From positions 310,001-374,000 of the forward strand of contig NZ_VAUA01000005.1 of assembly GCF_005771405.1 (NCBI RefSeq): a stretch of DNA of 64,000 nucleotides, given 5' to 3'. The notes beneath the pieces were generated by a model. The model made no database searches. It was not told the DNA's origin and saw only the letters and a program-made list of their open reading frames with translations. The translations under genes were made by a program, and so were the position numbers. Source of the stretch: Parasedimentitalea maritima. GTDB lineage: Bacteria; Pseudomonadota; Alphaproteobacteria; Rhodobacterales; Rhodobacteraceae. This document shows positions 1-64,000 of the stretch, piece by piece. Positions within the stretch are counted from its first letter, which is position 1. Each line of letters starts with the position of its first letter.

Positions 1-1
1 G

Positions 2-616
2 AACCAGATACGGTTCCGCACGGGTCAGGCCGTCCTCAGTGACGATGAGCTGAATTTGCTTCACGCCCAGTCCCCATTGGTCGACGGGCCTGCGGTCATT
101 CAGGATGGCCTCGGCTTTTCAGTTGATTTGCAGCTGCCCGGCAGTGATCTGGTTGGATATCGCGCCAAGCCCCACACTGGGGTGATTGATCTGGAACGCA
201 TTGGCGAATACGACGCCCATGATTATTGGGAAGAAGTCCGCACCACCCAAGGCCGTATCATTCTAGATCCCGGTGCATTTTACATCCTGGTCAGCCGCGA
301 AGCTGTCCATATTCCACCAGAATACGCCGCTGAAATGGCACCGTACCTCGCCATGGTGGGGGAGTTCAGAGTTCACTATGCTGGCTTCTTTGATCCCGGA
401 TTTGGCCATGATGCAGCTGGTGGGGCCGGATCGCGCGGCGTGCTGGAAGTGCGTTGCCACGAGGCTCCGTTTGTTTTGGAACATGGTCAGGTTGTCGGGC
501 GGCTTGTGTATGAGAAAATGGCGCAGGTGCCGGAACAACTCTATGGCTCCGGCATTGCGTCGAACTATCAGGGCCAGGGTCTAAAACTATCCAAGCACTT
601 CAAAACAAAAGTATAA
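2..616 (+). CDS. dcd: 2'-deoxycytidine 5'-triphosphate deaminase, 3' part
   Basis: This is the C-terminal part of a dCTP deaminase, which makes dUTP for thymidylate synthesis in the cytosol. The frame is open from base 2, so the gene starts outside the window; an internal TTG at 56 is not the start. The visible 204 residues match the large, duplicated alphaproteobacterial form. The stretch RIILDPGAFYILVSREAV followed by IPPEYAAEMAPY is typical of the deaminase/dUTPase fold, and GSRGVLEVRCHEAPFVLEHGQ is the second core strand region. It ends in KHFKTKV. It is convergent with the Lrp-type regulator, 8 bases away. The assignment rests on family resemblance; the N-terminal part cannot be checked here. 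Confidence 0.85.
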   Translation, partial: NQIRFRTGQAVLSDDELNLLHAQSPLVDGPAVIQDGLGFSVDLQLPGSDLVGYRAKPHTGVIDLERIGEYDAHDYWEEVRTTQGRIILDPGAFYILVSREAVHIPPEYAAEMAPYLAMVGEFRVHYAGFFDPGFGHDAAGGAGSRGVLEVRCHEAPFVLEHGQVVGRLVYEKMAQVPEQLYGSGIASNYQGQGLKLSKHFKTKV

Positions 617-624
617 AGCTAACC

Positions 625-1149
625 TCACCTGATCCCTGCCAAGTCTTCCAGGTCGGTTGAAACCTCGGCCTGCACGGCGCGTTCCAAATGTGTCGACAGG
701 GTTAGATATGTGCGGGTCCCACGCACGCCCTTGGTATCATAGAGTTGCGACAACAGCCCCTCTAGCGCTAGTGGCGAGGCAACACGAACCTTGAGGATTA
801 GACAGGTGTCCCCTGTGGCAGAGTGGATCTCCTCCACCTCCGGCCAGTCGCCTAGCGCCATCATTGCGCTGGTCTTGCCCCACCCCACAGTGTCCACATG
901 AATGAAGGCAAGCAATGGCTTACCAACGGCCGGTCCATCCAATTGGGCTACGGTTGCTTTGATCGCGCCTGAGGCGCGCAACCGTTTAACCCGTTCGTGC
1001 ACCGCGGGTGGAGACAGGCCAACCACCTGGCTAATTGCGGCATAGGCTTGGGTGGCGTCGCGGCTTAACTCACCTAATATTCTTCTGTCCAGATCGTCCA
1101 ATTCCCGTGCAGCACGGGGTTTCCTCTGAATGCTATCTGTTTTTGCCAT
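625..1149 (-). CDS. Lrp/AsnC family transcriptional regulator
   Basis: A 174-residue regulator of the Lrp/AsnC family. Residues 15-75 form the N-terminal winged helix-turn-helix (LDDLDRRILGELSRDAT, then LSPPAVHERVKRLRASGAI); the rest is the RAM/effector domain with the GDTCLILKVRV strand. Members bind DNA as octamers and respond to amino acids. I chose the ATG at 1149 over the GTG at 1152 because AAGG lies 8 bases upstream of it. It is divergent from the MFS transporter, 78 bases apart, so it probably controls that transporter and itself. The effector is unknown. An amino-acid or drug signal is inferred from the context only. Confidence 0.88.
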   Translation of the reverse strand: MAKTDSIQRKPRAARELDDLDRRILGELSRDATQAYAAISQVVGLSPPAVHERVKRLRASGAIKATVAQLDGPAVGKPLLAFIHVDTVGWGKTSAMMALGDWPEVEEIHSATGDTCLILKVRVASPLALEGLLSQLYDTKGVRGTRTYLTLSTHLERAVQAEVSTDLEDLAGIR

Positions 1150-1227
1150 CACGGGTACCTTCTATGCTTCACAGAACCAAATTCCGTGAATAGAGGTTAC
1201 CTCTGAACAATCTTCGAGGGCAAGATC

Positions 1228-2388
1228 ATGGTGGCATCGATTCTCATTTTGCTAAGCGCCATTGGGGTGATTGGGGCAAATTCACTGTTGCTGTCGCCTC
1301 TGGTCACAGCCGTTGGTGCTGACCTGCAAGTCAGCGCTGCACAGGTGATGCAGGCCGCCAGTGCGTATGGGTTGGGTGTGGCCCTTGCTGCCATGTTACT
1401 GGCCCCCCTGGGGGATCGGTTTGGCGCCGGCCGCCTGTTGCGGGTTACCCTGGTGTTTCTGGTCGTCGGTTTGGCCGCCAGCGCCCTTGCGCCTACTCTT
1501 TATGCCTTGATTGCCGCGCAGACCCTATGCGGGCTGGCCGCTGGGGCCGCTTTGCCATCTATCTACACGCTGGCCGTGACCATTGCGCCCAAAGGGCGTG
1601 AGTCGCAGACTTTGGGAGCTGTTTTGACGGGTTGGACCGTTTCCTTGGTGTTGGGTGTCAGCCTTGGCGCCTGGATCACTGACCACTTCGGCTGGCGGGC
1701 AGTCTATACCGCGTTATCCATTGGGACTGCCTTGCTTTGGCTCTTCAGTACCCGCCTTCGCAATCTGGGAAGCTCGGGCGACCGTACGACGTCGCCACTG
1801 ACTGCACTCAAGGTCCCCGGAATTAAGCGCGGCCTGCTGGCTACCGTGTTGTTGATGCTCAGTTTTTACATCACATACTTCTTCATTGGCGCCCATGTCA
1901 CTGTTGATTTGGGCTTAAGCACGACAAAAGCTGGGTTGGTTCCGCTTTTCTATGGGATTGGTTTTGGACTGGCTGTGTTGGCAGACCCTATCTTGGATAG
2001 AATCGGGTTGGAACGCGCCACTGCGCCGGTGTTTCTGGCTATCACCCTGACGTATGTATGCATGATCGCACTGTCTGGTACCTTTTATGGGCTTCTGATG
2101 GTGGCCGCGCTTTGGGGCATCTTTCAGCACCTTGGCTTAAACTTGCTGGTGGCAAGACTGACGGCCTTAGATCCGTCACAACGCGGCGCCATCATGGGGC
2201 TGTATAGCACGGCAACATATCTGTGCATCTTTGCTGTGCCTGCGCTTGGCGGGCTGGCCTATGCAAACTGGGGTTTGGCTGGTTGTTTGGCAGTGTCAGC
2301 GTTTTTGTGCCTGATCGAGATGTTCGAAGCCAAAGGGCTACGTCGACCTACTGCCATGGCCCACGTCGCGCCAGACGCATCTGTTTAG
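1228..2388 (+). CDS. MFS transporter (DHA1-like efflux permease)
   Basis: A 386-residue inner-membrane protein with about 12 hydrophobic segments. Residues 62-71 (GDRFGAGRLL) are the family's motif A between helices 2 and 3. Residues 104-160 contain the glycine-rich helices typical of motif C-type proton-drug antiporters. The ATG at 1228 has GAGGG seven bases upstream. Length and motifs fit the DHA1 group, which exports drugs or amino-acid-like compounds in exchange for protons. It is divergent from the Lrp-type gene, its likely regulator. The substrate cannot be read from the sequence. Its 3' end overlaps the small gene on the other strand by about 40 bases. Confidence 0.85.
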   Translation: MVASILILLSAIGVIGANSLLLSPLVTAVGADLQVSAAQVMQAASAYGLGVALAAMLLAPLGDRFGAGRLLRVTLVFLVVGLAASALAPTLYALIAAQTLCGLAAGAALPSIYTLAVTIAPKGRESQTLGAVLTGWTVSLVLGVSLGAWITDHFGWRAVYTALSIGTALLWLFSTRLRNLGSSGDRTTSPLTALKVPGIKRGLLATVLLMLSFYITYFFIGAHVTVDLGLSTTKAGLVPLFYGIGFGLAVLADPILDRIGLERATAPVFLAITLTYVCMIALSGTFYGLLMVAALWGIFQHLGLNLLVARLTALDPSQRGAIMGLYSTATYLCIFAVPALGGLAYANWGLAGCLAVSAFLCLIEMFEAKGLRRPTAMAHVAPDASV

Positions 2389-2557
2389 CCCGGCGTTTGA
2401 CATCGCCGTTCAAATCTGGCGCATCTTTGGTCTGGTCATTGTGACGGCCTGTGGTGCGCCGTTTTGAAACTGCGTTGATACCCGCCCTAATTCCAGAGTT
2501 CACACCGCGCCGCATCAACTGCCGCACAATCATGTTGATCAAACTGTTCATATTCAT
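2348..2557 (-). CDS. Small basic conserved protein of unknown function
   Basis: A 69-residue, strongly basic protein: a short hydrophobic start (MNMNSLINMIVRQLMRRGVN) followed by an Arg/Lys-rich tail. I recall similar small proteins in other Rhodobacterales at comparable places, but I cannot name a family. The ribosome site AAGGGG lies 7 bases upstream of the ATG (caaggggtgccagcATG on the minus strand). The end overlaps the MFS gene antisense by about 40 bases. It could be membrane-peripheral through the N-terminal amphipathic stretch. It is not certain that it is translated. Confidence 0.55.
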   Translation of the reverse strand: MNMNSLINMIVRQLMRRGVNSGIRAGINAVSKRRTTGRHNDQTKDAPDLNGDVKRRAKQMRLARRGPWQ

Positions 2558-2633
2558 GCTGGCACCCCCTTGAGATCAGTGCCAGAAATATCAGTCGATT
2601 AAGTTGATTTCGAGGCGAAGACAGATGCCAATG

Positions 2634-3290
2634 TCACTCTTCGAACAATTCGGTTTGGGCATCGTCATCTTCAACATCCAAATCGCCTAGCGCCATTGCA
2701 CCCGGCGGCGGCCGGTTTTCCAGCAAGCCAGCTGCGCGCAATTCTTTCAACCCAGGCAGATCACGGGCACTTTCCAAGCCAAAATGGTCCAGAAACTGTG
2801 GTGTAACCACAAAAGTTACCGGGCGGCCCGGTGTCATTTTACGTCGCCCAAGACGAATCCACTCCATTTCGAGAAGTTGATCGATCGTACCGCGCGATAC
2901 AGACACGCCTCGAATTTCTTCGATTTCCGCCCGTGTCACCGGTTGATGATACGCAATGATCGCCAGCGTTTCGATTGCTGCCCTGCTCAGCTTGCGCGTC
3001 TCAACGGTTTCTTTTTGCATCAGAAAACCAAGATCTGGTGCCGTTCGCATCGCCCAGGTATCGCCAATGCGAACCACATGCACACCACGGCCTTCGTATT
3101 TCTTGCGCAAATGCGCCAATGCCTCGCCCGGATTACAGCCGTGCGGCATCCGTGCTTCGAGATCTCGCAGGGTGACTGGCGCAGCACTGGCAAACAACAC
3201 AGCCTCAACCATGCGTTCCTGTTCAGCCATCAAGGGTGCGTCAAACAGGCTTTCGTTTTCACCTTCAGGAGCTGCGCTATGGTCTTCCAT
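2634..3290 (-). CDS. scpB: Segregation and condensation protein B
   Basis: ScpB (218 residues) is the kleisin-associated subunit of the SMC-ScpAB condensin and binds ScpA as a dimer. Residues 24-180 form two winged-helix domains: MVEAVLFASAAPVTLRDLE opens the first, and SRAAIETLAIIAYHQPVTRA plus RGVSVSRGTIDQLLEM are the family signature of the second. A long acidic C-terminal tail ends in DDDAQTELFEE. The ATG at 3290 overlaps the scpA stop as TGATG, so translation is coupled; the TTG one codon earlier is less likely. It is the last gene of the dgt-argS-SPOR-nagZ-scpA-scpB run. Confidence 0.93.
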   Translation of the reverse strand: MEDHSAAPEGENESLFDAPLMAEQERMVEAVLFASAAPVTLRDLEARMPHGCNPGEALAHLRKKYEGRGVHVVRIGDTWAMRTAPDLGFLMQKETVETRKLSRAAIETLAIIAYHQPVTRAEIEEIRGVSVSRGTIDQLLEMEWIRLGRRKMTPGRPVTFVVTPQFLDHFGLESARDLPGLKELRAAGLLENRPPPGAMALGDLDVEDDDAQTELFEE

Positions 3291-4081
3291 CAATTTTCCT
3301 TGTCGCAGCTGCGCAGTTGAATTGGGGCGTAGGTCTCGCTTTGTCGTAGCTGCACCTTGCCCTCTTTTACCAGCTGTAGCGATGCGGCAAAAGTTGCTGC
3401 TGTGGCGGAGCGGCGTTTGACTGGATCACTGTGCCAACCGTCAGGCAGATAGCTCAGCATATCCGTCCAACTGCCAGTAAACCCGATCAGCTTGCGCATG
3501 CGCTCCAGTGCTTCTTCCATGGTAAAGACTGATTCTCGGTCCAGTACAAACGGACGAAAATCATCACGGGTACGGATACGGGCATAGCCCTGCATCAGAT
3601 CCAGCAAAGTGGCATTGTAGGTTACGGTCTTAATCCGGGTGATGTCCTCGCACTGGCCACGCGCAAAGAAGTCACGGCCCAGCTGATCCTGCGCCATCAA
3701 TTGGGCTGCAGAATCGCGCATGGCCTGAAGTCGTTCGAGTTGAAAAGCAAGATGGGCCGCGAGTTCTTCACCACTTGGTCCGTCTTCCCCTGGTTCAGGC
3801 GGCAACAAAAGACGTGATTTCAAAAACGCCAACCAAGCGGCCATCACCAAATAGTCGGCGGCCAGTTCAATCCGCAACACCTTGGCACGTTCGACAAAGT
3901 TCAAGTACTGCCGCGCCAATTCCAGCACCGAGATCCGGCGAAGGTCTACTTTTTGACTACGGGACAGGCTCAGCAAGACATCGAGCGGGCCTTCAAACCC
4001 GTCAACATCCACGATCAGCGCTTCAGCCGCCAACCTTTCGGCAACCGATTGAGCCGTCTCCTGAAATAGATCGTTAGCCAT
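3290..4081 (-). CDS. scpA: Segregation and condensation protein A (kleisin)
   Basis: ScpA (263 residues) bridges the SMC heads in the chromosome-condensing complex. Residues 18-45 (VDVDGFEGPLDVLLSLSRSQ, then DLRRISVLELARQYL) are the characteristic N-terminal ScpA motif. The C-terminal part ends in a winged helix that would bind the SMC cap. An in-frame extension to 4162 exists, but the ATG at 4081 starts MANDLFQE, as is usual in this group, and overlaps the end of nagZ by 8 bases, so the shorter start is taken. It is followed by scpB with a TGATG overlap. Confidence 0.93.
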   Translation of the reverse strand: MANDLFQETAQSVAERLAAEALIVDVDGFEGPLDVLLSLSRSQKVDLRRISVLELARQYLNFVERAKVLRIELAADYLVMAAWLAFLKSRLLLPPEPGEDGPSGEELAAHLAFQLERLQAMRDSAAQLMAQDQLGRDFFARGQCEDITRIKTVTYNATLLDLMQGYARIRTRDDFRPFVLDRESVFTMEEALERMRKLIGFTGSWTDMLSYLPDGWHSDPVKRRSATAATFAASLQLVKEGKVQLRQSETYAPIQLRSCDKEN

Positions 4082-5084
4082 ACACCAATCCGCCCATAAG
4101 GGCAGATAGTTCCGCTTCGACAGCATCGATGTCAAGTTCATCGGGTGTTCGACGGGCTGCAAGGGCCCGTTCAGCCCGAATTTGGGCCTTGTCAGTCATT
4201 TCACCCGCTGAAGCGGCAACCGCTGCACGGTCCGCCAAAGGCGCGTTGCAATACAGCGCAACGTCACAGCCCGCATCCAAAGACGCACGCGCCAGATCAG
4301 CAGGTGCCCCCTGCAGGGCCTTCATCGAGATATCGTCGGTCATGATCAGCCCGTCAAAACCGATCTGGGCGCGGATGAGTTGCATCATGACAGGAGACAA
4401 GGTGGCTGGCACGCTGTCGATTGCATCATAAACCAGATGTGCGGTCATCCCCATCGGCAAATCGTTCAGGCTGCGGAACGCGGCAAAATCAGTGCTGTCC
4501 AGAATGCCTGGATCCGTGCTGACATGCGGCAAGTCATGATGGCTATCTGCTGTGGCCCGGCCATGTCCCGGCAAGTGTTTCACCACCGGCAGCACACCAC
4601 CATCCAGCAAGCCCTGCGCGGCTGCGCGCCCCAACTCAGCAACAGTTTCAGCATCACTGGCGTAGCAGCGATTTTTCAAAAACGCATGTGTTTCACTGCC
4701 TGCAATGTCTACCATCGGCGCACAGTTGCTGTCGATTCCAAGTGCAAACAGTTCCTGCGCAATCAAACGATAGCGCAGATACATCGCTCGGGTCGTATTT
4801 TCAGGCAAAAGAACACGTTCTACATGTTCCAGCGGCGGCATCCATTGCCGGGCCAGAGGGGGGCGCAAGCGTTGAACACGGCCACCTTCCTGGTCAATTG
4901 TAATTGGACAGTTGCGCCCCACCGCATTGCGGAAATCGTCACACAAGGCCCTGACTTGGTCAGCCGTATTAATATTGCGGGCAAACAAAATAAAGCCAAA
5001 AGGATTCGTATCGCGAAACAGAGCTACCTCTTCGGCGGTCAATCGCAGCCCTTCGGCATCCAAAATGGTGGCACCAAACCGCAT
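4074..5084 (-). CDS. nagZ: Beta-N-acetylhexosaminidase, glycoside hydrolase family 3
   Basis: NagZ (336 residues) removes terminal GlcNAc from anhydroMurNAc peptides during cytosolic peptidoglycan recycling. The family hallmarks are visible: the IDQEGGRVQRL loop near residue 84, KHLPGHGRATADSHHDLP (the mobile His/Asp catalytic loop near 168-185), and IMTDDISMKAL near 247, where the first Asp is the usual nucleophile. There is no signal peptide. It starts on the stop codon of the SPOR gene (TGATG). The linkage to a SPOR-domain protein and ScpAB is a conserved arrangement in this order and joins cell-wall turnover with division. Confidence 0.93.
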   Translation of the reverse strand: MRFGATILDAEGLRLTAEEVALFRDTNPFGFILFARNINTADQVRALCDDFRNAVGRNCPITIDQEGGRVQRLRPPLARQWMPPLEHVERVLLPENTTRAMYLRYRLIAQELFALGIDSNCAPMVDIAGSETHAFLKNRCYASDAETVAELGRAAAQGLLDGGVLPVVKHLPGHGRATADSHHDLPHVSTDPGILDSTDFAAFRSLNDLPMGMTAHLVYDAIDSVPATLSPVMMQLIRAQIGFDGLIMTDDISMKALQGAPADLARASLDAGCDVALYCNAPLADRAAVAASAGEMTDKAQIRAERALAARRTPDELDIDAVEAELSALMGGLVYG

Positions 5085-6190
5085 CAGCGTGTGGTCACTG
5101 GGATGCAGTCCGCCTTGCCCGCAACCAAGGTTGCGCAGAACCGGCGGGCATCCGACAGATCATCAAAGCCCATCGCGCGCAACCGATAGAAGGTGCGGCC
5201 ACCACTTTCGGCCTTTTGGATCACCCGGCTTTTACCTTCAAAGTAATCGCCAAACTGGCCAAAAATACGTTCCCATTCAGCCCGCGCCACAGCTGCACTT
5301 TCATAGGCACCAAGCTGTGCCAATCGAGTCCCCGCAGCCAGGCTTGTAGCCTCGACTTCCAAAGCGGAACGACCCTGTATTGGCGTACCACTGCCTTGCG
5401 AGAGCGATGCACGCGCAGGGCGCACCAAAGGACGTAAGGACACTTTAACACCGGGGGCATTCAAAACTGCTGGTGACGGGGCAAGAGGCGTAATTGCGGC
5501 AGTTTCCACTGGCTGCAAAGGTGTGGGTTGGACAATTACCGGCGCTGCAACCGAGGCCAGTGTAGCCACTGACTCACCCAGCGGGGTCACGCCTTCGGTC
5601 AGTTCAGCCACCAAGGCATCAATTTCTCCATTCTGGAAGGCTGTTACCGCAGCCTCAGAAATTGGCTCCTCTTGAAGTGGTGCTGGAATTGGAGCCACCG
5701 TAACAGTCACATCGGAAACGGGTACATCGTCTTCGGTCAGATTCATCGAAGCCGGAGCCAGCGTCAAACGGTCAGCAGGGTCTGCCGCTGTACCATGGGC
5801 AGCAACTGCGTTCACAGCCAGGCCCTGATTGTCCGCAGATCGACCACCTGGATTGTCTGGTTGTATTCGCATTGGCCCTTCGAGCGAACGCACAACGGGC
5901 ACTCCGCTGACGTCACGCGCCACCAGTTTGTAGCCCCAAACGCCGATGCCAACGATTAGTGCCAGCGACGCAACAGCGCCCAGCAGCCCCACCGCCTTGG
6001 CAACGCCGCCGCTCTCGGCTGCGGGAGACCCGTGGTTCATGGCATGATGATGATCCGCATGGCCATAGGCCTGCGGATCATCATTGTGATATTGTGGTTG
6101 GTAGCGATTTCCATTGTTCGCCGCCCTGGAAAGGGATGCGCCAACTAAAGAATAAGCCTGGCTATCGCCAGCTTGCGCGTTTAACGCCAT
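5084..6190 (-). CDS. SPOR-domain membrane protein
   Basis: A 368-residue bitopic protein. The cytoplasmic N-terminus is His/Asn-rich (about residues 30-55). One transmembrane helix lies at about 65-85 (AVGLLGAVASLALIVGIGVW). A long Pro/Ala/Val-rich periplasmic linker follows, and residues 285-368 form a SPOR domain (RLAQLGAYESAAVARAEWER to GGRTFYRLRAMGFDDLSDAR). SPOR domains bind peptidoglycan stripped of stem peptides at the septum. This agrees with the neighbours nagZ and scpAB. It lies 84 bases downstream of argS and overlaps nagZ by one base. FtsN-like in layout, but not provably FtsN. Confidence 0.88.
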   Translation of the reverse strand: MALNAQAGDSQAYSLVGASLSRAANNGNRYQPQYHNDDPQAYGHADHHHAMNHGSPAAESGGVAKAVGLLGAVASLALIVGIGVWGYKLVARDVSGVPVVRSLEGPMRIQPDNPGGRSADNQGLAVNAVAAHGTAADPADRLTLAPASMNLTEDDVPVSDVTVTVAPIPAPLQEEPISEAAVTAFQNGEIDALVAELTEGVTPLGESVATLASVAAPVIVQPTPLQPVETAAITPLAPSPAVLNAPGVKVSLRPLVRPARASLSQGSGTPIQGRSALEVEATSLAAGTRLAQLGAYESAAVARAEWERIFGQFGDYFEGKSRVIQKAESGGRTFYRLRAMGFDDLSDARRFCATLVAGKADCIPVTTR

Positions 6191-6274
6191 GTCCGCCTCA
6201 CTGCCCGTTTGATGCGACGATGCGCATGTCAGGGTCTATTGATCTGCCTCAGACCAGCGTTTCGGGCGATTTTG

Positions 6275-8020
6275 TTACCGCATCTCCTGCGCTGGATTCA
6301 CCCCTAGAATACCCAAACCGGCAGAAATAACAATCGAAACGGCCCGAGCCAGCGCCAATTTTGCATGTGTTGCCGATTGGCTGCTTGTGTTAACAAATCG
6401 TAAATCGTCATTGGATTTGCCGAGATGGTACAATCCGTGCAGATCTGAAGCCAGATCATAGAGGTAGAACGCGACCCGGTGTGGTTCATGTGTCCGGGCA
6501 GCAATGTCCACCAATCGCGGCCATTCAGCCAGCTTTTTGGCTACAGACAATTGTGCATCATCATCCAGCAGTGACAGATCAGCCGCACCAAGGGTCGCAT
6601 CATCCGTAGCGATTCCGGCCTCACCCGCCTTGCGTAGCGTTGAGCAAATTCGGGCATTTGCATATTGCACATAAAACACCGGATTGTCCTTGGACTGCTC
6701 CAGAACTTTGGAAAAATCAAAATCAAGCGATGCATCGTTTTTGCGGGTCAGCATCACAAAGCGGGTGACATCAGCCCCGACCAGATCCACCACATCGCGC
6801 AGGGTGACAAAGGTGCCCGCCCGTTTCGACATCTTGAATTCCTGTCCATCCTTGAACAGTTTAACCAGCTGCGTCAGCTTGATGTCCAGTGGCACCCGGC
6901 CATCAGACAGGGCTGAAACCGCGGCTTTCATCCGTTTGACATAGCCACCGTGATCAGCGCCAAAGACGTCAATCAACATATCAAAGCCACGATCGACCTT
7001 GTCATAGTGATAGGCAATGTCAGGCGCGAAGTAGGTCCAGGCGCCATCAGATTTTTTGACCGGACGATCGACATCGTCGCCATGTTCGGTGGATTTGAAC
7101 AGGGTTTGTTCGCGCGGTTCCCAATCCTCAGGCTTCTTCCCCTTCGGCGGCTCCAGCACACCTTCGTAGATCAATCCCTTGTCATCCAGCTCGCCAATGG
7201 CGGCTTCGATCCGGCCGGTGCCATACAGCGATTTCTCTGAATAGAACTTGTCCATTACCACGCCCAGCGACTTCAGGTCAGCGCGGATCAGCTCCATCAT
7301 GGCATCGGTCGAGAAGGTCCGGACCTCTTGCAACCAGACATCCTCGGGCTGGTCAACATAGGCATCACCGACCTTGGCCTTCAGCGCCTTGCCGGTGTCG
7401 ATCAAATAGTCACCGGGATAAGTGCCATCGGGGAAAGCAACCTCTTGGCCGTGTGCCTCAAGATACCGCAGGTAGACAGACCGCGCCAAGACGTCGACCT
7501 GACCGCCGCCATCATTGATGTAGTATTCGCGGGTAACGTCATAACCGGCAAAGTCCAACAGGCTGGCCAGTGCATCACCAAATACGGCACCACGGGTATG
7601 ACCAACATGTAGCGGCCCAGTGGGGTTGGCCGAAACATATTCAACATTAACCTTGAGCCCCTGCCCCATTTCGGAGCGGCCGAAATCCAGACCCGCACCT
7701 AAAACCGACTTGGGAATGCCCTGCCACACCGATGCTGCAAGACGCAGGTTCAAAAAGCCGGGTCCAGCGACTTCGGCAGAGGAGACCCGATCATCAGAGG
7801 CCAGTTTGACTGCCAGAGCCTCGGCGATATCGCGTGGCTTTTTCTTGGCGGGTTTTGCCAGCACCATTGCAGCATTGGTCGCCATGTCGCCATGGGCAAC
7901 ATCACGGGGCGGTTCAACCGCTACATTTCGCAAGTCCAGACCTGCGGGCAACGTGCCGTCAGACACCATCGTGTCGAGGCTTTCAATCACAAGCGAGCGG
8001 ATATCTGTAAACAAGTTCAT
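6275..8020 (-). CDS. argS: Arginyl-tRNA synthetase
   Basis: ArgS (581 residues) charges tRNA-Arg and is a class Ia synthetase. The HIGH signature appears as HVGH within [19 protein letters not shown] at about residues 131-149. The KMSK loop is [10 protein letters not shown] at about 394-403. The C-terminal anticodon-binding all-helical DALR domain follows from about 450 and ends in [13 protein letters not shown]. The N-terminal Add-1 domain (residues 1-110) is also present. The length fits the family. It lies between dgt upstream (111 bases away) and the SPOR gene downstream. Confidence 0.96.
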
Positions 8021-8131
8021 GTCTGGTGTCCCATAGGTTCAGGACCGCGAAGTATCATGCCCAGCCCAATGGTCAATATCTTATGGTCTGATGCTGCGAA
8101 TTGGAAACAGGCACCAGATCACGACAAACCG

Positions 8132-9286
8132 CTATTTACTCACTTCCAGCCCCTTGATTAGCCTCTGGTGCTCTTGCAGGGCAAAACGGTCGGTCATGCC
8201 AGCGATGTAATCCGACACGATGCGTGCCAAAGCGGTTTCGCCATCTGCGGCTTGGATTTCAGCATGCCAGCGATCGGGCATTTGAAGTGGCTTTTGCAGA
8301 TAATAAGGAAACAGCGCCTCGACCACCTTCCCCACTTCGGTCCGTTTCACCATCACCGTGGGTGCGCGGTACATCCGGGTGAACAGAAACGCGCGGATTT
8401 CCTTCAGATCGGCCCAGACCGGTCGCGAGAACTGGACAACGGGATGATCTAAAGCCCGGACAGCTTCAACACTCTGCACCCCGGTTTTGGCCAATGCGGC
8501 ACGCGCAGTGTTGATCACATCCCCGACCATGACCCCAAACACCCGGCGCAGTGCTTCGTGGCGGCGCCTGTTGGGATCGAGACCGGAATACAACGCATCA
8601 ACTTGAGCATAACAGGGACCGATGATTGGCAACTGTTCAATATCTGCATCGGTGAACAAACCGGCCCGCAAGCCGTCATGTAGATCGTGATTGTTATAGG
8701 CAACATCATCAGCAAGGGCCGCCACCTGCGCCTCAGCACTGGCATAGGTATGTAGTTCCAGATCATGCCGCGCGTTGTAATCGGCCAGGGTATACGGCAG
8801 GTCGCCAACCACTGGGCCGTTATGTTTGGCAATTGCCTCGAGCGTTTCCCAGGTCAGATTCAACCCATCAAATTCAGCGTAGTGGCGCTCTAGCGCGGTG
8901 ACGATACGAATGGCCTGTGCGTTGTGGTCAAACCCACCATAGGGCTCCATCAGCGCATGCAGGGCGTCTTCGCCGGTATGACCAAACGGGGTATGGCCCA
9001 GATCGTGGGCCAGAGCCACGGCTTCTGTCAGTTCTTGGTTCAGCCCCAAAGCACCAGCAATTGTGCGGCCGACCTGTGCTACCTCGATCGTATGGGTTAG
9101 CCGCGTGCGGTAATTATCACCTTCGTGTTCAACAAAGACCTGTGTTTTGTGTTTCAGGCGGCGAAAGGCACTGGCATGGATGATCCGGTCACGGTCTCGT
9201 TGGAAGGGCGAGCGAAAACTACTCTCCTCTTCGGCAACCAATCGTCCACGGGTATTTTCTGGCTTTGAAGCATAAGGCGCATGCAT
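8132..9286 (-). CDS. dgt: dGTP triphosphohydrolase-like HD-domain protein
   Basis: A 384-residue member of the dGTPase-like family, which cleaves dNTPs to deoxynucleosides and triphosphate. Residues 22-40 (FRSPFQRDRDRIIHASAFRR) and LTHTIEVAQVGRTIA provide the first metal His. The HD pair is in ALAHDLGHTPFGHTGEDAL, and FDHNAQAIRIVTALERHY is the next helix. The first ATG of the long open frame (9391) would run into the divergent Fe-S gene, so the ATG at 9286 (MHAPYASKPENTRGRLVAEE) is preferred. It is transcribed toward argS. The divergent partner starts at 9376, leaving 89 bases for both promoters. Confidence 0.9.
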   Translation of the reverse strand: MHAPYASKPENTRGRLVAEEESSFRSPFQRDRDRIIHASAFRRLKHKTQVFVEHEGDNYRTRLTHTIEVAQVGRTIAGALGLNQELTEAVALAHDLGHTPFGHTGEDALHALMEPYGGFDHNAQAIRIVTALERHYAEFDGLNLTWETLEAIAKHNGPVVGDLPYTLADYNARHDLELHTYASAEAQVAALADDVAYNNHDLHDGLRAGLFTDADIEQLPIIGPCYAQVDALYSGLDPNRRRHEALRRVFGVMVGDVINTARAALAKTGVQSVEAVRALDHPVVQFSRPVWADLKEIRAFLFTRMYRAPTVMVKRTEVGKVVEALFPYYLQKPLQMPDRWHAEIQAADGETALARIVSDYIAGMTDRFALQEHQRLIKGLEVSK

Positions 9287-9375
9287 CTGTAATCTTTTCC
9301 TTTGCAAATCTTGTCGCCCGGCCTCTACCTTTCTATATATTAGACTGCGCCGCAACAGAACTTCGTGGAGATGGT

Positions 9376-9699
9376 ATGCAACTACCACCAAAAGTAACCG
9401 ATAGAGCCTTTGCCCGACTGGCCGAGATTGGCGCTGCCGTGCAGGGTCAGGCCCTGCGTATCGCGGTAGAAGGTGGTGGCTGTTCCGGGTTCCAGTACGA
9501 AATTGCGCTGGATGATGCCAAGGACGACGATCTGGTACTATCGGGTCAGGGCGAACAGGTGGTGGTTGATGCTGTGTCGCTGCCGTTTCTGGAAAATGCG
9601 GTGATCGACTTCACCGAGGAGCTAATTGGTGCCCGGTTCACCATTGAAAATCCTAATGCCAGTTCCAGCTGTGGCTGTGGGACTTCGTTCTCAATGTAA
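9376..9699 (+). CDS. HesB/IscA-type iron-sulfur cluster protein (ErpA-like)
   Basis: A 107-residue A-type carrier that binds Fe-S clusters and passes them to apoproteins. The three conserved cysteines are visible: GGGCSGFQYEIAL near residue 36, and the C-terminal pair in SSSCGCGTSFSM. The in-frame upstream extension to 9265 is rejected because the ATG at 9376 has GGAG seven bases upstream and gives the standard family start (MQLPPKVTDRAFARL). It is divergent from dgt and convergent with the gene ending at 9723. I cannot separate ErpA from IscA by sequence alone; no isc or suf genes are adjacent. Confidence 0.9.
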   Translation: MQLPPKVTDRAFARLAEIGAAVQGQALRIAVEGGGCSGFQYEIALDDAKDDDLVLSGQGEQVVVDAVSLPFLENAVIDFTEELIGARFTIENPNASSSCGCGTSFSM

Positions 9700-9722
9700 G
9701 ACACCAGACTTGTTGCCCGTTG

Positions 9723-10793
9723 CTAGCCAAATACCAACGAAGACCGTGCAAAACTGGCAAAGAACCTCTCAAAATGGACGCTGCTGCTTTCAGCTGTGCG
9801 TAGGATTTCGTAAGACTCCTTGCTGAGTCCCGGCTCCAAATGTTGCCGCATTACCGGCCAACTAGGGCTACGATCGCGCCCCAGATCGAACAACATCTGC
9901 GACATCTGACGCAATGGGCCTATCCGTGCTGCGCTTTTGCGTATCTGCATCGGCCCCGGAGCCATCTGTGGAATAAAAGGCACCCCCTTCACGGTAGCCA
10001 TTGCCCAGTTGCAGACAAAATAATCATGATAAGCATCTTGTCCCGCCCCCGGTGTGGCACTGGTGATCACAAACCCGGCAGTTTGCCAACGCAACCAGTC
10101 CAACCAAGCCGCTGGCGGGTGCTTTCCAGCGTATAGCAGCGAAATGCAGACCTCGGCCAACAAATCTGAGTTTTGATCTAAGAAAGCCAGCAGGCCCGCA
10201 TATTCCAAACTCAATATGGCTTGCTTGCCAAGCCCGGGATCGCGGCGACCATACTCCGATAGGTAAAAAACAATATGTGTGAGTTCATAAGCTGCCTTTT
10301 TGTTTGGCAGAGCAAACGTCTCGGGGCGGTTGATAAAGCGATATAAACGGTCTGTAAGTGCCATGCTATTGGCGACGCCGGCAACACCGCGTCGCAGCAA
10401 AAGGCGACGGGCTTCGGCGCGTTGTAAGTCTGACAACTCAGCCTCGGCCAGCCCTTGTCGTGCTACCCAATGGGCAATCTCTTCGCCCTTGTCGCCACCA
10501 AACCCCAGATCTTCTAGATCTAGGCAAATGGACAGAATAAACCTATAATATTGTTGAAAAAAACAGATCCGGCTTTCAATGTTACTGTAAAAGTTAACCA
10601 GAGGATCTAATTGATCACCGCATAATTTGGCACCGGTACACTCCAGAATGTTCAGCAGCTCTGCGTTTTCTTTTAGCCAGAAAACATCATCTTGTTGTCT
10701 CCGGTGTTGGGCAAAATTACCGATCAAAGCTCCGTATAGCGGAGCAGTTGGTGGCTGTGATGGTGGCGCCCTGAGAGGAATGATATTTGACAT
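9723..10793 (-). CDS. Uncharacterised protein, partner of the FSSGS-repeat gene
   Basis: A 356-residue soluble protein that I cannot assign to a function; it may be one of the DUF families restricted to Rhodobacterales (possibly DUF6902, not verified). It looks largely helical. Conserved-looking parts are residues 40-75 (WLKENAELLNILECTGAKL), an FYLSEYGRRDPGLG stretch near 190, and a C-terminal segment rich in aromatic residues. The GTG at 10832 opens the frame, but the ATG at 10793 has a good GAGGAAAG upstream and begins MSNIIPLRAPP. It lies 53 bases downstream of the FSSGS-repeat gene on the same strand, so the two are probably co-transcribed and may act together. Confidence 0.7.
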   Translation of the reverse strand: MSNIIPLRAPPSQPPTAPLYGALIGNFAQHRRQQDDVFWLKENAELLNILECTGAKLCGDQLDPLVNFYSNIESRICFFQQYYRFILSICLDLEDLGFGGDKGEEIAHWVARQGLAEAELSDLQRAEARRLLLRRGVAGVANSMALTDRLYRFINRPETFALPNKKAAYELTHIVFYLSEYGRRDPGLGKQAILSLEYAGLLAFLDQNSDLLAEVCISLLYAGKHPPAAWLDWLRWQTAGFVITSATPGAGQDAYHDYFVCNWAMATVKGVPFIPQMAPGPMQIRKSAARIGPLRQMSQMLFDLGRDRSPSWPVMRQHLEPGLSKESYEILRTAESSSVHFERFFASFARSSLVFG

Positions 10794-10846
10794 TTTCGGT
10801 CTTTCCTCTTCCTTTTGAAAATCAGGCGCCACGCATGCCCGTATGC

Positions 10847-11140
10847 TTAGCTGCCTGACGAGAACATTTCTGTGCCGTCACCAACTGATGTCAGCTGACA
10901 GCGAACCGAAGTGGATCCAGAAGAGAACAACTGTGTTGCTTCACCTTTCAAGGCATCCGAAACGCAGGTAGGTGTTGAACCAGATGAAAACGCCCAAGTC
11001 ACGTCGCCGCTCATAATGTCCGCACTCATTTCTGGCGCTGACCCTGAAGAAAACAGCGCTGTGCCATCTCCGTCGAACTGGCTGGTAGAAGCAGTTTTAG
11101 TGACAATTGGCAGCTCAGTTGGAATACGAAGGGCGGTCAT
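10847..11140 (-). CDS. Small protein with four FSSGS repeats
   Basis: A 97-residue protein. The first 27 residues (MTALRIPTELPIVTKTAST...) look like a leader. Four tandem units of about 21-22 residues follow, each containing G-[DE]-x-T-x-x-F-S-S-G-S; the last unit ends the protein exactly at FSSGS. The ATG at 11140 has TAGGAG eight bases upstream, so the longer in-frame start at 11185 is rejected. It may correspond to a Rhodobacterales family of unknown function (possibly DUF6749, not verified). The leader plus repeated Ser/Gly-rich core layout resembles a multi-core peptide precursor, but no known modification enzyme is adjacent; the gene downstream is uncharacterised. Confidence 0.75.
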   Translation of the reverse strand: MTALRIPTELPIVTKTASTSQFDGDGTALFSSGSAPEMSADIMSGDVTWAFSSGSTPTCVSDALKGEATQLFSSGSTSVRCQLTSVGDGTEMFSSGS

Positions 11141-11490
11141 GGCTAAACTCCTAAATTGGGGTGGATGTATACATATTGTTAACACACGTATTGGCTGATT
11201 TGAGCATCAGATTTTGCAACTTAAAGGGATTGACCCCGCGAATTTGTAGCTTTCACCTCGCAAATCGCTGTAAAAAAAGAGCAATAAATTTCCAGAAAGT
11301 ATTCCGGCCCGCAGGTCGGCTAGCGCAAATTCGCAAACCAAATTTACTCTACTACGGGTTGATTTTGCGGTCGTGCAGTGTCGGTTTCTGACACAAAACC
11401 GAATCGCTTATCCCTGCAACACAACCGCTGCCTTGCCTCTCCTGCCGGTATCGGCAATAGATCACTCCTGGCCTCAACAGGAGACGTGAG
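11141..11490. other. Intergenic region, divergent promoters expected
   Basis: About 350 A/T-rich bases between the divergent FSSGS gene and xthA. The promoters of both genes must lie here, but I could not single out a convincing -35/-10 pair. Open frames in it are short and unconvincing. Confidence 0.4.
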
Positions 11491-12297
11491 ATGAAAATCG
11501 CCACCTTCAACATCAATGGTATCAAGGCACGGGCACAGGCTCTGCCTGCCTGGCTGGATGATGCACAGCCTGACGTGGTGTTGCTGCAAGAGGTCAAATC
11601 CGTCGATGAGGCCTTCCCTCGTGAGCTATTCGAAGACCGTGGCTATAACGTCGAAACCCATGGCCAAAAAGGGTTCAATGGCGTTGCAATCCTGTCAAAG
11701 TTGCCGCTGGAAGATGTTCAGCGTGGCCTGCCCGGCGATGATGATGATGTACAGGCCCGTTGGATTGAAGCGACTGTTGTAGGCAAACAGGCGTTGCGCG
11801 TTTGCGGACTTTATCTGCCCAACGGAAATCCGGTTGAACTGCGGGATGACGGCAGTCCCGAACCGGGTGGCAAATACGATTACAAGCTGCGTTGGATGCA
11901 GCGGTTACACGAACGCGCCAAGCAGCTGCTGGCTGAGGATGCCCCCGCGCTGATGGCAGGTGACTACAATATCATCCCTCAGGCTGAAGATGCCAAACGG
12001 CCAGAGGCCTGGGTAGAAGATGCCCTGCATCGGCCTGAAAGCCGTGCAGCGTTTCAGCGTCTCGTCAATTTGGGTTTCACCGAAGCCTTTCGCGCCCGCC
12101 ATCAGGGAGCAGGTCACTATTCGTTCTGGGACTATCAGGCGGGTGCGTGGAATCGTGACGACGGCATACGCATTGACCACTTCCTGCTGTCGCCTCAGGC
12201 CGCCGATCTGCTGATGGATTGCCAAATCGACAAGCATGTTCGTGGTGGCGACAAGCCTTCAGACCATGTTCCGGTTTGGGTCGAGCTAGACCTGTAA
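11491..12297 (+). CDS. xthA: Exodeoxyribonuclease III (AP endonuclease)
   Basis: ExoIII (268 residues) cuts DNA at abasic sites and degrades 3' ends during base excision repair. The endonuclease/exonuclease/phosphatase fold motifs are visible: KIATFNINGIKAR at the start, LLQEVKS with the metal-binding Glu near residue 35, GDYNIIPQAEDAKRP near 150-165, SFWDY near 210, and the catalytic IDHFLLS and SDHVPVW near 229 and 258. The ATG at 11491 has AGGAGA nine bases upstream. It is convergent with the FAD monooxygenase gene. Confidence 0.95.
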   Translation: MKIATFNINGIKARAQALPAWLDDAQPDVVLLQEVKSVDEAFPRELFEDRGYNVETHGQKGFNGVAILSKLPLEDVQRGLPGDDDDVQARWIEATVVGKQALRVCGLYLPNGNPVELRDDGSPEPGGKYDYKLRWMQRLHERAKQLLAEDAPALMAGDYNIIPQAEDAKRPEAWVEDALHRPESRAAFQRLVNLGFTEAFRARHQGAGHYSFWDYQAGAWNRDDGIRIDHFLLSPQAADLLMDCQIDKHVRGGDKPSDHVPVWVELDL

Positions 12298-12307
12298 CCC
12301 CCACTAC

Positions 12308-12349
12308 GATGTGATCAGAGCCAGCCTGTTATGGCTGGGCTGTCACATC
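12308..12349. terminator. Stem-loop between convergent genes, possible two-way terminator
   Basis: An outer inverted repeat GATGTGA (12308-12314) / TCACATC (12343-12349) encloses an inner AGCCAGCC...GGCTGGGCT stem with one bulge. It sits between xthA and the monooxygenase and overlaps the last codons of the latter. There is no clear T-run, so termination is an inference. Confidence 0.35.
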
Positions 12350-13510
12350 GTGCTGATAAATCCAGTCAAATTGGCTGACCATGCGCTGTGGAGCAAACCG
12401 CCCGCCCAGCTTTAGCAACTGGTGCGCAGGCCAGGCAAGCGGTGCGCGCAAATGGTATTTCCAAGCATTTTTGGAGGCTGCAGCAACCACTTTCACCGCC
12501 CGGTCGCGCCGTTGCTGTTGATACAGACCCAATCCAGAATCGATGGTATCTGCAGAGGCCAGAGACGCGCCCAACACCCAGGCATCTTCCAGTGCCAGAT
12601 TGGCACCCTGCGCCATAAAGGGCAGCGTTGGATGCGCAGCGTCGCCCAGAATGGCTACACGTCCCTGATGCCAATTTTTGGCCACCGGATGACGAAACAA
12701 GCCCCATAACCGGACATCTTCTACTGCAGACAACAGGCCAGCCGCTGTGCCGCCAAAGTTACGAAACGCATCCCGAAGATTGGCTGGATCATCTGTATGG
12801 TTCCAGCCTTCGTCGGCCCATTCGCTGCGCTCCTGCACTGCGACGATATTGACCAGACTGCCATCCCGCAAAGGATAGGCCACCAGATGCCTCTTTGATC
12901 CCATAAAAATCTGCGCTTCGGGGGGCAGGTTCAATACATTTGGTACCGTTGCCCGCCAAGCCACCTGGCCAGTAAAAAACGGCTGCCCCGGATCGTTGAA
13001 TGCTTTGCGGGCTTTAGAATGCAGCCCGTCTGCTCCAACTACCAAATCACCGCCGCACTGAGCACCATTGGATAGATGCACAACGGGCGACGTCCCTGCC
13101 TCAACCCGATCTACTTTTTGAAGCAACCGCACCTGAATTCCGGCGCGCCGGACAGCATCTGCCAAAATTGAGATCAGGTCAGATCGGTGCACAAAGTAGA
13201 AATTCTGTCCTACACTGTATTGATCCAGGTCCAGCCGAAGAACTTGCTGCCCGTGTTTGTGATGTCGCAGAACCACTGCGCGTGCCCGCTGTGATCGCCA
13301 AGCCAGATCATCGTGCAATCCCAGTGCTTTCAGCACAGCAACACCATTTGGGCTGATCTGAAGCCCGGCACCGACTTCAGAAATTGCTTCGGCTTGCTCT
13401 AGCACGGTCACCGAGGCACCGCGTTGCTGCAGCACCAAGGCGGAGGTCAATCCACCGATACCGCCACCAATGATCGTAATTCTCTGACCTTTGAGTTCCA
13501 TCACGTCCAA
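12329..13510 (-). CDS. FAD-dependent aromatic monooxygenase (salicylate hydroxylase-like)
   Basis: A 393-residue flavoprotein of the PHBH/UbiH fold. Residues 10-38 form the FAD-binding dinucleotide motif (ITIIGGGIGGLTSALVL, ending with the acidic residue in VTVLEQAE). The DG motif is LVVGADGLHSKAR near 160, and the second FAD motif is AILGDAAHPTLPFMAQGAN near 286. These enzymes hydroxylate aromatic acids with NAD(P)H and O2. The closest named types I recognise are salicylate 1-hydroxylase and 3-hydroxybenzoate 6-hydroxylase. There is no aromatic-degradation gene beside it, so the substrate is open. A start at the second Met (13501) is also possible. Confidence 0.85.
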   Translation of the reverse strand: MDVMELKGQRITIIGGGIGGLTSALVLQQRGASVTVLEQAEAISEVGAGLQISPNGVAVLKALGLHDDLAWRSQRARAVVLRHHKHGQQVLRLDLDQYSVGQNFYFVHRSDLISILADAVRRAGIQVRLLQKVDRVEAGTSPVVHLSNGAQCGGDLVVGADGLHSKARKAFNDPGQPFFTGQVAWRATVPNVLNLPPEAQIFMGSKRHLVAYPLRDGSLVNIVAVQERSEWADEGWNHTDDPANLRDAFRNFGGTAAGLLSAVEDVRLWGLFRHPVAKNWHQGRVAILGDAAHPTLPFMAQGANLALEDAWVLGASLASADTIDSGLGLYQQQRRDRAVKVVAAASKNAWKYHLRAPLAWPAHQLLKLGGRFAPQRMVSQFDWIYQHDVTAQP

Positions 13511-13536
13511 CCGAGTTTATGCTTCACCCACATAAA

Positions 13537-13568
13537 CGAAAAACGCCGGGACAACAGGCCCCGGCGTT
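13537..13568 (-). terminator. Rho-independent terminator of dksA
   Basis: A GC-rich stem AACGCCGGG / CCCGGCGTT (13542-13550 and 13560-13568) followed on the minus strand by TTTTT-like sequence (13537-13541). It lies 28 bases downstream of the dksA stop codon and matches the standard intrinsic terminator form. Confidence 0.8.
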
Positions 13569-13596
13569 GAATTGTTTTCAAGACTTTGAACGCGCT

Positions 13597-14019
13597 TCAG
13601 TCGTCGCGGTGAACTCTTTCGCGACGTTCATGCCGTTCTTGCGCTTCAAGACTCATGGTAGCGATGGGTCTGGCATTCAGGCGCTTCAACGAAATCGGAT
13701 CACCCGTAACGCTGCAGTAACCATATTCACCTTCTTCAATACGACGAATTGCTGCGTCGATCTTGGACACAAGCTTGCGCTGCCGGTCGCGGGTACGTAG
13801 CTCCAGCGATCGATCAGTCTCTTCACTGGCACGGTCGGCATCATCGGGAATATTGCGGGTGTTATCCTGCAAACCCTCGATTGTGTCACGACTGTCTGCC
13901 AGAAGATCTTGCTTCCAGTTCAACAACTTACGTCGGAAAAATTCCAACTGCCTTTCATTCATGAAAGGCTCATCTTCGGCCGGTCGATAGTCATCCGGCA
14001 GAAACACTTCTTGCTTCAT
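13597..14019 (-). CDS. dksA: DksA-family RNA polymerase-binding regulator
   Basis: A 140-residue DksA-type protein that enters the RNA polymerase secondary channel and, with ppGpp, tunes rRNA and amino-acid promoters. The coiled coil spans about residues 20-95, with the acidic tip in NIPDDADRASEETD. The zinc-finger part is reduced: only one cysteine (YGYCSVTGDPISLKRLNARP) remains of the four in E. coli DksA. As far as I recall, Rhodobacter DksA also lacks the complete finger, so this is a lineage trait, not decay. The ATG at 14019 follows AAGGAG by five bases; the longer in-frame start at 14097 is rejected. An intrinsic terminator follows. Confidence 0.9.
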   Translation of the reverse strand: MKQEVFLPDDYRPAEDEPFMNERQLEFFRRKLLNWKQDLLADSRDTIEGLQDNTRNIPDDADRASEETDRSLELRTRDRQRKLVSKIDAAIRRIEEGEYGYCSVTGDPISLKRLNARPIATMSLEAQERHERRERVHRDD

Positions 14020-14204
14020 TTCGGCTCCTTCGGTCAGGCCATGAATGTTGGTCATAGTGTACTCCCAAACATCTGGCCGCCCCCTCTGACGCAGCATTTA
14101 TCTGCTCCATTCGAGATTGTCACTACACAATAGTATCTCCACTGAGTTAAAAGCATGGTAACGACCGATCATCATTCTAATGGCTGTAAAAAAGTAGGAA
14201 ACAC

Positions 14205-15044
14205 ATGCGATTTCAGGGCACTAAAGACTATGTTGCAACCGACGACCTGAAAATCGCCGTAAATGCGGCTGTTACACTCGAGCGCCCACTGCTGGTTAAA
14301 GGCGAACCCGGCACTGGTAAAACAGAGCTGGCACGCCAGATTTCCACGGCCTTGGGCCTTCGAATGATCGAGTGGAATGTCAAATCCACCACCCGCGCCC
14401 AACAAGGCTTGTACGAATATGATGCGGTGTCCCGTCTGCGCGACAGTCAGCTGGGTGATGAACGGGTGCACGATGTGCGCAACTACATCAAAAAAGGCAA
14501 ACTTTGGGAGGCATTTGAAGCGGATGAACGCGTTGTTTTGCTGATTGATGAGATCGACAAAGCAGATATCGAATTCCCCAATGACCTTCTTCAGGAACTC
14601 GATAAGATGGAGTTCTACGTCTACGAGACAGGTGAAACCATCAGGGCCAAGCATCGCCCAATTATGATCATCACCTCGAACAACGAAAAAGAACTGCCGG
14701 ACGCGTTTTTGCGGCGCTGTTTTTTCCATTACATCCGCTTTCCCGATGCGGAAACGATGAAGCAGATCGTCGAAGTACACCATCCAGGTATCAAACAGAC
14801 GTTGCTAACGACTGCGCTGACCCAGTTTTACGAGATCCGCGATACCGCCGGTTTGAAAAAGAAGCCCTCTACCTCTGAGGTTCTGGACTGGTTAAAACTG
14901 TTACTGGCTGAGGACCTTACCCCAGAAGATCTGGCCCGTGATGGTGCGGACGCCCTGCCCCGGCTACATGGTGCACTGTTGAAAAACGAACAGGATGTGC
15001 ATTTGTTTGAACGGTTGGCTTTTATGGCACGCGGCAAGCGCTAG
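14205..15044 (+). CDS. MoxR-family AAA+ ATPase
   Basis: A 279-residue AAA+ ATPase. Walker A is GEPGTGKTELARQ (about residues 38-50), Walker B is VVLLIDEIDKAD (about 118-129), sensor 1 lies in IMIITSNNEKELPDAFLRRC (with the arginine finger region), and a small C-terminal lid domain ends the protein. MoxR proteins work with VWA-domain partners as chaperones that insert metals or assemble complexes. The VWA partner is present at 17117, with an acetyltransferase, a lipoprotein and a small membrane protein in between. The start has AGGAA seven bases upstream. Confidence 0.92.
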   Translation: MRFQGTKDYVATDDLKIAVNAAVTLERPLLVKGEPGTGKTELARQISTALGLRMIEWNVKSTTRAQQGLYEYDAVSRLRDSQLGDERVHDVRNYIKKGKLWEAFEADERVVLLIDEIDKADIEFPNDLLQELDKMEFYVYETGETIRAKHRPIMIITSNNEKELPDAFLRRCFFHYIRFPDAETMKQIVEVHHPGIKQTLLTTALTQFYEIRDTAGLKKKPSTSEVLDWLKLLLAEDLTPEDLARDGADALPRLHGALLKNEQDVHLFERLAFMARGKR

Positions 15045-15127
15045 TCTCATATCTTGCCATGAGTGATGACCAGTGACACCATGATTGATAGCCGTAGAAT
15101 TCCCGCCACCTATTGGATTTTCCAACA

Positions 15128-15574
15128 ATGACCAGCCAAGTGACGATCCGTGCCTTACGTGCAGACGACCGCCCTGAATGGGCTGAACTCTGGCATGACT
15201 ATCTGGAGTTTTACGAAACGTCTTTGCCAGATGCTGTCTATGACACAACATTTGCGCGCCTGATTGGGGATGATCCACAGGATTTCTCCTGTTTTGTCGC
15301 AGAGCAAGACGGTCAATTGGTTGGCCTAACACATTACCTGTTTCATCGCCATGCTTGGACCCAAGACAACACCTGCTATCTGCAGGATCTGTATGCCCGT
15401 CCTGAAACACGCGGATCCGGTGTTGGTCGTGCCCTGATTGAAGCAGTTTACGCGGCTGCGGATGTGCAGGGAAGTGGCTCGGTGTATTGGATGACACAAG
15501 AGTTCAACCACACAGCCCGCAAGCTTTACGACCGCATTGGCAAACAGACCCCATTTATTCGGTACCAACGGTGA
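15128..15574 (+). CDS. GNAT-family N-acetyltransferase
   Basis: A 148-residue acetyltransferase. The fold is clear: TIRALRADDRPEWAELW as the first strand and helix, CYLQDLYARPETRGSGVGRALIEAV as the acetyl-CoA-binding R/Q-x-x-G-x-G/A loop (about residues 85-109), and the C-terminal ARKLYDRIG motif. The TTG at 15113 opens the frame, but the ATG at 15128 is the natural start. The stop overlaps the GTG of the next gene, so translation is probably coupled. The substrate (a small amine or protein N-terminus) is not known. Confidence 0.9.
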   Translation: MTSQVTIRALRADDRPEWAELWHDYLEFYETSLPDAVYDTTFARLIGDDPQDFSCFVAEQDGQLVGLTHYLFHRHAWTQDNTCYLQDLYARPETRGSGVGRALIEAVYAAADVQGSGSVYWMTQEFNHTARKLYDRIGKQTPFIRYQR

Positions 15575-16929
15575 AAATTTGCCGCGCGGTTCTGGCTTTT
15601 GTGGTGGTCTTGGCGGGCTGTGACACAGTTCCGCTGGAACGCCCACCAACACGGGCCACTATTGCTGACAGTGCCTTACCCCCCGTCAAAACGTTTGGCG
15701 CCCCAAGCCCGGTCGACCCACAGCGTTCTAATGCCGATATGGCACGGGATTTTCTGGACCTGCATTTCAAACTGGAAGGTGGTACGACTTTACCCACGTT
15801 TACTCGTTTTGATGCCCCTATTACACTGCGGGTAACAGGCAAACCTGCCAGCAATCTGAATTCAGATCTGACCAACCTGCTGTCTCGGCTGCAACAAGAA
15901 GCAGGCATCAGTATTCGCCGCGTCAACAGCGGCAGCGCCAATATTACCATTGAATCTGTCAGCCGCTCAGAAATCCGGCGGGCCCTACCCAGAGCCGCCT
16001 GCTTTGTTGTGCCCAACGTCAGTTCTTTGGCTGAATACCGGCGCAGCAAGCGCCGTGCCAGCACCAATTGGACACAGTTGCGGCAGCGCGAGACCCTGGC
16101 CATTTTCATTCCCAATGACGTCAGCCCACAAGAAGTCCGCGATTGTTTACATGAAGAGCTGGCGCAGTCTATCGGGCCGCTGAACGACCTGTACCGGTTG
16201 CCGGACTCAGTGTTCAACGACGACAATGTTCACACCGTTCTGACCGGGTTCGACATGCTGATTCTGCGTGCAACCTACGCGCCTGAACTCTCCACAGGCA
16301 TGAGCCGTGCACAGGTCGCTGCCCGCCTGCCCGCAATCCTGACGCGCTACAACCCAGCGGGCGACGCCCTCCCGTCTACCGCGCTGCAGGAGAGCCCTCG
16401 GGAGTGGATCTCGTCGATAGAAACCGCATTAGGCCCCGATGTATCAACTGAAACCCGTCGGCGCGCCGCCAACCAAGCTGTGACCACAGCACAAAAGCTG
16501 GGCTGGCAAGATCATCGACGTGCCTTCAGCCACTATATACTTGGTCGCATGATTCAGAGCAGCGATCCGGTTTTGGCGCAACGGCACTTTCAAACCGCAT
16601 TGCGTTATCTGGGACAATCCCCAAGCACCCAGTTGCACCGGGCCCAAATTGTGGCCCGGATGATGGCCTATGATATTGCCCGTGGTCAGGGCAGCAATGC
16701 CTTGTCATTAGCCGCCCCCAGCATCACCGCCGCTGCGAAGTTTGAAAATGCCGCCCTGCTCTCCACCTTGATGCTCTTGCAGGCCGAAGCGCTGGAGCTG
16801 ACTGGCGATTTTGAGGCCGCTCAAGCTGTCAGGCTGGACAGTCTGGGGTGGGCGCGCTACGGCTTTGGTTCAGACTGGGCGGTGCGGTCCAAAGTGAATG
16901 AAATCGCGGCTCTGCGCCCCAATACATAG
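15571..16929 (+). CDS. DUF2927 lipoprotein
   Basis: A 452-residue predicted lipoprotein. It starts at the GTG at 15571, which overlaps the acetyltransferase stop. The signal sequence (VKICRAVLAFVVVLAGC) ends in a lipobox, with the Cys at residue 16. Residues 60-235 match my memory of the DUF2927 domain (FLDLHFKLEGGTTLPTF, CFVVPN, and VRDCLHEELAQSIGPLNDL, which resembles a degenerate metallopeptidase-like motif HEELAQ). The rest looks like TPR-type helices (HYILGRMIQSSDPVLAQRHF). It belongs to the MoxR/VWA block, which suggests an envelope role in that system. The function is unknown. Confidence 0.8.
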   Translation: MKICRAVLAFVVVLAGCDTVPLERPPTRATIADSALPPVKTFGAPSPVDPQRSNADMARDFLDLHFKLEGGTTLPTFTRFDAPITLRVTGKPASNLNSDLTNLLSRLQQEAGISIRRVNSGSANITIESVSRSEIRRALPRAACFVVPNVSSLAEYRRSKRRASTNWTQLRQRETLAIFIPNDVSPQEVRDCLHEELAQSIGPLNDLYRLPDSVFNDDNVHTVLTGFDMLILRATYAPELSTGMSRAQVAARLPAILTRYNPAGDALPSTALQESPREWISSIETALGPDVSTETRRRAANQAVTTAQKLGWQDHRRAFSHYILGRMIQSSDPVLAQRHFQTALRYLGQSPSTQLHRAQIVARMMAYDIARGQGSNALSLAAPSITAAAKFENAALLSTLMLLQAEALELTGDFEAAQAVRLDSLGWARYGFGSDWAVRSKVNEIAALRPNT

Positions 16930-16944
16930 ACGGACGGACAGAAT

Positions 16945-17112
16945 ATGATCGTAATCGGCGGCGTGGCAATCGGGGCTCTGTTGGGGGCATTTTCAGCTCG
17001 AAGACGTGGTGGGGGTCTTGGCGACATCCTGCAATATGCTGCTGTTTACGGCATTTTATATGGCTTGGCTGGCATGTTGATCACCATTGTGGCGCACCGA
17101 ATGGCGCTCTGA
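16945..17112 (+). CDS. Small two-helix membrane protein
   Basis: A 55-residue ORF that starts at the ATG at 16945, 15 bases after the lipoprotein gene and ending 4 bases before the VWA gene. It has two hydrophobic segments (MIVIGGVAIGALLGAF and YGILYGLAGMLITIVA) joined by a basic, Gly-rich loop (SARRRGGGLGD), which fits two transmembrane helices with a cytoplasmic loop. The tight spacing inside the block supports a real gene. I recall small proteins of this kind in the same place in other Rhodobacterales, but no family name can be given. Confidence 0.65.
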   Translation: MIVIGGVAIGALLGAFSARRRGGGLGDILQYAAVYGILYGLAGMLITIVAHRMAL

Positions 17113-17116
17113 ATCC

Positions 17117-18301
17117 ATGTTTCAACCTTTTTTCGAGAACCTGCGCAACGCCTCAATTCCTGTGTCTCTGCGTGAGTACCTGACCTTTCTCGAAGCCATT
17201 AAGGCTGGGTTGGCCACATATGACATCGAAGCATTCTATTTCCTTGCCCGTTCATCCATGGTCAAAGACGAGCGGAATATCGACAAGTTTGACCGCGCCT
17301 TTGCTGCCACCTTTGAAGGGTTAGAGGCTATTTCGGCGCAGGCTGTGATGGATGCTGTCGACATCCCTGAAGAGTGGATCCGCAAAATGGCGGAAAAACA
17401 CCTGAGCGAAGAAGAGCGCGCTGAGATTGAAGCGCTGGGTGGCTTTGACAAACTGATGGAAACGCTAAAGGAGCGCCTGAAGGAACAAGAAGGGCGCCAT
17501 CAGGGGGGCAGCAAATGGGTCGGTACGGCTGGCACCTCTCCTTTTGGAGCCTATGGCTATAACCCAGAGGGCGTGCGGATCGGCCAAAAGGAAGGCCGCC
17601 ATGGGCGCGCGGTCAAGGTCTGGGACAAACGCGAGTTCAAAAACCTGGATGGTGACGTCGAGCTGGGAACCCGCAACATCAAGGTGGCGCTGAAACGTTT
17701 GCGCCGCTGGGTGCGTCAGGGAGCGCACGAAGAACTGGATCTGGATAACACCATCCGCTCGACAGCTGAGCACGGCTATCTGGACGTCAAAACCCGCCCA
17801 GAACGCCATAACGCCGTCAAAGTACTATTGTTTCTGGATGTTGGTGGATCAATGGATCCACATATCAAGATTGTCGAAGAACTGTTCTCGGCCGCGCGCA
17901 CCGAATTCAAACACCTTGAATACTACTACTTCCACAATTGCCTGTACGAAGGCGTGTGGCGTGACAATGCCCGGCGTTGGGACGCGCAGATCCCGACACA
18001 CGAAGTACTGCGGACCTATGGGCCGGACTACAAATGCATCTTTGTCGGTGACGCCTCGATGTCCCCATATGAGATTGCCTATCCGGGTGGTGCTAACGAG
18101 CATTGGAACAAAGAAGCCGGGCAAGTCTGGTTGCAACGCGCCCGCGAGCAGTGGTCGTCGAACCTGTGGATTAACCCGGTCCCTGAAAAGTACTGGGACT
18201 ACACCCACTCGATTGGCATGGTCCGGGAAATTTTTGCGGATCAGATGGTTCCAATGACCCTGTCGGGACTAGAGCAAGGCATGAAAGATTTAACCCGGTG
18301 A
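17117..18301 (+). CDS. VWA-domain protein, CoxE-like partner of MoxR
   Basis: A 394-residue protein. The N-terminal 200 residues are helical (FFENLRNASIPVSLREYLTF, then a basic Gly-rich linker). A VWA-like domain follows, with VLLFLDVGGSMDPHI near residue 235: its MIDAS motif is D-x-G-G-S instead of D-x-S-x-S, as is common in the CoxE group. The ATG at 17117 gives the family start MFQPFFENLR; the upstream in-frame codon at 17087 lies inside the small membrane-protein gene. With the MoxR ATPase at 14205 it forms a typical MoxR-VWA pair, whose client here is not evident. Confidence 0.88.
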   Translation: MFQPFFENLRNASIPVSLREYLTFLEAIKAGLATYDIEAFYFLARSSMVKDERNIDKFDRAFAATFEGLEAISAQAVMDAVDIPEEWIRKMAEKHLSEEERAEIEALGGFDKLMETLKERLKEQEGRHQGGSKWVGTAGTSPFGAYGYNPEGVRIGQKEGRHGRAVKVWDKREFKNLDGDVELGTRNIKVALKRLRRWVRQGAHEELDLDNTIRSTAEHGYLDVKTRPERHNAVKVLLFLDVGGSMDPHIKIVEELFSAARTEFKHLEYYYFHNCLYEGVWRDNARRWDAQIPTHEVLRTYGPDYKCIFVGDASMSPYEIAYPGGANEHWNKEAGQVWLQRAREQWSSNLWINPVPEKYWDYTHSIGMVREIFADQMVPMTLSGLEQGMKDLTR

Positions 18302-18356
18302 ACCGCAGTACGGGCTTGCCCTTGCCCATTGCGTTAGCACAGCCCATATCTAAGCC

Positions 18357-19043
18357 ATGTTACGCCTGACCCCAATCCTGCTTGCCCTTGCCTATGGCAT
18401 TGTGATGTATCGCATTTCGATCTGGCGCACCCATAAAGAACTGGATGCCAAATCGACCGAGCTTGCCGATCGAAAAATGAAGGCACTGACGGACCGGATG
18501 GCCGCTGCGCTGGAAATTCCGCGCATTCCGGTTTTCATCTACGAAATTGATCCGGTCAACGGCTTGGCTGCGCCGGACGGGCGGATTTTCATCACCCGCG
18601 GATTTTACCGTAAGTATCAGTCAGGTGAAGTCAGCGACGCTGAACTGGCCTCGGTCATTGCACATGAACTGGGGCATGTGGCGTTAGGGCACGCCAAACG
18701 CCGAATGATAGATTTTTCCGGTCAAAATGCCCTGCGCACAGCCCTGATGATGATCGTTGGGCGTTACATTCCTCTTATTAGCGGATGGATTGCCGATATG
18801 TTGACCTCGCTGCTGGCTGCCCGTTTGTCGCGCGGTGATGAGTATGAGGCCGATGAATATGCCGCTGCTTTGCTTACCAAAGCCGGGATCGGTGTTGAGC
18901 CGCAAAAAAGTCTGTTCCTAAAGCTGGAAGCCCTGACCCAACAACGTGCGGGCATGGCACCAGCCTGGTTGATGAGCCATCCAAAAACCGAGGAACGGAT
19001 TGCAGCACTCGAGAACCTCGAAAGCCGCTGGAACAAAACCTAA
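18357..19043 (+). CDS. M48-family metallopeptidase
   Basis: A 228-residue zinc protease. One N-terminal transmembrane segment (residues 1-18, [17 protein letters not shown]) anchors it. The catalytic motif is [11 protein letters not shown] near residue 102, and the third zinc ligand is the Glu in [10 protein letters not shown] near 160. The C-terminal [15 protein letters not shown] is typical of the HtpX/Ste24-related Oma1-like group. A second hydrophobic stretch lies at about 120-150. It probably takes part in membrane protein quality control. It is 56 bases downstream of the VWA gene and could belong to the same unit. Confidence 0.9.
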
Positions 19044-19105
19044 CGCCCCCTTGCGCCACGAGATCAGAGTGCCCAAGTCTGCGTAACATGACACGGAGAG
19101 ACCCA

Positions 19106-20089
19106 ATGCTGTTTTCGCTTCTTGACCTTGCCCCTGTGCCAGAGGGCAGCGATATCCCGCAGGCTCTGAAAAACAGCACTGAATTGGCCCAAAAGGCTGA
19201 AAGCTGGGGTTTCCACCGGTATTGGCTGGCGGAGCATCACAACATGCCCGGTATTGCCAGCGCAGCGACGGCGGTGCTTATTGGTCATATCGCCAGTCAG
19301 ACCCAGCGCATTCGAGTGGGTGCCGGTGGCATCATGTTACCCAATCACGCGCCCTATATGATCGCTGAATCCTTTGGCACACTTGCGGCCCTGCATGGCG
19401 ATAGGATCGACCTCGGGCTTGGTCGGGCGCCCGGTACCGATATGCTGACGGCCCGCGCGCTGCGACGTGGTATGGGGCACGGTGACAGTTTTCCGCAGGA
19501 TGTGGTGGAATTGATGGAGTTCTTGGGCCCTGAAGACCCCGAGCAAAAGGTCCGGGCCTTTCCCGGTCAGGGAACACAGGTTCCCGTCTGGATATTGGGG
19601 TCCAGTCTTTATGGCGCACAGTTGGCCGCACAGCTTGGTCTGCCCTATGCTTTTGCCTCACATTTTGCACCACAGGCGCTGGACGAAGCCCTGAGCCTCT
19701 ATCGGCGCAGTTTTCAGCCATCGGTCTATCTGGAAAAACCCCACGCCATGATTGCGGCCAATGTTTTTGCAGCAGATAGCGATGCTGAAGGCACCCGGTT
19801 GCGCACAACCATGCAACAAGCCTTTGCCCGCTTGAGACTCGGAAAACCTGGCAAACTCCCTGCCCCGGTTGATGACATCGCGGCACATCTGGAACCACAT
19901 GTTCTGGCAGGTGTAAACGAGGCCTTGCAGGTGTCTGCCACCGGCAGCCCAGACACGGTGCGGGGTGCCCTGTCCAATATTATCGAACGCTATCAGCCCG
20001 ATGAGCTGATCATAACCGGGCAAATCCACGACCATCAGGCGCGGTTGAAATCGTTTGAAATTGCAGCGGAAATCCTGAAAGCCGCCTAA
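19106..20089 (+). CDS. LLM-class flavin-dependent oxidoreductase
   Basis: A 327-residue bacterial luciferase-like monooxygenase of the single-subunit MsnO8/YhbW type. Marks are [22 protein letters not shown] near residue 40, [20 protein letters not shown] near 75, and [13 protein letters not shown] near 105. These are FMN- or F420-like TIM barrels; the substrate is not known. An ATG at 19088 is in frame, but the ATG at 19106 has GGAGAG five bases upstream and gives the usual start [11 protein letters not shown]. The 3' end overlaps the convergent PIN gene by 4 bases. Confidence 0.88.
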
Positions 20090-20628
20090 CCCGCCAGTGC
20101 TTTGGCCAGTCGTGGCAGGCGCGCCTTTTTTAGCAAGGGACGGATCTGCCACTCACTGCCTGACAGACGGTTTGCTACGGTAAGGACCTGTTCGCCCAAC
20201 TGTTGCATTCCCGCGCTGTCCTTTAACCAAATGGAATGAAGCAACTCGTCAGGCCCAAGCCTTTTCAAGCCTTCTTCCGCCAGGATATTGCGCGGGAAAT
20301 CTTTGTTGTTCATCGTTACGATGGCATCTGCAGATCCGGAAATAGCAGTGGCCAGCACATGAATGTCCGCAGGATCCGGTAACCACAGCCGTTGTTCCAA
20401 TCCTTGCGCCGCGGGCAGTTCTGCCTGCGGCCAGTTGGCACGTATCAGGGCAATTTCAGCGCAGGCCTGTGCCGAGCCTTCCGGACCCAGTTTAATGGCT
20501 GCCCGTTCCCACTCGCCCAGTATCCGGGTCGACCACAACGGCACGAAATGCCCCAGCCGGGCGGCGCCCAAGAGCATTTCGCGCATCACTGTGGGGTAGA
20601 GCACACAGGTGTCCAGAAGCAGTTTCAT
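20086..20628 (-). CDS. PIN-domain protein
   Basis: A 180-residue PIN-fold ribonuclease-like protein. The N-terminal strand has the first acidic residue ([17 protein letters not shown], Asp6). Further acidic residues are ILGEWERA (Glu near 40) and DIHVLATAI plus IVTMNNKDF (Asp near 89 and 108), which together make the usual metal-binding set. No antitoxin gene is adjacent: the upstream neighbour, 9 bases away, is an rRNA methyltransferase, so it is more likely a stand-alone RNase of the RlmI operon than a VapC toxin. Length is somewhat above typical VapC (130-140). Confidence 0.82.
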
Positions 20629-20637
20629 GCTGCAACC

Positions 20638-21852
20638 TTAGTCGAGACGGAAGAATACAGCTTTCAGATAACCGCTTTCGGCCAACTGCGGCAGTTGAGG
20701 GTGGTCCGCTCCGGCATATCCTGTGTGAATCAACTGCGGCGAACGCTCGGCCCGACCAATGCCGCGCGCCGAAGCCCCCCGGAACTTGCTAAGGTCTGCA
20801 GCATGTGAGCACGAGCAAAGCCCAAGATAGCCGCCGGGTTTCACCAGTGGAGCCGCCAGTTTGGCAATCCTCTCATAGGCCCGCAGTCCGGCTTCCAGTG
20901 TTGGTTTGGAAGGCGCAAAGGCTGGTGGGTCACAGATCACCACATCAAAGGTCTCGCCTTCAGCAGCCAATGCAGCGAGGGTATCAAATGCATCCCCCTG
21001 ACGGGTGCTAAATTTATCGCCAAACCCGCTGGCAGCAGCCCCCTGCTCTGCTAAGGCCAATGCCGGGGCAGAACCATCCACGCAAAGCGCCGAACCTGCG
21101 CCACCTGCCAGCATGGCCAGTCCAAAACCACCAACATGCGAGAAGACATCCAGCACGCGAGCATCGGGTGCAACAAGTTGAGACGCAAATGCGTGGTTGT
21201 ATCGTTGATCGTAGTACAAGCCCGTTTTCTGACCACCGGTAAGGTCTGCCATGTAGCTGGCACCATTCATCTGCACCGTTATCGGGGCCTCTGGTGCGGT
21301 ACCATGAAGTACCATGTTCACATCATCCAGCCCTTCAAGGCTGCGGGTGCGGCCAGCAGCATTTTTCAGCACTGTGCCGACACCGGTAACGTTGACCAGA
21401 GCTTGGGTCAGCAGTTCGATATGCACTTCGGCCCAGGCTGCGTTGGGCTGCACCACGCAGGCATCCCCAAAGCGGTCGATTACGATCCCTGGCAGACCAT
21501 CTGCTTCAGCATGAACCAACCGGTAGAATGGTGCATCAAACAGCTGCTCTCGCATCTGCAGTGCACGGGTCAAGCGGGCTTCAAACCAAGCAAGGTTCAG
21601 ATCGGCTTGTGGATCGCGATCCAGCATCCGGGCGATAATCTTGCTTTCCGGGTTAACCGTCACCAACCCCATTGGGGTCTGCGCTTCATCCTCAAGCACG
21701 GCCAGAGCACCGGGCGCAAGTTTACGGGTACGACGGTCGGTGACCAGTTCGTTGGCATAGACCCAAGGAAACCCATGCCGGATGGCACGGGCATTGGATT
21801 TAGGTTTCATACGGACGCGGGCGCGCTGGGACGCAGGAGAGGAAGCTGTCAT
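20638..21852 (-). CDS. Class I SAM-dependent rRNA methyltransferase, RlmI-like
   Basis: A 404-residue RlmI/RlmK-type enzyme that methylates cytosine C5 of 23S rRNA. Residues 18-90 form the N-terminal PUA domain (SNARAIRHGFPWVYANELV). An EEHD-like middle region includes LVHAEADGLPGIVIDRFGD. The Rossmann SAM motif is VLDVFSHVGGFGLAML near residue 230, and the catalytic motif is FDVVICDPPAFAPSKP near 300. The last part has GGYLGLCSCSHAAD, with the catalytic-type Cys. It is co-oriented with the PIN gene 9 bases downstream. The exact target base is inferred from the family. Confidence 0.88.
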   Translation of the reverse strand: MTASSPASQRARVRMKPKSNARAIRHGFPWVYANELVTDRRTRKLAPGALAVLEDEAQTPMGLVTVNPESKIIARMLDRDPQADLNLAWFEARLTRALQMREQLFDAPFYRLVHAEADGLPGIVIDRFGDACVVQPNAAWAEVHIELLTQALVNVTGVGTVLKNAAGRTRSLEGLDDVNMVLHGTAPEAPITVQMNGASYMADLTGGQKTGLYYDQRYNHAFASQLVAPDARVLDVFSHVGGFGLAMLAGGAGSALCVDGSAPALALAEQGAAASGFGDKFSTRQGDAFDTLAALAAEGETFDVVICDPPAFAPSKPTLEAGLRAYERIAKLAAPLVKPGGYLGLCSCSHAADLSKFRGASARGIGRAERSPQLIHTGYAGADHPQLPQLAESGYLKAVFFRLD

Positions 21853-22077
21853 GGGCCTCTCTTAGCGATATCACCGGATCATGGGAAGGCCCCTAAAAAC
21901 AGCGCGAACATGGTGTCGACTATCTGGACAAAACCAAGCTTGGCGTTTGTCTGACGATCGAGGTTACCAATTGCCTGCGAATGACGGCGGTAAAATGTGT
22001 CGTGATCTGAAACTTTCAGTCCCGGGGCCGACAACACCACTGAGCGCGACAGAGAGAACGTAGTCTGCCAGTCTGGG

Positions 22078-22353
22078 TTACTGGGGACGTTCCCGCCCAC
22101 GCCATCCTCCACGCCGTTTAGGAGTTACAGAACCCTCTAACCCCTGGCGCAATACCACACTCATTGGATGGTCAGGATTGTTTGCCCCATATCGATCCAG
22201 GATCACCTGGATCGCATCACGGCTGTTCTGCCCTACAGGCAGGCAGAGCGCCCAATCCAGAAAAATGCTGCGACATTGTGAGGGGGTAATCCCGTCTATC
22301 CGATACGCCTCATACATCAGAGACTTGGGGTCCAATTCAGTCTTGCCCAACAT
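22078..22353 (-). CDS. Small conserved protein translated behind glnE
   Basis: A 91-residue protein of unknown function. The core ITPSQCRSIFLDWALCLPVGQNSRDAIQVILDRYG looks like a helical domain conserved in Rhodobacterales; the tail is basic (KRRGGWRGRER). The ATG at 22353 has GGAG seven bases upstream and overlaps the end of glnE by 17 bases, so translation is likely coupled to glnE. A link to nitrogen control is inferred only from this position. Confidence 0.65.
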   Translation of the reverse strand: MLGKTELDPKSLMYEAYRIDGITPSQCRSIFLDWALCLPVGQNSRDAIQVILDRYGANNPDHPMSVVLRQGLEGSVTPKRRGGWRGRERPQ

Positions 22354-25132
22354 CCGCACTCTCCCGCTCCAAGGCCTGGGTAATCAGGTCGTCGCAGGCC
22401 TGGTATCTTACATCCAAGCTATTCTGCAATGCCTCCAGATTGTCAAAGCCAGTGCTAAGGCACAGGAACTGTGCTCCGCCCTCGCCCAGATTGGAGGTGT
22501 TTATCCCGGTCGCAGACAACAAGCGTGTAGCTGTCTGCACCGACCAGAATAGATCATAAGCTTCCTGCAACTGTGTCGCCTCAGCGACGCTCAGCCAGCC
22601 ACTTGCGACTGTGCCCCTTAATCCTGCGCTGACATTCTGCGCCGGGTTGCCCGACAACAGCGCCCCAACCTGTGACATCAATTCGATATCCATCATCCGG
22701 CCGCCACCAACCTTGGCATCCCAAATCCCAGCGGGCTTTTTGGCCACAGCCAGACGGGCACGCATTTCAGCCACCTCAGCCAGAACCCTATTTTGGTCAT
22801 TTGGTGTCGACAAGACGGAGCTTCGAAACGTTTCAATATCGCGCGCAAGACCTGTGGCCCCAGCCACAACCCGGGCGCGGGTGAGAGCCAGATGTTCCCA
22901 GACCCAGGCTTCGTTTTTCTGATAGTGTATGAAGCTGGTAAAACTGGTGGCCACCGGCCCTTTCGAGCCGGAAGGCCGCAACCGCATGTCAACCTCGTAC
23001 AAGCGTCCTTGCGACATCGGGGCGGCCAGAGCAGTGATCAGGGCCTGGGTCAGTCTGGAGTAATAGGGACGTGTTGCCAGTGGACGTTTACCGTCAGAGG
23101 TGTCTTCCGTTTGCGGGTCATAGATCACAATGACATCAAGGTCAGATTGCGCATTGATCCTCCCGGCCCCCAATGAACCCATGGCCAAAACCGCAGCCCC
23201 GCGTCCAGGAGGAGGTCCATGTTTGATGGCAAACTGTGCTACCACCACGGGGCAAATTGCGACAATCACCGCCTCTGCCAATTCGGCATATTGACGCCCA
23301 GCATCGGGTGCACCTATCAGACCGCGAAGGTAATGTACTCCGATCCGGAAATGCCATTCCTTACACCAGCGCCGGGCAGCGTCTAACTGCGTCTCATAGT
23401 CCGTTTCCTGCGCCAGGATGGTTGCCAGTTCATGCCCCAGCGCCTCAACTCCGGGCCAGGCATCAAAAAACGACCCACCAATCACCGCGTCGAAAACGCC
23501 TGAATTGCGTGATAGATGGCTGGCAAGCGCTGGAGACGTGCCGGCTATATCGACCAGCAGGTCTATCAGTTGTGGGTTGGCTTCCAATAAGGAAAACAGT
23601 TGCACCCCTGCGGGCAACCCTGCCAAAAATCCATCCAGGGCCACCAGTGCCTCTGCCGGTTTCGCGGTTTTGTCCAACCGTGACAGCAGCTCGGGTTTGA
23701 GCCTTTCGAAAATCCGCGCACCTCGCACAGATCGCAAAGCAGGATAGGTGCGCCAGCGCGCGATGATATCGCCGTTTAGATCATGCGACAGTGCGGCATG
23801 ATTGGCATCAGGCCCGGGTGCAAAAAAGTCTTCGGTCAGCACATGAACTTCGCTCAGACGCTCTTTGATCTCTTCCTTCAAGTCTTCGACATCGCGGCCC
23901 ATCAAACATGCCACGCGTGCCAGCCCATCCTCTGACTTGGGCATTTGATGTGTTTGGGCATCATGCACCATCTGGATGCGGTGCTCGACCTCGCGATGCG
24001 CGCGGTAGTGATCGGTCAGTTTTACTGCAACGTCTTCTGGTATCCAGCCTCGGTCAGCCAATGCTGCCAGCCCCTCTACCGTGCCGCGCACGCGCAGCCC
24101 TTCGTCGCGTCCGCCTGCTATCAACTGCCGGGTTTGAGTAAAGAATTCGATTTCCCGGATTCCACCGCGACCCAGTTTCATATCGTGGCCGGGGACCTCG
24201 ATGGCTCCACCCGTTCCTTTGTTCTCGCGTATTCTAAGCCGCATATCGTGGGCGTCCTGAATGGCCGCAAAATCAAGATGACGGCGCCACACAAAGGGGC
24301 GAAGAGTTTTCAAAAATCGCTCACCCGCCGCCAGATCTCCGGCACAGGCGCGTGCTTTGATGTAAGCTGCTCGCTCCCAGGTGCGGCCCAGACTTTCATA
24401 ATAGCGCTCGGCAGTTTCCATTGCGAGACACACAGGTGTAACGGCCGGGTCTGGACGCAGTCGCAGATCGGTGCGAAAGACATAGCCATCAGCCGTTCGG
24501 TCGCTCAGCGTTGCGCACATATTGCGCGTCGCACGCACCATCCCCTGACGGACTTCAAAAAAATCATCGGGATCAAACCGGCTTTCGTCAAACAGACAGA
24601 TCATATCTATGTCTGAACTGTAGTTCAGCTCATGTGCACCCATTTTGCCCATCGCCAGAATGCTAAGGCCTGCAGCCGTGGCAATGTCATCTTCAACCAT
24701 ACCCGGCAGTTTCTTTCGACGGATCAAGGTTGCGATCTCGGCCTTAATCGCCACATCTGCTGCCAACGCGCCAAAGTCGGTCAGCGCACCGGTAACCCGT
24801 TCCAAACTCCAGCCGCCGCCCAAATCAGCCAAAGCCGTCAGCAATGCCACCCTTCGTTTGGCCTGTCGCAATCCCGGTTTCATCTGATCCGGGGCCAGAG
24901 CACGACAGGCTTCAAACACTTGTGTCAATGCAAGCTGAGGGTCATCCAGTGCCTCTTCCAGCCAGCTGGCTTCGCGCCCAATCAACTCTTTTAGGTAAGG
25001 GCTTGACCCAGCTGCGCCATACACAAGCGCCGCCAGATCGCTGTCCAGGGCGGGAACCAGAGCACGGGCATCCGCCCCAAGTTCAGGATCAAATGGGCGT
25101 GGCAAGCGGAGAACGGTCAAAGAGCTTTTCAT
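22337..25132 (-). CDS. glnE: Glutamine synthetase adenylyltransferase/deadenylase
   Basis: GlnE (931 residues) attaches AMP to and removes it from glutamine synthetase in response to PII. Two nucleotidyltransferase domains are visible: the N-terminal one with LSILAMGKMGAHELNYSSDIDMICLFD near residue 155 (the G-x(n)-D-x-D pattern) and the C-terminal one with AVLAMGSLGAGRINAQSDLDVIVIYD near 645. The GRGGIREIEFFTQTRQLI and GGGRMMDIELMSQVGALL segments follow each. The length is typical. It is the first gene of a two-gene unit. The upstream 470 bases hold its promoter, but no site could be named. Confidence 0.95.
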   Translation of the reverse strand: MKSSLTVLRLPRPFDPELGADARALVPALDSDLAALVYGAAGSSPYLKELIGREASWLEEALDDPQLALTQVFEACRALAPDQMKPGLRQAKRRVALLTALADLGGGWSLERVTGALTDFGALAADVAIKAEIATLIRRKKLPGMVEDDIATAAGLSILAMGKMGAHELNYSSDIDMICLFDESRFDPDDFFEVRQGMVRATRNMCATLSDRTADGYVFRTDLRLRPDPAVTPVCLAMETAERYYESLGRTWERAAYIKARACAGDLAAGERFLKTLRPFVWRRHLDFAAIQDAHDMRLRIRENKGTGGAIEVPGHDMKLGRGGIREIEFFTQTRQLIAGGRDEGLRVRGTVEGLAALADRGWIPEDVAVKLTDHYRAHREVEHRIQMVHDAQTHQMPKSEDGLARVACLMGRDVEDLKEEIKERLSEVHVLTEDFFAPGPDANHAALSHDLNGDIIARWRTYPALRSVRGARIFERLKPELLSRLDKTAKPAEALVALDGFLAGLPAGVQLFSLLEANPQLIDLLVDIAGTSPALASHLSRNSGVFDAVIGGSFFDAWPGVEALGHELATILAQETDYETQLDAARRWCKEWHFRIGVHYLRGLIGAPDAGRQYAELAEAVIVAICPVVVAQFAIKHGPPPGRGAAVLAMGSLGAGRINAQSDLDVIVIYDPQTEDTSDGKRPLATRPYYSRLTQALITALAAPMSQGRLYEVDMRLRPSGSKGPVATSFTSFIHYQKNEAWVWEHLALTRARVVAGATGLARDIETFRSSVLSTPNDQNRVLAEVAEMRARLAVAKKPAGIWDAKVGGGRMMDIELMSQVGALLSGNPAQNVSAGLRGTVASGWLSVAEATQLQEAYDLFWSVQTATRLLSATGINTSNLGEGGAQFLCLSTGFDNLEALQNSLDVRYQACDDLITQALERESADVGQD

Positions 25133-25602
25133 ACCGGCAGACTGTTCCGACAGCTCAGCGGCGTCAATGCATCAAACGAATCTATGGCCCAAAACTGCAA
25201 TCTTCAAAAGGTCTGGAATACCCGCATACCCTAGGGTCAACTTTCAGGCTAAATGTTTGTTGCGGTTGTAACAAACGCAAGGCAGAAATTTTTTAGTACC
25301 TGGGATATTCGGTATCTGGCTAATTTGGTAAGCCACGCCGTTTCTACAGTGTCCCCTCTTTGTTTATTTTATTGATCTGCCTTGTGACAGTTGCAACCGC
25401 ACCTTCTCCTCTTAATTTGGCACATTTGCTCTCACAACTTTGGTTGTGCGCCTATGTTCAGGGTCATGCCTCATCGAGGCTCCCATTTACACACCCAGAC
25501 GAAATTCTCATTGTGTGGCCGAAGCCATCCGGCGACGTGCGTTCCGCAAACGCATAAAACTGCTTTCGGACTACACCTTAGGGGAGCCTAACCTCTCTAA
25601 AA
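25133..25602. other. Intergenic region without a recognised gene
   Basis: About 470 bases between the S41 peptidase stop and the glnE start. Three short overlapping plus-strand frames exist, but none has a plausible start site or family resemblance. One imperfect hairpin (GTTTGT...ACAAAC near 25255) is present. No RNA gene was recognised. Confidence 0.4.
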
Positions 25603-26934
25603 TCAGTCCGAAACGACGGAAATCTTTGCCGTAAGATGCTGCTTTGCCTCTTCCAACAGGCTGTCGTTGCCCGCGCGAAACCCACTGACATCCATCACAC
25701 GGGGCCAATGCGCCGGTACGCCGATGCCTTCATAAAGGACGCCATCAAGCGTTAGGTAGCGCTGGTGCGAAAATCCGAGTTGCCACCCATTGGGTAAAGT
25801 GACTTCCATGATATCCGACAACCCACCTGATGTTGTGGTGCCCATACTTTGAACGTGCTCCAGCGGCTGCATCGCGAGGGCGAATATCTCAGCCGCACTT
25901 GCACTATAGTTACTGGTAAGTAGCAGGCTGGGCTGATCGAATGAAATGGGCGTGTCCGGGATCAAAGCGGTAAATGGTAAGGTATAGCCGGATGCACTGC
26001 GCGTGGATTTGGTAAAGGCGGGAACGCCTCCATCTACGAAAAAACTGGCATAGGCCAGTGCAACGTCATCTGACCCTCCAGGGTTGAACCGTATATCCAA
26101 CACGATGGCCTTTGCCGCTGCCAGTTCCTGTGCAACAACAGCGAGGGCCTTGGTCGCCACAGCCGCGTCGGTATGACCAGCAACAGAAGCAACTGACATC
26201 CCCGCAAATGAGATAAACCCAATGTCCGGTGTCAGCCAACCATAGCTAAGTTGGCTTCCGTCTACTTTGGTCAGCCCATCACGAACGGCCCCTGCAGTTA
26301 CCTTTGAAAACGCAACACGCTCGGCATGCCATGGGTCGGTCAACTCGGGGGAGAACCCATCACCGGGCGTTTGGATATAGGTATGGCCGTCGTCTAGCCC
26401 GGTTAAAAGCTTGCTCAGCAGGGCAAATAACGCGGTGTCGTCCAGAACAGCATCCGCAGCAGGCCGCAGCGTCTTCCGCTTTTCGCTCCAATCTACGCCA
26501 TGTAAATCGAAAAAAGCATAATGCTCCTGCATGACCTGCCATGCCACGTCAAAATTCTCTTGTGCAGTACCGGGGGCATTGGGCGTTGCTGTACGGCAAA
26601 TATCTGGAAGAACTGCGATCCCATCCGCCATAATCGGATTAAGCACACCAGACACATCAAGACGCAGTCGGTCTTCCTCTATCCCAAACGTCACATCTTC
26701 AAGCCAGTTCACCAGGCTCAGATGTGATGGTATGCGTGACTGATGCAAGCAGCTGACCTTGGTCTGTTCATAGACATCAATCCAAAGTGAACTAACGTCG
26801 ATTACCAGCCCATACCCATCAGTCTGCCAAACTCCTTTCAGCTCGCCCTTGGGCATCACCCAAAGCCAGCTTAGACCAAAACCCACACATAAGAGGGCCA
26901 ATGCAGAGCCAAATAGCCTAAGAAAATTTCGCAA
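25603..26934 (-). CDS. Secreted or anchored S41-family peptidase
   Basis: A 443-residue protein with one N-terminal hydrophobic segment (FGSALALLCVGFGLSWLWV), so it is exported or anchored. A domain of about 110 residues unlike known domains comes first. A tail-specific-protease core follows: KAIVLDIRFNPGGSDDVALAYA near residue 290, LLTSNYSASAAEIFALAM with the likely catalytic Ser near 352, and GTTTSGGLSDIMEVTLPNGW near 380. No PDZ domain is evident between them. The closest group I recognise is the bacterial C-terminal processing or tricorn-like S41 family. The substrate is unknown, and it stands alone. Confidence 0.85.
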   Translation of the reverse strand: MRNFLRLFGSALALLCVGFGLSWLWVMPKGELKGVWQTDGYGLVIDVSSLWIDVYEQTKVSCLHQSRIPSHLSLVNWLEDVTFGIEEDRLRLDVSGVLNPIMADGIAVLPDICRTATPNAPGTAQENFDVAWQVMQEHYAFFDLHGVDWSEKRKTLRPAADAVLDDTALFALLSKLLTGLDDGHTYIQTPGDGFSPELTDPWHAERVAFSKVTAGAVRDGLTKVDGSQLSYGWLTPDIGFISFAGMSVASVAGHTDAAVATKALAVVAQELAAAKAIVLDIRFNPGGSDDVALAYASFFVDGGVPAFTKSTRSASGYTLPFTALIPDTPISFDQPSLLLTSNYSASAAEIFALAMQPLEHVQSMGTTTSGGLSDIMEVTLPNGWQLGFSHQRYLTLDGVLYEGIGVPAHWPRVMDVSGFRAGNDSLLEEAKQHLTAKISVVSD

Positions 26935-27349
26935 TACGTCGCCTCACATAATTTTTCTTCGGCTTCAATTTGCCAATATTAGAATTGCTATATTTGCTGC
27001 AAGTGGAAGGTAACCCTCGGTTATGTGAAATGACAAGGCACCGTTGATAAACTATTGTTTGCGAACAATTCCATTCGAAAAGTGTTATCTGAACGATACA
27101 TAGAATACGCCGCCCAGCGCCCCCTGAGAACGATGCCATTGGTACGGAATTTTGTTAGAATGGGCGAGGAGCAGACTGGAGAAATGGCTCCTGCTCCAAC
27201 CGGTTTTCAAACATGCCCTACAATGGGTATCTGCATCTGCCTTTGAGAGGAGCCATTCGTTGTAAGAGCGCGGACGCCGGGCAAGCAAAACCGAGCCGTC
27301 TAAATGGTCAATAAATCCGGGCCCCGCGCTCAGTGTCTCGATACGCTTG
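26935..27349. other. Intergenic region without a recognised gene
   Basis: About 415 bases upstream of the S41 peptidase gene and downstream of the NTF2-like gene. Short frames on both strands show no family resemblance. Its left end should carry the S41 promoter. Confidence 0.35.
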
Positions 27350-27763
27350 TTACGCCCATCCGAGTTGTTTCAGAGAGTGGCCATCATTCCAGATCTTGGT
27401 CATGTGTTTGATTTTCTCACCGTCGAAATCCATCACATAAACATAGTCGGCAGAAACGGATTTACCTGTTGGCGCACCTGACCCGGCATCAACGGTATGC
27501 GTTCCGTGGAACACTGCTGCAGCCATCACATTGCCTCGCTCATCATCCACGGCAAAGGACTTCAATTCGTAGTGCCCATCCGGAATTGGTGTAAGCAACC
27601 CCTTCATCCAATCGGTATAGCCTTCGAGCGTTGAAACCTCAGCAAGGGCATCAGCCTGTGCTGAAAACGTCGCTTGGGCGTGGCACCATTGCTTGCAGAT
27701 GTCCCACCCTTTTCCAGTCTCACAAGCATCAAAGAACTGCTGAGCGGATTGCTTAAGTGTCAT
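27350..27763 (-). CDS. NTF2-like / SnoaL-type protein
   Basis: A 137-residue protein of the NTF2 fold. The opening helix is SAQQFFDACETGKGWDICKQWC, the core strand is DERGNVMAAAVFHGTHT near residue 75, and the end is DYVYVMDFDGEKIKHMTKIWND, typical of the SnoaL-like ester-cyclase group. Some members are polyketide cyclases or isomerases, but many have no known activity. The ATG at 27763 has GGAGG six bases upstream, so the longer in-frame start at 27823 is rejected. It follows the DUF2652 gene on the same strand with a 168-base gap. Confidence 0.8.
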   Translation of the reverse strand: MTLKQSAQQFFDACETGKGWDICKQWCHAQATFSAQADALAEVSTLEGYTDWMKGLLTPIPDGHYELKSFAVDDERGNVMAAAVFHGTHTVDAGSGAPTGKSVSADYVYVMDFDGEKIKHMTKIWNDGHSLKQLGWA

Positions 27764-27931
27764 GGAGACCTCCGGTTTGATAACACAGCCAGTAATTGGC
27801 TGGATCGACCAAAGATAGCTCACTTACAACGGATCGCCATACCAACGGTTTTCAAAAGTCTTGTCCCGGCGGACAGCCAGTGGCTCAACTGGCTTGGGCA
27901 ACACTCAATCCCAGCTATATGGATCATATGA

Positions 27932-29008
27932 CTATTCAACATTGCGGAGCAGCGCTTCCATTTCATCGAAGCAAACCGGCCAGAATTCCGAAAGAAAACC
28001 AACAGCCTCCTGTTCCGAAATCTCAGAACGATTTCCCTCGGCGTCATGGGCCTGGCCAATGGTGTAGCGAAAGTCAGTTCCTGTACAGGTTGGTTTCAGC
28101 TGGTACGTCTCAGGCATACTAATGCCCTCCCGGCCCGGATCATGGATACGCGTGGAAAAATATTCAAAGGGTTCCCAATCCGTGACCCAATAACGAAAGT
28201 CGGCAGCTTTGTGGGCACAATGATATCCTGATCCGGCGCCAATACGTCCTTTTGGACGTTCGACCGTCACCGATATCATACCGTCCATCCAGCGTTTTTT
28301 AAGTTCCGGGGCGGTCAAGGCATCCCAGATTGCGACAATCGGCAGATCAAAATGGCGATGGTAAGTCCAGACACCATCCGTTTCTTCCAAGAAAAAATGT
28401 TCACAGCCTGCGCGGAAGCTCTCCCAGGCTTTGGCCAGATCATAGACCTGCATCGAAACCTCGCCGAAGTGCTCAAAGGGCTGGGAATAAGGGACCAGCG
28501 CATCTTCTATATCCATGGCCGTCACCGCCGCCTCACTGAACAGGGCGTAACTGCGGATGCCTGTGACATAACCAACATCGGTCTTGGTCATCCGGTGAAC
28601 CAATATCACATCCGCCCCCGAGATGTCTTTCATTGGGCCAACTTGCATCTCTTCGAACTCCCCGTGGTGGGCAATGATTTTTAGATCCAATCCAGTCACA
28701 TTGGCGCAGGCCTGACAGGTGCAAGTGGTGTTGGCGATGATGTTCTGCCGACGGGTTGCAATAGCATTGTAGAGGTTCTCACAGGTGGCCAGAAAAGTCT
28801 CACCGGTGGGAAAGCCCTGCAGTGTTGAATAGGCCAGTACCGCGTCGCCTTCCATTTTCCAGAACTGCAGCGGTTCGCCGACCTGTTCGACCATAGCGCT
28901 GAGCAGTGACTGCAAAATTGGGTTCGCATGCTCAAGTTCGGAAGATGTCAGAAACTGGGTGTAACCGGAAATATCGGCGATCAATAGATAGCCGTTGTGA
29001 GTGGTCAT
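27932..29008 (-). CDS. DUF2652 (cyclase-like) protein with C-terminal SRPBCC domain
   Basis: A 358-residue two-domain protein. Residues 1-180 resemble DUF2652, a class III nucleotidyl-cyclase-like fold: LLIADISGYTQFL at the start holds the first metal-type Asp, and FWKMEGDAVLAYS near 50 the second. TTCTCQACANVTGLDLKIIAHHGE has a Cys pair typical of the family. Residues 205-350 look like an SRPBCC/AHSA1 ligand-binding domain (HFDLPIVAIWDALTAPELKKRWMD). It is cytosolic. Whether it makes a cyclic nucleotide is not known; the fold resemblance does not prove activity. Confidence 0.8.
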   Translation of the reverse strand: MTTHNGYLLIADISGYTQFLTSSELEHANPILQSLLSAMVEQVGEPLQFWKMEGDAVLAYSTLQGFPTGETFLATCENLYNAIATRRQNIIANTTCTCQACANVTGLDLKIIAHHGEFEEMQVGPMKDISGADVILVHRMTKTDVGYVTGIRSYALFSEAAVTAMDIEDALVPYSQPFEHFGEVSMQVYDLAKAWESFRAGCEHFFLEETDGVWTYHRHFDLPIVAIWDALTAPELKKRWMDGMISVTVERPKGRIGAGSGYHCAHKAADFRYWVTDWEPFEYFSTRIHDPGREGISMPETYQLKPTCTGTDFRYTIGQAHDAEGNRSEISEQEAVGFLSEFWPVCFDEMEALLRNVE

Positions 29009-29274
29009 CGGACAGTCTCCTCAGGCGCTTCAAGCGTTGCCATGCTTACCTGAGGAACTGAACTGGATTGAATTTAGGGAAAGGCCATCTATTTGATTGC
29101 AGATCGGAGCACCTGCTACGGTTTGTCCGTGGTTGCCCCTGAATTCTGGCTAGAAACCTAGGCAGAAGTTTGTGCTTTGCCAATTTACGACGGCCAAACT
29201 GTGAGAGCCCAACTACACATGGTCACAATTCCTACCGCAATCTCTCCGTTTTGCTAAGCCAAGGGACTGAGGAC

Positions 29275-31482
29275 ATGATCAGATTACTTCTTGCTGCCGT
29301 CACTGCATTATTCGTTATCGCACCATCAGAAAGCACCGCACAAGAGCAGTCGCGGGCCATTTTGGTACTTGATGGTTCGGGTTCGATGTGGGGGCAGATC
29401 GACGGTACGGCCAAGATTTCAATCGCCCAGGACGTGGTTGGAGAGTTGCTCAAGACACTACCTGACAACCAGGAACTGGGACTGACGGTCTATGGTCATC
29501 GCCGCAAGGGGGATTGCAGTGACATCGAAACGATCATCCCCCCTGAGGTCGGTCAACACGGGGCAATTGTCGAGGCGGTAAATTCGATCAAGCCCAAAGG
29601 GAAAACGCCAATGACGGACGCGGTTATCAACGCCGCCGAAGCACTGCGTTATACCGAGGAAAAGGCCACAGTTATCCTCGTCTCTGACGGGATTGAGACC
29701 TGCAATCCAGACCCTTGCGCCGCAGCACGCGCGCTGGAAGAGGCAGGTGTTGATTTCACCGCCCATGTTGTCGGGTTTAATATCGGAGACCCCGAAGCAA
29801 TTGCCCAGATGCGGTGTCTAGCCGAAGAAACCGGCGGCACGTTCAGAACGGCTGATACAGCTGCCGAGCTAAGTACTGCGCTAGCGGTGATTGCCACGCC
29901 AGAGCCAGCCCCAGAACCAGAGCCTGATCCCGTTAGCCTGCGTGCTCATGCAATCGATGGGCGCAATGGCCCACGTATCACCGAAGGTTTGATCTGGAAC
30001 CTGACCTCACCAGACGGGTCAATCCTCGAAAATCAAGCTGTTGCGGACATCAGGACCGAACTGGACCGCGGCGAATACGTGATCTCGGTCCTCAGAATTG
30101 CTGATGAGGAAACGGTGGAAAAACGTTTTGGCATCGGGTCTGTAGACAAGCAGGTCGTATTGGAGCTGCCAGAGTTTCGTCCTTCGGCCACGATCGAAGG
30201 GCCTGCAACCGCAATTGCCGGTTCCACGATACAAGTGCGCTGGTCTGGACCAGACCAAAAGGGTGATCTGATTTCCGTCGCCGACCCACAAACCTCATCC
30301 CCCTGGATCAATTACGCCTATACAAAAGACGGCCCTTTTCTGGATCTGGTGATGCCTTCGGAGGAAGGTGCATACGAGTTGCGGTATGTATCAAGTGATC
30401 ATCGCAAGGTGCTGGCTACTCAGGCAATCACAGTCACCCCGGTTGAGGCCTCGATTACACCACCTGAGACCTTGCCTGCCGGTGCCACCGTATTGGTCGA
30501 CTGGGGCGGCCCCGACTATAAAAGTGATGTGATTGCTGTCACCGCACCGGGGACGGATCAACGGATCAACTACGTCTACACCAAGCATGGATCACCCGCA
30601 GAACTCATGCTGCCGCCTGAACCCGGCGACTATGATATTGTCTATCGAATGAGCCAGAAAAACCGGATGCTGGCCCGTATGCCGGTGACAGTGACTGGCT
30701 TGCAGTATTCAGTGAGCGGGCCCGCGTCAGCACCCGCAGGCAGTGACGTACAGGTCGATTGGATCGGGCCGGATTATCGGAGTGATATCATTGCGGTGGC
30801 CGAAATCGGAGCCGACAATCGGAAATACCTCTCCTATACCTACACCAAACAAGGTTCACCGCTTGACCTGACATTGCCGCTAAAACCCGGGCGATATGAA
30901 ATTCGTTACATTCTCGGACAAGGTAGTGTGGTGCAGGCGACAACTGAAATCGAAGTGACTGAGATTGGCGCCAGCCTGACGGCCCCTGAGACAGCGCCTG
31001 CTGGCAGCACCATTCAAATTGATTGGCAGGGCCCGGATTACAGGGGGGATATCATTGTCATCAGCAAACCCGATGAACCAGATCGCAGCTATCTGAACTA
31101 CAGCTACACCAAAGGTGGGACACCGCTCGATCTCACTCTTCCTGCATTACCCGGTGACTACGTTGTGAAGTATCTGGCCGGAGCGGAACGAAAGTCACTG
31201 ACGACATCAGAAATCACCGTCACGGAGGTATTTGCCACCTTGTCAGCACCGCCCAGCGCGTCCGCCGGAGGAAAGATCGAAGTCATATGGACCGGTCCTG
31301 ACTATCGAGGTGATATCATTGCAATTGGTGTGCCTGGCGAGAACTACCAGACTTACTCCTACACCAGAAATGGTTCGCCGCTGACGATCACGGCACCGGC
31401 TAAACCGGGTAACTATGAAATACGATATGTTATGAAAGCTGACAGAAAGACTATTGCTACGGCACCGCTGACTGTCCACTAG
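29275..31482 (+). CDS. Secreted VWA-domain protein with five Ig-like repeats
   Basis: A 735-residue exported protein. The signal peptide is residues 1-22 (LLLAAVTALFVIAPSESTAQ). A VWA domain at about 25-205 has an intact MIDAS (AILVLDGSGSMWGQIDG, TPMTDAV, and LVSDGIETC), with four cysteines likely paired in the periplasm. An acidic Pro/Glu linker (ATPEPAPEPEPDP) and a spacer domain follow. Five tandem repeats of about 85-90 residues then occupy 30190-31479, each with AG-x-x-[IV]-x-[VI]-x-W-x-GPD-[YQ]-[RK]-x-D-[IL]-I near its start and Y-[ST]-YT-[KR] in the middle. The ATG at 29275 (GAGGA upstream) is preferred over an earlier in-frame start. It is convergent with the caspase-like gene. Confidence 0.85.
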   Translation: MIRLLLAAVTALFVIAPSESTAQEQSRAILVLDGSGSMWGQIDGTAKISIAQDVVGELLKTLPDNQELGLTVYGHRRKGDCSDIETIIPPEVGQHGAIVEAVNSIKPKGKTPMTDAVINAAEALRYTEEKATVILVSDGIETCNPDPCAAARALEEAGVDFTAHVVGFNIGDPEAIAQMRCLAEETGGTFRTADTAAELSTALAVIATPEPAPEPEPDPVSLRAHAIDGRNGPRITEGLIWNLTSPDGSILENQAVADIRTELDRGEYVISVLRIADEETVEKRFGIGSVDKQVVLELPEFRPSATIEGPATAIAGSTIQVRWSGPDQKGDLISVADPQTSSPWINYAYTKDGPFLDLVMPSEEGAYELRYVSSDHRKVLATQAITVTPVEASITPPETLPAGATVLVDWGGPDYKSDVIAVTAPGTDQRINYVYTKHGSPAELMLPPEPGDYDIVYRMSQKNRMLARMPVTVTGLQYSVSGPASAPAGSDVQVDWIGPDYRSDIIAVAEIGADNRKYLSYTYTKQGSPLDLTLPLKPGRYEIRYILGQGSVVQATTEIEVTEIGASLTAPETAPAGSTIQIDWQGPDYRGDIIVISKPDEPDRSYLNYSYTKGGTPLDLTLPALPGDYVVKYLAGAERKSLTTSEITVTEVFATLSAPPSASAGGKIEVIWTGPDYRGDIIAIGVPGENYQTYSYTRNGSPLTITAPAKPGNYEIRYVMKADRKTIATAPLTVH

Positions 31483-31655
31483 ATCCACAGTACCGGTAGT
31501 CGACGCCCGATGATGGCCCTAGGCGGGCGGGCAGCAGCCGTTTGTGCGACCTGCGCCAAGGGATCAATGCGATCCATGCATGCTGCCTACACACCGGAAA
31601 GTGGAGACAGTGAGCCCAAAGCAGGCAGATTTGGTGCGGATTTGCGTGATGCCAC

Positions 31656-33572
31656 CTAATCGGATGCAAGGCTTGGTGGCGGTGTTTCGGTCAGCTTAGA
31701 AAGTGCCACGCGCGTTACAAGTGAAACAAAGCCGTGATTACTAGCCTCGCTGTATACCTTTGAGACGTTATTTTTATCGAGCGCATAGTCTACGGAAAAG
31801 ACAGGTAGTCCTGCGTTCTGGTACAGAGCGATTTGCGCAAGCCGCGCGTTGGTAGAGTATTCATCATCGTGACGGTATTGCTGATCCCCCCCGTCTGGAT
31901 CATCCCAGTCACTGTCACCCCACCCATGAAACCAAGTATCTTCAACTGCCAATGCATCAATGGAGTTTGTGTATCGGTCAGGATCAGTATCGATAAGATA
32001 AATGGCGTTTTGGGCAACCACCAGAAAGCTTGGGTCAATTGCTTTTCCGGCCTCCCCGAGTTTCTCAATAAATGCGATCATCGAAAGTTCAGGAGAAACG
32101 CCAGCCTCTTTGGCGGCTTTGCGAACCAGGTCATCATCATAGGCTTCAACCCAATCCAGGAGAACACCGTCAAAGCCATACCTTGCGAGATCCGCAATAA
32201 TCCCGTTTGACCCTAGCCAAAGCGATTGCCAGTCTTCTTCCCAATAGGCGACGGGAAAATTTCCTGACCACCCGTCAGGATCAATCGTAATCAGAAAGCT
32301 CGGGTATCCTCGGCTGGTTTTTGTGGGCGCGACCCAGTCATCCTGCCAGTAAGCCCGGTAGTCTTCTGCTTGCCCTATATCAACATAGGCAATCAATACC
32401 CTTGGGCTCCCATCTGGTTTAACTTTTAGCAGATCTATGATTTGCGGGGTATTATAGGACCAATCAGAAAAATTTTGCCCCGCTTCAATAATGAACATGT
32501 CATAAGCCGTTGCAGCCAAAGCTTCGACAGCACCGTCTTCATCCAGTTCTTGAAGCTGGAACATCCAACTTTGTACGTTCGACAAACGCTCATCTACGAG
32601 GGCGTCAGCAGCTCGTCCCACCGTCGATTGCTCTGTGTCTGCGAATTCCGACGGCGTCCCTTCCGTCAGTGCAGCAAGTAAGTTTTGACCATCCGGCGCA
32701 TAACGACTTTGGGGATATGCTTCCAGAAACAACTTCACCTGCGCCAAATCCTGGGCTGACCGAACAGCGTTCCACAATTGCAATTCGGCCCTGTCTTCAG
32801 AGTTGAGATCTTCCCCAGCAGCAAACGTGAAATCACTGATCAGGGAAGACGTGTCCCAAGGGGTCTGTTGTTGATTGGTAAGGGCACGTACAGCCACACG
32901 AACATTCTTAAAAACCTGTTCAACCGGGGCGTCGGGTTTCATCATTTCGCGGGCCAAAACTTGGGTAAACGGGCTGTTGTCGCCAAAACCGTCAAGCGCA
33001 ACGCCACCGGGTTCGGTTGCATAGGCCAGAAAGGTGCCCGCAGGTGCCTTCATTTCAGCCAAACCATTGTCACTGAACTCCGGAATGGTCTCAAACGGGT
33101 TGCTGCGACAAGCATCCAGTATGACAATATTTGTGTGATTTTTGGCAGAAAACATTTGCCTCAAAACTGACTCAGCCTCTATCGCCACTAGGCCCAAATC
33201 AGCCGCGTCGGTCAGGCTGGCATCAACAGGCAATAAATAATTGTTGCCAAAGGACTGTAGAGCGTGACCCGCGTAGTAGAACAGCCCGGTCCCAGCCTGC
33301 CCGGCCTCGCGTAAATCACTGCCAAATTGGGAAATCCCCTGTCGCAATTCGGCTTGGCTTGCATCAATGAGAAGGGTGACTTCAAACCCCAGGTCCACAA
33401 GGGTTTCTGCAATTAGCGTTGCATCGTTTTCGGGGTTATCTAAGGGCATTACCGAGCTGTAGCTGCCATTGCCTACAACCAGCGCGATGCGGCTCTCAGC
33501 CAAAATTGCTCGTGGAACGACGCCAGCTGTCAAAACCAGCAAAAATGCCAGGATACGGAGTTTATAAATCAC
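31656..33572 (-). CDS. Exported caspase-like (C14) domain fused to a GH114-like domain
   Basis: A 638-residue protein. The signal peptide is residues 1-25 (cleavage after AILA). Residues 27-270 form a caspase-like domain with both catalytic residues: His103 in LFYYAGHALQ and Cys155 in IVILDACRSNPF. A helical link follows (SAQDLAQVKLFLEAYPQSRY). Residues 355-625 match the GH114 / endo-alpha-1,4-polygalactosaminidase-like TIM barrel (RVLIAYVDIGQAEDYRAYW, YGFDGVLLDWVEAYDDD). The GTG at 33572 has GAGG upstream; a TTG at 33599 would add nine residues. The frame is unbroken across the junction, so this is a genuine fusion. The pairing is unusual, and its target is unknown. Confidence 0.85.
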   Translation of the reverse strand: MIYKLRILAFLLVLTAGVVPRAILAESRIALVVGNGSYSSVMPLDNPENDATLIAETLVDLGFEVTLLIDASQAELRQGISQFGSDLREAGQAGTGLFYYAGHALQSFGNNYLLPVDASLTDAADLGLVAIEAESVLRQMFSAKNHTNIVILDACRSNPFETIPEFSDNGLAEMKAPAGTFLAYATEPGGVALDGFGDNSPFTQVLAREMMKPDAPVEQVFKNVRVAVRALTNQQQTPWDTSSLISDFTFAAGEDLNSEDRAELQLWNAVRSAQDLAQVKLFLEAYPQSRYAPDGQNLLAALTEGTPSEFADTEQSTVGRAADALVDERLSNVQSWMFQLQELDEDGAVEALAATAYDMFIIEAGQNFSDWSYNTPQIIDLLKVKPDGSPRVLIAYVDIGQAEDYRAYWQDDWVAPTKTSRGYPSFLITIDPDGWSGNFPVAYWEEDWQSLWLGSNGIIADLARYGFDGVLLDWVEAYDDDLVRKAAKEAGVSPELSMIAFIEKLGEAGKAIDPSFLVVAQNAIYLIDTDPDRYTNSIDALAVEDTWFHGWGDSDWDDPDGGDQQYRHDDEYSTNARLAQIALYQNAGLPVFSVDYALDKNNVSKVYSEASNHGFVSLVTRVALSKLTETPPPSLASD

Positions 33573-33605
33573 TAAACCGGCCTCGTTTTTATAGATCAAA
33601 TTTTC

Positions 33606-34043
33606 CTACGTTGCAGATCTATTGATAAGGTTAGTGCTCAGATGCCCTGCAACAACAGTTTTGTTAACAGGTCCGGATGAACCAAACTGGGAGGGACATA
33701 CCAGACCACGTTTCCCTATCAGCGGAACGCGTACTTTGGAGTCGCTGGCGGATACCGCTGCCGTCTGTGACCCGAGCACCACTCTAGTCACAGACATGGC
33801 TGTCCAGAGAGCCGCCATACGAACGACCCTGAATGCTACAAACGTGGCCTTTGCAACGTCGGCACAGGCTCTCAAGGCGATATCCACCTCTCGGATGCCA
33901 AGGCCGTGTAACCCACGCACAACCGCTTCGTTCAGAGCATTGAGGGCGTTGGAACTAAACGATCGGTTCTCAAAAACCAGGGACGTCTTGTCGCCAAATG
34001 TTTGCGCAGCATGGGCGGGGATTTATCCGGTGTGATCAATCAT
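33606..34043 (-). pseudogene. Degraded N-terminus of an AMP-binding acyl-CoA synthetase
   Basis: The ATG at 34043 overlaps the stop of the UGSC gene (ATGA). It gives six residues, then an in-frame TAA, and then reads on as IPAHAAQTFGDKTSLVFENR and ...NEAVVRGLHGLGIREVD. This is the typical opening of acyl-CoA ligases (compare HA-x-x-x-x-DK-x-A-[LI]-x-F-E-x-R-x-x-[ST]). After about residue 70 the likeness fades, and none of the later AMP-binding motifs is present. It is a truncated and interrupted remnant of a gene once translated behind the UGSC gene. A plus-strand frame over the same bases is regarded as its shadow. Confidence 0.5.
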
Positions 34044-35758
34044 GCCTGACGCACCTCGCGGCTGGTCGGGAAGCCGTGGATGCCGTTGCTGCCAAAGACA
34101 ATCCCATTCGACCGGTAAGGATCACCGGACACCACCAGCAGGATATCTTCGGGCCGTTCCACTATTGGCACCAATCGTTCGGGGTCGTCCGATATTGCAA
34201 ATTGTTCAGATGCTAGACCTTCGGCATAAAGTTGGTTCAGCGTTCGTCCACCAGCCACGAGATTTGTGAATGCTCCGACATAGGTTACCATTTTCCAGGC
34301 AGGCATGCGGGCATGTTTGAACAACAGTTCTTGCAGCCCGGCACGATCGAAACCTGCTTTTGAAAGAGTTTTGGCAATCATCGGGCTGATCACCACCAAT
34401 GGCCGGTGAGTTCCGGGGGCTAAGCCAACGGTGAAGATCAGCTCCCACCCCGACTGACGGATCAGACCATCTGCAAGGTACTGCGCGATACCCTCCGCAT
34501 CGCTACCATAGACTGAGCCAACAACTGTATCACCGGTAAAGCGGCCAATTGTGACCAGATTACTGCCCGGTTCAAAACCACGCTGCTCTGAAAAACTCGG
34601 CCAGCCCAGTTTGCCAACCTCAGCTTCATGTTCGACAAGGGCTATACGCGCAGGATGTCCAAAGGTGCATTTATCGCCTGCCCCGGGACGCAACCCGCCA
34701 ACGTTACGCAAAAACAGCCGAAGAAAACGTCCCACCGTATTGTTGGCACGGATGCCGTCGCGCATGGCGCCGTTTTCGCAGTTAAAACCCAGTTCCTTAA
34801 AGATTGGGCCATCCAGAATAATCAGCGCATCGCCGCCTGTCGTGTCTCCGCTATGCTCGACCCCATATTCGGGGGCGGACAACACTTCGGCAATGGCCAC
34901 CAGAATAGGCATGTCTTGCGGTCGGCACCCGGCCATAACGCCGTTCACAGCGACATTCCAAGTGGTCACAGCCGCGCCTGAGGGCTGGATGACGCCGATC
35001 TGTCGGTTTGGCGTATCTGGTGTATGTTTCAGAAAGGCCTCGACTGTACGGCGCGTCGGCGGCACAACTGGCAGCCCATCAGACCAACTTTTTTCGTCGT
35101 ATATACGGTTAATCTCTTCAAACGACCCGCTTGCAGTGATCTCTTCTGGTTCAAAATTGTCTGCCCCGGCACCTTGGGCCACTGGCTCCTCTGTCAGACA
35201 CTGGATCACCATCGGTAAGGTGTGCTCCAGCACGGCGGCGCGTAGTTCTTCGACGGATTGACTGTCGACGTGGCCACGCAATGTAGCGACTGGTAAAGCA
35301 GCACAGCCCTGCCCCGGCGAGATTGCATGCGCCTGAGCTACAAAGCCCTGACAAACCAGAGAAGCGGTTGGCACCCCGGCCCGTTCAATCGCTGCGCTTG
35401 CCCGCATCACTGCAGGTGTACAGGCTCCACAGCAGCCGACACCGGTTATGGCCACATCAACACCACTGGCCAACAACAACTCAGGCAGACGCGCACGAAC
35501 GCCATGCTCGTCGCCACCAAAGATGTTGCCAAATCTATCGTAACTCACAAACGTCATGGTCGGATATGCCTTGGTCAACGCCTCTTGCAGGATTGGAAAA
35601 ATGTCATCGCCGCGAAACACGTAATCCCAGACAAAAGCCACTGTCAGCCCATCCAGTTTGGCAGGGCGGCGTGCGGGCTCAAAGATGGGGACAGCGATCT
35701 GCCCACCAGGCCAAAGGGTTTCGTATTCAGTTGTGTTTAGGGGGGAAACCTTGTTCAT
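34040..35758 (-). CDS. UGSC-type redox protein (Cys-containing variant)
   Basis: A 572-residue protein. Residues 30-175 look like the UGSC domain; the place of the selenocysteine motif (U-G-S-C) is occupied by C-G-A-C in TGVGCCGACTPAVMRASAA near residue 107. Residues 215-560 form a second conserved domain (SWSDGLPVVPPTRRTVEAFL, AGCRPQDMPILVAIAEV, GDKCTFGHPARIALVEHE). Such proteins often sit in xenobiotic or thiol-related operons, but no reaction is established to my knowledge. It is divergent from an AraC-type regulator with 155 bases between. Downstream, the next gene is broken, so the operon seems to have lost part of its pathway. Confidence 0.75.
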   Translation of the reverse strand: MNKVSPLNTTEYETLWPGGQIAVPIFEPARRPAKLDGLTVAFVWDYVFRGDDIFPILQEALTKAYPTMTFVSYDRFGNIFGGDEHGVRARLPELLLASGVDVAITGVGCCGACTPAVMRASAAIERAGVPTASLVCQGFVAQAHAISPGQGCAALPVATLRGHVDSQSVEELRAAVLEHTLPMVIQCLTEEPVAQGAGADNFEPEEITASGSFEEINRIYDEKSWSDGLPVVPPTRRTVEAFLKHTPDTPNRQIGVIQPSGAAVTTWNVAVNGVMAGCRPQDMPILVAIAEVLSAPEYGVEHSGDTTGGDALIILDGPIFKELGFNCENGAMRDGIRANNTVGRFLRLFLRNVGGLRPGAGDKCTFGHPARIALVEHEAEVGKLGWPSFSEQRGFEPGSNLVTIGRFTGDTVVGSVYGSDAEGIAQYLADGLIRQSGWELIFTVGLAPGTHRPLVVISPMIAKTLSKAGFDRAGLQELLFKHARMPAWKMVTYVGAFTNLVAGGRTLNQLYAEGLASEQFAISDDPERLVPIVERPEDILLVVSGDPYRSNGIVFGSNGIHGFPTSREVRQA

Positions 35759-35913
35759 CGTCCTGCTCCTGATTTTCGTGTCAAGGCGAAGGATGGCGAG
35801 GTTGCAAGTTCATTTCTTGAACGTTCTTGGCATTTCTGAGCGCAGGCCAAATATACCTTCTGACCCGCCAGAAAACGCTTGATTTGTTCCTGACTGAGCC
35901 AACAATAAGACCG

Positions 35914-36738
35914 ATGGACATGAGCAATGACATACCAAAAGGCCTGCGCCTGAACGATCTGGGTGGTACGGAAATCGTGTGCGGACGGTTCCGCAATCAC
36001 CGCTTTCCCCGGCACAGCCATGATGGGTTGATGCTATCGCTGGTTGATGATGGTACCCAAGGTATCCGATATCGCGGCGAGACCCATCTGGGTGGGCGTG
36101 GCGTGTTGATCGCGATGCCACCCAACGAGGTGCACGCGGGTGAGCCACTGGATGACAATGGCTGGTGCTATCGGACAATTACAATCCCAACCGCGTTTGT
36201 TCAGAGCTTTTCGGGCGTAAGAAACACGCATTTTTTATGTGCCACGGTTATCGAAGATGATGATCTGATCGACGCGATGGCGATGCTGTTCAATCTGTTC
36301 GGAGACGCGAGCCTACTTGAACAGGAAGAGGCAATCATGACAGTTCTCGGCCGGTTCATGGCTGCTCATACCAATGAGCCCCCCCCGCAAAACAAGACCG
36401 GAACCGAAGCCCGAGCCGTTCGGGTCTGCAAGGCGTTTCTGACGTCTCAGACCGGTCAGAATGTCAGCCTTGCCAACCTGGAAGAGGTTGCAGGCATAGA
36501 TCGGTTTCGCCTAGTTCGAAGTTTCACCCGTCTTGTGGGGCTGCCCCCACACGCCTGGCATCTGCAATATCGCTTGCGCACGGCTCAAGACATGTTGTCT
36601 CGCGGCCATCCAATCGCAGAGGTGACCTATTCAACCGGTTTCGCTGACCAGGCTCACCTGTCACGTACCTTCAAAAGACTTACAGGCCTGACACCCGGGT
36701 ATTACAGGCGCACGCATCTTGCGTTGTTGGATATCTAG
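35914..36738 (+). CDS. AraC-family transcriptional regulator
   Basis: A 274-residue regulator. The N-terminal cupin-like sensing domain (AraC ligand-binding type) includes HRFPRHSHDGLMLSLVDDG near residue 30 and a second HxxE-like stretch, MPPNEVHAGEP near 71. The C-terminal double helix-turn-helix spans 175-270 (NLEEVAGIDRFRLVRSFTRL, then VTYSTGFADQAHLSRTFKRL, and GLTPGYYRR). I chose the ATG at 35914 because the upstream extension to 35827 has no family likeness. It is divergent from the UGSC gene, its likely target. The effector is unknown. Confidence 0.87.
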   Translation: MDMSNDIPKGLRLNDLGGTEIVCGRFRNHRFPRHSHDGLMLSLVDDGTQGIRYRGETHLGGRGVLIAMPPNEVHAGEPLDDNGWCYRTITIPTAFVQSFSGVRNTHFLCATVIEDDDLIDAMAMLFNLFGDASLLEQEEAIMTVLGRFMAAHTNEPPPQNKTGTEARAVRVCKAFLTSQTGQNVSLANLEEVAGIDRFRLVRSFTRLVGLPPHAWHLQYRLRTAQDMLSRGHPIAEVTYSTGFADQAHLSRTFKRLTGLTPGYYRRTHLALLDI

Positions 36739-36801
36739 CAGAACAACTCCAACGATGCAGATGCCAAGTCATAAAAGGTGCGAAAGTGGTGTTGTCGATC
36801 T

Positions 36802-37599
36802 CTATCCGATAAACCGAAATGCCCGCATAACTTCAAAAAAATCTTTGTGACGGAACCGCAGTCGGCAGTCAGACATCAGCTCGGCACCCGGATACCAGCT
36901 GCAGCGGTAGGCCTCAGTTGGGTTTGAATATTCGATCTGCATGTCCACCTCATCTGGCATGGTCAGCATACAGGACGAGAGATCGCCTTTTAACGCGGCT
37001 TCAACACCGGCGCGAATTTCAGAGCAAGCACGCTGCGGTGTCATTGAGGCAGAGGCAGGCCCAATACCCTTGGAGACAGGCACAGTTCGGATTTTAGGAA
37101 CCAATGCGGCAGCGTCATCGCAAATACCATGATCTCCAGATATGAAGACTGATGGCACTTGGTGATATGCTGCAATGTGGGCATTATGCGTGAATTCAGA
37201 TGACAGCTCTCCATTGAAGTAAAACCGAGAGATCCTCCCGTTGAAACTATGTGCAAGAGGGTTGGCTGAGCTGCCCGCTTTGGCGTGGTAGCCAGTGAAA
37301 AGTGCTGCGTCGAAACTCTCGTCAAGACCGCACATCATCGAATGTGGGTTACCAGGCCAACCGTGGATAATCGTAACATAATCAGGCAGCCGTGCTGAAA
37401 TGATGTTGCGCGCGGTTTCATGGCCATCTTTCACCACGACTTCACGGGCGCCCGCTGCATAAGCCCCTTCGCAAGCCGCCGCAACTTCGGCGCTCATGTA
37501 CTCGCGAAACTCACCATAGTCTGGGCCGCTTTTACGTGCCTCGTCCCAACTGGCTATTCCAGCGGTGCCTTCAATATCGGCGCTAATAAAAACTTTCAC
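36802..37599 (-). CDS. M55-family metallopeptidase (D-aminopeptidase DppA-like)
   Basis: A 265-residue zinc D-aminopeptidase of the DppA type. The opening MKVFISADIEGTAGI contains the first metal-binding Asp-x-Glu. DGHETARNIIS near residue 60 has the next (Asp-x-His), and GYHAKAGSSANPLAHSFNG near 104 the following His; EFTHNAHIAAYHQVPSVFISGD near 134-155 carries the remaining set. DppA decamers release D-amino acids from peptides, for example from peptidoglycan. There is no transporter adjacent. The start gives the standard family N-terminus. It precedes the DUF4389 gene's region on the same strand. Confidence 0.9.
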   Translation of the reverse strand: MKVFISADIEGTAGIASWDEARKSGPDYGEFREYMSAEVAAACEGAYAAGAREVVVKDGHETARNIISARLPDYVTIIHGWPGNPHSMMCGLDESFDAALFTGYHAKAGSSANPLAHSFNGRISRFYFNGELSSEFTHNAHIAAYHQVPSVFISGDHGICDDAAALVPKIRTVPVSKGIGPASASMTPQRACSEIRAGVEAALKGDLSSCMLTMPDEVDMQIEYSNPTEAYRCSWYPGAELMSDCRLRFRHKDFFEVMRAFRFIG

Positions 37600-37668
37600 T
37601 CTGTTTGTCCTTCAATTCTGCTCACGACTTTCCAGCGGTCCAAAGCAAATAGCTTTGGTATCCCGGGT

Positions 37669-37977
37669 TTAGTCCAGCTCCGTCCAGGGCCATGGCTTAA
37701 CGTTGCTCGCAGCTGTTTGGAAACGCGCCGCTTTGGCGATCCATATCCCCAGGTCGGTGCCAAAATCGGCAAGCCGTTCATTCGGTTGTTTGTTACTGAT
37801 CAACATGACAACAAACTGCAACACGGTTGCCGCGCCCAGAACAGTTTGGGCAAGAGATATCATGACTGCAATCAGCAGCATGTAGACCAGCCGGGCCAAA
37901 ATATTTTCTTCCTGCTCAGGCTCGAACTGTTCACCATGAAGGCGCCCGGCTACTTTTTCTTCTTCAGATTCAGCCAT
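37669..37977 (-). CDS. DUF4389 small membrane protein
   Basis: A 102-residue protein. The acidic cytoplasmic N-terminus (residues 1-25) is followed by two hydrophobic helices (ILARLVYMLLIAVMISLAQTV and AATVLQFVVMLIS). The NERLADFGTDLGIWIAKAARF segment matches the DUF4389 pattern, where the helix pair is followed by a conserved amphipathic stretch. It ends in PWPW, typical of the family. The function is unknown. It lies 69 bases upstream of the M55 peptidase gene and may be co-transcribed with it. Confidence 0.82.
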   Translation of the reverse strand: MAESEEEKVAGRLHGEQFEPEQEENILARLVYMLLIAVMISLAQTVLGAATVLQFVVMLISNKQPNERLADFGTDLGIWIAKAARFQTAASNVKPWPWTELD

Positions 37978-38412
37978 TTGTATCCCTGTTTTTTTAAATT
38001 TCGGCGTGCTTTACACAAATCGTTACTGGCCCCAGTTGGCAGACCAGCCTTGGTCACCGCAGACGTTAGATGAATTTTGACGCGCGTGGAATGGAGATCA
38101 ACATCCAGTTGCTACGTTTCGGAACCGCCCCAACTTCAAAATTTCTATTGCAGGCTGTAAAACGTCCGACCCAAGCATGGTCTGACAATTTAACTGTGGC
38201 ACCTCCATGGCAACCGGGTCATGATACACCCGCCAGCGCAGCACGAACTAAGTCACGCATCGCATACTCCTCCCCCTGTTCGTTGGTCATTTTTACTGGG
38301 CGGCCCATCAGTTTATTGCAATGCATCTTGGTCTCGACGCGGCTCCGATGCTGGCACTGTCAATCAGAAGGTAGAGCGGCCTTTTGGTGCGCGTCTCGAG
38401 AAGTTTTCGACT
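37978..38412. other. Non-coding stretch with a possible transposase scrap
   Basis: About 435 bases without a convincing gene. On the minus strand near 38310-38400 one frame reads LLETRTKRPLYLLIDSAS, which faintly resembles the conserved LLIDSTGIK region of IS5-type transposases. Another short minus frame reads MGRPVKMTNEQGEEYAMRDL. Both are too short to assign. The region is regarded as decayed DNA. Confidence 0.3.
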
Positions 38413-40422
38413 CTACGCTTTTCGGAGCGCGCCTTCTAAAGCTCTTGCTAGTTCATCCCTTGTGAACGGTTTGTTGAGCAAGACGTTGTTCGTCACAACA
38501 AACCCGCTTTGAGAGGCTGCCTCGGCAGGATAGCCGGACATGAACAAGATTCGCGCCTGTGGGTGCTGCGCGAGCACCTCATGAGCAAAAGCCGTTCCGC
38601 TCGTGCCGCCGGGAAGCATGACATCGGTCAAAATGACATCAAAACTCTGCCCAGTTGCCAGTAAAGCACGGGCCGCTTCGGCATGTTCAACCGTATAGGG
38701 TACATACCCAAGACGTTTAATTGTGTGCTCTGTCAGCAGACGCAAGGAAGGATCATCCTCGATGACAAGCACCGTTTCGCCGTTCCCCGTTGGGCGGTCA
38801 GATTTCGACGCCACCGAGCTGCGTTCAGCTCCCTGGCTGTCTCTTGGCAGCAGCACCTTGACCGTCGTGCCTTTGCCCTCTTCACTGAAGATGCTGGCAT
38901 GTCCGCCGGATTGTTTAGCAAAGCCGTAAACCATAGACAGGCCCAGACCAGAGCCTTCACCGACGCCTTTAGTGGTGTAAAAGGGTTCAAATGCCCGTTC
39001 AATTACATCAGGGCTCATTCCGACCCCGGTGTCGGCTACTGCAATCCTCACATATTCGCCGACGGGCATCTCTGGCGTCTCGCTCATGTGATCTGCGTCA
39101 AGTCTAATGTTTTCGCATTCGATGGTCAGCTTACCGCCGCCGGGCATCGCGTGGCTGGCATTGATCGCTAGATTCAACAGTGTGTCCTCGACCTGACCGG
39201 GGTCAGCGCGCGCAGTCCAGAGTGTCATCGGTGCAATCACCTCCACTTCTACCATTCCCCCGAGGGTACGCGTCATCAGGTCCTGCATACCGATGACCAG
39301 TGCACGCAAGTCGATTGCCTTTGGCTCCAGCGGTTGGTTGCGAGCATAGGCCAGCAAGCGCCGGGTCAGGGCCCCACCACGGTCAGTAGTTCGCAAAATT
39401 TGTCCGGTTAGCTCCTGATCCTGTCCGGGCATATCCTCAAGCAACTCGGCACAGCCCTGAATTACAGCCAACAGATTATTGAAGTCATGAGCTACGCCGC
39501 CAGTAAGCTGGCCAATCGCCTCCATTTTCTGTGCGTTCCGCAGCGCCTGTTCTGTGGCCTTGCGTGCGGTTACATCCTCAAGTGTTATAAGAAGGCGACT
39601 CCAGTTATGCCTATTCTCCGGCGGCATGAAAAACCGGTTCTGTAGAATCATTGGTCTTCCGGTGCCGTCAATCTCTTCAAACTCGCTCTCATATACTGAG
39701 GCTCCGTTATAGAAAGCTATTATCGCCTCGCGAAATAACTCTATTACATCACTGCGCTCCGGTCATGCTTCTAAAACCTTTTTAAACGCTTTCTTTGTCT
39801 GTACGCCGTAAAGGATCAGAAGCGAGTCACTCATTCCGCGGCGCACTATTTTCATGTGAAGCTGCCTGAGCACATCGTGATCTGTAAGCCATTCTACAAT
39901 TTTGACATCACCTTTCGCAGATTGCATTTCGTCCAGTGCGCACTTGACCTCTGACCAATCCACTTCGATTGTTGGTATCGGGGACTGTTCAAAAAGTTCG
40001 CGGTAGCGTTCTTCGCTTTGTAGTAGAATTTTCTCAGATTTGAGGCGATCCGTGATGTCGCGTGCTACGACCAAAATTCGGGTCTCACCTAGGATTTCGG
40101 CGACCGAAATTCGGACTTCAACCGGTAGATGTGAACCATCTTTACGTATTTGCGCTCCAATGCGCGTAATCGTTTGTCCTGGGGCAAGCTCTTTGGCAAA
40201 ATCTGCATAATCACTAGCAGTAGCCGTTACACCTACCGTCGTCGTGTCAAGCGCCAGCAGTTCAACGCGCGTATATTGAAGCGATGAACAAGCGCGTTCA
40301 TTCACATCGACGTAACCACCTGTTTTGGGGTCGACCACAAAAAGTGAATCACCAGCCTGATCCAACACGTTTCTTAGGTTGGCATGGGATTCTTCTAGTT
40401 TGCGACCGTCCTCATGCTGCAC
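38413..40422 (-). pseudogene. PAS hybrid histidine kinase interrupted by an in-frame TGA
   Basis: One continuous reading frame encodes two PAS segments (residues 1-130, LDQAGDSLFVVDPKTGGYVD; and ELFEQSPIPTIEVDW), then a second S-box, a HisKA H-box (AIGQLTGGVAHDFNNLLAVI), an HATPase_c domain (NLAINASHAMPGGG, DTGVGMSP, GEGSGLGLSMVYGF) and a C-terminal receiver with its phospho-acceptor in FDVILTDVMLPGG. A single TGA at 39763-39765 breaks it; after it the frame reads PERSDVIELFREAIIAFYNG and continues into the second half. The 5' end is also lost: the GTG at 40422 and everything upstream lie in a copy of a dispersed repeat. Taken as a pseudogene; the C-terminal part (from 39651) could still be translated alone. 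Confidence 0.8.
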
Positions 40423-40470
40423 TGCGCACCAATGTCGTAGAAGAGCTGGAACCGGCCACTACACGGATTT
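40413..40470 (+). repeat. Dispersed repeat, left part (copy E)
   Basis: Contains ATGCTGC, AATGTCGTAGAAG and GCTGGAACCGGCCA, which match the left halves of the copies at 60904-61006 and 61632-61712. The right half (with CTTTGCAAAG) is missing here. The truncated histidine kinase gene begins within it. Confidence 0.6.
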
Positions 40471-41053
40471 GGCACGGATGGCAGGTCAGGGCAGAACTGG
40501 TCGTTTGTCATTCTTCCCGTCGCCCGCTTATGAAGCCATTTAAGTACCATTCCCCAAACAAAGTACGGCCGAGCGGTCTCCCGTCCGGCCTTCCCCTGAA
40601 GGACTTCGTTATATTGGGCTCGACGCAAAGGGAGGAGGAATTGCGCGAAATCCGCTTTTTGGACAAAACGCAGTGGGAGGAGGTTACTACGTTCGATCTG
40701 TTCGTACTCTAACAATGCTGCACTGCAGCGGGTGCGCAATGGGGAAACACTGGGAAGTACAGGGCAGGCCGAAAATTGCTGTCTTTATAGTATAATATTT
40801 GTGCATGATGAATGTTTGGGCAGAGTTGAAAAACTCCCCGGTCGGAAAAACGCTGCAACTAATTAGAACAAGTGTTTTGTGAGCGCGCCTCTGGCAAACA
40901 ACATTCTCAGAATGGTGCGCCAGCGGGACAGTTTTCCGATAAAATGCACCCAATTGGCCAAAACCGTGAGTTTTTCAACATGGCGCAATCATCATCTCAC
41001 CGTTTGAAGCCACGGTAAGGTTGGGATCATACATCATTTTGAGGAGCTAAGAG
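40423..41053. other. Decayed region between kinase remnant and IS110 transposase
   Basis: About 630 bases. It starts with a repeat fragment, has a second short ATGCTGCACTGCAGC piece near 40715, and ends with the left, untranslated part of the IS110 element. Open frames on both strands (for example 40284-40712) show no family likeness. Confidence 0.4.
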
Positions 41054-42193
41054 ATGGTGTATTTTGCGGGATTGGATGTCTCGATGGAAGAGACACACAT
41101 ATGCGTTTTGGATCGCGAAGGGGCTTTGATCCGGGAAGGCAAGACTGTCACATTCACAAAGGCGATCAGCGTTTTTCTTGCCGGTGGGCCGAAATGCAAA
41201 GGTGTGGTGTTTGAGACCGGACGAATGGCCCCGATGCTCTTTCACGGTCTCGTTGAACTTGGCATTTCTGTTCGATGCATTGAAAGCAGGCAGGCCTATC
41301 AGGCTTTGAAGTCGTTGGCAGGGCACAAAACAGATCGCAATGATGCCCGTGGACTGACACATTTAGCGCGGACTGGGTTCTATAAACCAACACATGTTAA
41401 ATCGCTGTCCGCACATGCTGTCCGTTTGCTGATTGCTGCAAGGAAAAAGCTGGTTGGACAGCGTGTCACAATCGACAATCAGATCCGGGGGCTGGTCGTC
41501 GTATTTGGGGTGCGGCTGCCACGCACATTGTCGCCAGCATTCAAAGACGCAGCCTTGGCAGTGAGTGACGGTGTGCCCGGCCTCCATGCCGCGTTGTGTG
41601 GGCTGTTCGCAGCACGCGAAGCCATACTGACGGCCGTTGCGGCGATTGATGTAGACATCAAAAAGATGACCCGCAAATCCAAAACCTGCCAGCGCCTGAT
41701 GACTGTTCCAGGTGTCGGCCCAATCACGGCTTTAGCCTTTGCTGCAGCAATTGATGATCCGCGACGGTTCGGGAAGTCACGTGATGTAGGAGCCTATCTC
41801 GGGCTGGTACCAAAACGGCATCAATCAGGCGAGATCGACTACTCCGGCGGTATCTCGAAACGAGGCGATGTGAAAGTTCGCACCCTCCTGTACGAGGCTG
41901 CCAATGTCATGCTCACCAGATGTACTGCACCGCTCAAGCTGAAATCATGGGCGCTGGCAATCGCCGCCCGGTCAACGATGCGAAAAGCGCGTGTGGCCTT
42001 GGCACGTCGATTGGCAATCATCCTTCACGCCATTATGCGTGACCAAACCAACTTCAAAGCAACCTGAGAACAAGAGCGCGAACCGAGGATTCCAAACACC
42101 AGTTCCCGCAGGGAACGATGCCCGAGGGAGGGCGTAGGACACGGCGTGGATTCTGTAGCAACGGCTTCGGCCAGATTGCGGTTTCAACATTGC
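40973..42193 (+). mobile_element. IS110-family insertion sequence (limits approximate)
   Basis: The transposase gene at 41054-42067 defines an IS110-family element. A near-exact 12-base direct repeat, TTTCAACATGGC (40973-40984) and TTTCAACATTGC (42182-42193), lies on either side; I use it as a working limit only. IS110 elements have no ordinary terminal inverted repeats or target duplications, so the true ends need comparison with other copies. The 3' flank holds a hairpin, GTTCCC-GCA-GGGAAC (42102-42116). Confidence 0.45.
41054..42067 (+). CDS. IS110-family transposase
   Basis: A 337-residue intact transposase. The N-terminal RuvC-like DEDD domain has GLDVSMEETHICV (Asp8), VFETGRMAPM (Glu near 54), and HKTDRNDARGLTHLA (two Asp near 95 and 98). 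The C-terminal Tnp domain has MTVPGVGPITALAFAAAIDD and the conserved Ser in DYSGGISKRGDVKVRTLLYEAA near 265. The start has GAGGAGCTAAGAG upstream. These enzymes use a DEDD/Ser mechanism and, in recently described members, a structured non-coding bridge (seeker) RNA from the element's own end to choose target sites. It appears intact and may be active. Confidence 0.93.
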   Translation: MVYFAGLDVSMEETHICVLDREGALIREGKTVTFTKAISVFLAGGPKCKGVVFETGRMAPMLFHGLVELGISVRCIESRQAYQALKSLAGHKTDRNDARGLTHLARTGFYKPTHVKSLSAHAVRLLIAARKKLVGQRVTIDNQIRGLVVVFGVRLPRTLSPAFKDAALAVSDGVPGLHAALCGLFAAREAILTAVAAIDVDIKKMTRKSKTCQRLMTVPGVGPITALAFAAAIDDPRRFGKSRDVGAYLGLVPKRHQSGEIDYSGGISKRGDVKVRTLLYEAANVMLTRCTAPLKLKSWALAIAARSTMRKARVALARRLAIILHAIMRDQTNFKAT

Positions 42194-42300
42194 CGACCTA
42201 CTTCCAGCCAACCCCATCATGAGCCACGGAGCTCGAAGAGAACGAAGGCAACCTCAGACATCGGCAGCGCCCGGATAAATGCGTTGACAGATTAGAGAAC
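42068..42300 (+). ncRNA. Candidate bridge/seeker RNA region of the IS110 element
   Basis: The 3' untranslated flank directly after the transposase. It contains a perfect hairpin (GTTCCC at 42102-42107, GGGAAC at 42111-42116, three-base loop) and more Gly/Cys-rich partial pairings downstream, with no convincing ORF. In IS1111-type members of the family the guide RNA lies downstream of the transposase; in IS110-type members upstream. The position is inferred from that knowledge, and no target-binding loop has been identified. Confidence 0.3.
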
Positions 42301-42305
42301 AGAAT

Positions 42306-42335
42306 AGGCAGGAAGCGGACTTTGCAAAGTCGGGT
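42306..42335 (+). repeat. Dispersed repeat, right part (copy D)
   Basis: GGCAGGAAGC followed by the palindrome CTTTGCAAAG (42320-42329) and TCGGG. It matches the right end of copy A (55921-55946). Only the right part is present; the left part seen at 40413 is on the other side of the IS110 element. Confidence 0.55.
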
Positions 42336-42547
42336 CGATCAGGGTCCCTGCCCCGATGACAATGACCCGTTGCGGATATTGATGGAGTACCTGGCTCTGG
42401 AACAAATCTCCCGCAAAAGCGGACGTTCTTGAATTAGAGTTTTTTGACCGTCGTGGATCGCTGTTAGCCGTAACGAGTTTCCAAAACAGATATCGTTGCA
42501 TGCCAAGTTTCCTCTATCGGATCCGCGGAAAAATGAAACGATAGCGC
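42336..42547. other. Intergenic remainder downstream of the sugar operon
   Basis: About 210 bases between copy D and the stop of the altronate-dehydratase-like gene. Two overlapping minus-strand frames exist but lack start sites and family likeness. No terminator hairpin with a T-run was found on the minus strand. Confidence 0.3.
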
Positions 42548-44044
42548 CTAAAGAACGGCGCCAATTTGCCAAGGAACAAATTCAACTCCGCCAAACCCAA
42601 GATCTTCACTTTTTGAGTGCTGACCGCTGGCGATGGCTATAAGCGCCTCGAAGATTTGTTCTCCCTTTTCGACAAGAGATGCGCCTTCGGCGATGTCGCC
42701 GCAGTTGATGTCCATGTCCTCGCTCATACGCATGAACATATCAGAATTGGTTGCAATTTTGATGCCGGGTGCTGGCTTGTACCCCGAAACCGAGCCACGC
42801 CCAGTGGTAAAGGCAATCAAAGTGGCCCCGGACGCAACCTGCCCAGTGACGGAACAGGGATCGTAGCCTGGACTATCCATAAACACGAAGCCTTTGCTGG
42901 TCAGTAGCGCGCCATATTCGAACACCCCAGACAGCGGCGCTTGCCCGCTCTTGGCCACTGCGCCTAACGATTTTTCGAGGATCGTGGTCAGACCGCCACG
43001 TTTATTACCAGGGCTTGGGTTGTTATCCATTTTTGACCCATGGCGCGCGCAGTAAGCTTCCCACCAGGCGAGTTTGTCCACCAGGTCTTGCCCCACTTCT
43101 GCTGATACAGCGCGGCGGGTCAATAGGTGTTCAGCTCCGTAGATCTCGGATGTTTCAGACAGGATTGAGGTGCCACCTTGCTGAACCAGAAGATCAGACG
43201 CGACGCCGAGTGCCGGATTGGCGGTGAAACCGGAATAGCCATCTGACCCACCACATTGCATCCCCAGTACTAGTTCAGATACCGGTGCAGGGGCTCGTTT
43301 GGCTTGGTTAGCATAACTCGCAAGCGAGGTGAGGTGTTCGAGGCCCGCCTCTATGGTGCGCCGAGTTCCACCCATTTGCTGGATCGTCATGTAACGTAGT
43401 GCACCGTCCTGGGTAATCTTGCGATCACCTACCAATTCGGCCAGTTGCAGCACTTCGCAGCCTAGTCCTACCAATAGGATTCCGCCGAAATTCGGATGGC
43501 GCGCATACCCAGCAAGTGTCCGCAGCAGGAGGTCATAACCTTCACCTTGATTGGACATGCCGCAGCCACTGCTATGCACGATGGGCACAACGCCATCTAC
43601 ATTGGGGAATTCATCCAGAAGGCCGGACTTTTCCGCCGCTTCAGCAATGAAGCGGGCGACAGATCCGGAACAGTTCACTGATGTCAGGACGCCAATGTAA
43701 TTGCGTGTTCCAACACGCCCGTCCTCGCGGTGATAGCCCTCAAACGTGCGCAGTTGTTTGGGATCTGGCAGGGGGTGGGCAGCGGAACCAAAGGCGTAAT
43801 CCGCCACATGATCGCTCATGCTCATATTGTGACTGTGTACGTGAGAACCTGCCACTATGTTGCAATCTGCTTTACCGATGATTTGGCCGTAGCGGACCAC
43901 GTGATCCCCTTTGGCAATATCTGTCATGGCAACTTTGTGTGACCTTGGGATCGGCTCGATTGCAACGTCATCGCCTGCCGCAAGGGTTTGCAGAGTGATG
44001 GCAACGTTATCCACATCATTTAAAAGGAGTGTTTTGGATGACAT
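42548..44044 (-). CDS. UxaA-family sugar-acid dehydratase (altronate dehydratase-like)
   Basis: A 498-residue member of the altronate/galactarate dehydratase family, close in length to E. coli UxaA. Residues 1-90 form the SAF domain (AGDDVAIEPIPRSHKVAMTDI, GSHVHSHN). The C-terminal catalytic domain has YHREDGRVGTRNYIGVLTSVNCSGS, VPIVHSSGCGM, and QCGGSDGYSGFTANPALG, with the metal-binding Cys/His residues. It would turn D-altronate into 2-keto-3-deoxy-D-gluconate (KDG), the fourth step of L-galactonate use after the neighbouring 5-dehydrogenase and reductase. Some relatives dehydrate L-fuconate or D-arabinonate instead. It is the last gene of the importer operon, 3 bases after the dehydrogenase. 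Confidence 0.85.
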   Translation of the reverse strand: MSSKTLLLNDVDNVAITLQTLAAGDDVAIEPIPRSHKVAMTDIAKGDHVVRYGQIIGKADCNIVAGSHVHSHNMSMSDHVADYAFGSAAHPLPDPKQLRTFEGYHREDGRVGTRNYIGVLTSVNCSGSVARFIAEAAEKSGLLDEFPNVDGVVPIVHSSGCGMSNQGEGYDLLLRTLAGYARHPNFGGILLVGLGCEVLQLAELVGDRKITQDGALRYMTIQQMGGTRRTIEAGLEHLTSLASYANQAKRAPAPVSELVLGMQCGGSDGYSGFTANPALGVASDLLVQQGGTSILSETSEIYGAEHLLTRRAVSAEVGQDLVDKLAWWEAYCARHGSKMDNNPSPGNKRGGLTTILEKSLGAVAKSGQAPLSGVFEYGALLTSKGFVFMDSPGYDPCSVTGQVASGATLIAFTTGRGSVSGYKPAPGIKIATNSDMFMRMSEDMDINCGDIAEGASLVEKGEQIFEALIAIASGQHSKSEDLGFGGVEFVPWQIGAVL

Positions 44045-44047
44045 TAG

Positions 44048-45064
44048 TTATTCCTGCAGCTGAACTATGACTTTGATCAGATCCGCACGTTCCTCAGCTA
44101 GGCCGTTAAACTGGACGGCCAATTCATCCAGTGTGAGCACCGTGGAACACAGGGCATCTGCATCAATCAAGTTGTCACGAAAGGCTGACATGACCCAATC
44201 AAAGTCGGACTTTAATGCGTTGCGACTACCGATCAGGCGCATCTCGCGCTTGTGAAATTCTGGGTCGCTGAAGGTGATGTTGTCCTTAACTACGCTGACC
44301 AGAACATATGATCCGCCGTGAGCCACGGCCGGAAAACCTGCTTCGATTGCGCCGGCATGTCCGGTGGCATCAAACAAGACATCGTAACCTTCACCACCCG
44401 TCGCTTTGATTGCGGCTTCGATGCCTGTGTGTCCCATGTCGAAACCAAACTTATCCGAGGCCATGGCCAAGCGTTCAGGGCTGAGATCCAGCAACGTGAC
44501 GGTTGCACCTTTTAGGCGCGCAAACAAAGCTGTGCCGATACCGATGGGCCCCACGCCGGTTACCAGAACATTATCACCCTCGGACACGCCAGAACGTTGC
44601 ACCGCGTGCGCACCGATGGCCAGAAACTCGACCATGGCTGCTTGGATCGCTGACAAACCGTCTGCGGCATAGAGGTTGCCCGCTGGTACCGCCAGCTGGG
44701 GGATTAACCCGCCATCGCGGTGCACGCCCAAGACTTCGATTTTGTAGCAGCAGTTGGGCTTGTCACGCTTGCAGGCCCGGCACTCACCACATGTCAAATA
44801 GGGGTTTACCAGGACCAGATCACCTGCCGACCAGCCTTCTCCATCGCGCGCAACATGGCCGCTTAGTTCGTGACCGATGACCCGTGGATAGTTGAGAAAC
44901 GGGTGTTTTCCTTCGAGAATGTGATAGTCAGTCCCGCACAGACCCACGGCGCAGATATCAACCAACACCCAGCCATCTGGAACCTCGCTCACGACGGGGC
45001 GAGGTTCTATTGCAAAGGTTCCTGGTTTGACGACTGTACCTGCTCGCATTGTATTGGTGCTCAT
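44048..45064 (-). CDS. Zinc-dependent alcohol dehydrogenase, L-galactonate 5-dehydrogenase-like
   Basis: A 338-residue medium-chain dehydrogenase. Catalytic zinc ligands are visible in GLCGTDYHI (Cys38) and GHELSGHV (His-Glu). Structural zinc cysteines are in [15 protein letters not shown], and the NAD-binding Rossmann motif is [17 protein letters not shown] near residue 170. It resembles the LgoD (YjjN) and idonate/sorbitol dehydrogenase group, which oxidise C5 of aldonates. With UxaA, a UxaB-like reductase, and KDG kinase in the same locus, oxidation of L-galactonate to D-tagaturonate is the best guess. Its ATG overlaps the ABC ATPase stop by 4 bases (ATGA). Confidence 0.82.
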
Positions 45065-45846
45065 TTGGACTCACCTCGCGGTGCCCAGCCATCTGGCAAG
45101 GTGCCCTTGATGATGAGGCTCAGGATATCGTCCTTGTTGACATCCTCGATGTGGAAAGTTCCGACGTTGCGGCCCTTGTTCATCACCATCACGCGGTCAC
45201 ACAGGTCAAACACATCATGCATGTCGTGGCTGATCAGGAAGATGCCGATGCCTTCGTCTTTCAGGCGCAGCGTCAGATCTGCCACCATCGACGTTTCCGA
45301 TGGCCCAAGCGCCGCCGTCGGCTCGTCCATAATTAGAACTTTGGCTTGAAAGTAGATCGCGCGGGCAATGGCGATAACCTGTCGCTGTCCACCAGACAGC
45401 TTGGCCACGGGGTCCTTGAGGTTCTTGAAATTCGGGTTCAGCTGGCGCAGTGCGTCTTGCGCCTCGGTATGCATGCGTGCTTCGTCGAGGTTTCCGAAAC
45501 GGGTCTTAAGCTCGCGTCCGAGAAACAGGTTCTGCGCCGCATCCAGATGGTTGGCTAAAGCCAAGGTCTGATAGATTGTTTCGATACCGAATTTCTTGGC
45601 ATCATGCGGAGATTTAAGATCAGCCTCTTGGCCGTTCACATAGATCTCGCCGCCATTGGGTATCATTGCTCCGGACAGGATCTGCATGAGACAGGATTTT
45701 CCAGCCCCGTTGTGGCCCAATACACCGACGACCTCACCCGGATAAAGATCAACTGAGACACCTTCAACGGCATGAACACCGCCAAAATGTTTGTAGATCT
45801 CTGACATTTGCACCAGAGGGGTCTCTTGAGCGTTTGCGTCCAACAT
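45061..45846 (-). CDS. Sugar ABC transporter ATP-binding protein
   Basis: A 261-residue single-domain ATPase of the CUT2 (ribose/fructose-type, FrcA-like) family. Walker A is GHNGAGKS near residue 40; the signature motif is LSGGQRQ near 150; Walker B is [12 protein letters not shown] near 172; the H-loop is LISHDMHDV. It powers uptake together with the permease and binding protein encoded upstream. Having one ATPase domain instead of the fused double one of RbsA is usual in the FrcA branch. A strong hairpin separates it from the binding-protein gene. Confidence 0.92.
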
Positions 45847-45871
45847 TTTTCGTCCTATCGGAATCTAGAGT

Positions 45872-45901
45872 TGGGTCAGCGAACGTCAGTTCGCTGACCC
45901 A
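45872..45901 (-). terminator. Perfect 13-bp stem-loop after the binding-protein gene
   Basis: TGGGTCAGCGAAC / GTTCGCTGACCCA (45872-45884, 45889-45901) with loop GTCA. It lies 7 bases after the stop of the substrate-binding gene and 25 bases before the ATPase gene. It has no T-run, so it more likely protects the upstream mRNA end and lowers downstream expression than stops all transcription; this is inferred from similar importer operons. Confidence 0.7.
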
Positions 45902-45908
45902 GGCACAA

Positions 45909-46847
45909 TCAGTACAAAACGTTCTGTGCGACTGGGGTATCGATGTTGTCTTTTGTGACCATCACAACACCGGTGTCGATGAAGTTGGTGATCTCGTTGC
46001 CAGCCAGCAGATCAGCGATGGCATTCACACCCAGCTCACCCATCTGGAACGAGCCCTGAACGGCAGTCGACAAAAGGGTGCCGCTTTTGACCATGTCTTG
46101 CAGGTCCGCGTTGCCGTCAAAACCGATGGCAGTCAATTGGCCAGCTTTGCCTGCTTGCTCAATTGCGCGGCCCATGCCGATTGCTGTTGGTTCGTTTGCA
46201 CCAAAGATACCAACCAGCTTGTTTGCAGCTAGAATATCAGTGGTTTGGTTCAGTGCGGTTGCCATTTGCGACTGCGAGTAGAACGGGCCAACGATCTCGA
46301 TATCCGAGCTTTCACCGATATGTTTTACAAAGCAGCCAACACGGCCGATTTCTGAACCAACGCCAGCGACATATGACATCACGGCCACTTTGCCTGAGGT
46401 GCCGACAGAGTCGATCATCATCTGAGCAGCCTGTTCACCCGCTGCGCAGTTGTCTGTGGACAGGAAGGTTTGGTAGTACTTCTCGTTGCCTTCGGCTAGG
46501 CCACTATCAATGATAGCAACAGGGATGCCGCTTTCATATGCGCGCTTTACCACAGGGGCGAGTGCCTCTGGATCAGATGGCGCCAAAACTATGCCGGAAA
46601 CGCCGCGGTTGATTGCGTTCTCGACCAGGGCGACCTGATCTGCAATCGCAGATTCAGCGGCTGGGCCGTTGAATGTCATCGTGTGATCGCTGTGACCTTC
46701 AATAGCCGCTGTCGCGCCTTTGTTGACGTTCTGCCAGAAGCTGGAGTTCGTCGTTTTCACGATCACGGCGATCTCGCCGGCCGATGCGACTGTAGCTGCA
46801 GTTGCTAGGATGCCTGTAGCTAACGCTGTTGTCAGTAGTTTCTTCAT
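45909..46847 (-). CDS. Periplasmic sugar-binding protein of the ABC importer
   Basis: A 312-residue RbsB-like binding protein. The signal peptide is residues 1-23 (LLTTALATGILATAATVASA). The periplasmic-binding fold type I has EIAVIVKTTNSSFWQNVNKGA at the start of the mature chain, GVSGIVLAPSDPEALAPVV near 85, and LVGIFGANEPTAIGMGRAIE near 215. Two cysteines (in STDNCAAGEQ and GRVGCFVKH) may pair. It delivers a sugar, by context L-galactose, L-fucose or a related compound. It lies 42 bases downstream of the permease and is followed by a perfect stem-loop. Confidence 0.92.
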   Translation of the reverse strand: MKKLLTTALATGILATAATVASAGEIAVIVKTTNSSFWQNVNKGATAAIEGHSDHTMTFNGPAAESAIADQVALVENAINRGVSGIVLAPSDPEALAPVVKRAYESGIPVAIIDSGLAEGNEKYYQTFLSTDNCAAGEQAAQMMIDSVGTSGKVAVMSYVAGVGSEIGRVGCFVKHIGESSDIEIVGPFYSQSQMATALNQTTDILAANKLVGIFGANEPTAIGMGRAIEQAGKAGQLTAIGFDGNADLQDMVKSGTLLSTAVQGSFQMGELGVNAIADLLAGNEITNFIDTGVVMVTKDNIDTPVAQNVLY

Positions 46848-46889
46848 GGTTTCCTCCCGTTAAAACTAGTTCTTGGTGATTGAGTTTGG

Positions 46890-47903
46890 TTAGTTCCGGT
46901 TCCGGATTTGGTCGATGTAGACCGCGCCGATCACGACGATCCCGATGATGATTTGTTGAATAAAGGCAGAGGTGCCTGCCATGTTCAGGCCATTTCGCAG
47001 CACACCGATGATAAAGGCGCCGATCATGCTGCCTGAGATGCTGCCAACACCACCCATCAGCGAAGCGCCACCAATGACCGAGGCCGCAATGGCATCAAGT
47101 TCGTACATCACACCTTCGTTGGGCTGCACTGTGACAAGGCGTGACATCAGTACCATTCCGGCAAGTCCCGCCAGTGCACCTGAAGCGGTGTAGGCCCAGA
47201 TTTTGGTTCGGTCGACTTTTACACCGGAAAGGCGCGCTGCTTCTTCATTTGATCCGACTGAGAAGATGTGGCGACCAATCTGACGGCGCTGCAACAAGAA
47301 CCCGCCAATCAGTGCCATTACGACCAACAGGACTGCTGGATAAGGAATGCCTGGGAATATCACCTTGGGAAAACCATTGGCCTGCATTTCGACAATGCGG
47401 AAAAACGAGCCATTGCCCAGTTGTCCAAAGGCTTCGCCAAGGCGGCTGATAGGGGCTGCACCCGTCAATTGCAGTGCTACTCCACGCGCAATCATCATCA
47501 TGCCCAGTGTTGCCACAAACGGAGTAATCCGCAGTTTCGTTATTACAAGACCATTGATGAATCCGCAAAACGCACCGGCTAGAATTCCGAAAGCCATAGC
47601 TGGCATGACTGGGACGCCAGCCTTGATCGCCAGCCCGGCAACCACACCGGACAAGGCAAGGACTGAGCCGACGCTCAGATCAATGCCGCCGGTGATAATC
47701 ACCAATGTCATACCAATGGCCAGTAGCCCGATAACGGAGGTTTGCAGAAGAACAGTCAAACCGTTATTCACTGAGAGAAAGGCTGGACTGGTAAAGGAGA
47801 ACGCCAGTATCAGCAGCAGCAGTGTCAGTAGAGCTGACAGTTTGTGCAGGCTTGATCCGGTCGGCAAGAACCGCAATTTAGTGTTGCCATTAGTGTTGGA
47901 CAT
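46890..47903 (-). CDS. Sugar ABC transporter permease
   Basis: A 337-residue membrane permease of the RbsC/FrcC type, with about nine to ten hydrophobic segments. The conserved IGMTLVIITGGIDLSVGSVLALSGV stretch lies near residue 65, and LNGLVITKLRITPFVATLGM-like sequence (INGLVITKLRITPFVATLGM) near 120. The EEAARLSGVKVDRTKIWAY segment near 215 is the coupling loop toward the ATPase. The ATG at 47903 starts MSNTNGNTK after GGGGAG; the ATG at 47930 has no ribosome site. It is the first gene of the five-gene unit permease, binding protein, ATPase, dehydrogenase, dehydratase. Confidence 0.92.
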   Translation of the reverse strand: MSNTNGNTKLRFLPTGSSLHKLSALLTLLLLILAFSFTSPAFLSVNNGLTVLLQTSVIGLLAIGMTLVIITGGIDLSVGSVLALSGVVAGLAIKAGVPVMPAMAFGILAGAFCGFINGLVITKLRITPFVATLGMMMIARGVALQLTGAAPISRLGEAFGQLGNGSFFRIVEMQANGFPKVIFPGIPYPAVLLVVMALIGGFLLQRRQIGRHIFSVGSNEEAARLSGVKVDRTKIWAYTASGALAGLAGMVLMSRLVTVQPNEGVMYELDAIAASVIGGASLMGGVGSISGSMIGAFIIGVLRNGLNMAGTSAFIQQIIIGIVVIGAVYIDQIRNRN

Positions 47904-47978
47904 GGTTGTTCTTGCTCCCCGAAAAGACATAAGCTGTCTTTAATAATAATAAACATATTGGCGAGAAGTTGACCCGTC

Positions 47979-48005
47979 AAATGTTTTTAATTTTTTTGAA
48001 CATTT
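47979..48005. promoter_or_regulatory. Candidate GntR operator, site 1
   Basis: An inverted repeat AAATGTT...AACATTT (47979-47985, 47999-48005) with an A/T-rich centre, 74 bases upstream of the permease start and 38-50 bases upstream of the GntR gene. A similar dyad is at 51091-51119 between the other two divergent operons of the locus. Recognition by the local GntR protein is inferred. Confidence 0.55.
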
Positions 48006-48042
48006 CAAAAAAAACAGGTATAACGGGCCAACCGAGAGAGGA

Positions 48043-48960
48043 ATGATACGACCTATGGCAAGGACCAATACCCGCTTCGTTGAGGCATACAATGAACTCT
48101 TAAACCTTTGTGATCAATTGGAAGTTGGGGCGTATTTGCCGTCTGAAAATGCCTTGTCCGCCCAGTTGGGCGTTAGCAGAACCGTGATCCGAAGTGCTCT
48201 GACACGGCTGGATGACTGCTCCATTATTGCGCTCGATGGCCGTGAAAAAATCCTAAGGCGTCATTCGAATGCGGAAGATCGGTTGGAGGGGCCGCCCGTT
48301 TTGTTGGGAATCGAGGAACTGGAGAGCCGATTCCTAGACTGGGTTTTGCGTATGGATGTTCCGCCCGGTACCGTGCTGAATGTCGCGCAACTCTCTAAGG
48401 ACTTTTCTGTGGCGACCCATACCTTGCAGGAGTTCTTCTCGTCACTCAGCCGTTTTGGTATTGTCGTGCGCAGGCCGCGCGGAGGTTGGGTGCTGCTAGG
48501 ATTCACCAAGAACTACGCGGTGGAATTGTCAGATTTTCGAACCGTTTTGGAATTGAATTCCGTACGTCATCTTGCTGCCCTTCCACTGGATCACGAAATT
48601 TGGGCCCGTCTAGATAGTCTGGAACAGGAGCATTTGGATCTGTTGCAGCGCATTGACAAAGATTTCCATGATTTTTCACCCCTCGATGAAAAATTTCACG
48701 CTGTCATCAACAGTGTGGTCGTAAACCGGTTCGTCAAAGAGTTTCAAAAAATCATTTCTCTCGTGTTCCACTACCACTTTCAGTGGAACAAAACCCACGA
48801 GCGCGAACGAAACGAAGATGCCATTCGTGAGCATCTTGCGCTGATCGAGGCGCTGCGCAGTCGAGATGCAGATAAGGCTGAGGCGGCCGCGCGTCGCCAT
48901 CTTGCCACCTCTAAGCAAACACTATTGTCCTCGTTAGAGACCAATAGCCACGCGACCTAA
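48043..48960 (+). CDS. GntR-family (FadR subfamily) transcriptional regulator
   Basis: A 305-residue regulator. The winged helix-turn-helix occupies about residues 15-80 (LEVGAYLPSENALSAQLGVSRTVIRSALTRLDDCSI). The C-terminal helical FCD-type effector domain (FRTVLELNSVRHLAALPLDH, LDEKFHAVINSVVVNRFVKEF with metal-type His) reaches to the end. It is somewhat longer than most, with an extra middle part that looks like a second HTH-like segment (VAQLSKDFSVATHTLQEFFSS). Starts at 48043 or 48055 are both possible. It is divergent from the importer operon and convergent by 4 bases with the aldo/keto reductase gene. It likely controls the whole locus. Confidence 0.85.
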   Translation: MIRPMARTNTRFVEAYNELLNLCDQLEVGAYLPSENALSAQLGVSRTVIRSALTRLDDCSIIALDGREKILRRHSNAEDRLEGPPVLLGIEELESRFLDWVLRMDVPPGTVLNVAQLSKDFSVATHTLQEFFSSLSRFGIVVRRPRGGWVLLGFTKNYAVELSDFRTVLELNSVRHLAALPLDHEIWARLDSLEQEHLDLLQRIDKDFHDFSPLDEKFHAVINSVVVNRFVKEFQKIISLVFHYHFQWNKTHERERNEDAIREHLALIEALRSRDADKAEAAARRHLATSKQTLLSSLETNSHAT

Positions 48961-49937
48961 GTGGTGACAAAAGTCATTGCTGCGTCTGACAATTGTTTGT
49001 TGGCGGCATCAAGATTGCGTTGCAGCGAACTGACTTTGCCGGTTCCCAGCAAGACAGAGCAGGCCGCGGGATGATGCAGTGCAAATTGCAATGATGCCTC
49101 TGCCAAGGATAGGCCAACTGCTTTTGCGCTGTCCTGCAAGGCTGTCACTTCGTCTAATATTTCTTGTGAGGCTGGCGCATAGTCAAACCAAGCCCCCGGT
49201 TTTGGCCCGGTTGCCAGAATGCCTGAATTGAAGATCCCACCGAGCACCAAACTGGTGCCTTGCTGGGCACATAAGTCCAGCAACTCGGCTTCGGCCTCGC
49301 GGTCTAACAGGGTCAGTCGTCCCGCAAGCAGAATGACGTCTAATGGTGTCTGTTTCACCACGTCGATGCAGATTTGACTTTCGTTCACGCCAAGTCCGAT
49401 CGCTCCTATACGTCCGGCTTGCTTTAGGTCTTGCAGTGCAGACATGCCTGATCCCATCAGGTCTTCCATATGGCGAGCGCCGCTGGCTGCGCCGTGGGTG
49501 TAGTCGCCGATGTCATGCACAAACACAATCTCAACGCGGGAGGTTCCCAGCCGTTCGCAACTGCTCTCAAAGCTTTCTAGAATGCCGTCTGCTGAATAGT
49601 CATAGCGAACCGCATTTGGCAAAGGTTGAACAAATCCGTCGGCTTCGGCCAATTGAGGGCCAGGTGACAAGACCCGTCCCACCTTGGTGGACAACACATA
49701 GTCGTCGCGTGGTATATCCTTGAAAAAGTCGCCCATCCGTTGTTCGGACAAACCGCGCCCATAGTGGGGGGCCGTGTCAAAATAGCGGATTCCGGCGGAC
49801 CAGGCGTGTTGCAGGACATCGGTCACGTCGCTGTCACGAACGACATGGCCAAGATTGCCAAGGCTGGCACCGCCCAACGATAGAGACGTTACTGAGATAT
49901 CGGTTTTGCCGACGCAGTTTGTCTTAAGGGGCATCAC
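48957..49937 (-). CDS. Aldo/keto reductase, L-fucose / L-galactose 1-dehydrogenase-like
   Basis: A 326-residue aldo/keto reductase of the D-threo-aldose (L-fucose) 1-dehydrogenase group. The catalytic tetrad is visible: Asp in RYFDTAPHYGRGLSEQRMG (with Tyr), Lys in LSTKVGR, and His in VFVHDIGDYTHG. The C-terminal GTGKVSSLQRNLDAA binds the cofactor phosphate or adenine. Such enzymes oxidise L-fucose, L-galactose or D-arabinose at C1 to the lactone. This is the first step of the inferred pathway. It overlaps the mannitol-dehydrogenase-like gene by 4 bases and is its downstream partner. Confidence 0.85.
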   Translation of the reverse strand: MMPLKTNCVGKTDISVTSLSLGGASLGNLGHVVRDSDVTDVLQHAWSAGIRYFDTAPHYGRGLSEQRMGDFFKDIPRDDYVLSTKVGRVLSPGPQLAEADGFVQPLPNAVRYDYSADGILESFESSCERLGTSRVEIVFVHDIGDYTHGAASGARHMEDLMGSGMSALQDLKQAGRIGAIGLGVNESQICIDVVKQTPLDVILLAGRLTLLDREAEAELLDLCAQQGTSLVLGGIFNSGILATGPKPGAWFDYAPASQEILDEVTALQDSAKAVGLSLAEASLQFALHHPAACSVLLGTGKVSSLQRNLDAANKQLSDAAMTFVTT

Positions 49938-51061
49938 GCTGTTTCCTTATTATAGGCCACAATCTCGGTCAGAATTGGCTTGATAGAGTGGTCACCTTGG
50001 GCCTTGGCCCAGTCCAACATCGCAGCGATCCGGCGCGTTACCTTCTGGCTGTGGTTTTGCGAAATATCCGCAATCCGGTGATCCAGAAATGGATTTGAAA
50101 ACCGCTCTATTGTTGTGTCAACGTAAGGATCGAATTGATCCTCAAGCCCTGCCGCAACAAAGGCGGGCCTAACCTCGTTGTTCAGCACGTCTTTCAGGCT
50201 AGTCAGTTCGGTCGTATCCTGAACCAAATTTCGAACGAAAATGTCCTGTGAACCGCGTGCTCTCAACCATCGATCAGCCAGAAGCGTGTGACCAAGGTTG
50301 AGGATGAATAGCTTTAGAGATTCGATTTCGCCCAATGACGGAACAACTTGTACCGAGGGATGATCACAGGGTAACGTTATTCCCGGCTGATCCTCTATCG
50401 CCCAAAGCGCATAGGGTTCAGCCACAGCACCTGCAGGTTCGATTGGTTGCGACACAATCCGATCCACCAGTGAGTTCACCCAGACAACGTCACGGTCAAG
50501 ATAGTTGCGGAACTCAACAGGATCTTGTTCGGCCAACTGCATCACCCGGCGTTTCAGAACCGTTCCATTGTCTGCTATCAGCTCCATTGGCATGATCTGT
50601 ATAGGTGCAGCCCCCGCCGCAAAACGCAGGCGCAATAAGTGGGTCAGCTTGGCTGGATAGGACATGACCTGATCAAATTGCAAAGCCGAGTCTCTAGCAT
50701 TGGGCGCAAACCCAGCGTCCCCTGTGTTTGACAGAACAATCTGCGCTTCGTTCACAAAAATGCGCGCGATCTGCACCCAATCGCACTCAGTCGATAGTGC
50801 TCGGATGACGCTTTTGACTTCGATTGTTTCTTGCTGCCGCTGCCCACCTTTCAGACCTTCGATCCGCACTGGGTAAGACCCTATCAAGGCACCCAGACGC
50901 TTAGCTCGCGCTGGATTGCCAGAGCTTTGCACCACGGTAATCGGCCCAACATCCTGACCGGCCTCCATCGCCTGAGACAGGAATAAATCGGCATGGGCTT
51001 GCAAAAACCGGCTGGTACCAAACTGGAGGATAGGGGTGGTTCGCACGAATTTTCCTTTCAC
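49934..51061 (-). CDS. Mannitol dehydrogenase-family protein, tagaturonate reductase-like
   Basis: A 375-residue polyol-specific long-chain dehydrogenase. The N-terminal NAD motif is PILQFGTSRFLQAHADLFL (residues 10-28), the middle has LSNTGDAGF and MPMELIADNG (with the family's N-x-T and E-x-x-x-[DN]-N-G patterns), VNSLVDRIV near 175, and the catalytic-type Lys region LKLFILNLGHTLLAD near 255. At 375 residues it is shorter than E. coli UxaB (483) and mannitol 2-dehydrogenase. Reduction of D-tagaturonate to D-altronate is inferred from the neighbours. It is divergent from the lactonase operon. Confidence 0.78.
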   Translation of the reverse strand: MKGKFVRTTPILQFGTSRFLQAHADLFLSQAMEAGQDVGPITVVQSSGNPARAKRLGALIGSYPVRIEGLKGGQRQQETIEVKSVIRALSTECDWVQIARIFVNEAQIVLSNTGDAGFAPNARDSALQFDQVMSYPAKLTHLLRLRFAAGAAPIQIMPMELIADNGTVLKRRVMQLAEQDPVEFRNYLDRDVVWVNSLVDRIVSQPIEPAGAVAEPYALWAIEDQPGITLPCDHPSVQVVPSLGEIESLKLFILNLGHTLLADRWLRARGSQDIFVRNLVQDTTELTSLKDVLNNEVRPAFVAAGLEDQFDPYVDTTIERFSNPFLDHRIADISQNHSQKVTRRIAAMLDWAKAQGDHSIKPILTEIVAYNKETA

Positions 51062-51090
51062 AGGCGTTGACCGAGATCAGCACTTTACCT

Positions 51091-51119
51091 GAAATGTTTT
51101 TAATTATACAAAACAATTC
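51091..51119. promoter_or_regulatory. Candidate GntR operator, site 2
   Basis: An imperfect dyad GAAATGTTTT...AAAACAATTC (51091-51100, 51110-51119) around TAATTATAC, exactly 29-30 bases from the starts of both divergent genes. It shares AAATGTTTTTAATT with site 1 at 47979, which supports a common regulator. Confidence 0.55.
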
Positions 51120-51148
51120 GAGTCAAGTAGGCATGATGGGAACTTGAG

Positions 51149-52000
51149 ATGGTCGAGCCTGTAAAAATCGATGCACACCAGCATTTCTGGCAAATTTCGC
51201 GTGGTGACTATGATTGGATGACAGACGAGGTCGCGGACATCCGTCATGACATCCTGCCGCCAGACCTGTCGTCACTGATTGATCATCACGGTATTACAGG
51301 AACAGTTGTGGTTCAGGCTGCAGCGACCGTGGCCGAAACAGAGTTTTTGCTTGGATTGGCGGAACAAACCAATTTCATCAAAGGTGTTGTGGGGTGGGTT
51401 GATCTTGATGACATCGATGCGCCGCAGACCTTGGATCGTTTAATGCAATCCACTGCCTTCAAAGGCGTGCGGCCAATGCTGCAAGACATCGAAGATACCA
51501 ATTGGATTTCCCGGCCTAAGGTTAAAGCCAATCTCGTAGCGCTGGCGGAACGAGGACTGCGGTTGGATGCTCTTGTTGTGCCACGCCACTTAAAAGTCTT
51601 GGCTCAGGTGGCTAAGGAGCTGCCGGAACTTGCAATCGTCATCGACCATTGCGCCAAACCTGAGATTGCGGATGAGGCAGACGCTGGGGAAGCTTGGCGC
51701 GATGGCATGGCCTGTTTGGCCGAACTGCCTAACCTTATGTGCAAAATCTCGGGCCTCGCCAATGAAGCCGGGTCTGGGTGGGGCGTAGAGCAATTGCAGC
51801 CCGTTGTTGATCATGTCCTGCGTCAGTTCGGCGCTGACAGGATTATGTGGGGCAGCGACTGGCCGGTCTTGAACCTTGTCGGTGATTACGATCGATGGCG
51901 CGCAGTTTCTGCACAGTTGTTACAAGGGTGTCCCGACCAAGATCGTGCAGCAATCTATGGTGGCACTGCTGTTAAGTTTTATGGATTGGAATTTGACTAA
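51149..52000 (+). CDS. Amidohydrolase-family lactonase (L-fuconolactonase-like)
   Basis: A 283-residue TIM-barrel hydrolase of the amidohydrolase-2 family. The metal-binding DAHQHFW lies at residues 6-12. VVQAAATVAETEFLL near 52, RLDALVVPRH near 140, and the active-site VIDHCAKPEI and IMWGSDWPVLNL near 164 and 231 follow. Close relatives open L-fucono- or L-galactono-1,5-lactone, also L-rhamnono-lactone. It would convert the product of the aldo/keto reductase to the aldonate. Its stop overlaps the start of the kinase gene by one base. It begins the second divergent operon of the locus. Confidence 0.87.
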   Translation: MVEPVKIDAHQHFWQISRGDYDWMTDEVADIRHDILPPDLSSLIDHHGITGTVVVQAAATVAETEFLLGLAEQTNFIKGVVGWVDLDDIDAPQTLDRLMQSTAFKGVRPMLQDIEDTNWISRPKVKANLVALAERGLRLDALVVPRHLKVLAQVAKELPELAIVIDHCAKPEIADEADAGEAWRDGMACLAELPNLMCKISGLANEAGSGWGVEQLQPVVDHVLRQFGADRIMWGSDWPVLNLVGDYDRWRAVSAQLLQGCPDQDRAAIYGGTAVKFYGLEFD

Positions 52001-53241
52001 TGACTTATCGCGTTGTCTGTATAGGCGAACCATTGGCCGAAATCTCGCGCCAGAAACCCAAACTAAGTGTCGGGTTTGGTGGTGATACTCTCAATACCGC
52101 AATCTACTGCGCGCGCGAAGTTCAGGGGCAAGATGTAGCAGTTCATTATGTCACTGCGGTTGGCCAAGATGTGCTTTCCAACAGCGTGGTCGAATTGATG
52201 CAAAGCGAGGGCATTGGCACAGACTATGTCTCCCGCGACCCACACCGTCAGATCGGAATCTATGCCATCCAAAATGACGAACGGGGCGAGCGCAGTTTTC
52301 ACTATTGGCGCGATGCATCTGCCGCACGTGAGATGTTCAAGTCCGAGACATCGCTGCATCTGGAAGCCATTAAGGCGGCAGATCTTGCCTATCTATCGGG
52401 CATCACACTGGCGATCCTGACGCAAGACGCGCGGGACCGGCTCTGGATCGCTCTGGCAGAGCGCCGCAAGTCAGGACTCCAGGTGGCGTTTGACTCCAAC
52501 TATCGGCCCAAACTGTGGGAAACACCTGAGATCGCCCGTCGTGAAATAGCCCGGTTCTGGGAAATTTCAGATATCGCTCTTCCGTCAGAAGAAGATGAAT
52601 CCGATTTATTCGGAGACAGGGACAATGCGGCAATTGTTGATCGTATCATGACTTCTGGGGCAAAAAAGGGTGCCTTAAAATGTGGAGCAGATGGACCTGT
52701 TTCTTTGCCTCTCTCGGTGAAGACCCAGGTTTTTGCAGCAGCCGAAACTGTTGTTGATACAACAGGTGCAGGTGACAGTTTCAATGGCGCGTATCTGGCT
52801 TCGATTGTTTGCAAAAAGACGCACAATACGGCCCTGGCATCAGCACATGATCTGGCCTGCCGCGTAGTCGGTCAGCAGGGCGCGATCTTGCCAAAGACCC
52901 AGTCTGTGACGCCGCAACGCATGGGCAGTGTGATCCAGCTCAAACCCGAGCACCTTGATGAATACAAACGCCTTCATGCGGATGTCTGGCCGGGTGTTTT
53001 ACAGCGGCTGCGTTCGTCTAACTTCAGCAACTATTCGATTTATCTGAAACATCCAGAATGTCTGATGTTCGGGTATTTTGAATACACGGGCAGTGACTTT
53101 GCGGCTGATAACGCTGCCATCGCCGCCGATCCAATCACCAAAGACTGGTGGGCGGTCTGTGGCCCAATGCAAGAGCCGTTCGAGACACGCGCCGATGGCG
53201 AGTGGTGGGCAGAGATGGAAGAGGTCTTCCATCTGGACTAG
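52000..53241 (+). CDS. KDG kinase-like sugar kinase fused to a rhamnose/fucose mutarotase domain
   Basis: A 413-residue two-domain protein. Residues 1-305 are a PfkB kinase like 2-keto-3-deoxygluconate kinase: GFGGDTLNTAIYCAR near 27, and the catalytic loop VVDTTGAGDSFNGAYLA near 250 with the catalytic Asp. Residues 307-413 form an L-rhamnose/L-fucose mutarotase-type domain (RMGSVIQLKPEHLDEYKRLH, VWPGVLQRL, NYSIYLKHPECLMFGYFEY, DPITKDWWAVCGPMQEPF). No stop or frameshift lies between them. The kinase would make KDPG from KDG; the mutarotase would interconvert anomers of the incoming sugar. The mutarotase is usually a separate small protein, so the fusion is unusual. Confidence 0.88.
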   Translation: MTYRVVCIGEPLAEISRQKPKLSVGFGGDTLNTAIYCAREVQGQDVAVHYVTAVGQDVLSNSVVELMQSEGIGTDYVSRDPHRQIGIYAIQNDERGERSFHYWRDASAAREMFKSETSLHLEAIKAADLAYLSGITLAILTQDARDRLWIALAERRKSGLQVAFDSNYRPKLWETPEIARREIARFWEISDIALPSEEDESDLFGDRDNAAIVDRIMTSGAKKGALKCGADGPVSLPLSVKTQVFAAAETVVDTTGAGDSFNGAYLASIVCKKTHNTALASAHDLACRVVGQQGAILPKTQSVTPQRMGSVIQLKPEHLDEYKRLHADVWPGVLQRLRSSNFSNYSIYLKHPECLMFGYFEYTGSDFAADNAAIAADPITKDWWAVCGPMQEPFETRADGEWWAEMEEVFHLD

Positions 53242-53296
53242 CGTGCTGCCGCTCTGTCTGCGCGGCTGGTAGAACTCTCAGTATAGAAATGGATTT

Positions 53297-54049
53297 ATGA
53301 TGGCTCAACTTGAAGGACGACTTGCAGGAAAGACGGCACTGATCACGGCTGCCGGGCAAGGCATAGGCCGCGCCACCGCTGAATTGTATGCCCTGCAAGG
53401 GGCAACGGTAATCGCTACGGATGTGAACGATGCGTCTCTGAAGGAATTGGAGGTCGTGGATGGCGTGTCTGCGGTGAAACTAGATGTCACTGACGCTCAG
53501 GCTGTCAAGGACGTGCTCGGCCAAGCTGGCCCGCTGGATGTCCTGTTCAACTGCGCAGGTGTTGTGGCCAATGGCACAATCCTGGAGTGCTCCAAAGAGG
53601 ACTGGGATTTCAGTTTTAACCTGAACGTGACGGCCATGTTCCAAATGATCCAGACCGCACTGCCTGCAATGTTGGAGAATGGTGGCGGGTCGATCATCAA
53701 TATGTCCTCCGTCGCGTCGTCGATCAAAGGCGTGCCAAACAGATTTGCTTACTGCGCCTCTAAGGCAGCGGTAATTGGACTGACCAAATCTGTGGCTGCC
53801 GACTACATCAAACAGGGAATTCGGTGCAATGCGATCTGTCCTGGAACGGTTGATAGCCCCTCGATGCATGGACGGTTGCGCGCAACTGGAGACTACGAAA
53901 GCGCCCTTGCGGCATTTATCGACCGGCAGCCTATGGGCCGCATTGGCAAAGCCGAAGAAATCGCGTCGTTGGCCTTGTATCTGGCAAGTGATGAAAGCGC
54001 ATTCACGACAGGTCAGACACATGCCATCGATGGCGGTTGGTCGGTTTAA
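53297..54049 (+). CDS. Short-chain dehydrogenase (2-keto-3-deoxy-L-fuconate 4-dehydrogenase-like)
   Basis: A 250-residue classical SDR. The cofactor motif is TAAGQGIGRAT near residue 17, with NAD preference suggested by the Asp in VIATDVND. NCAGVV near 93, the catalytic Ser in INMSSVAS near 138, and Y-x-x-x-K in FAYCASKAAV near 151 complete the set. It resembles the BDH2-like group, in which some members oxidise 2-keto-3-deoxy-L-fuconate or -L-rhamnonate at C4. It lies between the kinase fusion and the FAH gene, as expected for a branch that ends in pyruvate and lactate. The start may also be the second Met. Confidence 0.83.
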   Translation: MMAQLEGRLAGKTALITAAGQGIGRATAELYALQGATVIATDVNDASLKELEVVDGVSAVKLDVTDAQAVKDVLGQAGPLDVLFNCAGVVANGTILECSKEDWDFSFNLNVTAMFQMIQTALPAMLENGGGSIINMSSVASSIKGVPNRFAYCASKAAVIGLTKSVAADYIKQGIRCNAICPGTVDSPSMHGRLRATGDYESALAAFIDRQPMGRIGKAEEIASLALYLASDESAFTTGQTHAIDGGWSV

Positions 54050-54069
54050 CGAAAGGAAATTGGGAAGAG

Positions 54070-54918
54070 ATGAAACTACTTCGTTTTGGAGACCGCGGCG
54101 CCGAACGCCCCGGCATGGTGGATGCGGATGGTATTATACGTGATCTGTCGTCAGTGCTTGAAGATGTCGCTGGCGATGCGCTGGGCGACGAACAGATTGC
54201 AAAATTGCGCGCGATTGACCCATCGACGCTGCCCATAGTTGCTGCGGCAACGCGGATAGGTGCCTGCGTAGGGCAAGTCGGAAAATTCATCTGCATCGGC
54301 CTGAACTATTCTGACCACGCCGCTGAAGCTGGGATGGCGCTTCCTGATGAACCCGTGGTGTTTTTTAAAGCAACCTCGGCCATCTCCGGGCCATATGACG
54401 ATGTCGAGATTCCACGTGGGTCGGTTAAAACCGACTGGGAAGTTGAATTGGGCGTGGTTATCGGTAAGGCAGCTAAATACGTCAGTCGCGAGGATGCGTT
54501 GAGCCATGTCGCGGGCTACTGCGTTGTAAATGATCTGTCTGAACGTGACTTTCAATTGCACCGCTCTGGCCAGTGGGTAAAGGGCAAGTCCTGCGATACC
54601 TTTGGGCCAATCGGCCCTTGGCTGGTGACACGAGACGAGGTCGAAGATCCGCAGAACCTAGACATGCATCTTGAAGTTAACGGACGTCGCTATCAGGACG
54701 GCTCTACTTCGACTATGCATTTCGATGTGGCGACGGTCATATCACACCTGTCCCAATTCATGAGCCTTCAACCGGGCGACGTCATTTCAACAGGTACTCC
54801 TCCGGGGGTGGGTATGGGGCAAAAGCCTGAAACTTACCTGAAAGCGGGTGATCGCATGACGCTGGGTATTTCTGGCCTCGGCGAACAATCCCAGAATGTC
54901 AGGCCCAGCGAATATTGA
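54070..54918 (+). CDS. FAH-family hydrolase (2,4-diketo-3-deoxy-L-fuconate hydrolase-like)
   Basis: A 282-residue fumarylacetoacetate hydrolase-family protein. The family opening is MKLLRFGDRGAERPGMVDADG. The core has FICIGLNYSDHAAEAG near 70, the metal-binding Glu in DWEVELGVVIGK (E-x-E type) near 130, a conserved Asp in NDLSERDFQ near 160, and GDVISTGTPPGVGMG near 236. In L-fucose and L-rhamnose routes such enzymes cleave the 2,4-diketo acid to pyruvate and L-lactate. The ATG at 54070 follows GGAAG; an upstream in-frame start at 54037 overlaps the SDR gene and is rejected. It is the last gene of the operon. Confidence 0.85.
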   Translation: MKLLRFGDRGAERPGMVDADGIIRDLSSVLEDVAGDALGDEQIAKLRAIDPSTLPIVAAATRIGACVGQVGKFICIGLNYSDHAAEAGMALPDEPVVFFKATSAISGPYDDVEIPRGSVKTDWEVELGVVIGKAAKYVSREDALSHVAGYCVVNDLSERDFQLHRSGQWVKGKSCDTFGPIGPWLVTRDEVEDPQNLDMHLEVNGRRYQDGSTSTMHFDVATVISHLSQFMSLQPGDVISTGTPPGVGMGQKPETYLKAGDRMTLGISGLGEQSQNVRPSEY

Positions 54919-54951
54919 GGACATAGGTGCCCTTATTTAAGTCGTTCAAGC

Positions 54952-54976
54952 AGTCCCGTATCTCCTATATGGGATT
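54952..54976 (+). terminator. Stem-loop at the end of the lactonase operon
   Basis: AGTCCCGTAT and ATATGGGATT (54952-54961, 54967-54976) pair over ten positions in RNA, allowing G-U pairs, with loop CTCCT. It lies 34 bases after the FAH stop. There is no T-run, so terminator activity is only likely. Confidence 0.45.
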
Positions 54977-54994
54977 GCTATGGCTAGAGGCTGA

Positions 54995-55122
54995 GTGCCA
55001 CCCACGAAGGTCCGCTTTTCCCAAAACTTATTTTTCAGGCGCGAGGACGAAAGTGATGACTTCCCACTCAACCTGGATGATCTGCTGCATGAACCGGATA
55101 TAGAAATGAATGTCGCGTTAGG
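54995..55122 (+). pseudogene. Possible coding scrap cut by the IS30 element
   Basis: One plus frame reads NLFFRREDESDDFPLNLDDL and LHEPDIEMNVA up to the left end of the IS30 remnant, then continues only into IS sequence. The composition looks protein-like, but no family is recognised and the 3' part is missing. It may be the beginning of a gene disrupted by the insertion, or chance. Confidence 0.25.
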
Positions 55123-55878
55123 GCTGTGGTTTCAACGGGTCGCTGCAGCACAGGCTCCAAATTTCTCTGCTGGTGTCATGTATTGCAAGGTCTTTCTTGG
55201 CCGCTCGTTGAGTTGGCGGGCGATTGCGCTGAGTTCGGCTTGACTGAAGCCTGATATATCAGTGCCTTTGGGGAAGTATTGCCTGAGAAGCCTGTTAGTA
55301 TTTTCATTGCTGCCTCTCTGCCAAGGTGATTGCGGGTCGCAAAAATAGACGTCGATCTTGGTGGCCATGGTGAAAGTGCGGTGTGCCTCCATCTCTGACC
55401 CACGATCCCAAGTCAGCGATATGTAGAGCCCCTTGGGAAGCTTGCGCGCCTGTTTAACGAGGGCGGTGATGACGCTTTGGGTGTCCTTGTTCTCGATCTT
55501 CGCCAGCATCACAAAGCGGGAACGGCGCTCCACCAGCGTGGCGATGATCGCTTTAAGATCCGCGCAATGGCGCGAAACGAACGCTTGGCAGCAAGGCCAC
55601 GAGAGATCTCCTCCCGTTCCATCAAGGTCAGAGCAAGACGGGATCTGGTGCGAGCTGGTGGTCGGATGCCTCCTGTCACCGCAAGGTGGGGGAAAATCGA
55701 TGATGAAGCGCGATTAAAACAACGCCCAATGGAACTCATCGACTCTCCGCGCTGCCAGAGATCCCACATCTCCGACTTCTGTTTGTCTGTGTAAAATGTC
55801 CGCGTCCGATACTTCATGCCTAACACTCCATCTTTCCAAAAAGACTAAAGTGTTGCGTCGATCTGTTGAAACCACAGC
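55123..55878 (-). mobile_element. IS30-family insertion sequence, internally deleted
   Basis: The ends are inverted repeats: 55123-55147 begins GCTGTGGTTTCAAC, and 55854-55878 ends GTTGAAACCACAGC, with 21 of 25 positions matching. The element is 756 bp, compared with more than 1 kb for complete members. It carries a broken transposase gene. Its right end abuts a dispersed repeat copy (copy A), so it probably jumped into that repeat. No target duplication is obvious. Confidence 0.85.
55132..55826 (-). pseudogene. IS30-family transposase, internal deletion and frameshift
   Basis: The N-terminal part (55509-55826) has the helix-turn-helix region (KYRTRTFYTDKQKSEMWDLW, then RSFRAIARILKRS). The C-terminal part (55132-55533) has ERRSRFVMLAKIENKDTQSV, LTWDRGSEMEAHR, CDPQSPWQRGSNENTN and LNERPRKTL, which carry the last D-x-E residues of the IS30 catalytic triad. 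The two parts are in different frames. About 100 residues of the middle, including the first catalytic Asp (normally in HWEGDLI), are missing. The gene cannot make an active transposase. Confidence 0.9.
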
Positions 55879-55946
55879 TGAAACCGGTCATTAGACACGA
55901 TCACCACCAATGGCGGCAATGCGCAGGAAGCTAGCTTTGCAAAGTC
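55879..55946 (+). repeat. Dispersed repeat, copy A
   Basis: TGAAACCGGTCATTAGA, then CGATCACCACCAATGGCGGC, ATGCGCA and the palindrome CTTTGCAAAG (55935-55944). It aligns almost base for base with the reverse complement of 61632-61712 (copy C). It directly follows the right end of the IS30 remnant. Confidence 0.75.
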
Positions 55947-56245
55947 AACAAAGGCCAATGTAGCGGACCGACCGGATCGGTTCAAAACTGCCGTTCACAA
56001 CCGCTTCAGAGAATGGCGGGAAACGGTCCCGTTTTGCCATAGCCTAGCCAGTCAGTCCTTCACAGTGGACAATAGTCCGACATAAAGGTGAATACGAAAC
56101 AGGTGACTGGGACGCAACAAAGTGTTGGGAAAGTACTAATAGTTCAAATTCCATACTTTAAAATTGTGATCACTAATTGAATGACACGCATAGGTAGCGA
56201 CCGCTAGGTCTCACTCATAGATTTACTCAATTGATAGGTGTGTGA
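55947..56245. other. Intergenic region upstream of the nonapeptide-repeat gene
   Basis: About 300 bases. It includes GGCGGGAAACGGTCCC near 56014 and an A/T-rich stretch at 56130-56180 that could hold the promoter of the large gene. No gene was recognised in it. Confidence 0.35.
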
Positions 56246-59200
56246 ATGAGCGGGCAAGTGATTACTGGGACGCAGATCGCCGACAAAATTAACGTTGGTG
56301 ACGAAAACCATACCATCGATGCGGGTGATGGAAACAATGTGGTGATCGCTGGGAATGGCGACAACACGATCGATGCCGGTCTCGGCAATGATAAAGTGAC
56401 GGTCGGGGATGGAAACAACGCGATCCAGGTCGGCGATGGCACCAACCGTGTTGTGGTTGGCGATGGGGATAACACGATCCAATCTGGCAAAGGCAATGAT
56501 CAGATTACCCTGGGTCGCGGATCAAATGTTGTCTCCTCTACTGGTGGTAATAACCGCATTATCGGCTCGGATGGCAACACCCAGATCACCACCGGCAGCG
56601 GCAAGGATGACATCCGCCTTGGTCATGGCGGCAACAGGGTTGCAGCGGGCGACGGGGCCAACAGGGTGACTGCTGGTGATGGTGCCAACCATGTTGAGAC
56701 CGGCAGCGGTGCCGATCGCATAACCCTGGGAGATGGGGACAACCAGATTGCCGCCGGAGCAGGCAAGAACCAGATCCTTGCAGGTGACGGTCAGAATGAA
56801 ATTTCTTCAGGCGATGGTGACGACAAGATCACCGTCGGCAATGCCGCCAATGAAATTGACGTCGGCAACGGCAGAAACACCATTAAGGCAGGTGCTGGCG
56901 ACAATCGGATCTCAACCGGTAAAGACAGCGACAGTATTCTGGTTGGGGATGGACACAACACCATCGACGTCGGCGATGGCACCAATCGCGTCGTAGCCGG
57001 AGACGGCAACAATACCATCCGGTCTGGCAGTGGCAAAGATGACCTGCGGATCGGCGATGGCAACAATCAGATTTCGGCAGGCGACGGCGACAACAAAATC
57101 ACAGTGGGTGATGGGGATAATCTCATTGAATCTGGAACCGGTCGGGACACGGTTCTGGTTGGGCGCGGAGCCAACGACATTTCTGTTGGAGATGGCGACA
57201 ACAAAGTGACTGTCGGCGCTGGGGACAACACTATCACCTCCGGTTCCGGCAAGGACGACATTCGGACTGGCCACGGCAACAACACGATCTCCGCAGGTGA
57301 CGGCAACAACAAGATCCAGGTCGGAAATGGCTTCAACCAGATCGAAACCGGATCAGGTGCCGACAGTATTCGCGTGGGCCAGAGTGACAATCAGATCAAC
57401 GCGGGGGACGGTAAGAATACTATTTCCGCTGGAGATGGCTACAATCAGATCGAAGCTGGCAGTGGAGATGACGGGATTACGGCTGGCGATGGTGAAAACT
57501 CCATTACTGCTGGTGAAGGCCGCAACCGCATTCAGGCGGGCGACGGGGACAATCAAATCCATTCTGGTTCGGGTAGCGATGATATCCGTCTGGGTGACGG
57601 GGCAAATGACGTCTGGTCCGAGGGTGGTGATAACAAAATCAGCAGTGGAGACGGCAATAACGTCATTGTCACACATGATGGCAAAGACAGCATCAAGGTC
57701 GGTAATGGCTTTAATGAAATTGATGCTGGCGAAGGCCAAAACCGGATTGATGCTGGGAAAGGTGAGAACCACATCACAACCGGTGATGGCAACGATACAA
57801 TTCGCGTCAAAGGGCGGGAAAATACCATCGAAGCTGGGGGCGGCAAGAACGCCATTACTGCAGGTGACGGGGACACCCAGGTCACAACCGGAGACGGCAA
57901 CGACACTATCAAATTGGGCGATGGTCTCATTCAGATCGAAGACGAAGGGGGTGACAACAGGATCACCGTCGGAGACGGATCGGTCGTAATCGAGACGGGT
58001 GACGGCAAGGATGACATTCGCGTCGGGGATGGGCACGCCTCCATTTCCACCGGAAGTGGTGACAAAAAGATAACTGGCGGCGATGGCACCATGAGCGTTT
58101 TTGCCGAAGATGGCAGGAACACCATCACACTGGGGGATGGCGACAACGAGGTGCATTCCGGTGACGGCAACAACCGGATCACAGTGGGTGATGGGTCCAG
58201 CTTCATTTTTGTTGGCGACGGCAACAACAGCATCCGCACCGGCGATAGCAATAACCAAATCTCGACGGGCAACGGCAACAACAAAATTTCAGCTGGCGGT
58301 GGCTATAACGAGATCTTCACCGGTGACGGTAACGATGACATCCGCGTCGGCAATGGTGATGGCGAAATCTATGCAGGTGCTGGCAACGACAAAATCCGCA
58401 CTGGCGACGGAAATGTCGAAGTTTGGGGCGATGAAGGCAACGACATTATCCAAACTGGTGATGGCGATGACAAGATTTGGGGTGGTCAGGGAGATGATCA
58501 GATCTCAGCCGGAGATGGTTACGACACCGTCTATTACGCCGGGTCTTACAGCGATTACATTCTCGACCTGTCGTCCTCGCGCAAAACAATCACCTCGGTC
58601 AACACTGGCATATCGGATGCTGGGTCAGATCGGCTGACTGGCGTTGAGGCGATCTTTTTCCAGGGGGATGGCACCTTGCTGGATCTTACCTGGGAAGGCG
58701 ACCCGACGCTGGTTGATGACCGGGTGTCTGCGCAAGGCGATGATCCTTTGGTTATCTCTCTATCGACCTTGCTGGAAAATGATGAGGGCCTGGGCGATCG
58801 CCTGCCTGTATTTACGGTAAGCGAGTACAGCACATCCGGTATCCGGGTGACCTATGATGGCGAGGATATCACCTACAACGCCGATGACGTGCTGCAATAC
58901 CTGACTGAAGGCGAGCTGTTTGAAGACAGCTTTACCTATTCAGTGATCGACCCATATGGCGAAGTTTTTGAAGCGGTGGTGAATGTCTCGCTGACGGGGG
59001 AAAACGATGGCCCGACCGCGAATGATGATTTGCTCATCGACGACACCGTGCCTGTGGTCACCTTTGACGCAGGCGAAGTAGTCGTAGTGAACCAAAATGT
59101 TCCTGGGCGACAAACCAATTCATCTGTCGCTACCTTGGAGGATGGTAGTTACGTAGTTGTCTGGCACACTCGCGCCATTTCTGAGGATGATCCGGCGGGA

Positions 59201-60631
59201 GGAATTCGTGCGCGTTCTTTTAGTGAAAACGGTGTCCCGACAAGTCATGAGTTTCGAGTAAACGACGTGACAGAAAGAGAGCAGATTGAACCTGACATCG
59301 CGGTTTTGGCAAATGGCAACTATGTTGTCACCTGGCTTAGTCCATCCTACGAAGGCAGAGGCTCAATCCCATGGAGCATCAGGGCAAGGGTATTTGAAGC
59401 CGACGGGACACCGGTTACAGATGAATTTCTTGTAAACGATGCAACTGGCAGCTCTCGGTATAACCCTGAGGTCGTTGGGCTCGAAGATGGCGGATTCGCA
59501 ATTACCTGGCAGCAGAGTTTTTATGACTCTACCGACTGGACTTACGATTTAATGGTTTCGGTATTTGATGATGAGGGACACGGTGTAGGCGCGCAAGTTG
59601 CACTCGGCACCAATCCAGAAACCCTTGAAGCAAGCCCCAGCATTACCGCACTCGCTGATGGTGGGTTCGTTATCGCTAGGATGTCCCGCGAGTTCGTTCC
59701 GCGCGAAGGGTATGATATCAACGTAGATTTCCTTGATAGCACTGGTGCTGTAACATTTAGTTACGCAGTTACGAGCAATGCTTCTGAGACCACATCAAAT
59801 TTAGATCCTACAGTTGAGGTTGGACCAAACGGACAAATCTTAGTCTTATGGGCCCGCCATGAATTCGACGATCACGAAAATTCGGGTTATTTCGCTACGA
59901 TACTCAACCCCGATGGTTCCGAAGCGGTTGGTGAATTCCGGCTAGATGAAATGTCAAATAGAGTTTTTGTAACACGCGCCGCAACATGGCTCGAAGATGG
60001 TCGTTTTGTTGTGACATGGAGCGGAGCTCCAGGCGCAGATAACTCACTTCGCGCCCAGGTTTTCAATCCGGATGGAAGCGAAAACAGTAGCGCCTTCATA
60101 GTTAGAGAAGCCGGCACTGGTGGAATCCATAGCTCGTCAATTACGACCTTAAACGACAACCGGATTGTCATCACTTGGGGTCAAGAACGTCTTAACGAGA
60201 CGGACCCGAACACGGTTACTGTTGATATCGTATCTCGCGTTATTGACGTTTCTGGCGAAATCTCCAGCTTGGATTACACCGACGAGGACAGTTCAGCGAT
60301 TATCGACATTGCAGAGCTACTTGGGAACGACATCGATGCAGAAGGCGATGAGTTCATCTTCTCGCTGGAAAGCGGCACCAGTGAACACGGGGCCACAGTG
60401 ACCTATGATGCGGAAACTGGCTTGCTAACATATGATGCGACGCAAGCCGCTGATATTCAGGCTTTGAACAGCGGCCAAGCGTTGGAAGATACTTTTGTCT
60501 ACACCATTTCGGACGGACATGGCGCCACTGATCAGGCGACTGTTACAATTGTTGTAGGTGGCGTGGATGAGGCTACCCCGATCGCTTCAGATATGGCGCT
60601 TACACCGCCCGTGATTGACGATATCTGGTGA
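56246..60631 (+). CDS. Giant RTX-like nonapeptide-repeat protein with cadherin-like domains
   Basis: A 1461-residue acidic protein. Residues 5-760 are 84 uninterrupted nonapeptides of the form x-[IV]-x-x-G-[DNS]-G-x-[ND], related to the RTX beta-roll unit, without a single insertion or deletion. Position 9 is Asp in every fourth unit (1, 5, 9 ... 65) and almost always Asn in the others, giving a 36-residue super-period. Residues 761-835 close the roll (GSDRLTGVEAIFFQGDGTLL). Residues 840-925 and about 1345-1440 are cadherin-like/VCBS-type domains (ELLGNDIDAEGD, YTISDGHGATDQATVTI). Between them are about six repeats with the pattern DG-x-[FY]-V-[VI]-[TV]-W. There is no N-terminal signal peptide, so type I secretion is likely. 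The start has TAGGTG upstream. Function may be adhesion or surface layer. Confidence 0.9.
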   Translation: MSGQVITGTQIADKINVGDENHTIDAGDGNNVVIAGNGDNTIDAGLGNDKVTVGDGNNAIQVGDGTNRVVVGDGDNTIQSGKGNDQITLGRGSNVVSSTGGNNRIIGSDGNTQITTGSGKDDIRLGHGGNRVAAGDGANRVTAGDGANHVETGSGADRITLGDGDNQIAAGAGKNQILAGDGQNEISSGDGDDKITVGNAANEIDVGNGRNTIKAGAGDNRISTGKDSDSILVGDGHNTIDVGDGTNRVVAGDGNNTIRSGSGKDDLRIGDGNNQISAGDGDNKITVGDGDNLIESGTGRDTVLVGRGANDISVGDGDNKVTVGAGDNTITSGSGKDDIRTGHGNNTISAGDGNNKIQVGNGFNQIETGSGADSIRVGQSDNQINAGDGKNTISAGDGYNQIEAGSGDDGITAGDGENSITAGEGRNRIQAGDGDNQIHSGSGSDDIRLGDGANDVWSEGGDNKISSGDGNNVIVTHDGKDSIKVGNGFNEIDAGEGQNRIDAGKGENHITTGDGNDTIRVKGRENTIEAGGGKNAITAGDGDTQVTTGDGNDTIKLGDGLIQIEDEGGDNRITVGDGSVVIETGDGKDDIRVGDGHASISTGSGDKKITGGDGTMSVFAEDGRNTITLGDGDNEVHSGDGNNRITVGDGSSFIFVGDGNNSIRTGDSNNQISTGNGNNKISAGGGYNEIFTGDGNDDIRVGNGDGEIYAGAGNDKIRTGDGNVEVWGDEGNDIIQTGDGDDKIWGGQGDDQISAGDGYDTVYYAGSYSDYILDLSSSRKTITSVNTGISDAGSDRLTGVEAIFFQGDGTLLDLTWEGDPTLVDDRVSAQGDDPLVISLSTLLENDEGLGDRLPVFTVSEYSTSGIRVTYDGEDITYNADDVLQYLTEGELFEDSFTYSVIDPYGEVFEAVVNVSLTGENDGPTANDDLLIDDTVPVVTFDAGEVVVVNQNVPGRQTNSSVATLEDGSYVVVWHTRAISEDDPAGGIRARSFSENGVPTSHEFRVNDVTEREQIEPDIAVLANGNYVVTWLSPSYEGRGSIPWSIRARVFEADGTPVTDEFLVNDATGSSRYNPEVVGLEDGGFAITWQQSFYDSTDWTYDLMVSVFDDEGHGVGAQVALGTNPETLEASPSITALADGGFVIARMSREFVPREGYDINVDFLDSTGAVTFSYAVTSNASETTSNLDPTVEVGPNGQILVLWARHEFDDHENSGYFATILNPDGSEAVGEFRLDEMSNRVFVTRAATWLEDGRFVVTWSGAPGADNSLRAQVFNPDGSENSSAFIVREAGTGGIHSSSITTLNDNRIVITWGQERLNETDPNTVTVDIVSRVIDVSGEISSLDYTDEDSSAIIDIAELLGNDIDAEGDEFIFSLESGTSEHGATVTYDAETGLLTYDATQAADIQALNSGQALEDTFVYTISDGHGATDQATVTIVVGGVDEATPIASDMALTPPVIDDIW

Positions 60632-60903
60632 TAGAAAACGAATTGATCCAAAGCAATGTTTGTCCATTTGGGCATCCGCTTTGGGTTAGGTTTGTCTACT
60701 CTAAAATCTGTATACAGCACATAACCGTTGTTCTAGCAAAAGCCGAAGAGTGCCCTTTTGCCCGTACTTTCTGCATGAGCGCGTCGGTTACCCATACGCT
60801 AGGCAACGAGCCCGCTTTATGGCTGGAACCTGCCGTTAGACATGTTTGGGACGAACGACGTTCAGTGTGCCGGTCCTGTCGAACCAACACACTTGGCGCT
60901 CTT

Positions 60904-61006
60904 ACTTTGCAAAGTGCGAAAACTGTGCATAGCTGCCGTTGGACCTCGGCGCAACGCACTCCCGCTTTCAACCCTTCTACGACATTCGTGTTGGGCGCAG
61001 CATAAC
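60904..61006 (-). repeat. Dispersed repeat, copy B
   Basis: Read on the minus strand: ATGCTGCGCCC, AATGTCGTAGAAGGGTTG, CCAACGGCAGCTATGCACAG, then ACTTTGCAAAGT (60904-60915). It shares the order and spacing of the conserved blocks with copies A and C, but its middle has diverged. Confidence 0.65.
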
Positions 61007-61631
61007 ACGGCATATTGGCACCAAGGGCGGGAAGCGGGCATTCGCCGCGGTAGTATAAGCCCTTAAAATGTCGCTGAATCACGCGCATAGAAATATGGGC
61101 TTGATCGCATGGTGGAAGAATGTTTGGAAACGCCGCTGCAAGGTCTGCCTTCGGGAAGCTGTCCTACAGAATCAGGCTATTGCCACAACTGCTGGTTTGG
61201 GCCGTCCCTGTCGAGTTAATCGGCCTGATCGAAGTTCACCAAAGCTGAGAACCGAACGTCCGAAACCGAGACACTTGGTTGGTCATCTGGTGCGGAAATG
61301 GCAAGTTATTAAGTTCAGGCTGACAAGGTGTGCAATCACCGTGTCAGCCCTAACCGACACCTGAGCAGCATACTCAAGAATGGCTATGCACCAGCTAACA
61401 TGGTGTATGCGAGTTGTGCAACTGCGCGTAGTGAGCCGTCTGCGGATGGAGGGGAATCGGGCTTTGGCAAGGCCGCAGCGAATTCACACCATGTTCGCAT
61501 GGCCGTCATCAAGCCAAATGCTACGCAGACCAGTCAATTTCTGTTTCGGGAAAGCTGCAGTGCGGCATGCGATATCCCGATCAAGGTCAGGTAAGGGTCG
61601 TTCACGACATGTCGGCGCGTCCTGGGGGCCA

Positions 61632-61712
61632 ACTTTGCAAAGTTCACTGTCTTGCGCATAGCCGCCGTTGGTGGTGATCGCATCTAATGGCCGGTTCCAG
61701 CCCTTTCTAGAC
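61632..61712 (-). repeat. Dispersed repeat, copy C
   Basis: Read on the minus strand: TAGAAAGGGCTGGAACCGG, CCATTAGATGCGATCACC, ACCAACGGCGGCTATGCGCA, then AACTTTGCAAAGTT. It is the closest relative of copy A. Confidence 0.75.
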
Positions 61713-62123
61713 CTCTATTTTCTTGTCCGATGCACGAGGTGGGATAGGCAGGAAGGGCAGACAGACAACCTTCGCTGCGTTTCCGCCCGTACAAATGCTG
61801 AATGAACTCTCCGGTAGTTCAAGGTCATTGCTACAACTGGTGATACCGGACCATTGCTGCCGCTTCAGGAGACCTCTGTGCTGCACTGCAGCTTTCCCAA
61901 AGCCGTCGTTGTTGCGTTGCGCAGAATTGAACTTCGAAAAATACTCGAGCTTCTAAGTATACCTTTTAATCAATCGCCACCGAAAGGTGTTTTCTAGCGG
62001 GAACGGGCCCTTCAAGCGCAACAATTGCTTCTGAAAATGCTGTGTCGAATCTTGGAGAAAATTGCTTTGCTCTTTTAAATAGCCGACACCGCCCCCTTCC
62101 CAATAGAGGGAAAGAAGACGGCG

Positions 62124-62172
62124 CATCTCCTGCAGGAGATGATTGTCGTCCCCCGGACGAGGGAACCGGGGG
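62124..62172 (-). terminator. Two hairpins downstream of the alkyl sulfatase gene
   Basis: On the minus strand CCCCCGG / CCGGGGG (62150-62156, 62166-62172) is followed by the perfect palindrome CATCTCCTGCAGGAGATG (62124-62141) and then a T/C-rich stretch. They start about 60 bases after the stop codon, which suggests a transcription end or mRNA-protecting structure. Confidence 0.5.
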
Positions 62173-62232
62173 CGAGACAAAAGCGTAATTGGCGGTCCCT
62201 TCGTCGAGCACCGCCAAGCACTATTGGCCTAT

Positions 62233-64000
62233 TTAACCGCCGTTTGTGTTGGCTAGCGCGGGCTGTGCAAACGCATTAGCTTCTTCGGTTAAGTCTTGTG
62301 CACCGGTGCCGGGCATAAGCTCAAATCCTAGGTCGAACTGATCCAGAACTGAGGCCAGTTGATCCAGAACCGAAGTATCGCCGGTGGATTTTGCGGTGCC
62401 GTCTTTGATCAGATCAAGCAGTCGTTCTTCGCCGGTCATCACTTTTTCCAAGTCTGAGCGATTGATTTCAACACTCAGCGTGGCGTCGTCATCATTGTAT
62501 CCAACGATATGGGTCAAGGTCGCGTTGCTCATCTCGACCACGATCTGTTCATCCCGGTCCGGCATGTGCAGGTTGATGGAGAAATCCATATCGGCCGCTT
62601 TTTCGCTGTTCAGGCGGATGGCAAGGAAATCCAACCACATAGACGTAGGCATTGCTTTGATTGTGTCGGGTCCAGTGGTTTCAATCGAGGCCCCTTGGGG
62701 GAGCCCATTGCGCAATTCGTAGGCAGCAGCAAGGAACGAGTTACGGACAGAAGGGCTCTCCTTCTGATAGCCAATCTGTTCGAACGCATCAGCCAGCATA
62801 TCTTTTGCATCCTGGTTCTGGGGTTCGGCGTAAACCAGTTTGTTCAGGATTTCGGTCGCTTGCAGATACATGCCATCGTTATACAGCTCTTGCCCCTTTG
62901 CCAGAATTGGAGCGGCCCCACCCATCATTTCGACGTAAAGAGGTGCAGAATCTTTAGGAGACAGAGGGATCAACGTCGTAGGGTTGGCGTCCCAATACCC
63001 CAGATACCGGTTGATGACGGCGCGTGAGTTATGCTCGACCGAACCGTGATAGCTGCGTGCTGACCATTGGTTTTGCAGACTTTCAGGCACTTCGTAGACG
63101 TTGTGCACTTCGTTGACTGTGACGCCTTTGTTGGCCAGATTCAAAACGCCATTGTTCAAGTTGGCGTAGGTGTCACGCTGCGAGCGCATGACTTCCTGGA
63201 TGCGCTCATTGCCCCAACGCGGCCAAGAATGCGAGGCAAACATCACTTCGGCGTCTTGACCAAAGGAATACAGGGCCTTGTTGATATGCTTGGACCAACT
63301 CAGAGCATCGCGAACCAAGGCACCACGCAGGGTATAAATGTTGTGGATAGTGCCGGTGATGTTTTCCGCAGCCCAGAATGCCTTGAGGTCAGGGAAATAA
63401 GTATTCATCTCAGCCGGAGCTTCGGTGCCGGGCGTATTTTGAAACACCACCTTGACGCCATCGATGGTCATCTCTTCGAAATCATCCGAAATATATCTAG
63501 TCGGCTCGATTAACCCAGTGGTGCCGGATGAGATATTTTTGCCGATGGACTGATCGACGTGACCTTCGGGGCCACGCGGCAACAGAACGCCATATTGAAA
63601 GAACAGGCGCCGGTTCATCACATTACCTGCATAAACGTTCTCAGAGACAGCGTGTTCCATAAAGCCTGAAGGTGCGATGACCTGTACACCATCGGCCACG
63701 TCTTCATCACTGATCACACCGCGCACGCCGCCATAATGGTCAGCATGGGAGTGCGAATAAATAACAGCTTTGACCGGACGCTCGCCCACGGTGTCATTGA
63801 CCAATTTCAATGCAGCGGCTGCCGTTTCCTTGGACGCCAACGGGTCGAAGATTATCCAACCTGTGTCACCCTTGATGAAACTAATGTTGGATAGATCAAA
63901 GCCGCGCACCTGATAGATCTGACCCTCAAGAATTTCATATAGGCCATAGTTCATGTTCAAAATAGCTTGGCGCTGCAGCGAAGGATGGATCGTGTCGAAC
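62233..64000 (-). CDS. Alkyl sulfatase, SdsA1/BDS1-type metallo-beta-lactamase (partial)
   Basis: At least 589 residues; the 5' end lies beyond the window (the frame is open through base 64000 and reads DTIHPSLQRQAILNMNYGLY). These enzymes cleave primary or secondary alkyl sulfates such as SDS, releasing sulfate. The metallo-beta-lactamase domain has the zinc motif SHSHADHYGG near the middle of the first third, then QNTPGTEAPAEMNTYFPDLK with the catalytic-site Glu residues, and FASHSWPRWGNE. A helical dimerisation domain follows (YLQATEILNKLVYAEPQNQDAKDMLADAFEQIGYQ-like TPR helices), then a C-terminal SCP2-like lipid-binding domain (SINLHMPDRDEQIVVEMSNATLTH). Export cannot be judged without the N-terminus. 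Confidence 0.92.
   Translation of the reverse strand, partial: FDTIHPSLQRQAILNMNYGLYEILEGQIYQVRGFDLSNISFIKGDTGWIIFDPLASKETAAAALKLVNDTVGERPVKAVIYSHSHADHYGGVRGVISDEDVADGVQVIAPSGFMEHAVSENVYAGNVMNRRLFFQYGVLLPRGPEGHVDQSIGKNISSGTTGLIEPTRYISDDFEEMTIDGVKVVFQNTPGTEAPAEMNTYFPDLKAFWAAENITGTIHNIYTLRGALVRDALSWSKHINKALYSFGQDAEVMFASHSWPRWGNERIQEVMRSQRDTYANLNNGVLNLANKGVTVNEVHNVYEVPESLQNQWSARSYHGSVEHNSRAVINRYLGYWDANPTTLIPLSPKDSAPLYVEMMGGAAPILAKGQELYNDGMYLQATEILNKLVYAEPQNQDAKDMLADAFEQIGYQKESPSVRNSFLAAAYELRNGLPQGASIETTGPDTIKAMPTSMWLDFLAIRLNSEKAADMDFSINLHMPDRDEQIVVEMSNATLTHIVGYNDDDATLSVEINRSDLEKVMTGEERLLDLIKDGTAKSTGDTSVLDQLASVLDQFDLGFELMPGTGAQDLTEEANAFAQPALANTNGG

What the first reader, a model, noticed from the sequence alone, without database searches (positions are those of the whole stretch)
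42548..54918. One locus that fits joint catabolism of L-galactose and L-fucose
The genes supply a CUT2 importer, an aldose 1-dehydrogenase, a lactonase, an L-galactonate 5-dehydrogenase-like enzyme, a tagaturonate reductase-like enzyme, a UxaA-type dehydratase and a KDG kinase. In that order they form a complete route from L-galactose to KDPG. An SDR and an FAH hydrolase in the same operon match the end of the non-phosphorylating L-fucose route. L-fucose is 6-deoxy-L-galactose, so the first two enzymes and the importer could serve both. Established knowledge: each family's usual reactions and the E. coli L-galactonate route. Inference: that they act together here, on sugars from red-algal (porphyran, agar) and brown-algal (fucoidan) polysaccharides. 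No separate L-fuconate dehydratase of the enolase family is present; UxaA may serve or it lies elsewhere.
Basis: partly seen in the sequence, partly recalled or inferred. Interest (0 to 1): 0.78.

Follow-up and report, generated by a model that had tools for sequence, protein, structure and literature searches.

The report
Algal-sugar breakdown cassette in marine Roseobacter
A marine bacterium carries a compact, apparently movable set of twelve genes that most likely lets it eat L-galactose, with two added genes that probably let it eat the related seaweed sugar L-fucose too; the individual steps are known elsewhere, but this combination and one fused enzyme look like a new variant.

Summary
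The core (CUT2 importer, aldo/keto reductase, lactonase, LgoD-like and UxaB-like dehydrogenases, UxaA, KDG kinase) fits oxidative L-galactose catabolism; a KDPG aldolase lies elsewhere in the genome. SDR-FAH match the end of the non-phosphorylating L-fucose route; the SDR keeps 11 of 12 probed residues, including the one reading the C6 methyl. SDR-FAH is an add-on: five fusion relatives lack it there, and it joined L-galactose-type loci at least twice, at different places. No enolase-type L-fuconate dehydratase was found in the genome, and three relatives' L-fucose-type loci hold UxaA as the only dehydratase type found, so UxaA probably does both dehydrations. Three copies of one putative operator sit in the two divergent promoters and nowhere else in the window. 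Joint L-fuconate/L-galactonate loci and UxaA-type L-fuconate dehydratases are already in print. Verdict: partly supported; new variant of a known kind.

The parts
42308..55126 (.). whole portable cassette (conserved block; flanks differ in relatives)
   Evidence: blastn against L010 (94.6%) and L012 (92.4%): one block 42308-55126 / 42308-55098, no long match in the flanks fetched
42548..44044 (-). UxaA/GarD-family dehydratase (D-altronate; proposed also L-fuconate), four conserved-type Cys at 125/161/196/264
   Evidence: Pfam GD_AH_C 325.6 bits; galactarate dehydratase model 399 bits, far below its 731 cut-off; Cys spacing; tree
44048..45064 (-). zinc alcohol dehydrogenase, LgoD/RspB-like: proposed L-galactonate 5-dehydrogenase
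   Evidence: NF007489 160 bits (cut-off 376); PDB best RspB 4ilk
45061..45846 (-). CUT2 sugar ABC ATPase
   Evidence: RbsA model 213.5 bits, below cut-off
45909..46847 (-). CUT2 substrate-binding protein
   Evidence: closest PDB chain 4wut 421 bits
46890..47930 (-). CUT2 permease
47935..47955 (+). putative operator copy 1 (2 mismatches)
47982..48002 (+). putative operator copy 2
   Evidence: similar in relatives
48043..48960 (+). GntR/FCD regulator
48957..49937 (-). aldo/keto reductase: proposed L-galactose 1-dehydrogenase
   Evidence: top five PDB hits are L-galactose dehydrogenases, 72-85 bits; clade of L-galactose loci
49934..51061 (-). short UxaB-like polyol dehydrogenase: proposed tagaturonate reductase
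   Evidence: NF002969 167 bits (cut-off 359)
51095..51115 (+). putative operator copy 3
51149..52000 (+). amidohydrolase-family aldonolactonase
   Evidence: L-fucono-1,5-lactonase model 219 bits (cut-off 400); PDB 4dlf group
52000..53241 (+). fusion: KDG kinase (residues 4-300) plus L-fucose-mutarotase-like domain (307-412)
   Evidence: mutarotase 7byw 154 bits versus YiiL 34.5 bits; in-frame in 8 further loci
53297..54049 (+). SDR, L-2-keto-3-deoxyfuconate 4-dehydrogenase-like
   Evidence: 11 of 12 probed positions identical to H. huttiense enzyme
54037..54918 (+). FAH-family 2,4-diketo-3-deoxy-L-fuconate/rhamnonate hydrolase
   Evidence: NF053535 423 bits (cut-off 500); PDB 8gsr 322 bits

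Best explanation
One co-regulated, portable catabolic cassette. Core: L-galactose enters by the CUT2 importer, is mutarotated by the domain fused to the kinase, oxidised by the aldo/keto reductase to the lactone, hydrolysed to L-galactonate, oxidised at C5 to D-tagaturonate (LgoD-like), reduced to D-altronate (UxaB-like), dehydrated to KDG (UxaA) and phosphorylated to KDPG, which an aldolase elsewhere in the genome cleaves. Added arm: L-fucose is oxidised to L-fuconate, dehydrated by the same UxaA to 2-keto-3-deoxy-L-fuconate, oxidised at C4 by the SDR and cleaved by the FAH hydrolase to pyruvate and L-lactate. A methyl C6 cannot take the kinase's phosphate, which is why a second exit is needed. 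Shown: genes, domains, residues, comparative genomics, shared promoter motif. Inferred: every reaction, the sugars, that the GntR protein binds the motif, and that one reductase, lactonase and dehydratase serve both sugars.
For: Core gene set kept together with diverged sequence in relatives. The reductase's top five PDB hits are L-galactose dehydrogenases. Hexuronate use has its own locus in this genome: split UxaA beside UxuA, KduD, KduI and UxaC, the last four over NCBIfam cut-offs, so this UxaA is not simply the galacturonate enzyme. SDR residues incl. W252 (roles from PMC11199699). SDR-FAH joined L-galactose-type loci at least twice (AU p 6.0e-6 for FAH, 1.45e-4 for SDR). Loci with UxaA, reductase, SDR and FAH but no LgoD, UxaB, FucD, IlvD/EDD or other enolase-type dehydratase match at E <= 1e-7: L275, L277, L296; none of the last three dehydratase types is in the window or in the 11 Rhodobacterales joint loci probed either. 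A UxaA-family D-arabinonate dehydratase also acts, weakly, on D-altronate, L-fuconate and L-galactonate; D-altronate and L-galactonate share its C2-C4 configuration (PMC6336799, passages). Operator motif 3 sites, 0.19 expected, 0 of 100 shuffles. Neorhizobium plasmid locus L295 holds FucD, SDR, FAH, mutarotase, UxaA and an LgoD-like gene together.
Against: Reductase and lactonase are of the L-galactose-locus clades, not those of L-fucose loci; LguA does not accept L-fucose (PMC12632266). FucD is rare anyway in these genomes (full-length in 1 of 9, namely the genome the query came from, and 2 of 20; three assemblies appear to be in both lists), so its absence is weak evidence. An IlvD/EDD-type L-fuconate dehydratase elsewhere in the own genome was not searched for. 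No NCBIfam cut-off is met in the tables shown for the locus. The mutarotase also sits in loci without SDR-FAH, so it does not by itself point to L-fucose. The SDR family also takes 2-keto-3-deoxy-L-galactonate (kcat/Km 5.3-fold lower, PMC11199699). The PMC6336799 enzyme's side activities were small (12% D-altronate, 5.6% L-fuconate, 2.4% L-galactonate; kcat/Km for D-altronate about 6,700-fold below D-arabinonate). Two of the joint loci (G390, G129) show no reductase or lactonase match in the stretch fetched.
Confidence: 0.52

Rival explanations
1. Single-sugar locus: everything serves L-galactose. UxaA also dehydrates L-galactonate directly to 2-keto-3-deoxy-L-galactonate, and SDR-FAH cleave this to pyruvate and L-glycerate, a phosphate-free bypass beside the LgoD-UxaB-kinase route.
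For: Reductase and lactonase are L-galactose-locus type; L-KDFDH accepts L-KDGal (PMC11199699) and an L-galactonate dehydratase of the UxaA family is mentioned as unpublished data in PMC6336799.
Against: SDR and FAH of the window clade group with those of a FucD locus (L118) and of a UxaA-type locus without LgoD/UxaB (L275); the methyl-reading Trp is kept; of 23 family loci (window not counted) with LgoD and UxaB matches, 14 lack SDR-FAH matches in the stretch fetched, 8 have them and 1 has weak ones, so the bypass is not a general need (such genes may lie elsewhere: all 19 genomes have a FAH relative).
Confidence: 0.25
2. L-galactose core plus a decayed or partial fucose module: SDR-FAH act on 2-keto-3-deoxy acids made by other loci (L-fuconate, D-arabinonate), with no L-fucose entry here.
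For: No fucose-type reductase in the locus; SDR-FAH are separable from the core.
Against: The block is conserved as one unit with SDR-FAH inside in two near relatives and, at 76%, in Alg231_04; ORFs intact.
Confidence: 0.13
3. Ordinary hexuronate (galacturonate) or L-rhamnose locus misread.
For: UxaA, UxaB-like and RhaM-family domain names; FAH model named for rhamnonate.
Against: A separate hexuronate locus with its own UxaA lies at C23:206003; none of the 12 ORFs hit a UxaC family; mutarotase domain is L-fucose-type (154 versus 34.5 bits).
Confidence: 0.05

Closest known systems
Halomonas HL-48/HL-93 and Chromohalobacter L-fucose/L-fuconate/L-galactonate loci (PMC5507952, section 12 read)
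   Same: lgoD, uxaA, uxaB (or uxaF) beside L-fuconate/L-fucose genes including COG1028 and COG0179; shared use and likely co-regulation proposed
   Different: TRAP importer proposed for the acids, where here the importer is CUT2; no kinase-mutarotase fusion mentioned in that section
L-galactose pathway of Phocaeicola vulgatus (Hobbs 2014; seen only as cited in PMC12632266, paper not held) and Luteolibacter lgu (PMC12632266, passages)
   Same: L-galactose to L-galactonate, D-tagaturonate, D-altronate, KDG, KDPG
   Different: no SDR-FAH arm in the Luteolibacter passages seen; its KDG kinase is outside the cluster and PPi-using
Non-phosphorylating L-fucose pathway, route 3 (PMC11199699, abstract and passages)
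   Same: mutarotase, dehydrogenase, lactonase, SDR, FAH
   Different: enolase-type FucD replaced, on this reading, by UxaA; genes merged with an L-galactose locus
D-altronate dehydratase family enzymes in L-fucose/L-galactose routes (Watanabe 2019, title only, in the reference list of PMC11199699; PMC6336799 section 8 read)
   Same: UxaA-family proteins assigned to L-fuconate or L-galactonate dehydration (gene context, unpublished data)
   Different: there a two-subunit L-fuconate dehydratase in Paraburkholderia; here a single chain, possibly shared by both sugars

Membership tests
Oxidative L-galactose pathway (P. vulgatus/Luteolibacter type) | complete set dehydrogenase, lactonase, LgoD, UxaB, UxaA, KDG kinase in one locus | tested here: met
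   (family level; curated cut-offs not reached)
Oxidative L-galactose pathway (P. vulgatus/Luteolibacter type) | KDPG aldolase in the genome | tested here: met
   PF01081 three matches over cut-off; the one at C23:190003 passes the eda cut-off and follows edd
Oxidative L-galactose pathway (P. vulgatus/Luteolibacter type) | enzymes active on L-galactose and L-galactonate | not testable with these tools
   needs assays
Non-phosphorylating L-fucose pathway, route 3 | L-KDF 4-dehydrogenase with R-T-R-R ligands and hydrophobic 252 | tested here: met
   R148 T183 R192 R214 W252 all kept; L189 is M
Non-phosphorylating L-fucose pathway, route 3 | 2,4-diketo-3-deoxy acid hydrolase | tested here: met
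   (best PDB hit 8gsr, the rhamnonate analogue; NCBIfam below cut-off)
Non-phosphorylating L-fucose pathway, route 3 | enolase-type L-fuconate dehydratase FucD | tested here: not met
   galactonate-dehydratase-like, two DgcA-like and enolase only; a UxaA-type substitute is proposed
Non-phosphorylating L-fucose pathway, route 3 | reductase and lactonase of the L-fucose-locus clades | tested here: not met
   window rows lie in the L-galactose-locus clades; substrate range unknown
Non-phosphorylating L-fucose pathway, route 3 | L-fucose mutarotase of FucM type | tested here: met
   7byw/7byu 154 bits, as a fused domain (sequence only)
Joint L-fuconate/L-galactonate locus (Halomonas type) | lgoD, uxaA, uxaB with COG1028 and COG0179 in one locus | tested here: met
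   PMC5507952 section 12
Joint L-fuconate/L-galactonate locus (Halomonas type) | TRAP importer for the acids | tested here: not met
   CUT2 ABC importer instead

The most novel reading that the evidence does not exclude
A single UxaA-type dehydratase is the branch point of two sugar routes: D-altronate from L-galactose leaves as KDPG through a kinase physically fused to the mutarotase that acts on the incoming sugar, and L-fuconate from L-fucose leaves as pyruvate plus L-lactate. The cassette was assembled repeatedly by adding SDR-FAH to an L-galactose locus, with UxaA in place of FucD, and in the window's group it moves between genomic sites as one block.
Probability: 0.35. Interest if true: 0.6.

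Novelty: new variant of a known kind. Interest (0 to 1): 0.45.

Why it matters
L-galactose and L-fucose are major parts of red- and brown-algal polysaccharides (established knowledge). In the listings of my literature searches I saw no description of a Roseobacter locus for both; PMC5507952 reports an L-fucose pathway in one Rhodobacteraceae genome. If right, this names genes that can be looked for in marine genomes and gives a clean test of how one dehydratase and one promoter set can join two sugar routes; the repeated joining of SDR-FAH is a natural experiment in pathway assembly.

Tried and rejected
Galacturonate reading: rejected as main function because a separate hexuronate locus with its own UxaA exists. 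L-rhamnose reading of the RhaM domain: set aside on 154 versus 34.5 bits. FucD elsewhere in the genome: searched and not found. A structure of the binding protein to reach its closest solved relative: model too poor (mean pLDDT 42.1), not searched further; that 4wut carries D-fucose is my recall only, and one search found no paper naming it. Fusion in print: one search found no paper with its three terms; the listing showed none on it. The own genome's second FAH (66%, C20:142520) lies about 0.5 kb from a xylulokinase gene, with no SDR of this kind in the 18 kb fetched, and was left. The ORF-based neighbourhood map was dropped for a tblastn map because spurious long ORFs hid genes. In one search I included G216, which was not among the UxaB-marker genomes listed; it is counted in the 20. 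Rows dropped in trees: UxaA L202 (cut copy of L010), L237 and L239; AKR under 38% and lactonase under 40% identity, and L202, L011, L016 as duplicates.
Full report
OBSERVATION. Scores are family-level: in the NCBIfam tables shown (best 25 per protein) no locus protein reaches a curated cut-off. The assembly is 4,852,500 bases in 23 contigs, completeness 100. The window's genome shares its genus with G312, whose contig C39 has the length of Zongyanglinia huanghaiensis NZ_WQLV01000009.1, so the host is a Roseobacter-group bacterium near that species.

The kinase ORF 52000-53241 has a second domain: Pfam rhaM at residues 307-412. Its closest solved chains are L-fucose mutarotases (7byw/7byu, 154 bits), far ahead of YiiL (34.5 bits). 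Of 79 distinct loci kept (the best 80 of 140 candidates), 8 match the fusion at full length (residues 1-412 or more), all Rhodobacterales; 4 of 394 genomes sampled in the family have it. In the other kept loci the match is to the mutarotase part, at times with some kinase tail, or to the kinase part (L018, L019). In G097 (L207) kinase and mutarotase are adjacent but out of frame. A GntR/FCD regulator gene lies between the two divergent promoters. The motif TGTTTTTAATTNNNNNNAACA (up to 2 mismatches) occurs three times in 64 kb, all in those two promoters; 0.19 expected, no shuffle of 100 reached three. I chose the motif after reading the promoters, so the count is descriptive; similar sites stand in the same promoters of relatives.

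CORE PATHWAY. The reductase's five best PDB hits are L-galactose dehydrogenases (72-85 bits). The lactonase is nearest the L-fucono-1,5-lactonase model. UxaA has four cysteines spaced 36/35/68 (39/35/68 between the conserved Cys of PMC6336799). A KDPG aldolase gene follows an edd gene at C23:190003. The genome has one other UxaA, a split one in a hexuronate locus: its neighbours pass NCBIfam cut-offs for mannonate dehydratase, KduD, 5-dehydro-4-deoxyglucuronate isomerase and glucuronate isomerase; a fructuronate-reductase-like gene there does not.

SDR-FAH IS AN ADD-ON. In the 8 fusion loci, SDR-FAH follow the fusion in L010, L011 and L012; in L013-L017 there is no FAH match and only SDRs of 29-35% identity in L013. 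With the UxaB-like gene as marker, 31 of 394 family genomes and 5 of 385 class genomes (own counted in both) match. SDR-FAH sit on the other side of the locus, next to UxaA, in G266, G339, G138, G301 and G390, and in G129 with the mutarotase between. In G389 a second contig shows LgoD-UxaA-SDR-FAH (L278). With own, G312 and G201 this makes 9 of 31 marker genomes with adjacent SDR-FAH; G265 has weaker matches (47-52%) further away. G390 and G129 show a different importer and no reductase or lactonase match in the stretch fetched. All 19 genomes have a FAH relative somewhere (E <= 1e-80), so co-location, not presence, is the signal. Trees put the window's SDR and FAH with those of Octadecabacter's FucD locus (L118) and of G094's separate locus (L275), away from the G266-type clade. 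Forcing window-type and G266-type rows into one clade is rejected: p-AU 6.0e-6 (FAH) and 1.45e-4 (SDR). I tested 9 rows; joint rows L285, L286 and L287 were left out; the groups follow gene position, but the test was run after the tree was seen.

WHICH DEHYDRATASE. PF13378 gives four matches in the own genome: a galactonate-dehydratase-like protein, two DgcA-racemase-like proteins and enolase (named by eye). The Octadecabacter FucD has as named PDB relative L-fuconate dehydratase 1yey (556 bits; its top hit 4ip4, 803 bits, bears a general name). It matches at full length only in its own genome among 9 (the other eight give partial matches of at most 33%), and in 2 of 20, both with FucD inside a joint locus. 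Five of those 20 had any match at E <= 1e-20; three are partial, 33-36% identical. FucD is thus rare in these genomes and its absence alone says little. More telling: L275 (G094), L277 (G097) and L296 (Azospirillum B510) hold UxaA (69, 67 and 53%), reductase, SDR and FAH with no match (E <= 1e-7) to LgoD, UxaB, FucD, an IlvD/EDD-type dehydratase or the own enolase-type dehydratase (L277 is a 16-kb contig, and the SDR there has V in place of W252). Of 18 relatives' loci and the window probed, FucD occurs only in L118, L281, L282 and L295, and the IlvD/EDD query matches none. In the UxaA tree L275 and L277 fall outside the L-galactonate-only clade (100/99), but branching among the other groups is poorly supported.

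The reductase tree splits 8 rows from L-fucose or FucD loci from 29 rows of L-galactose-type and joint loci (100/100); three of the 29 are from Hyphomicrobiales plasmids. The lactonase tree does the same (5 against 21, 100/99). The window is in the L-galactose clades. Octadecabacter, G094 and G097 have reductases of both clades. So the first two enzymes may be L-galactose-specific. PMC12632266 (passages) reports no activity of LguA on L-fucose, while a Paraburkholderia aldo/keto reductase takes D-arabinose, L-fucose and L-galactose (PMC6336799, passages). Both outcomes are possible.

SDR RESIDUES. Against the Herbaspirillum enzyme, 11 of 12 probed positions are identical, L189 being M. R148, R192 and R214 bind the substrate carboxylate and W252 the C6 methyl group (PMC11199699, abstract and passages). 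That enzyme prefers L-KDF over L-KDGal 5.3-fold and over D-KDG 105-fold.

PORTABILITY. Only the block 42308-55126 is shared with Z. huanghaiensis (94.6%) and, to 55098, with P. denitrificans (92.4%); the flanking stretches fetched show only short repeat-like matches (up to 198 bases). The left flank of P. denitrificans is a contig end (94 bases), so that side was not tested there. An IS110-type transposase (41054-42067) and an integrase-core ORF (55132-55533) flank the block in the window; neither had a match in the relatives' flanks. GC is not unusual (53.3% against 53.8%).

PRIOR ART. Joint L-fucose/L-fuconate/L-galactonate loci were described in Halomonas, with a similar L-galactonate locus in Chromohalobacter (PMC5507952, section 12 read). 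UxaA-family L-fuconate and L-galactonate dehydratases are stated from gene context and unpublished data in PMC6336799 (section 8 read) and in the title of Watanabe 2019, cited in PMC11199699; that paper is not held. This locus is thus a new variant: sugar importer plus first steps, the kinase-mutarotase fusion, and repeated assembly.

ALGAL LINK. Paracoccus liaowanqingii's plasmid locus has a sulfatase-like and a GH16 gene (Pfam 22.7 bits against cut-off 22) beside it, and P. seriniphilus's a sulfatase; the other plasmid records read with annotation list none in the stretch shown. The own genome has five sulfatase matches, all on other contigs. The polysaccharide source remains inference.

Noticed in passing
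41054-42067 and 55132-55533: An IS110-family transposase and a short integrase-core ORF flank the cassette, whose edges (42308, 55126) mark the end of DNA identity with near relatives.
   Followed up: partly
L010 about 233-332 and 13096-13195; window 60904-61003 and 61632-61731: Similar short repeats lie at both edges of the cassette in Zongyanglinia and again near 61 kb in the window; possibly a dispersed repeat used in recombination.
   Followed up: no
56246-60631: A 1461-aa protein with RTX calcium-binding repeats and bacterial Ig/cadherin-like domains lies just downstream.
   Followed up: no
L118 (Octadecabacter ascidiaceicola genome G008): A separate L-fucose-type locus has an importer ATPase and permeases unlike the window's, a second enolase-family protein, a standalone mutarotase, SDR, FAH and FucD, while the same genome has an L-galactose-type locus (L017) elsewhere.
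   Followed up: partly
L294 (Paracoccus liaowanqingii plasmid): A FucU/RbsD-family protein stands where relatives have the RhaM-type mutarotase: apparent non-orthologous replacement.
   Followed up: no
L119 and L125: SDR and FAH relatives flank an IlvD/EDD-type dehydratase of about 600 aa (NF009560, over cut-off), perhaps a third dehydratase type for this kind of route.
   Followed up: partly
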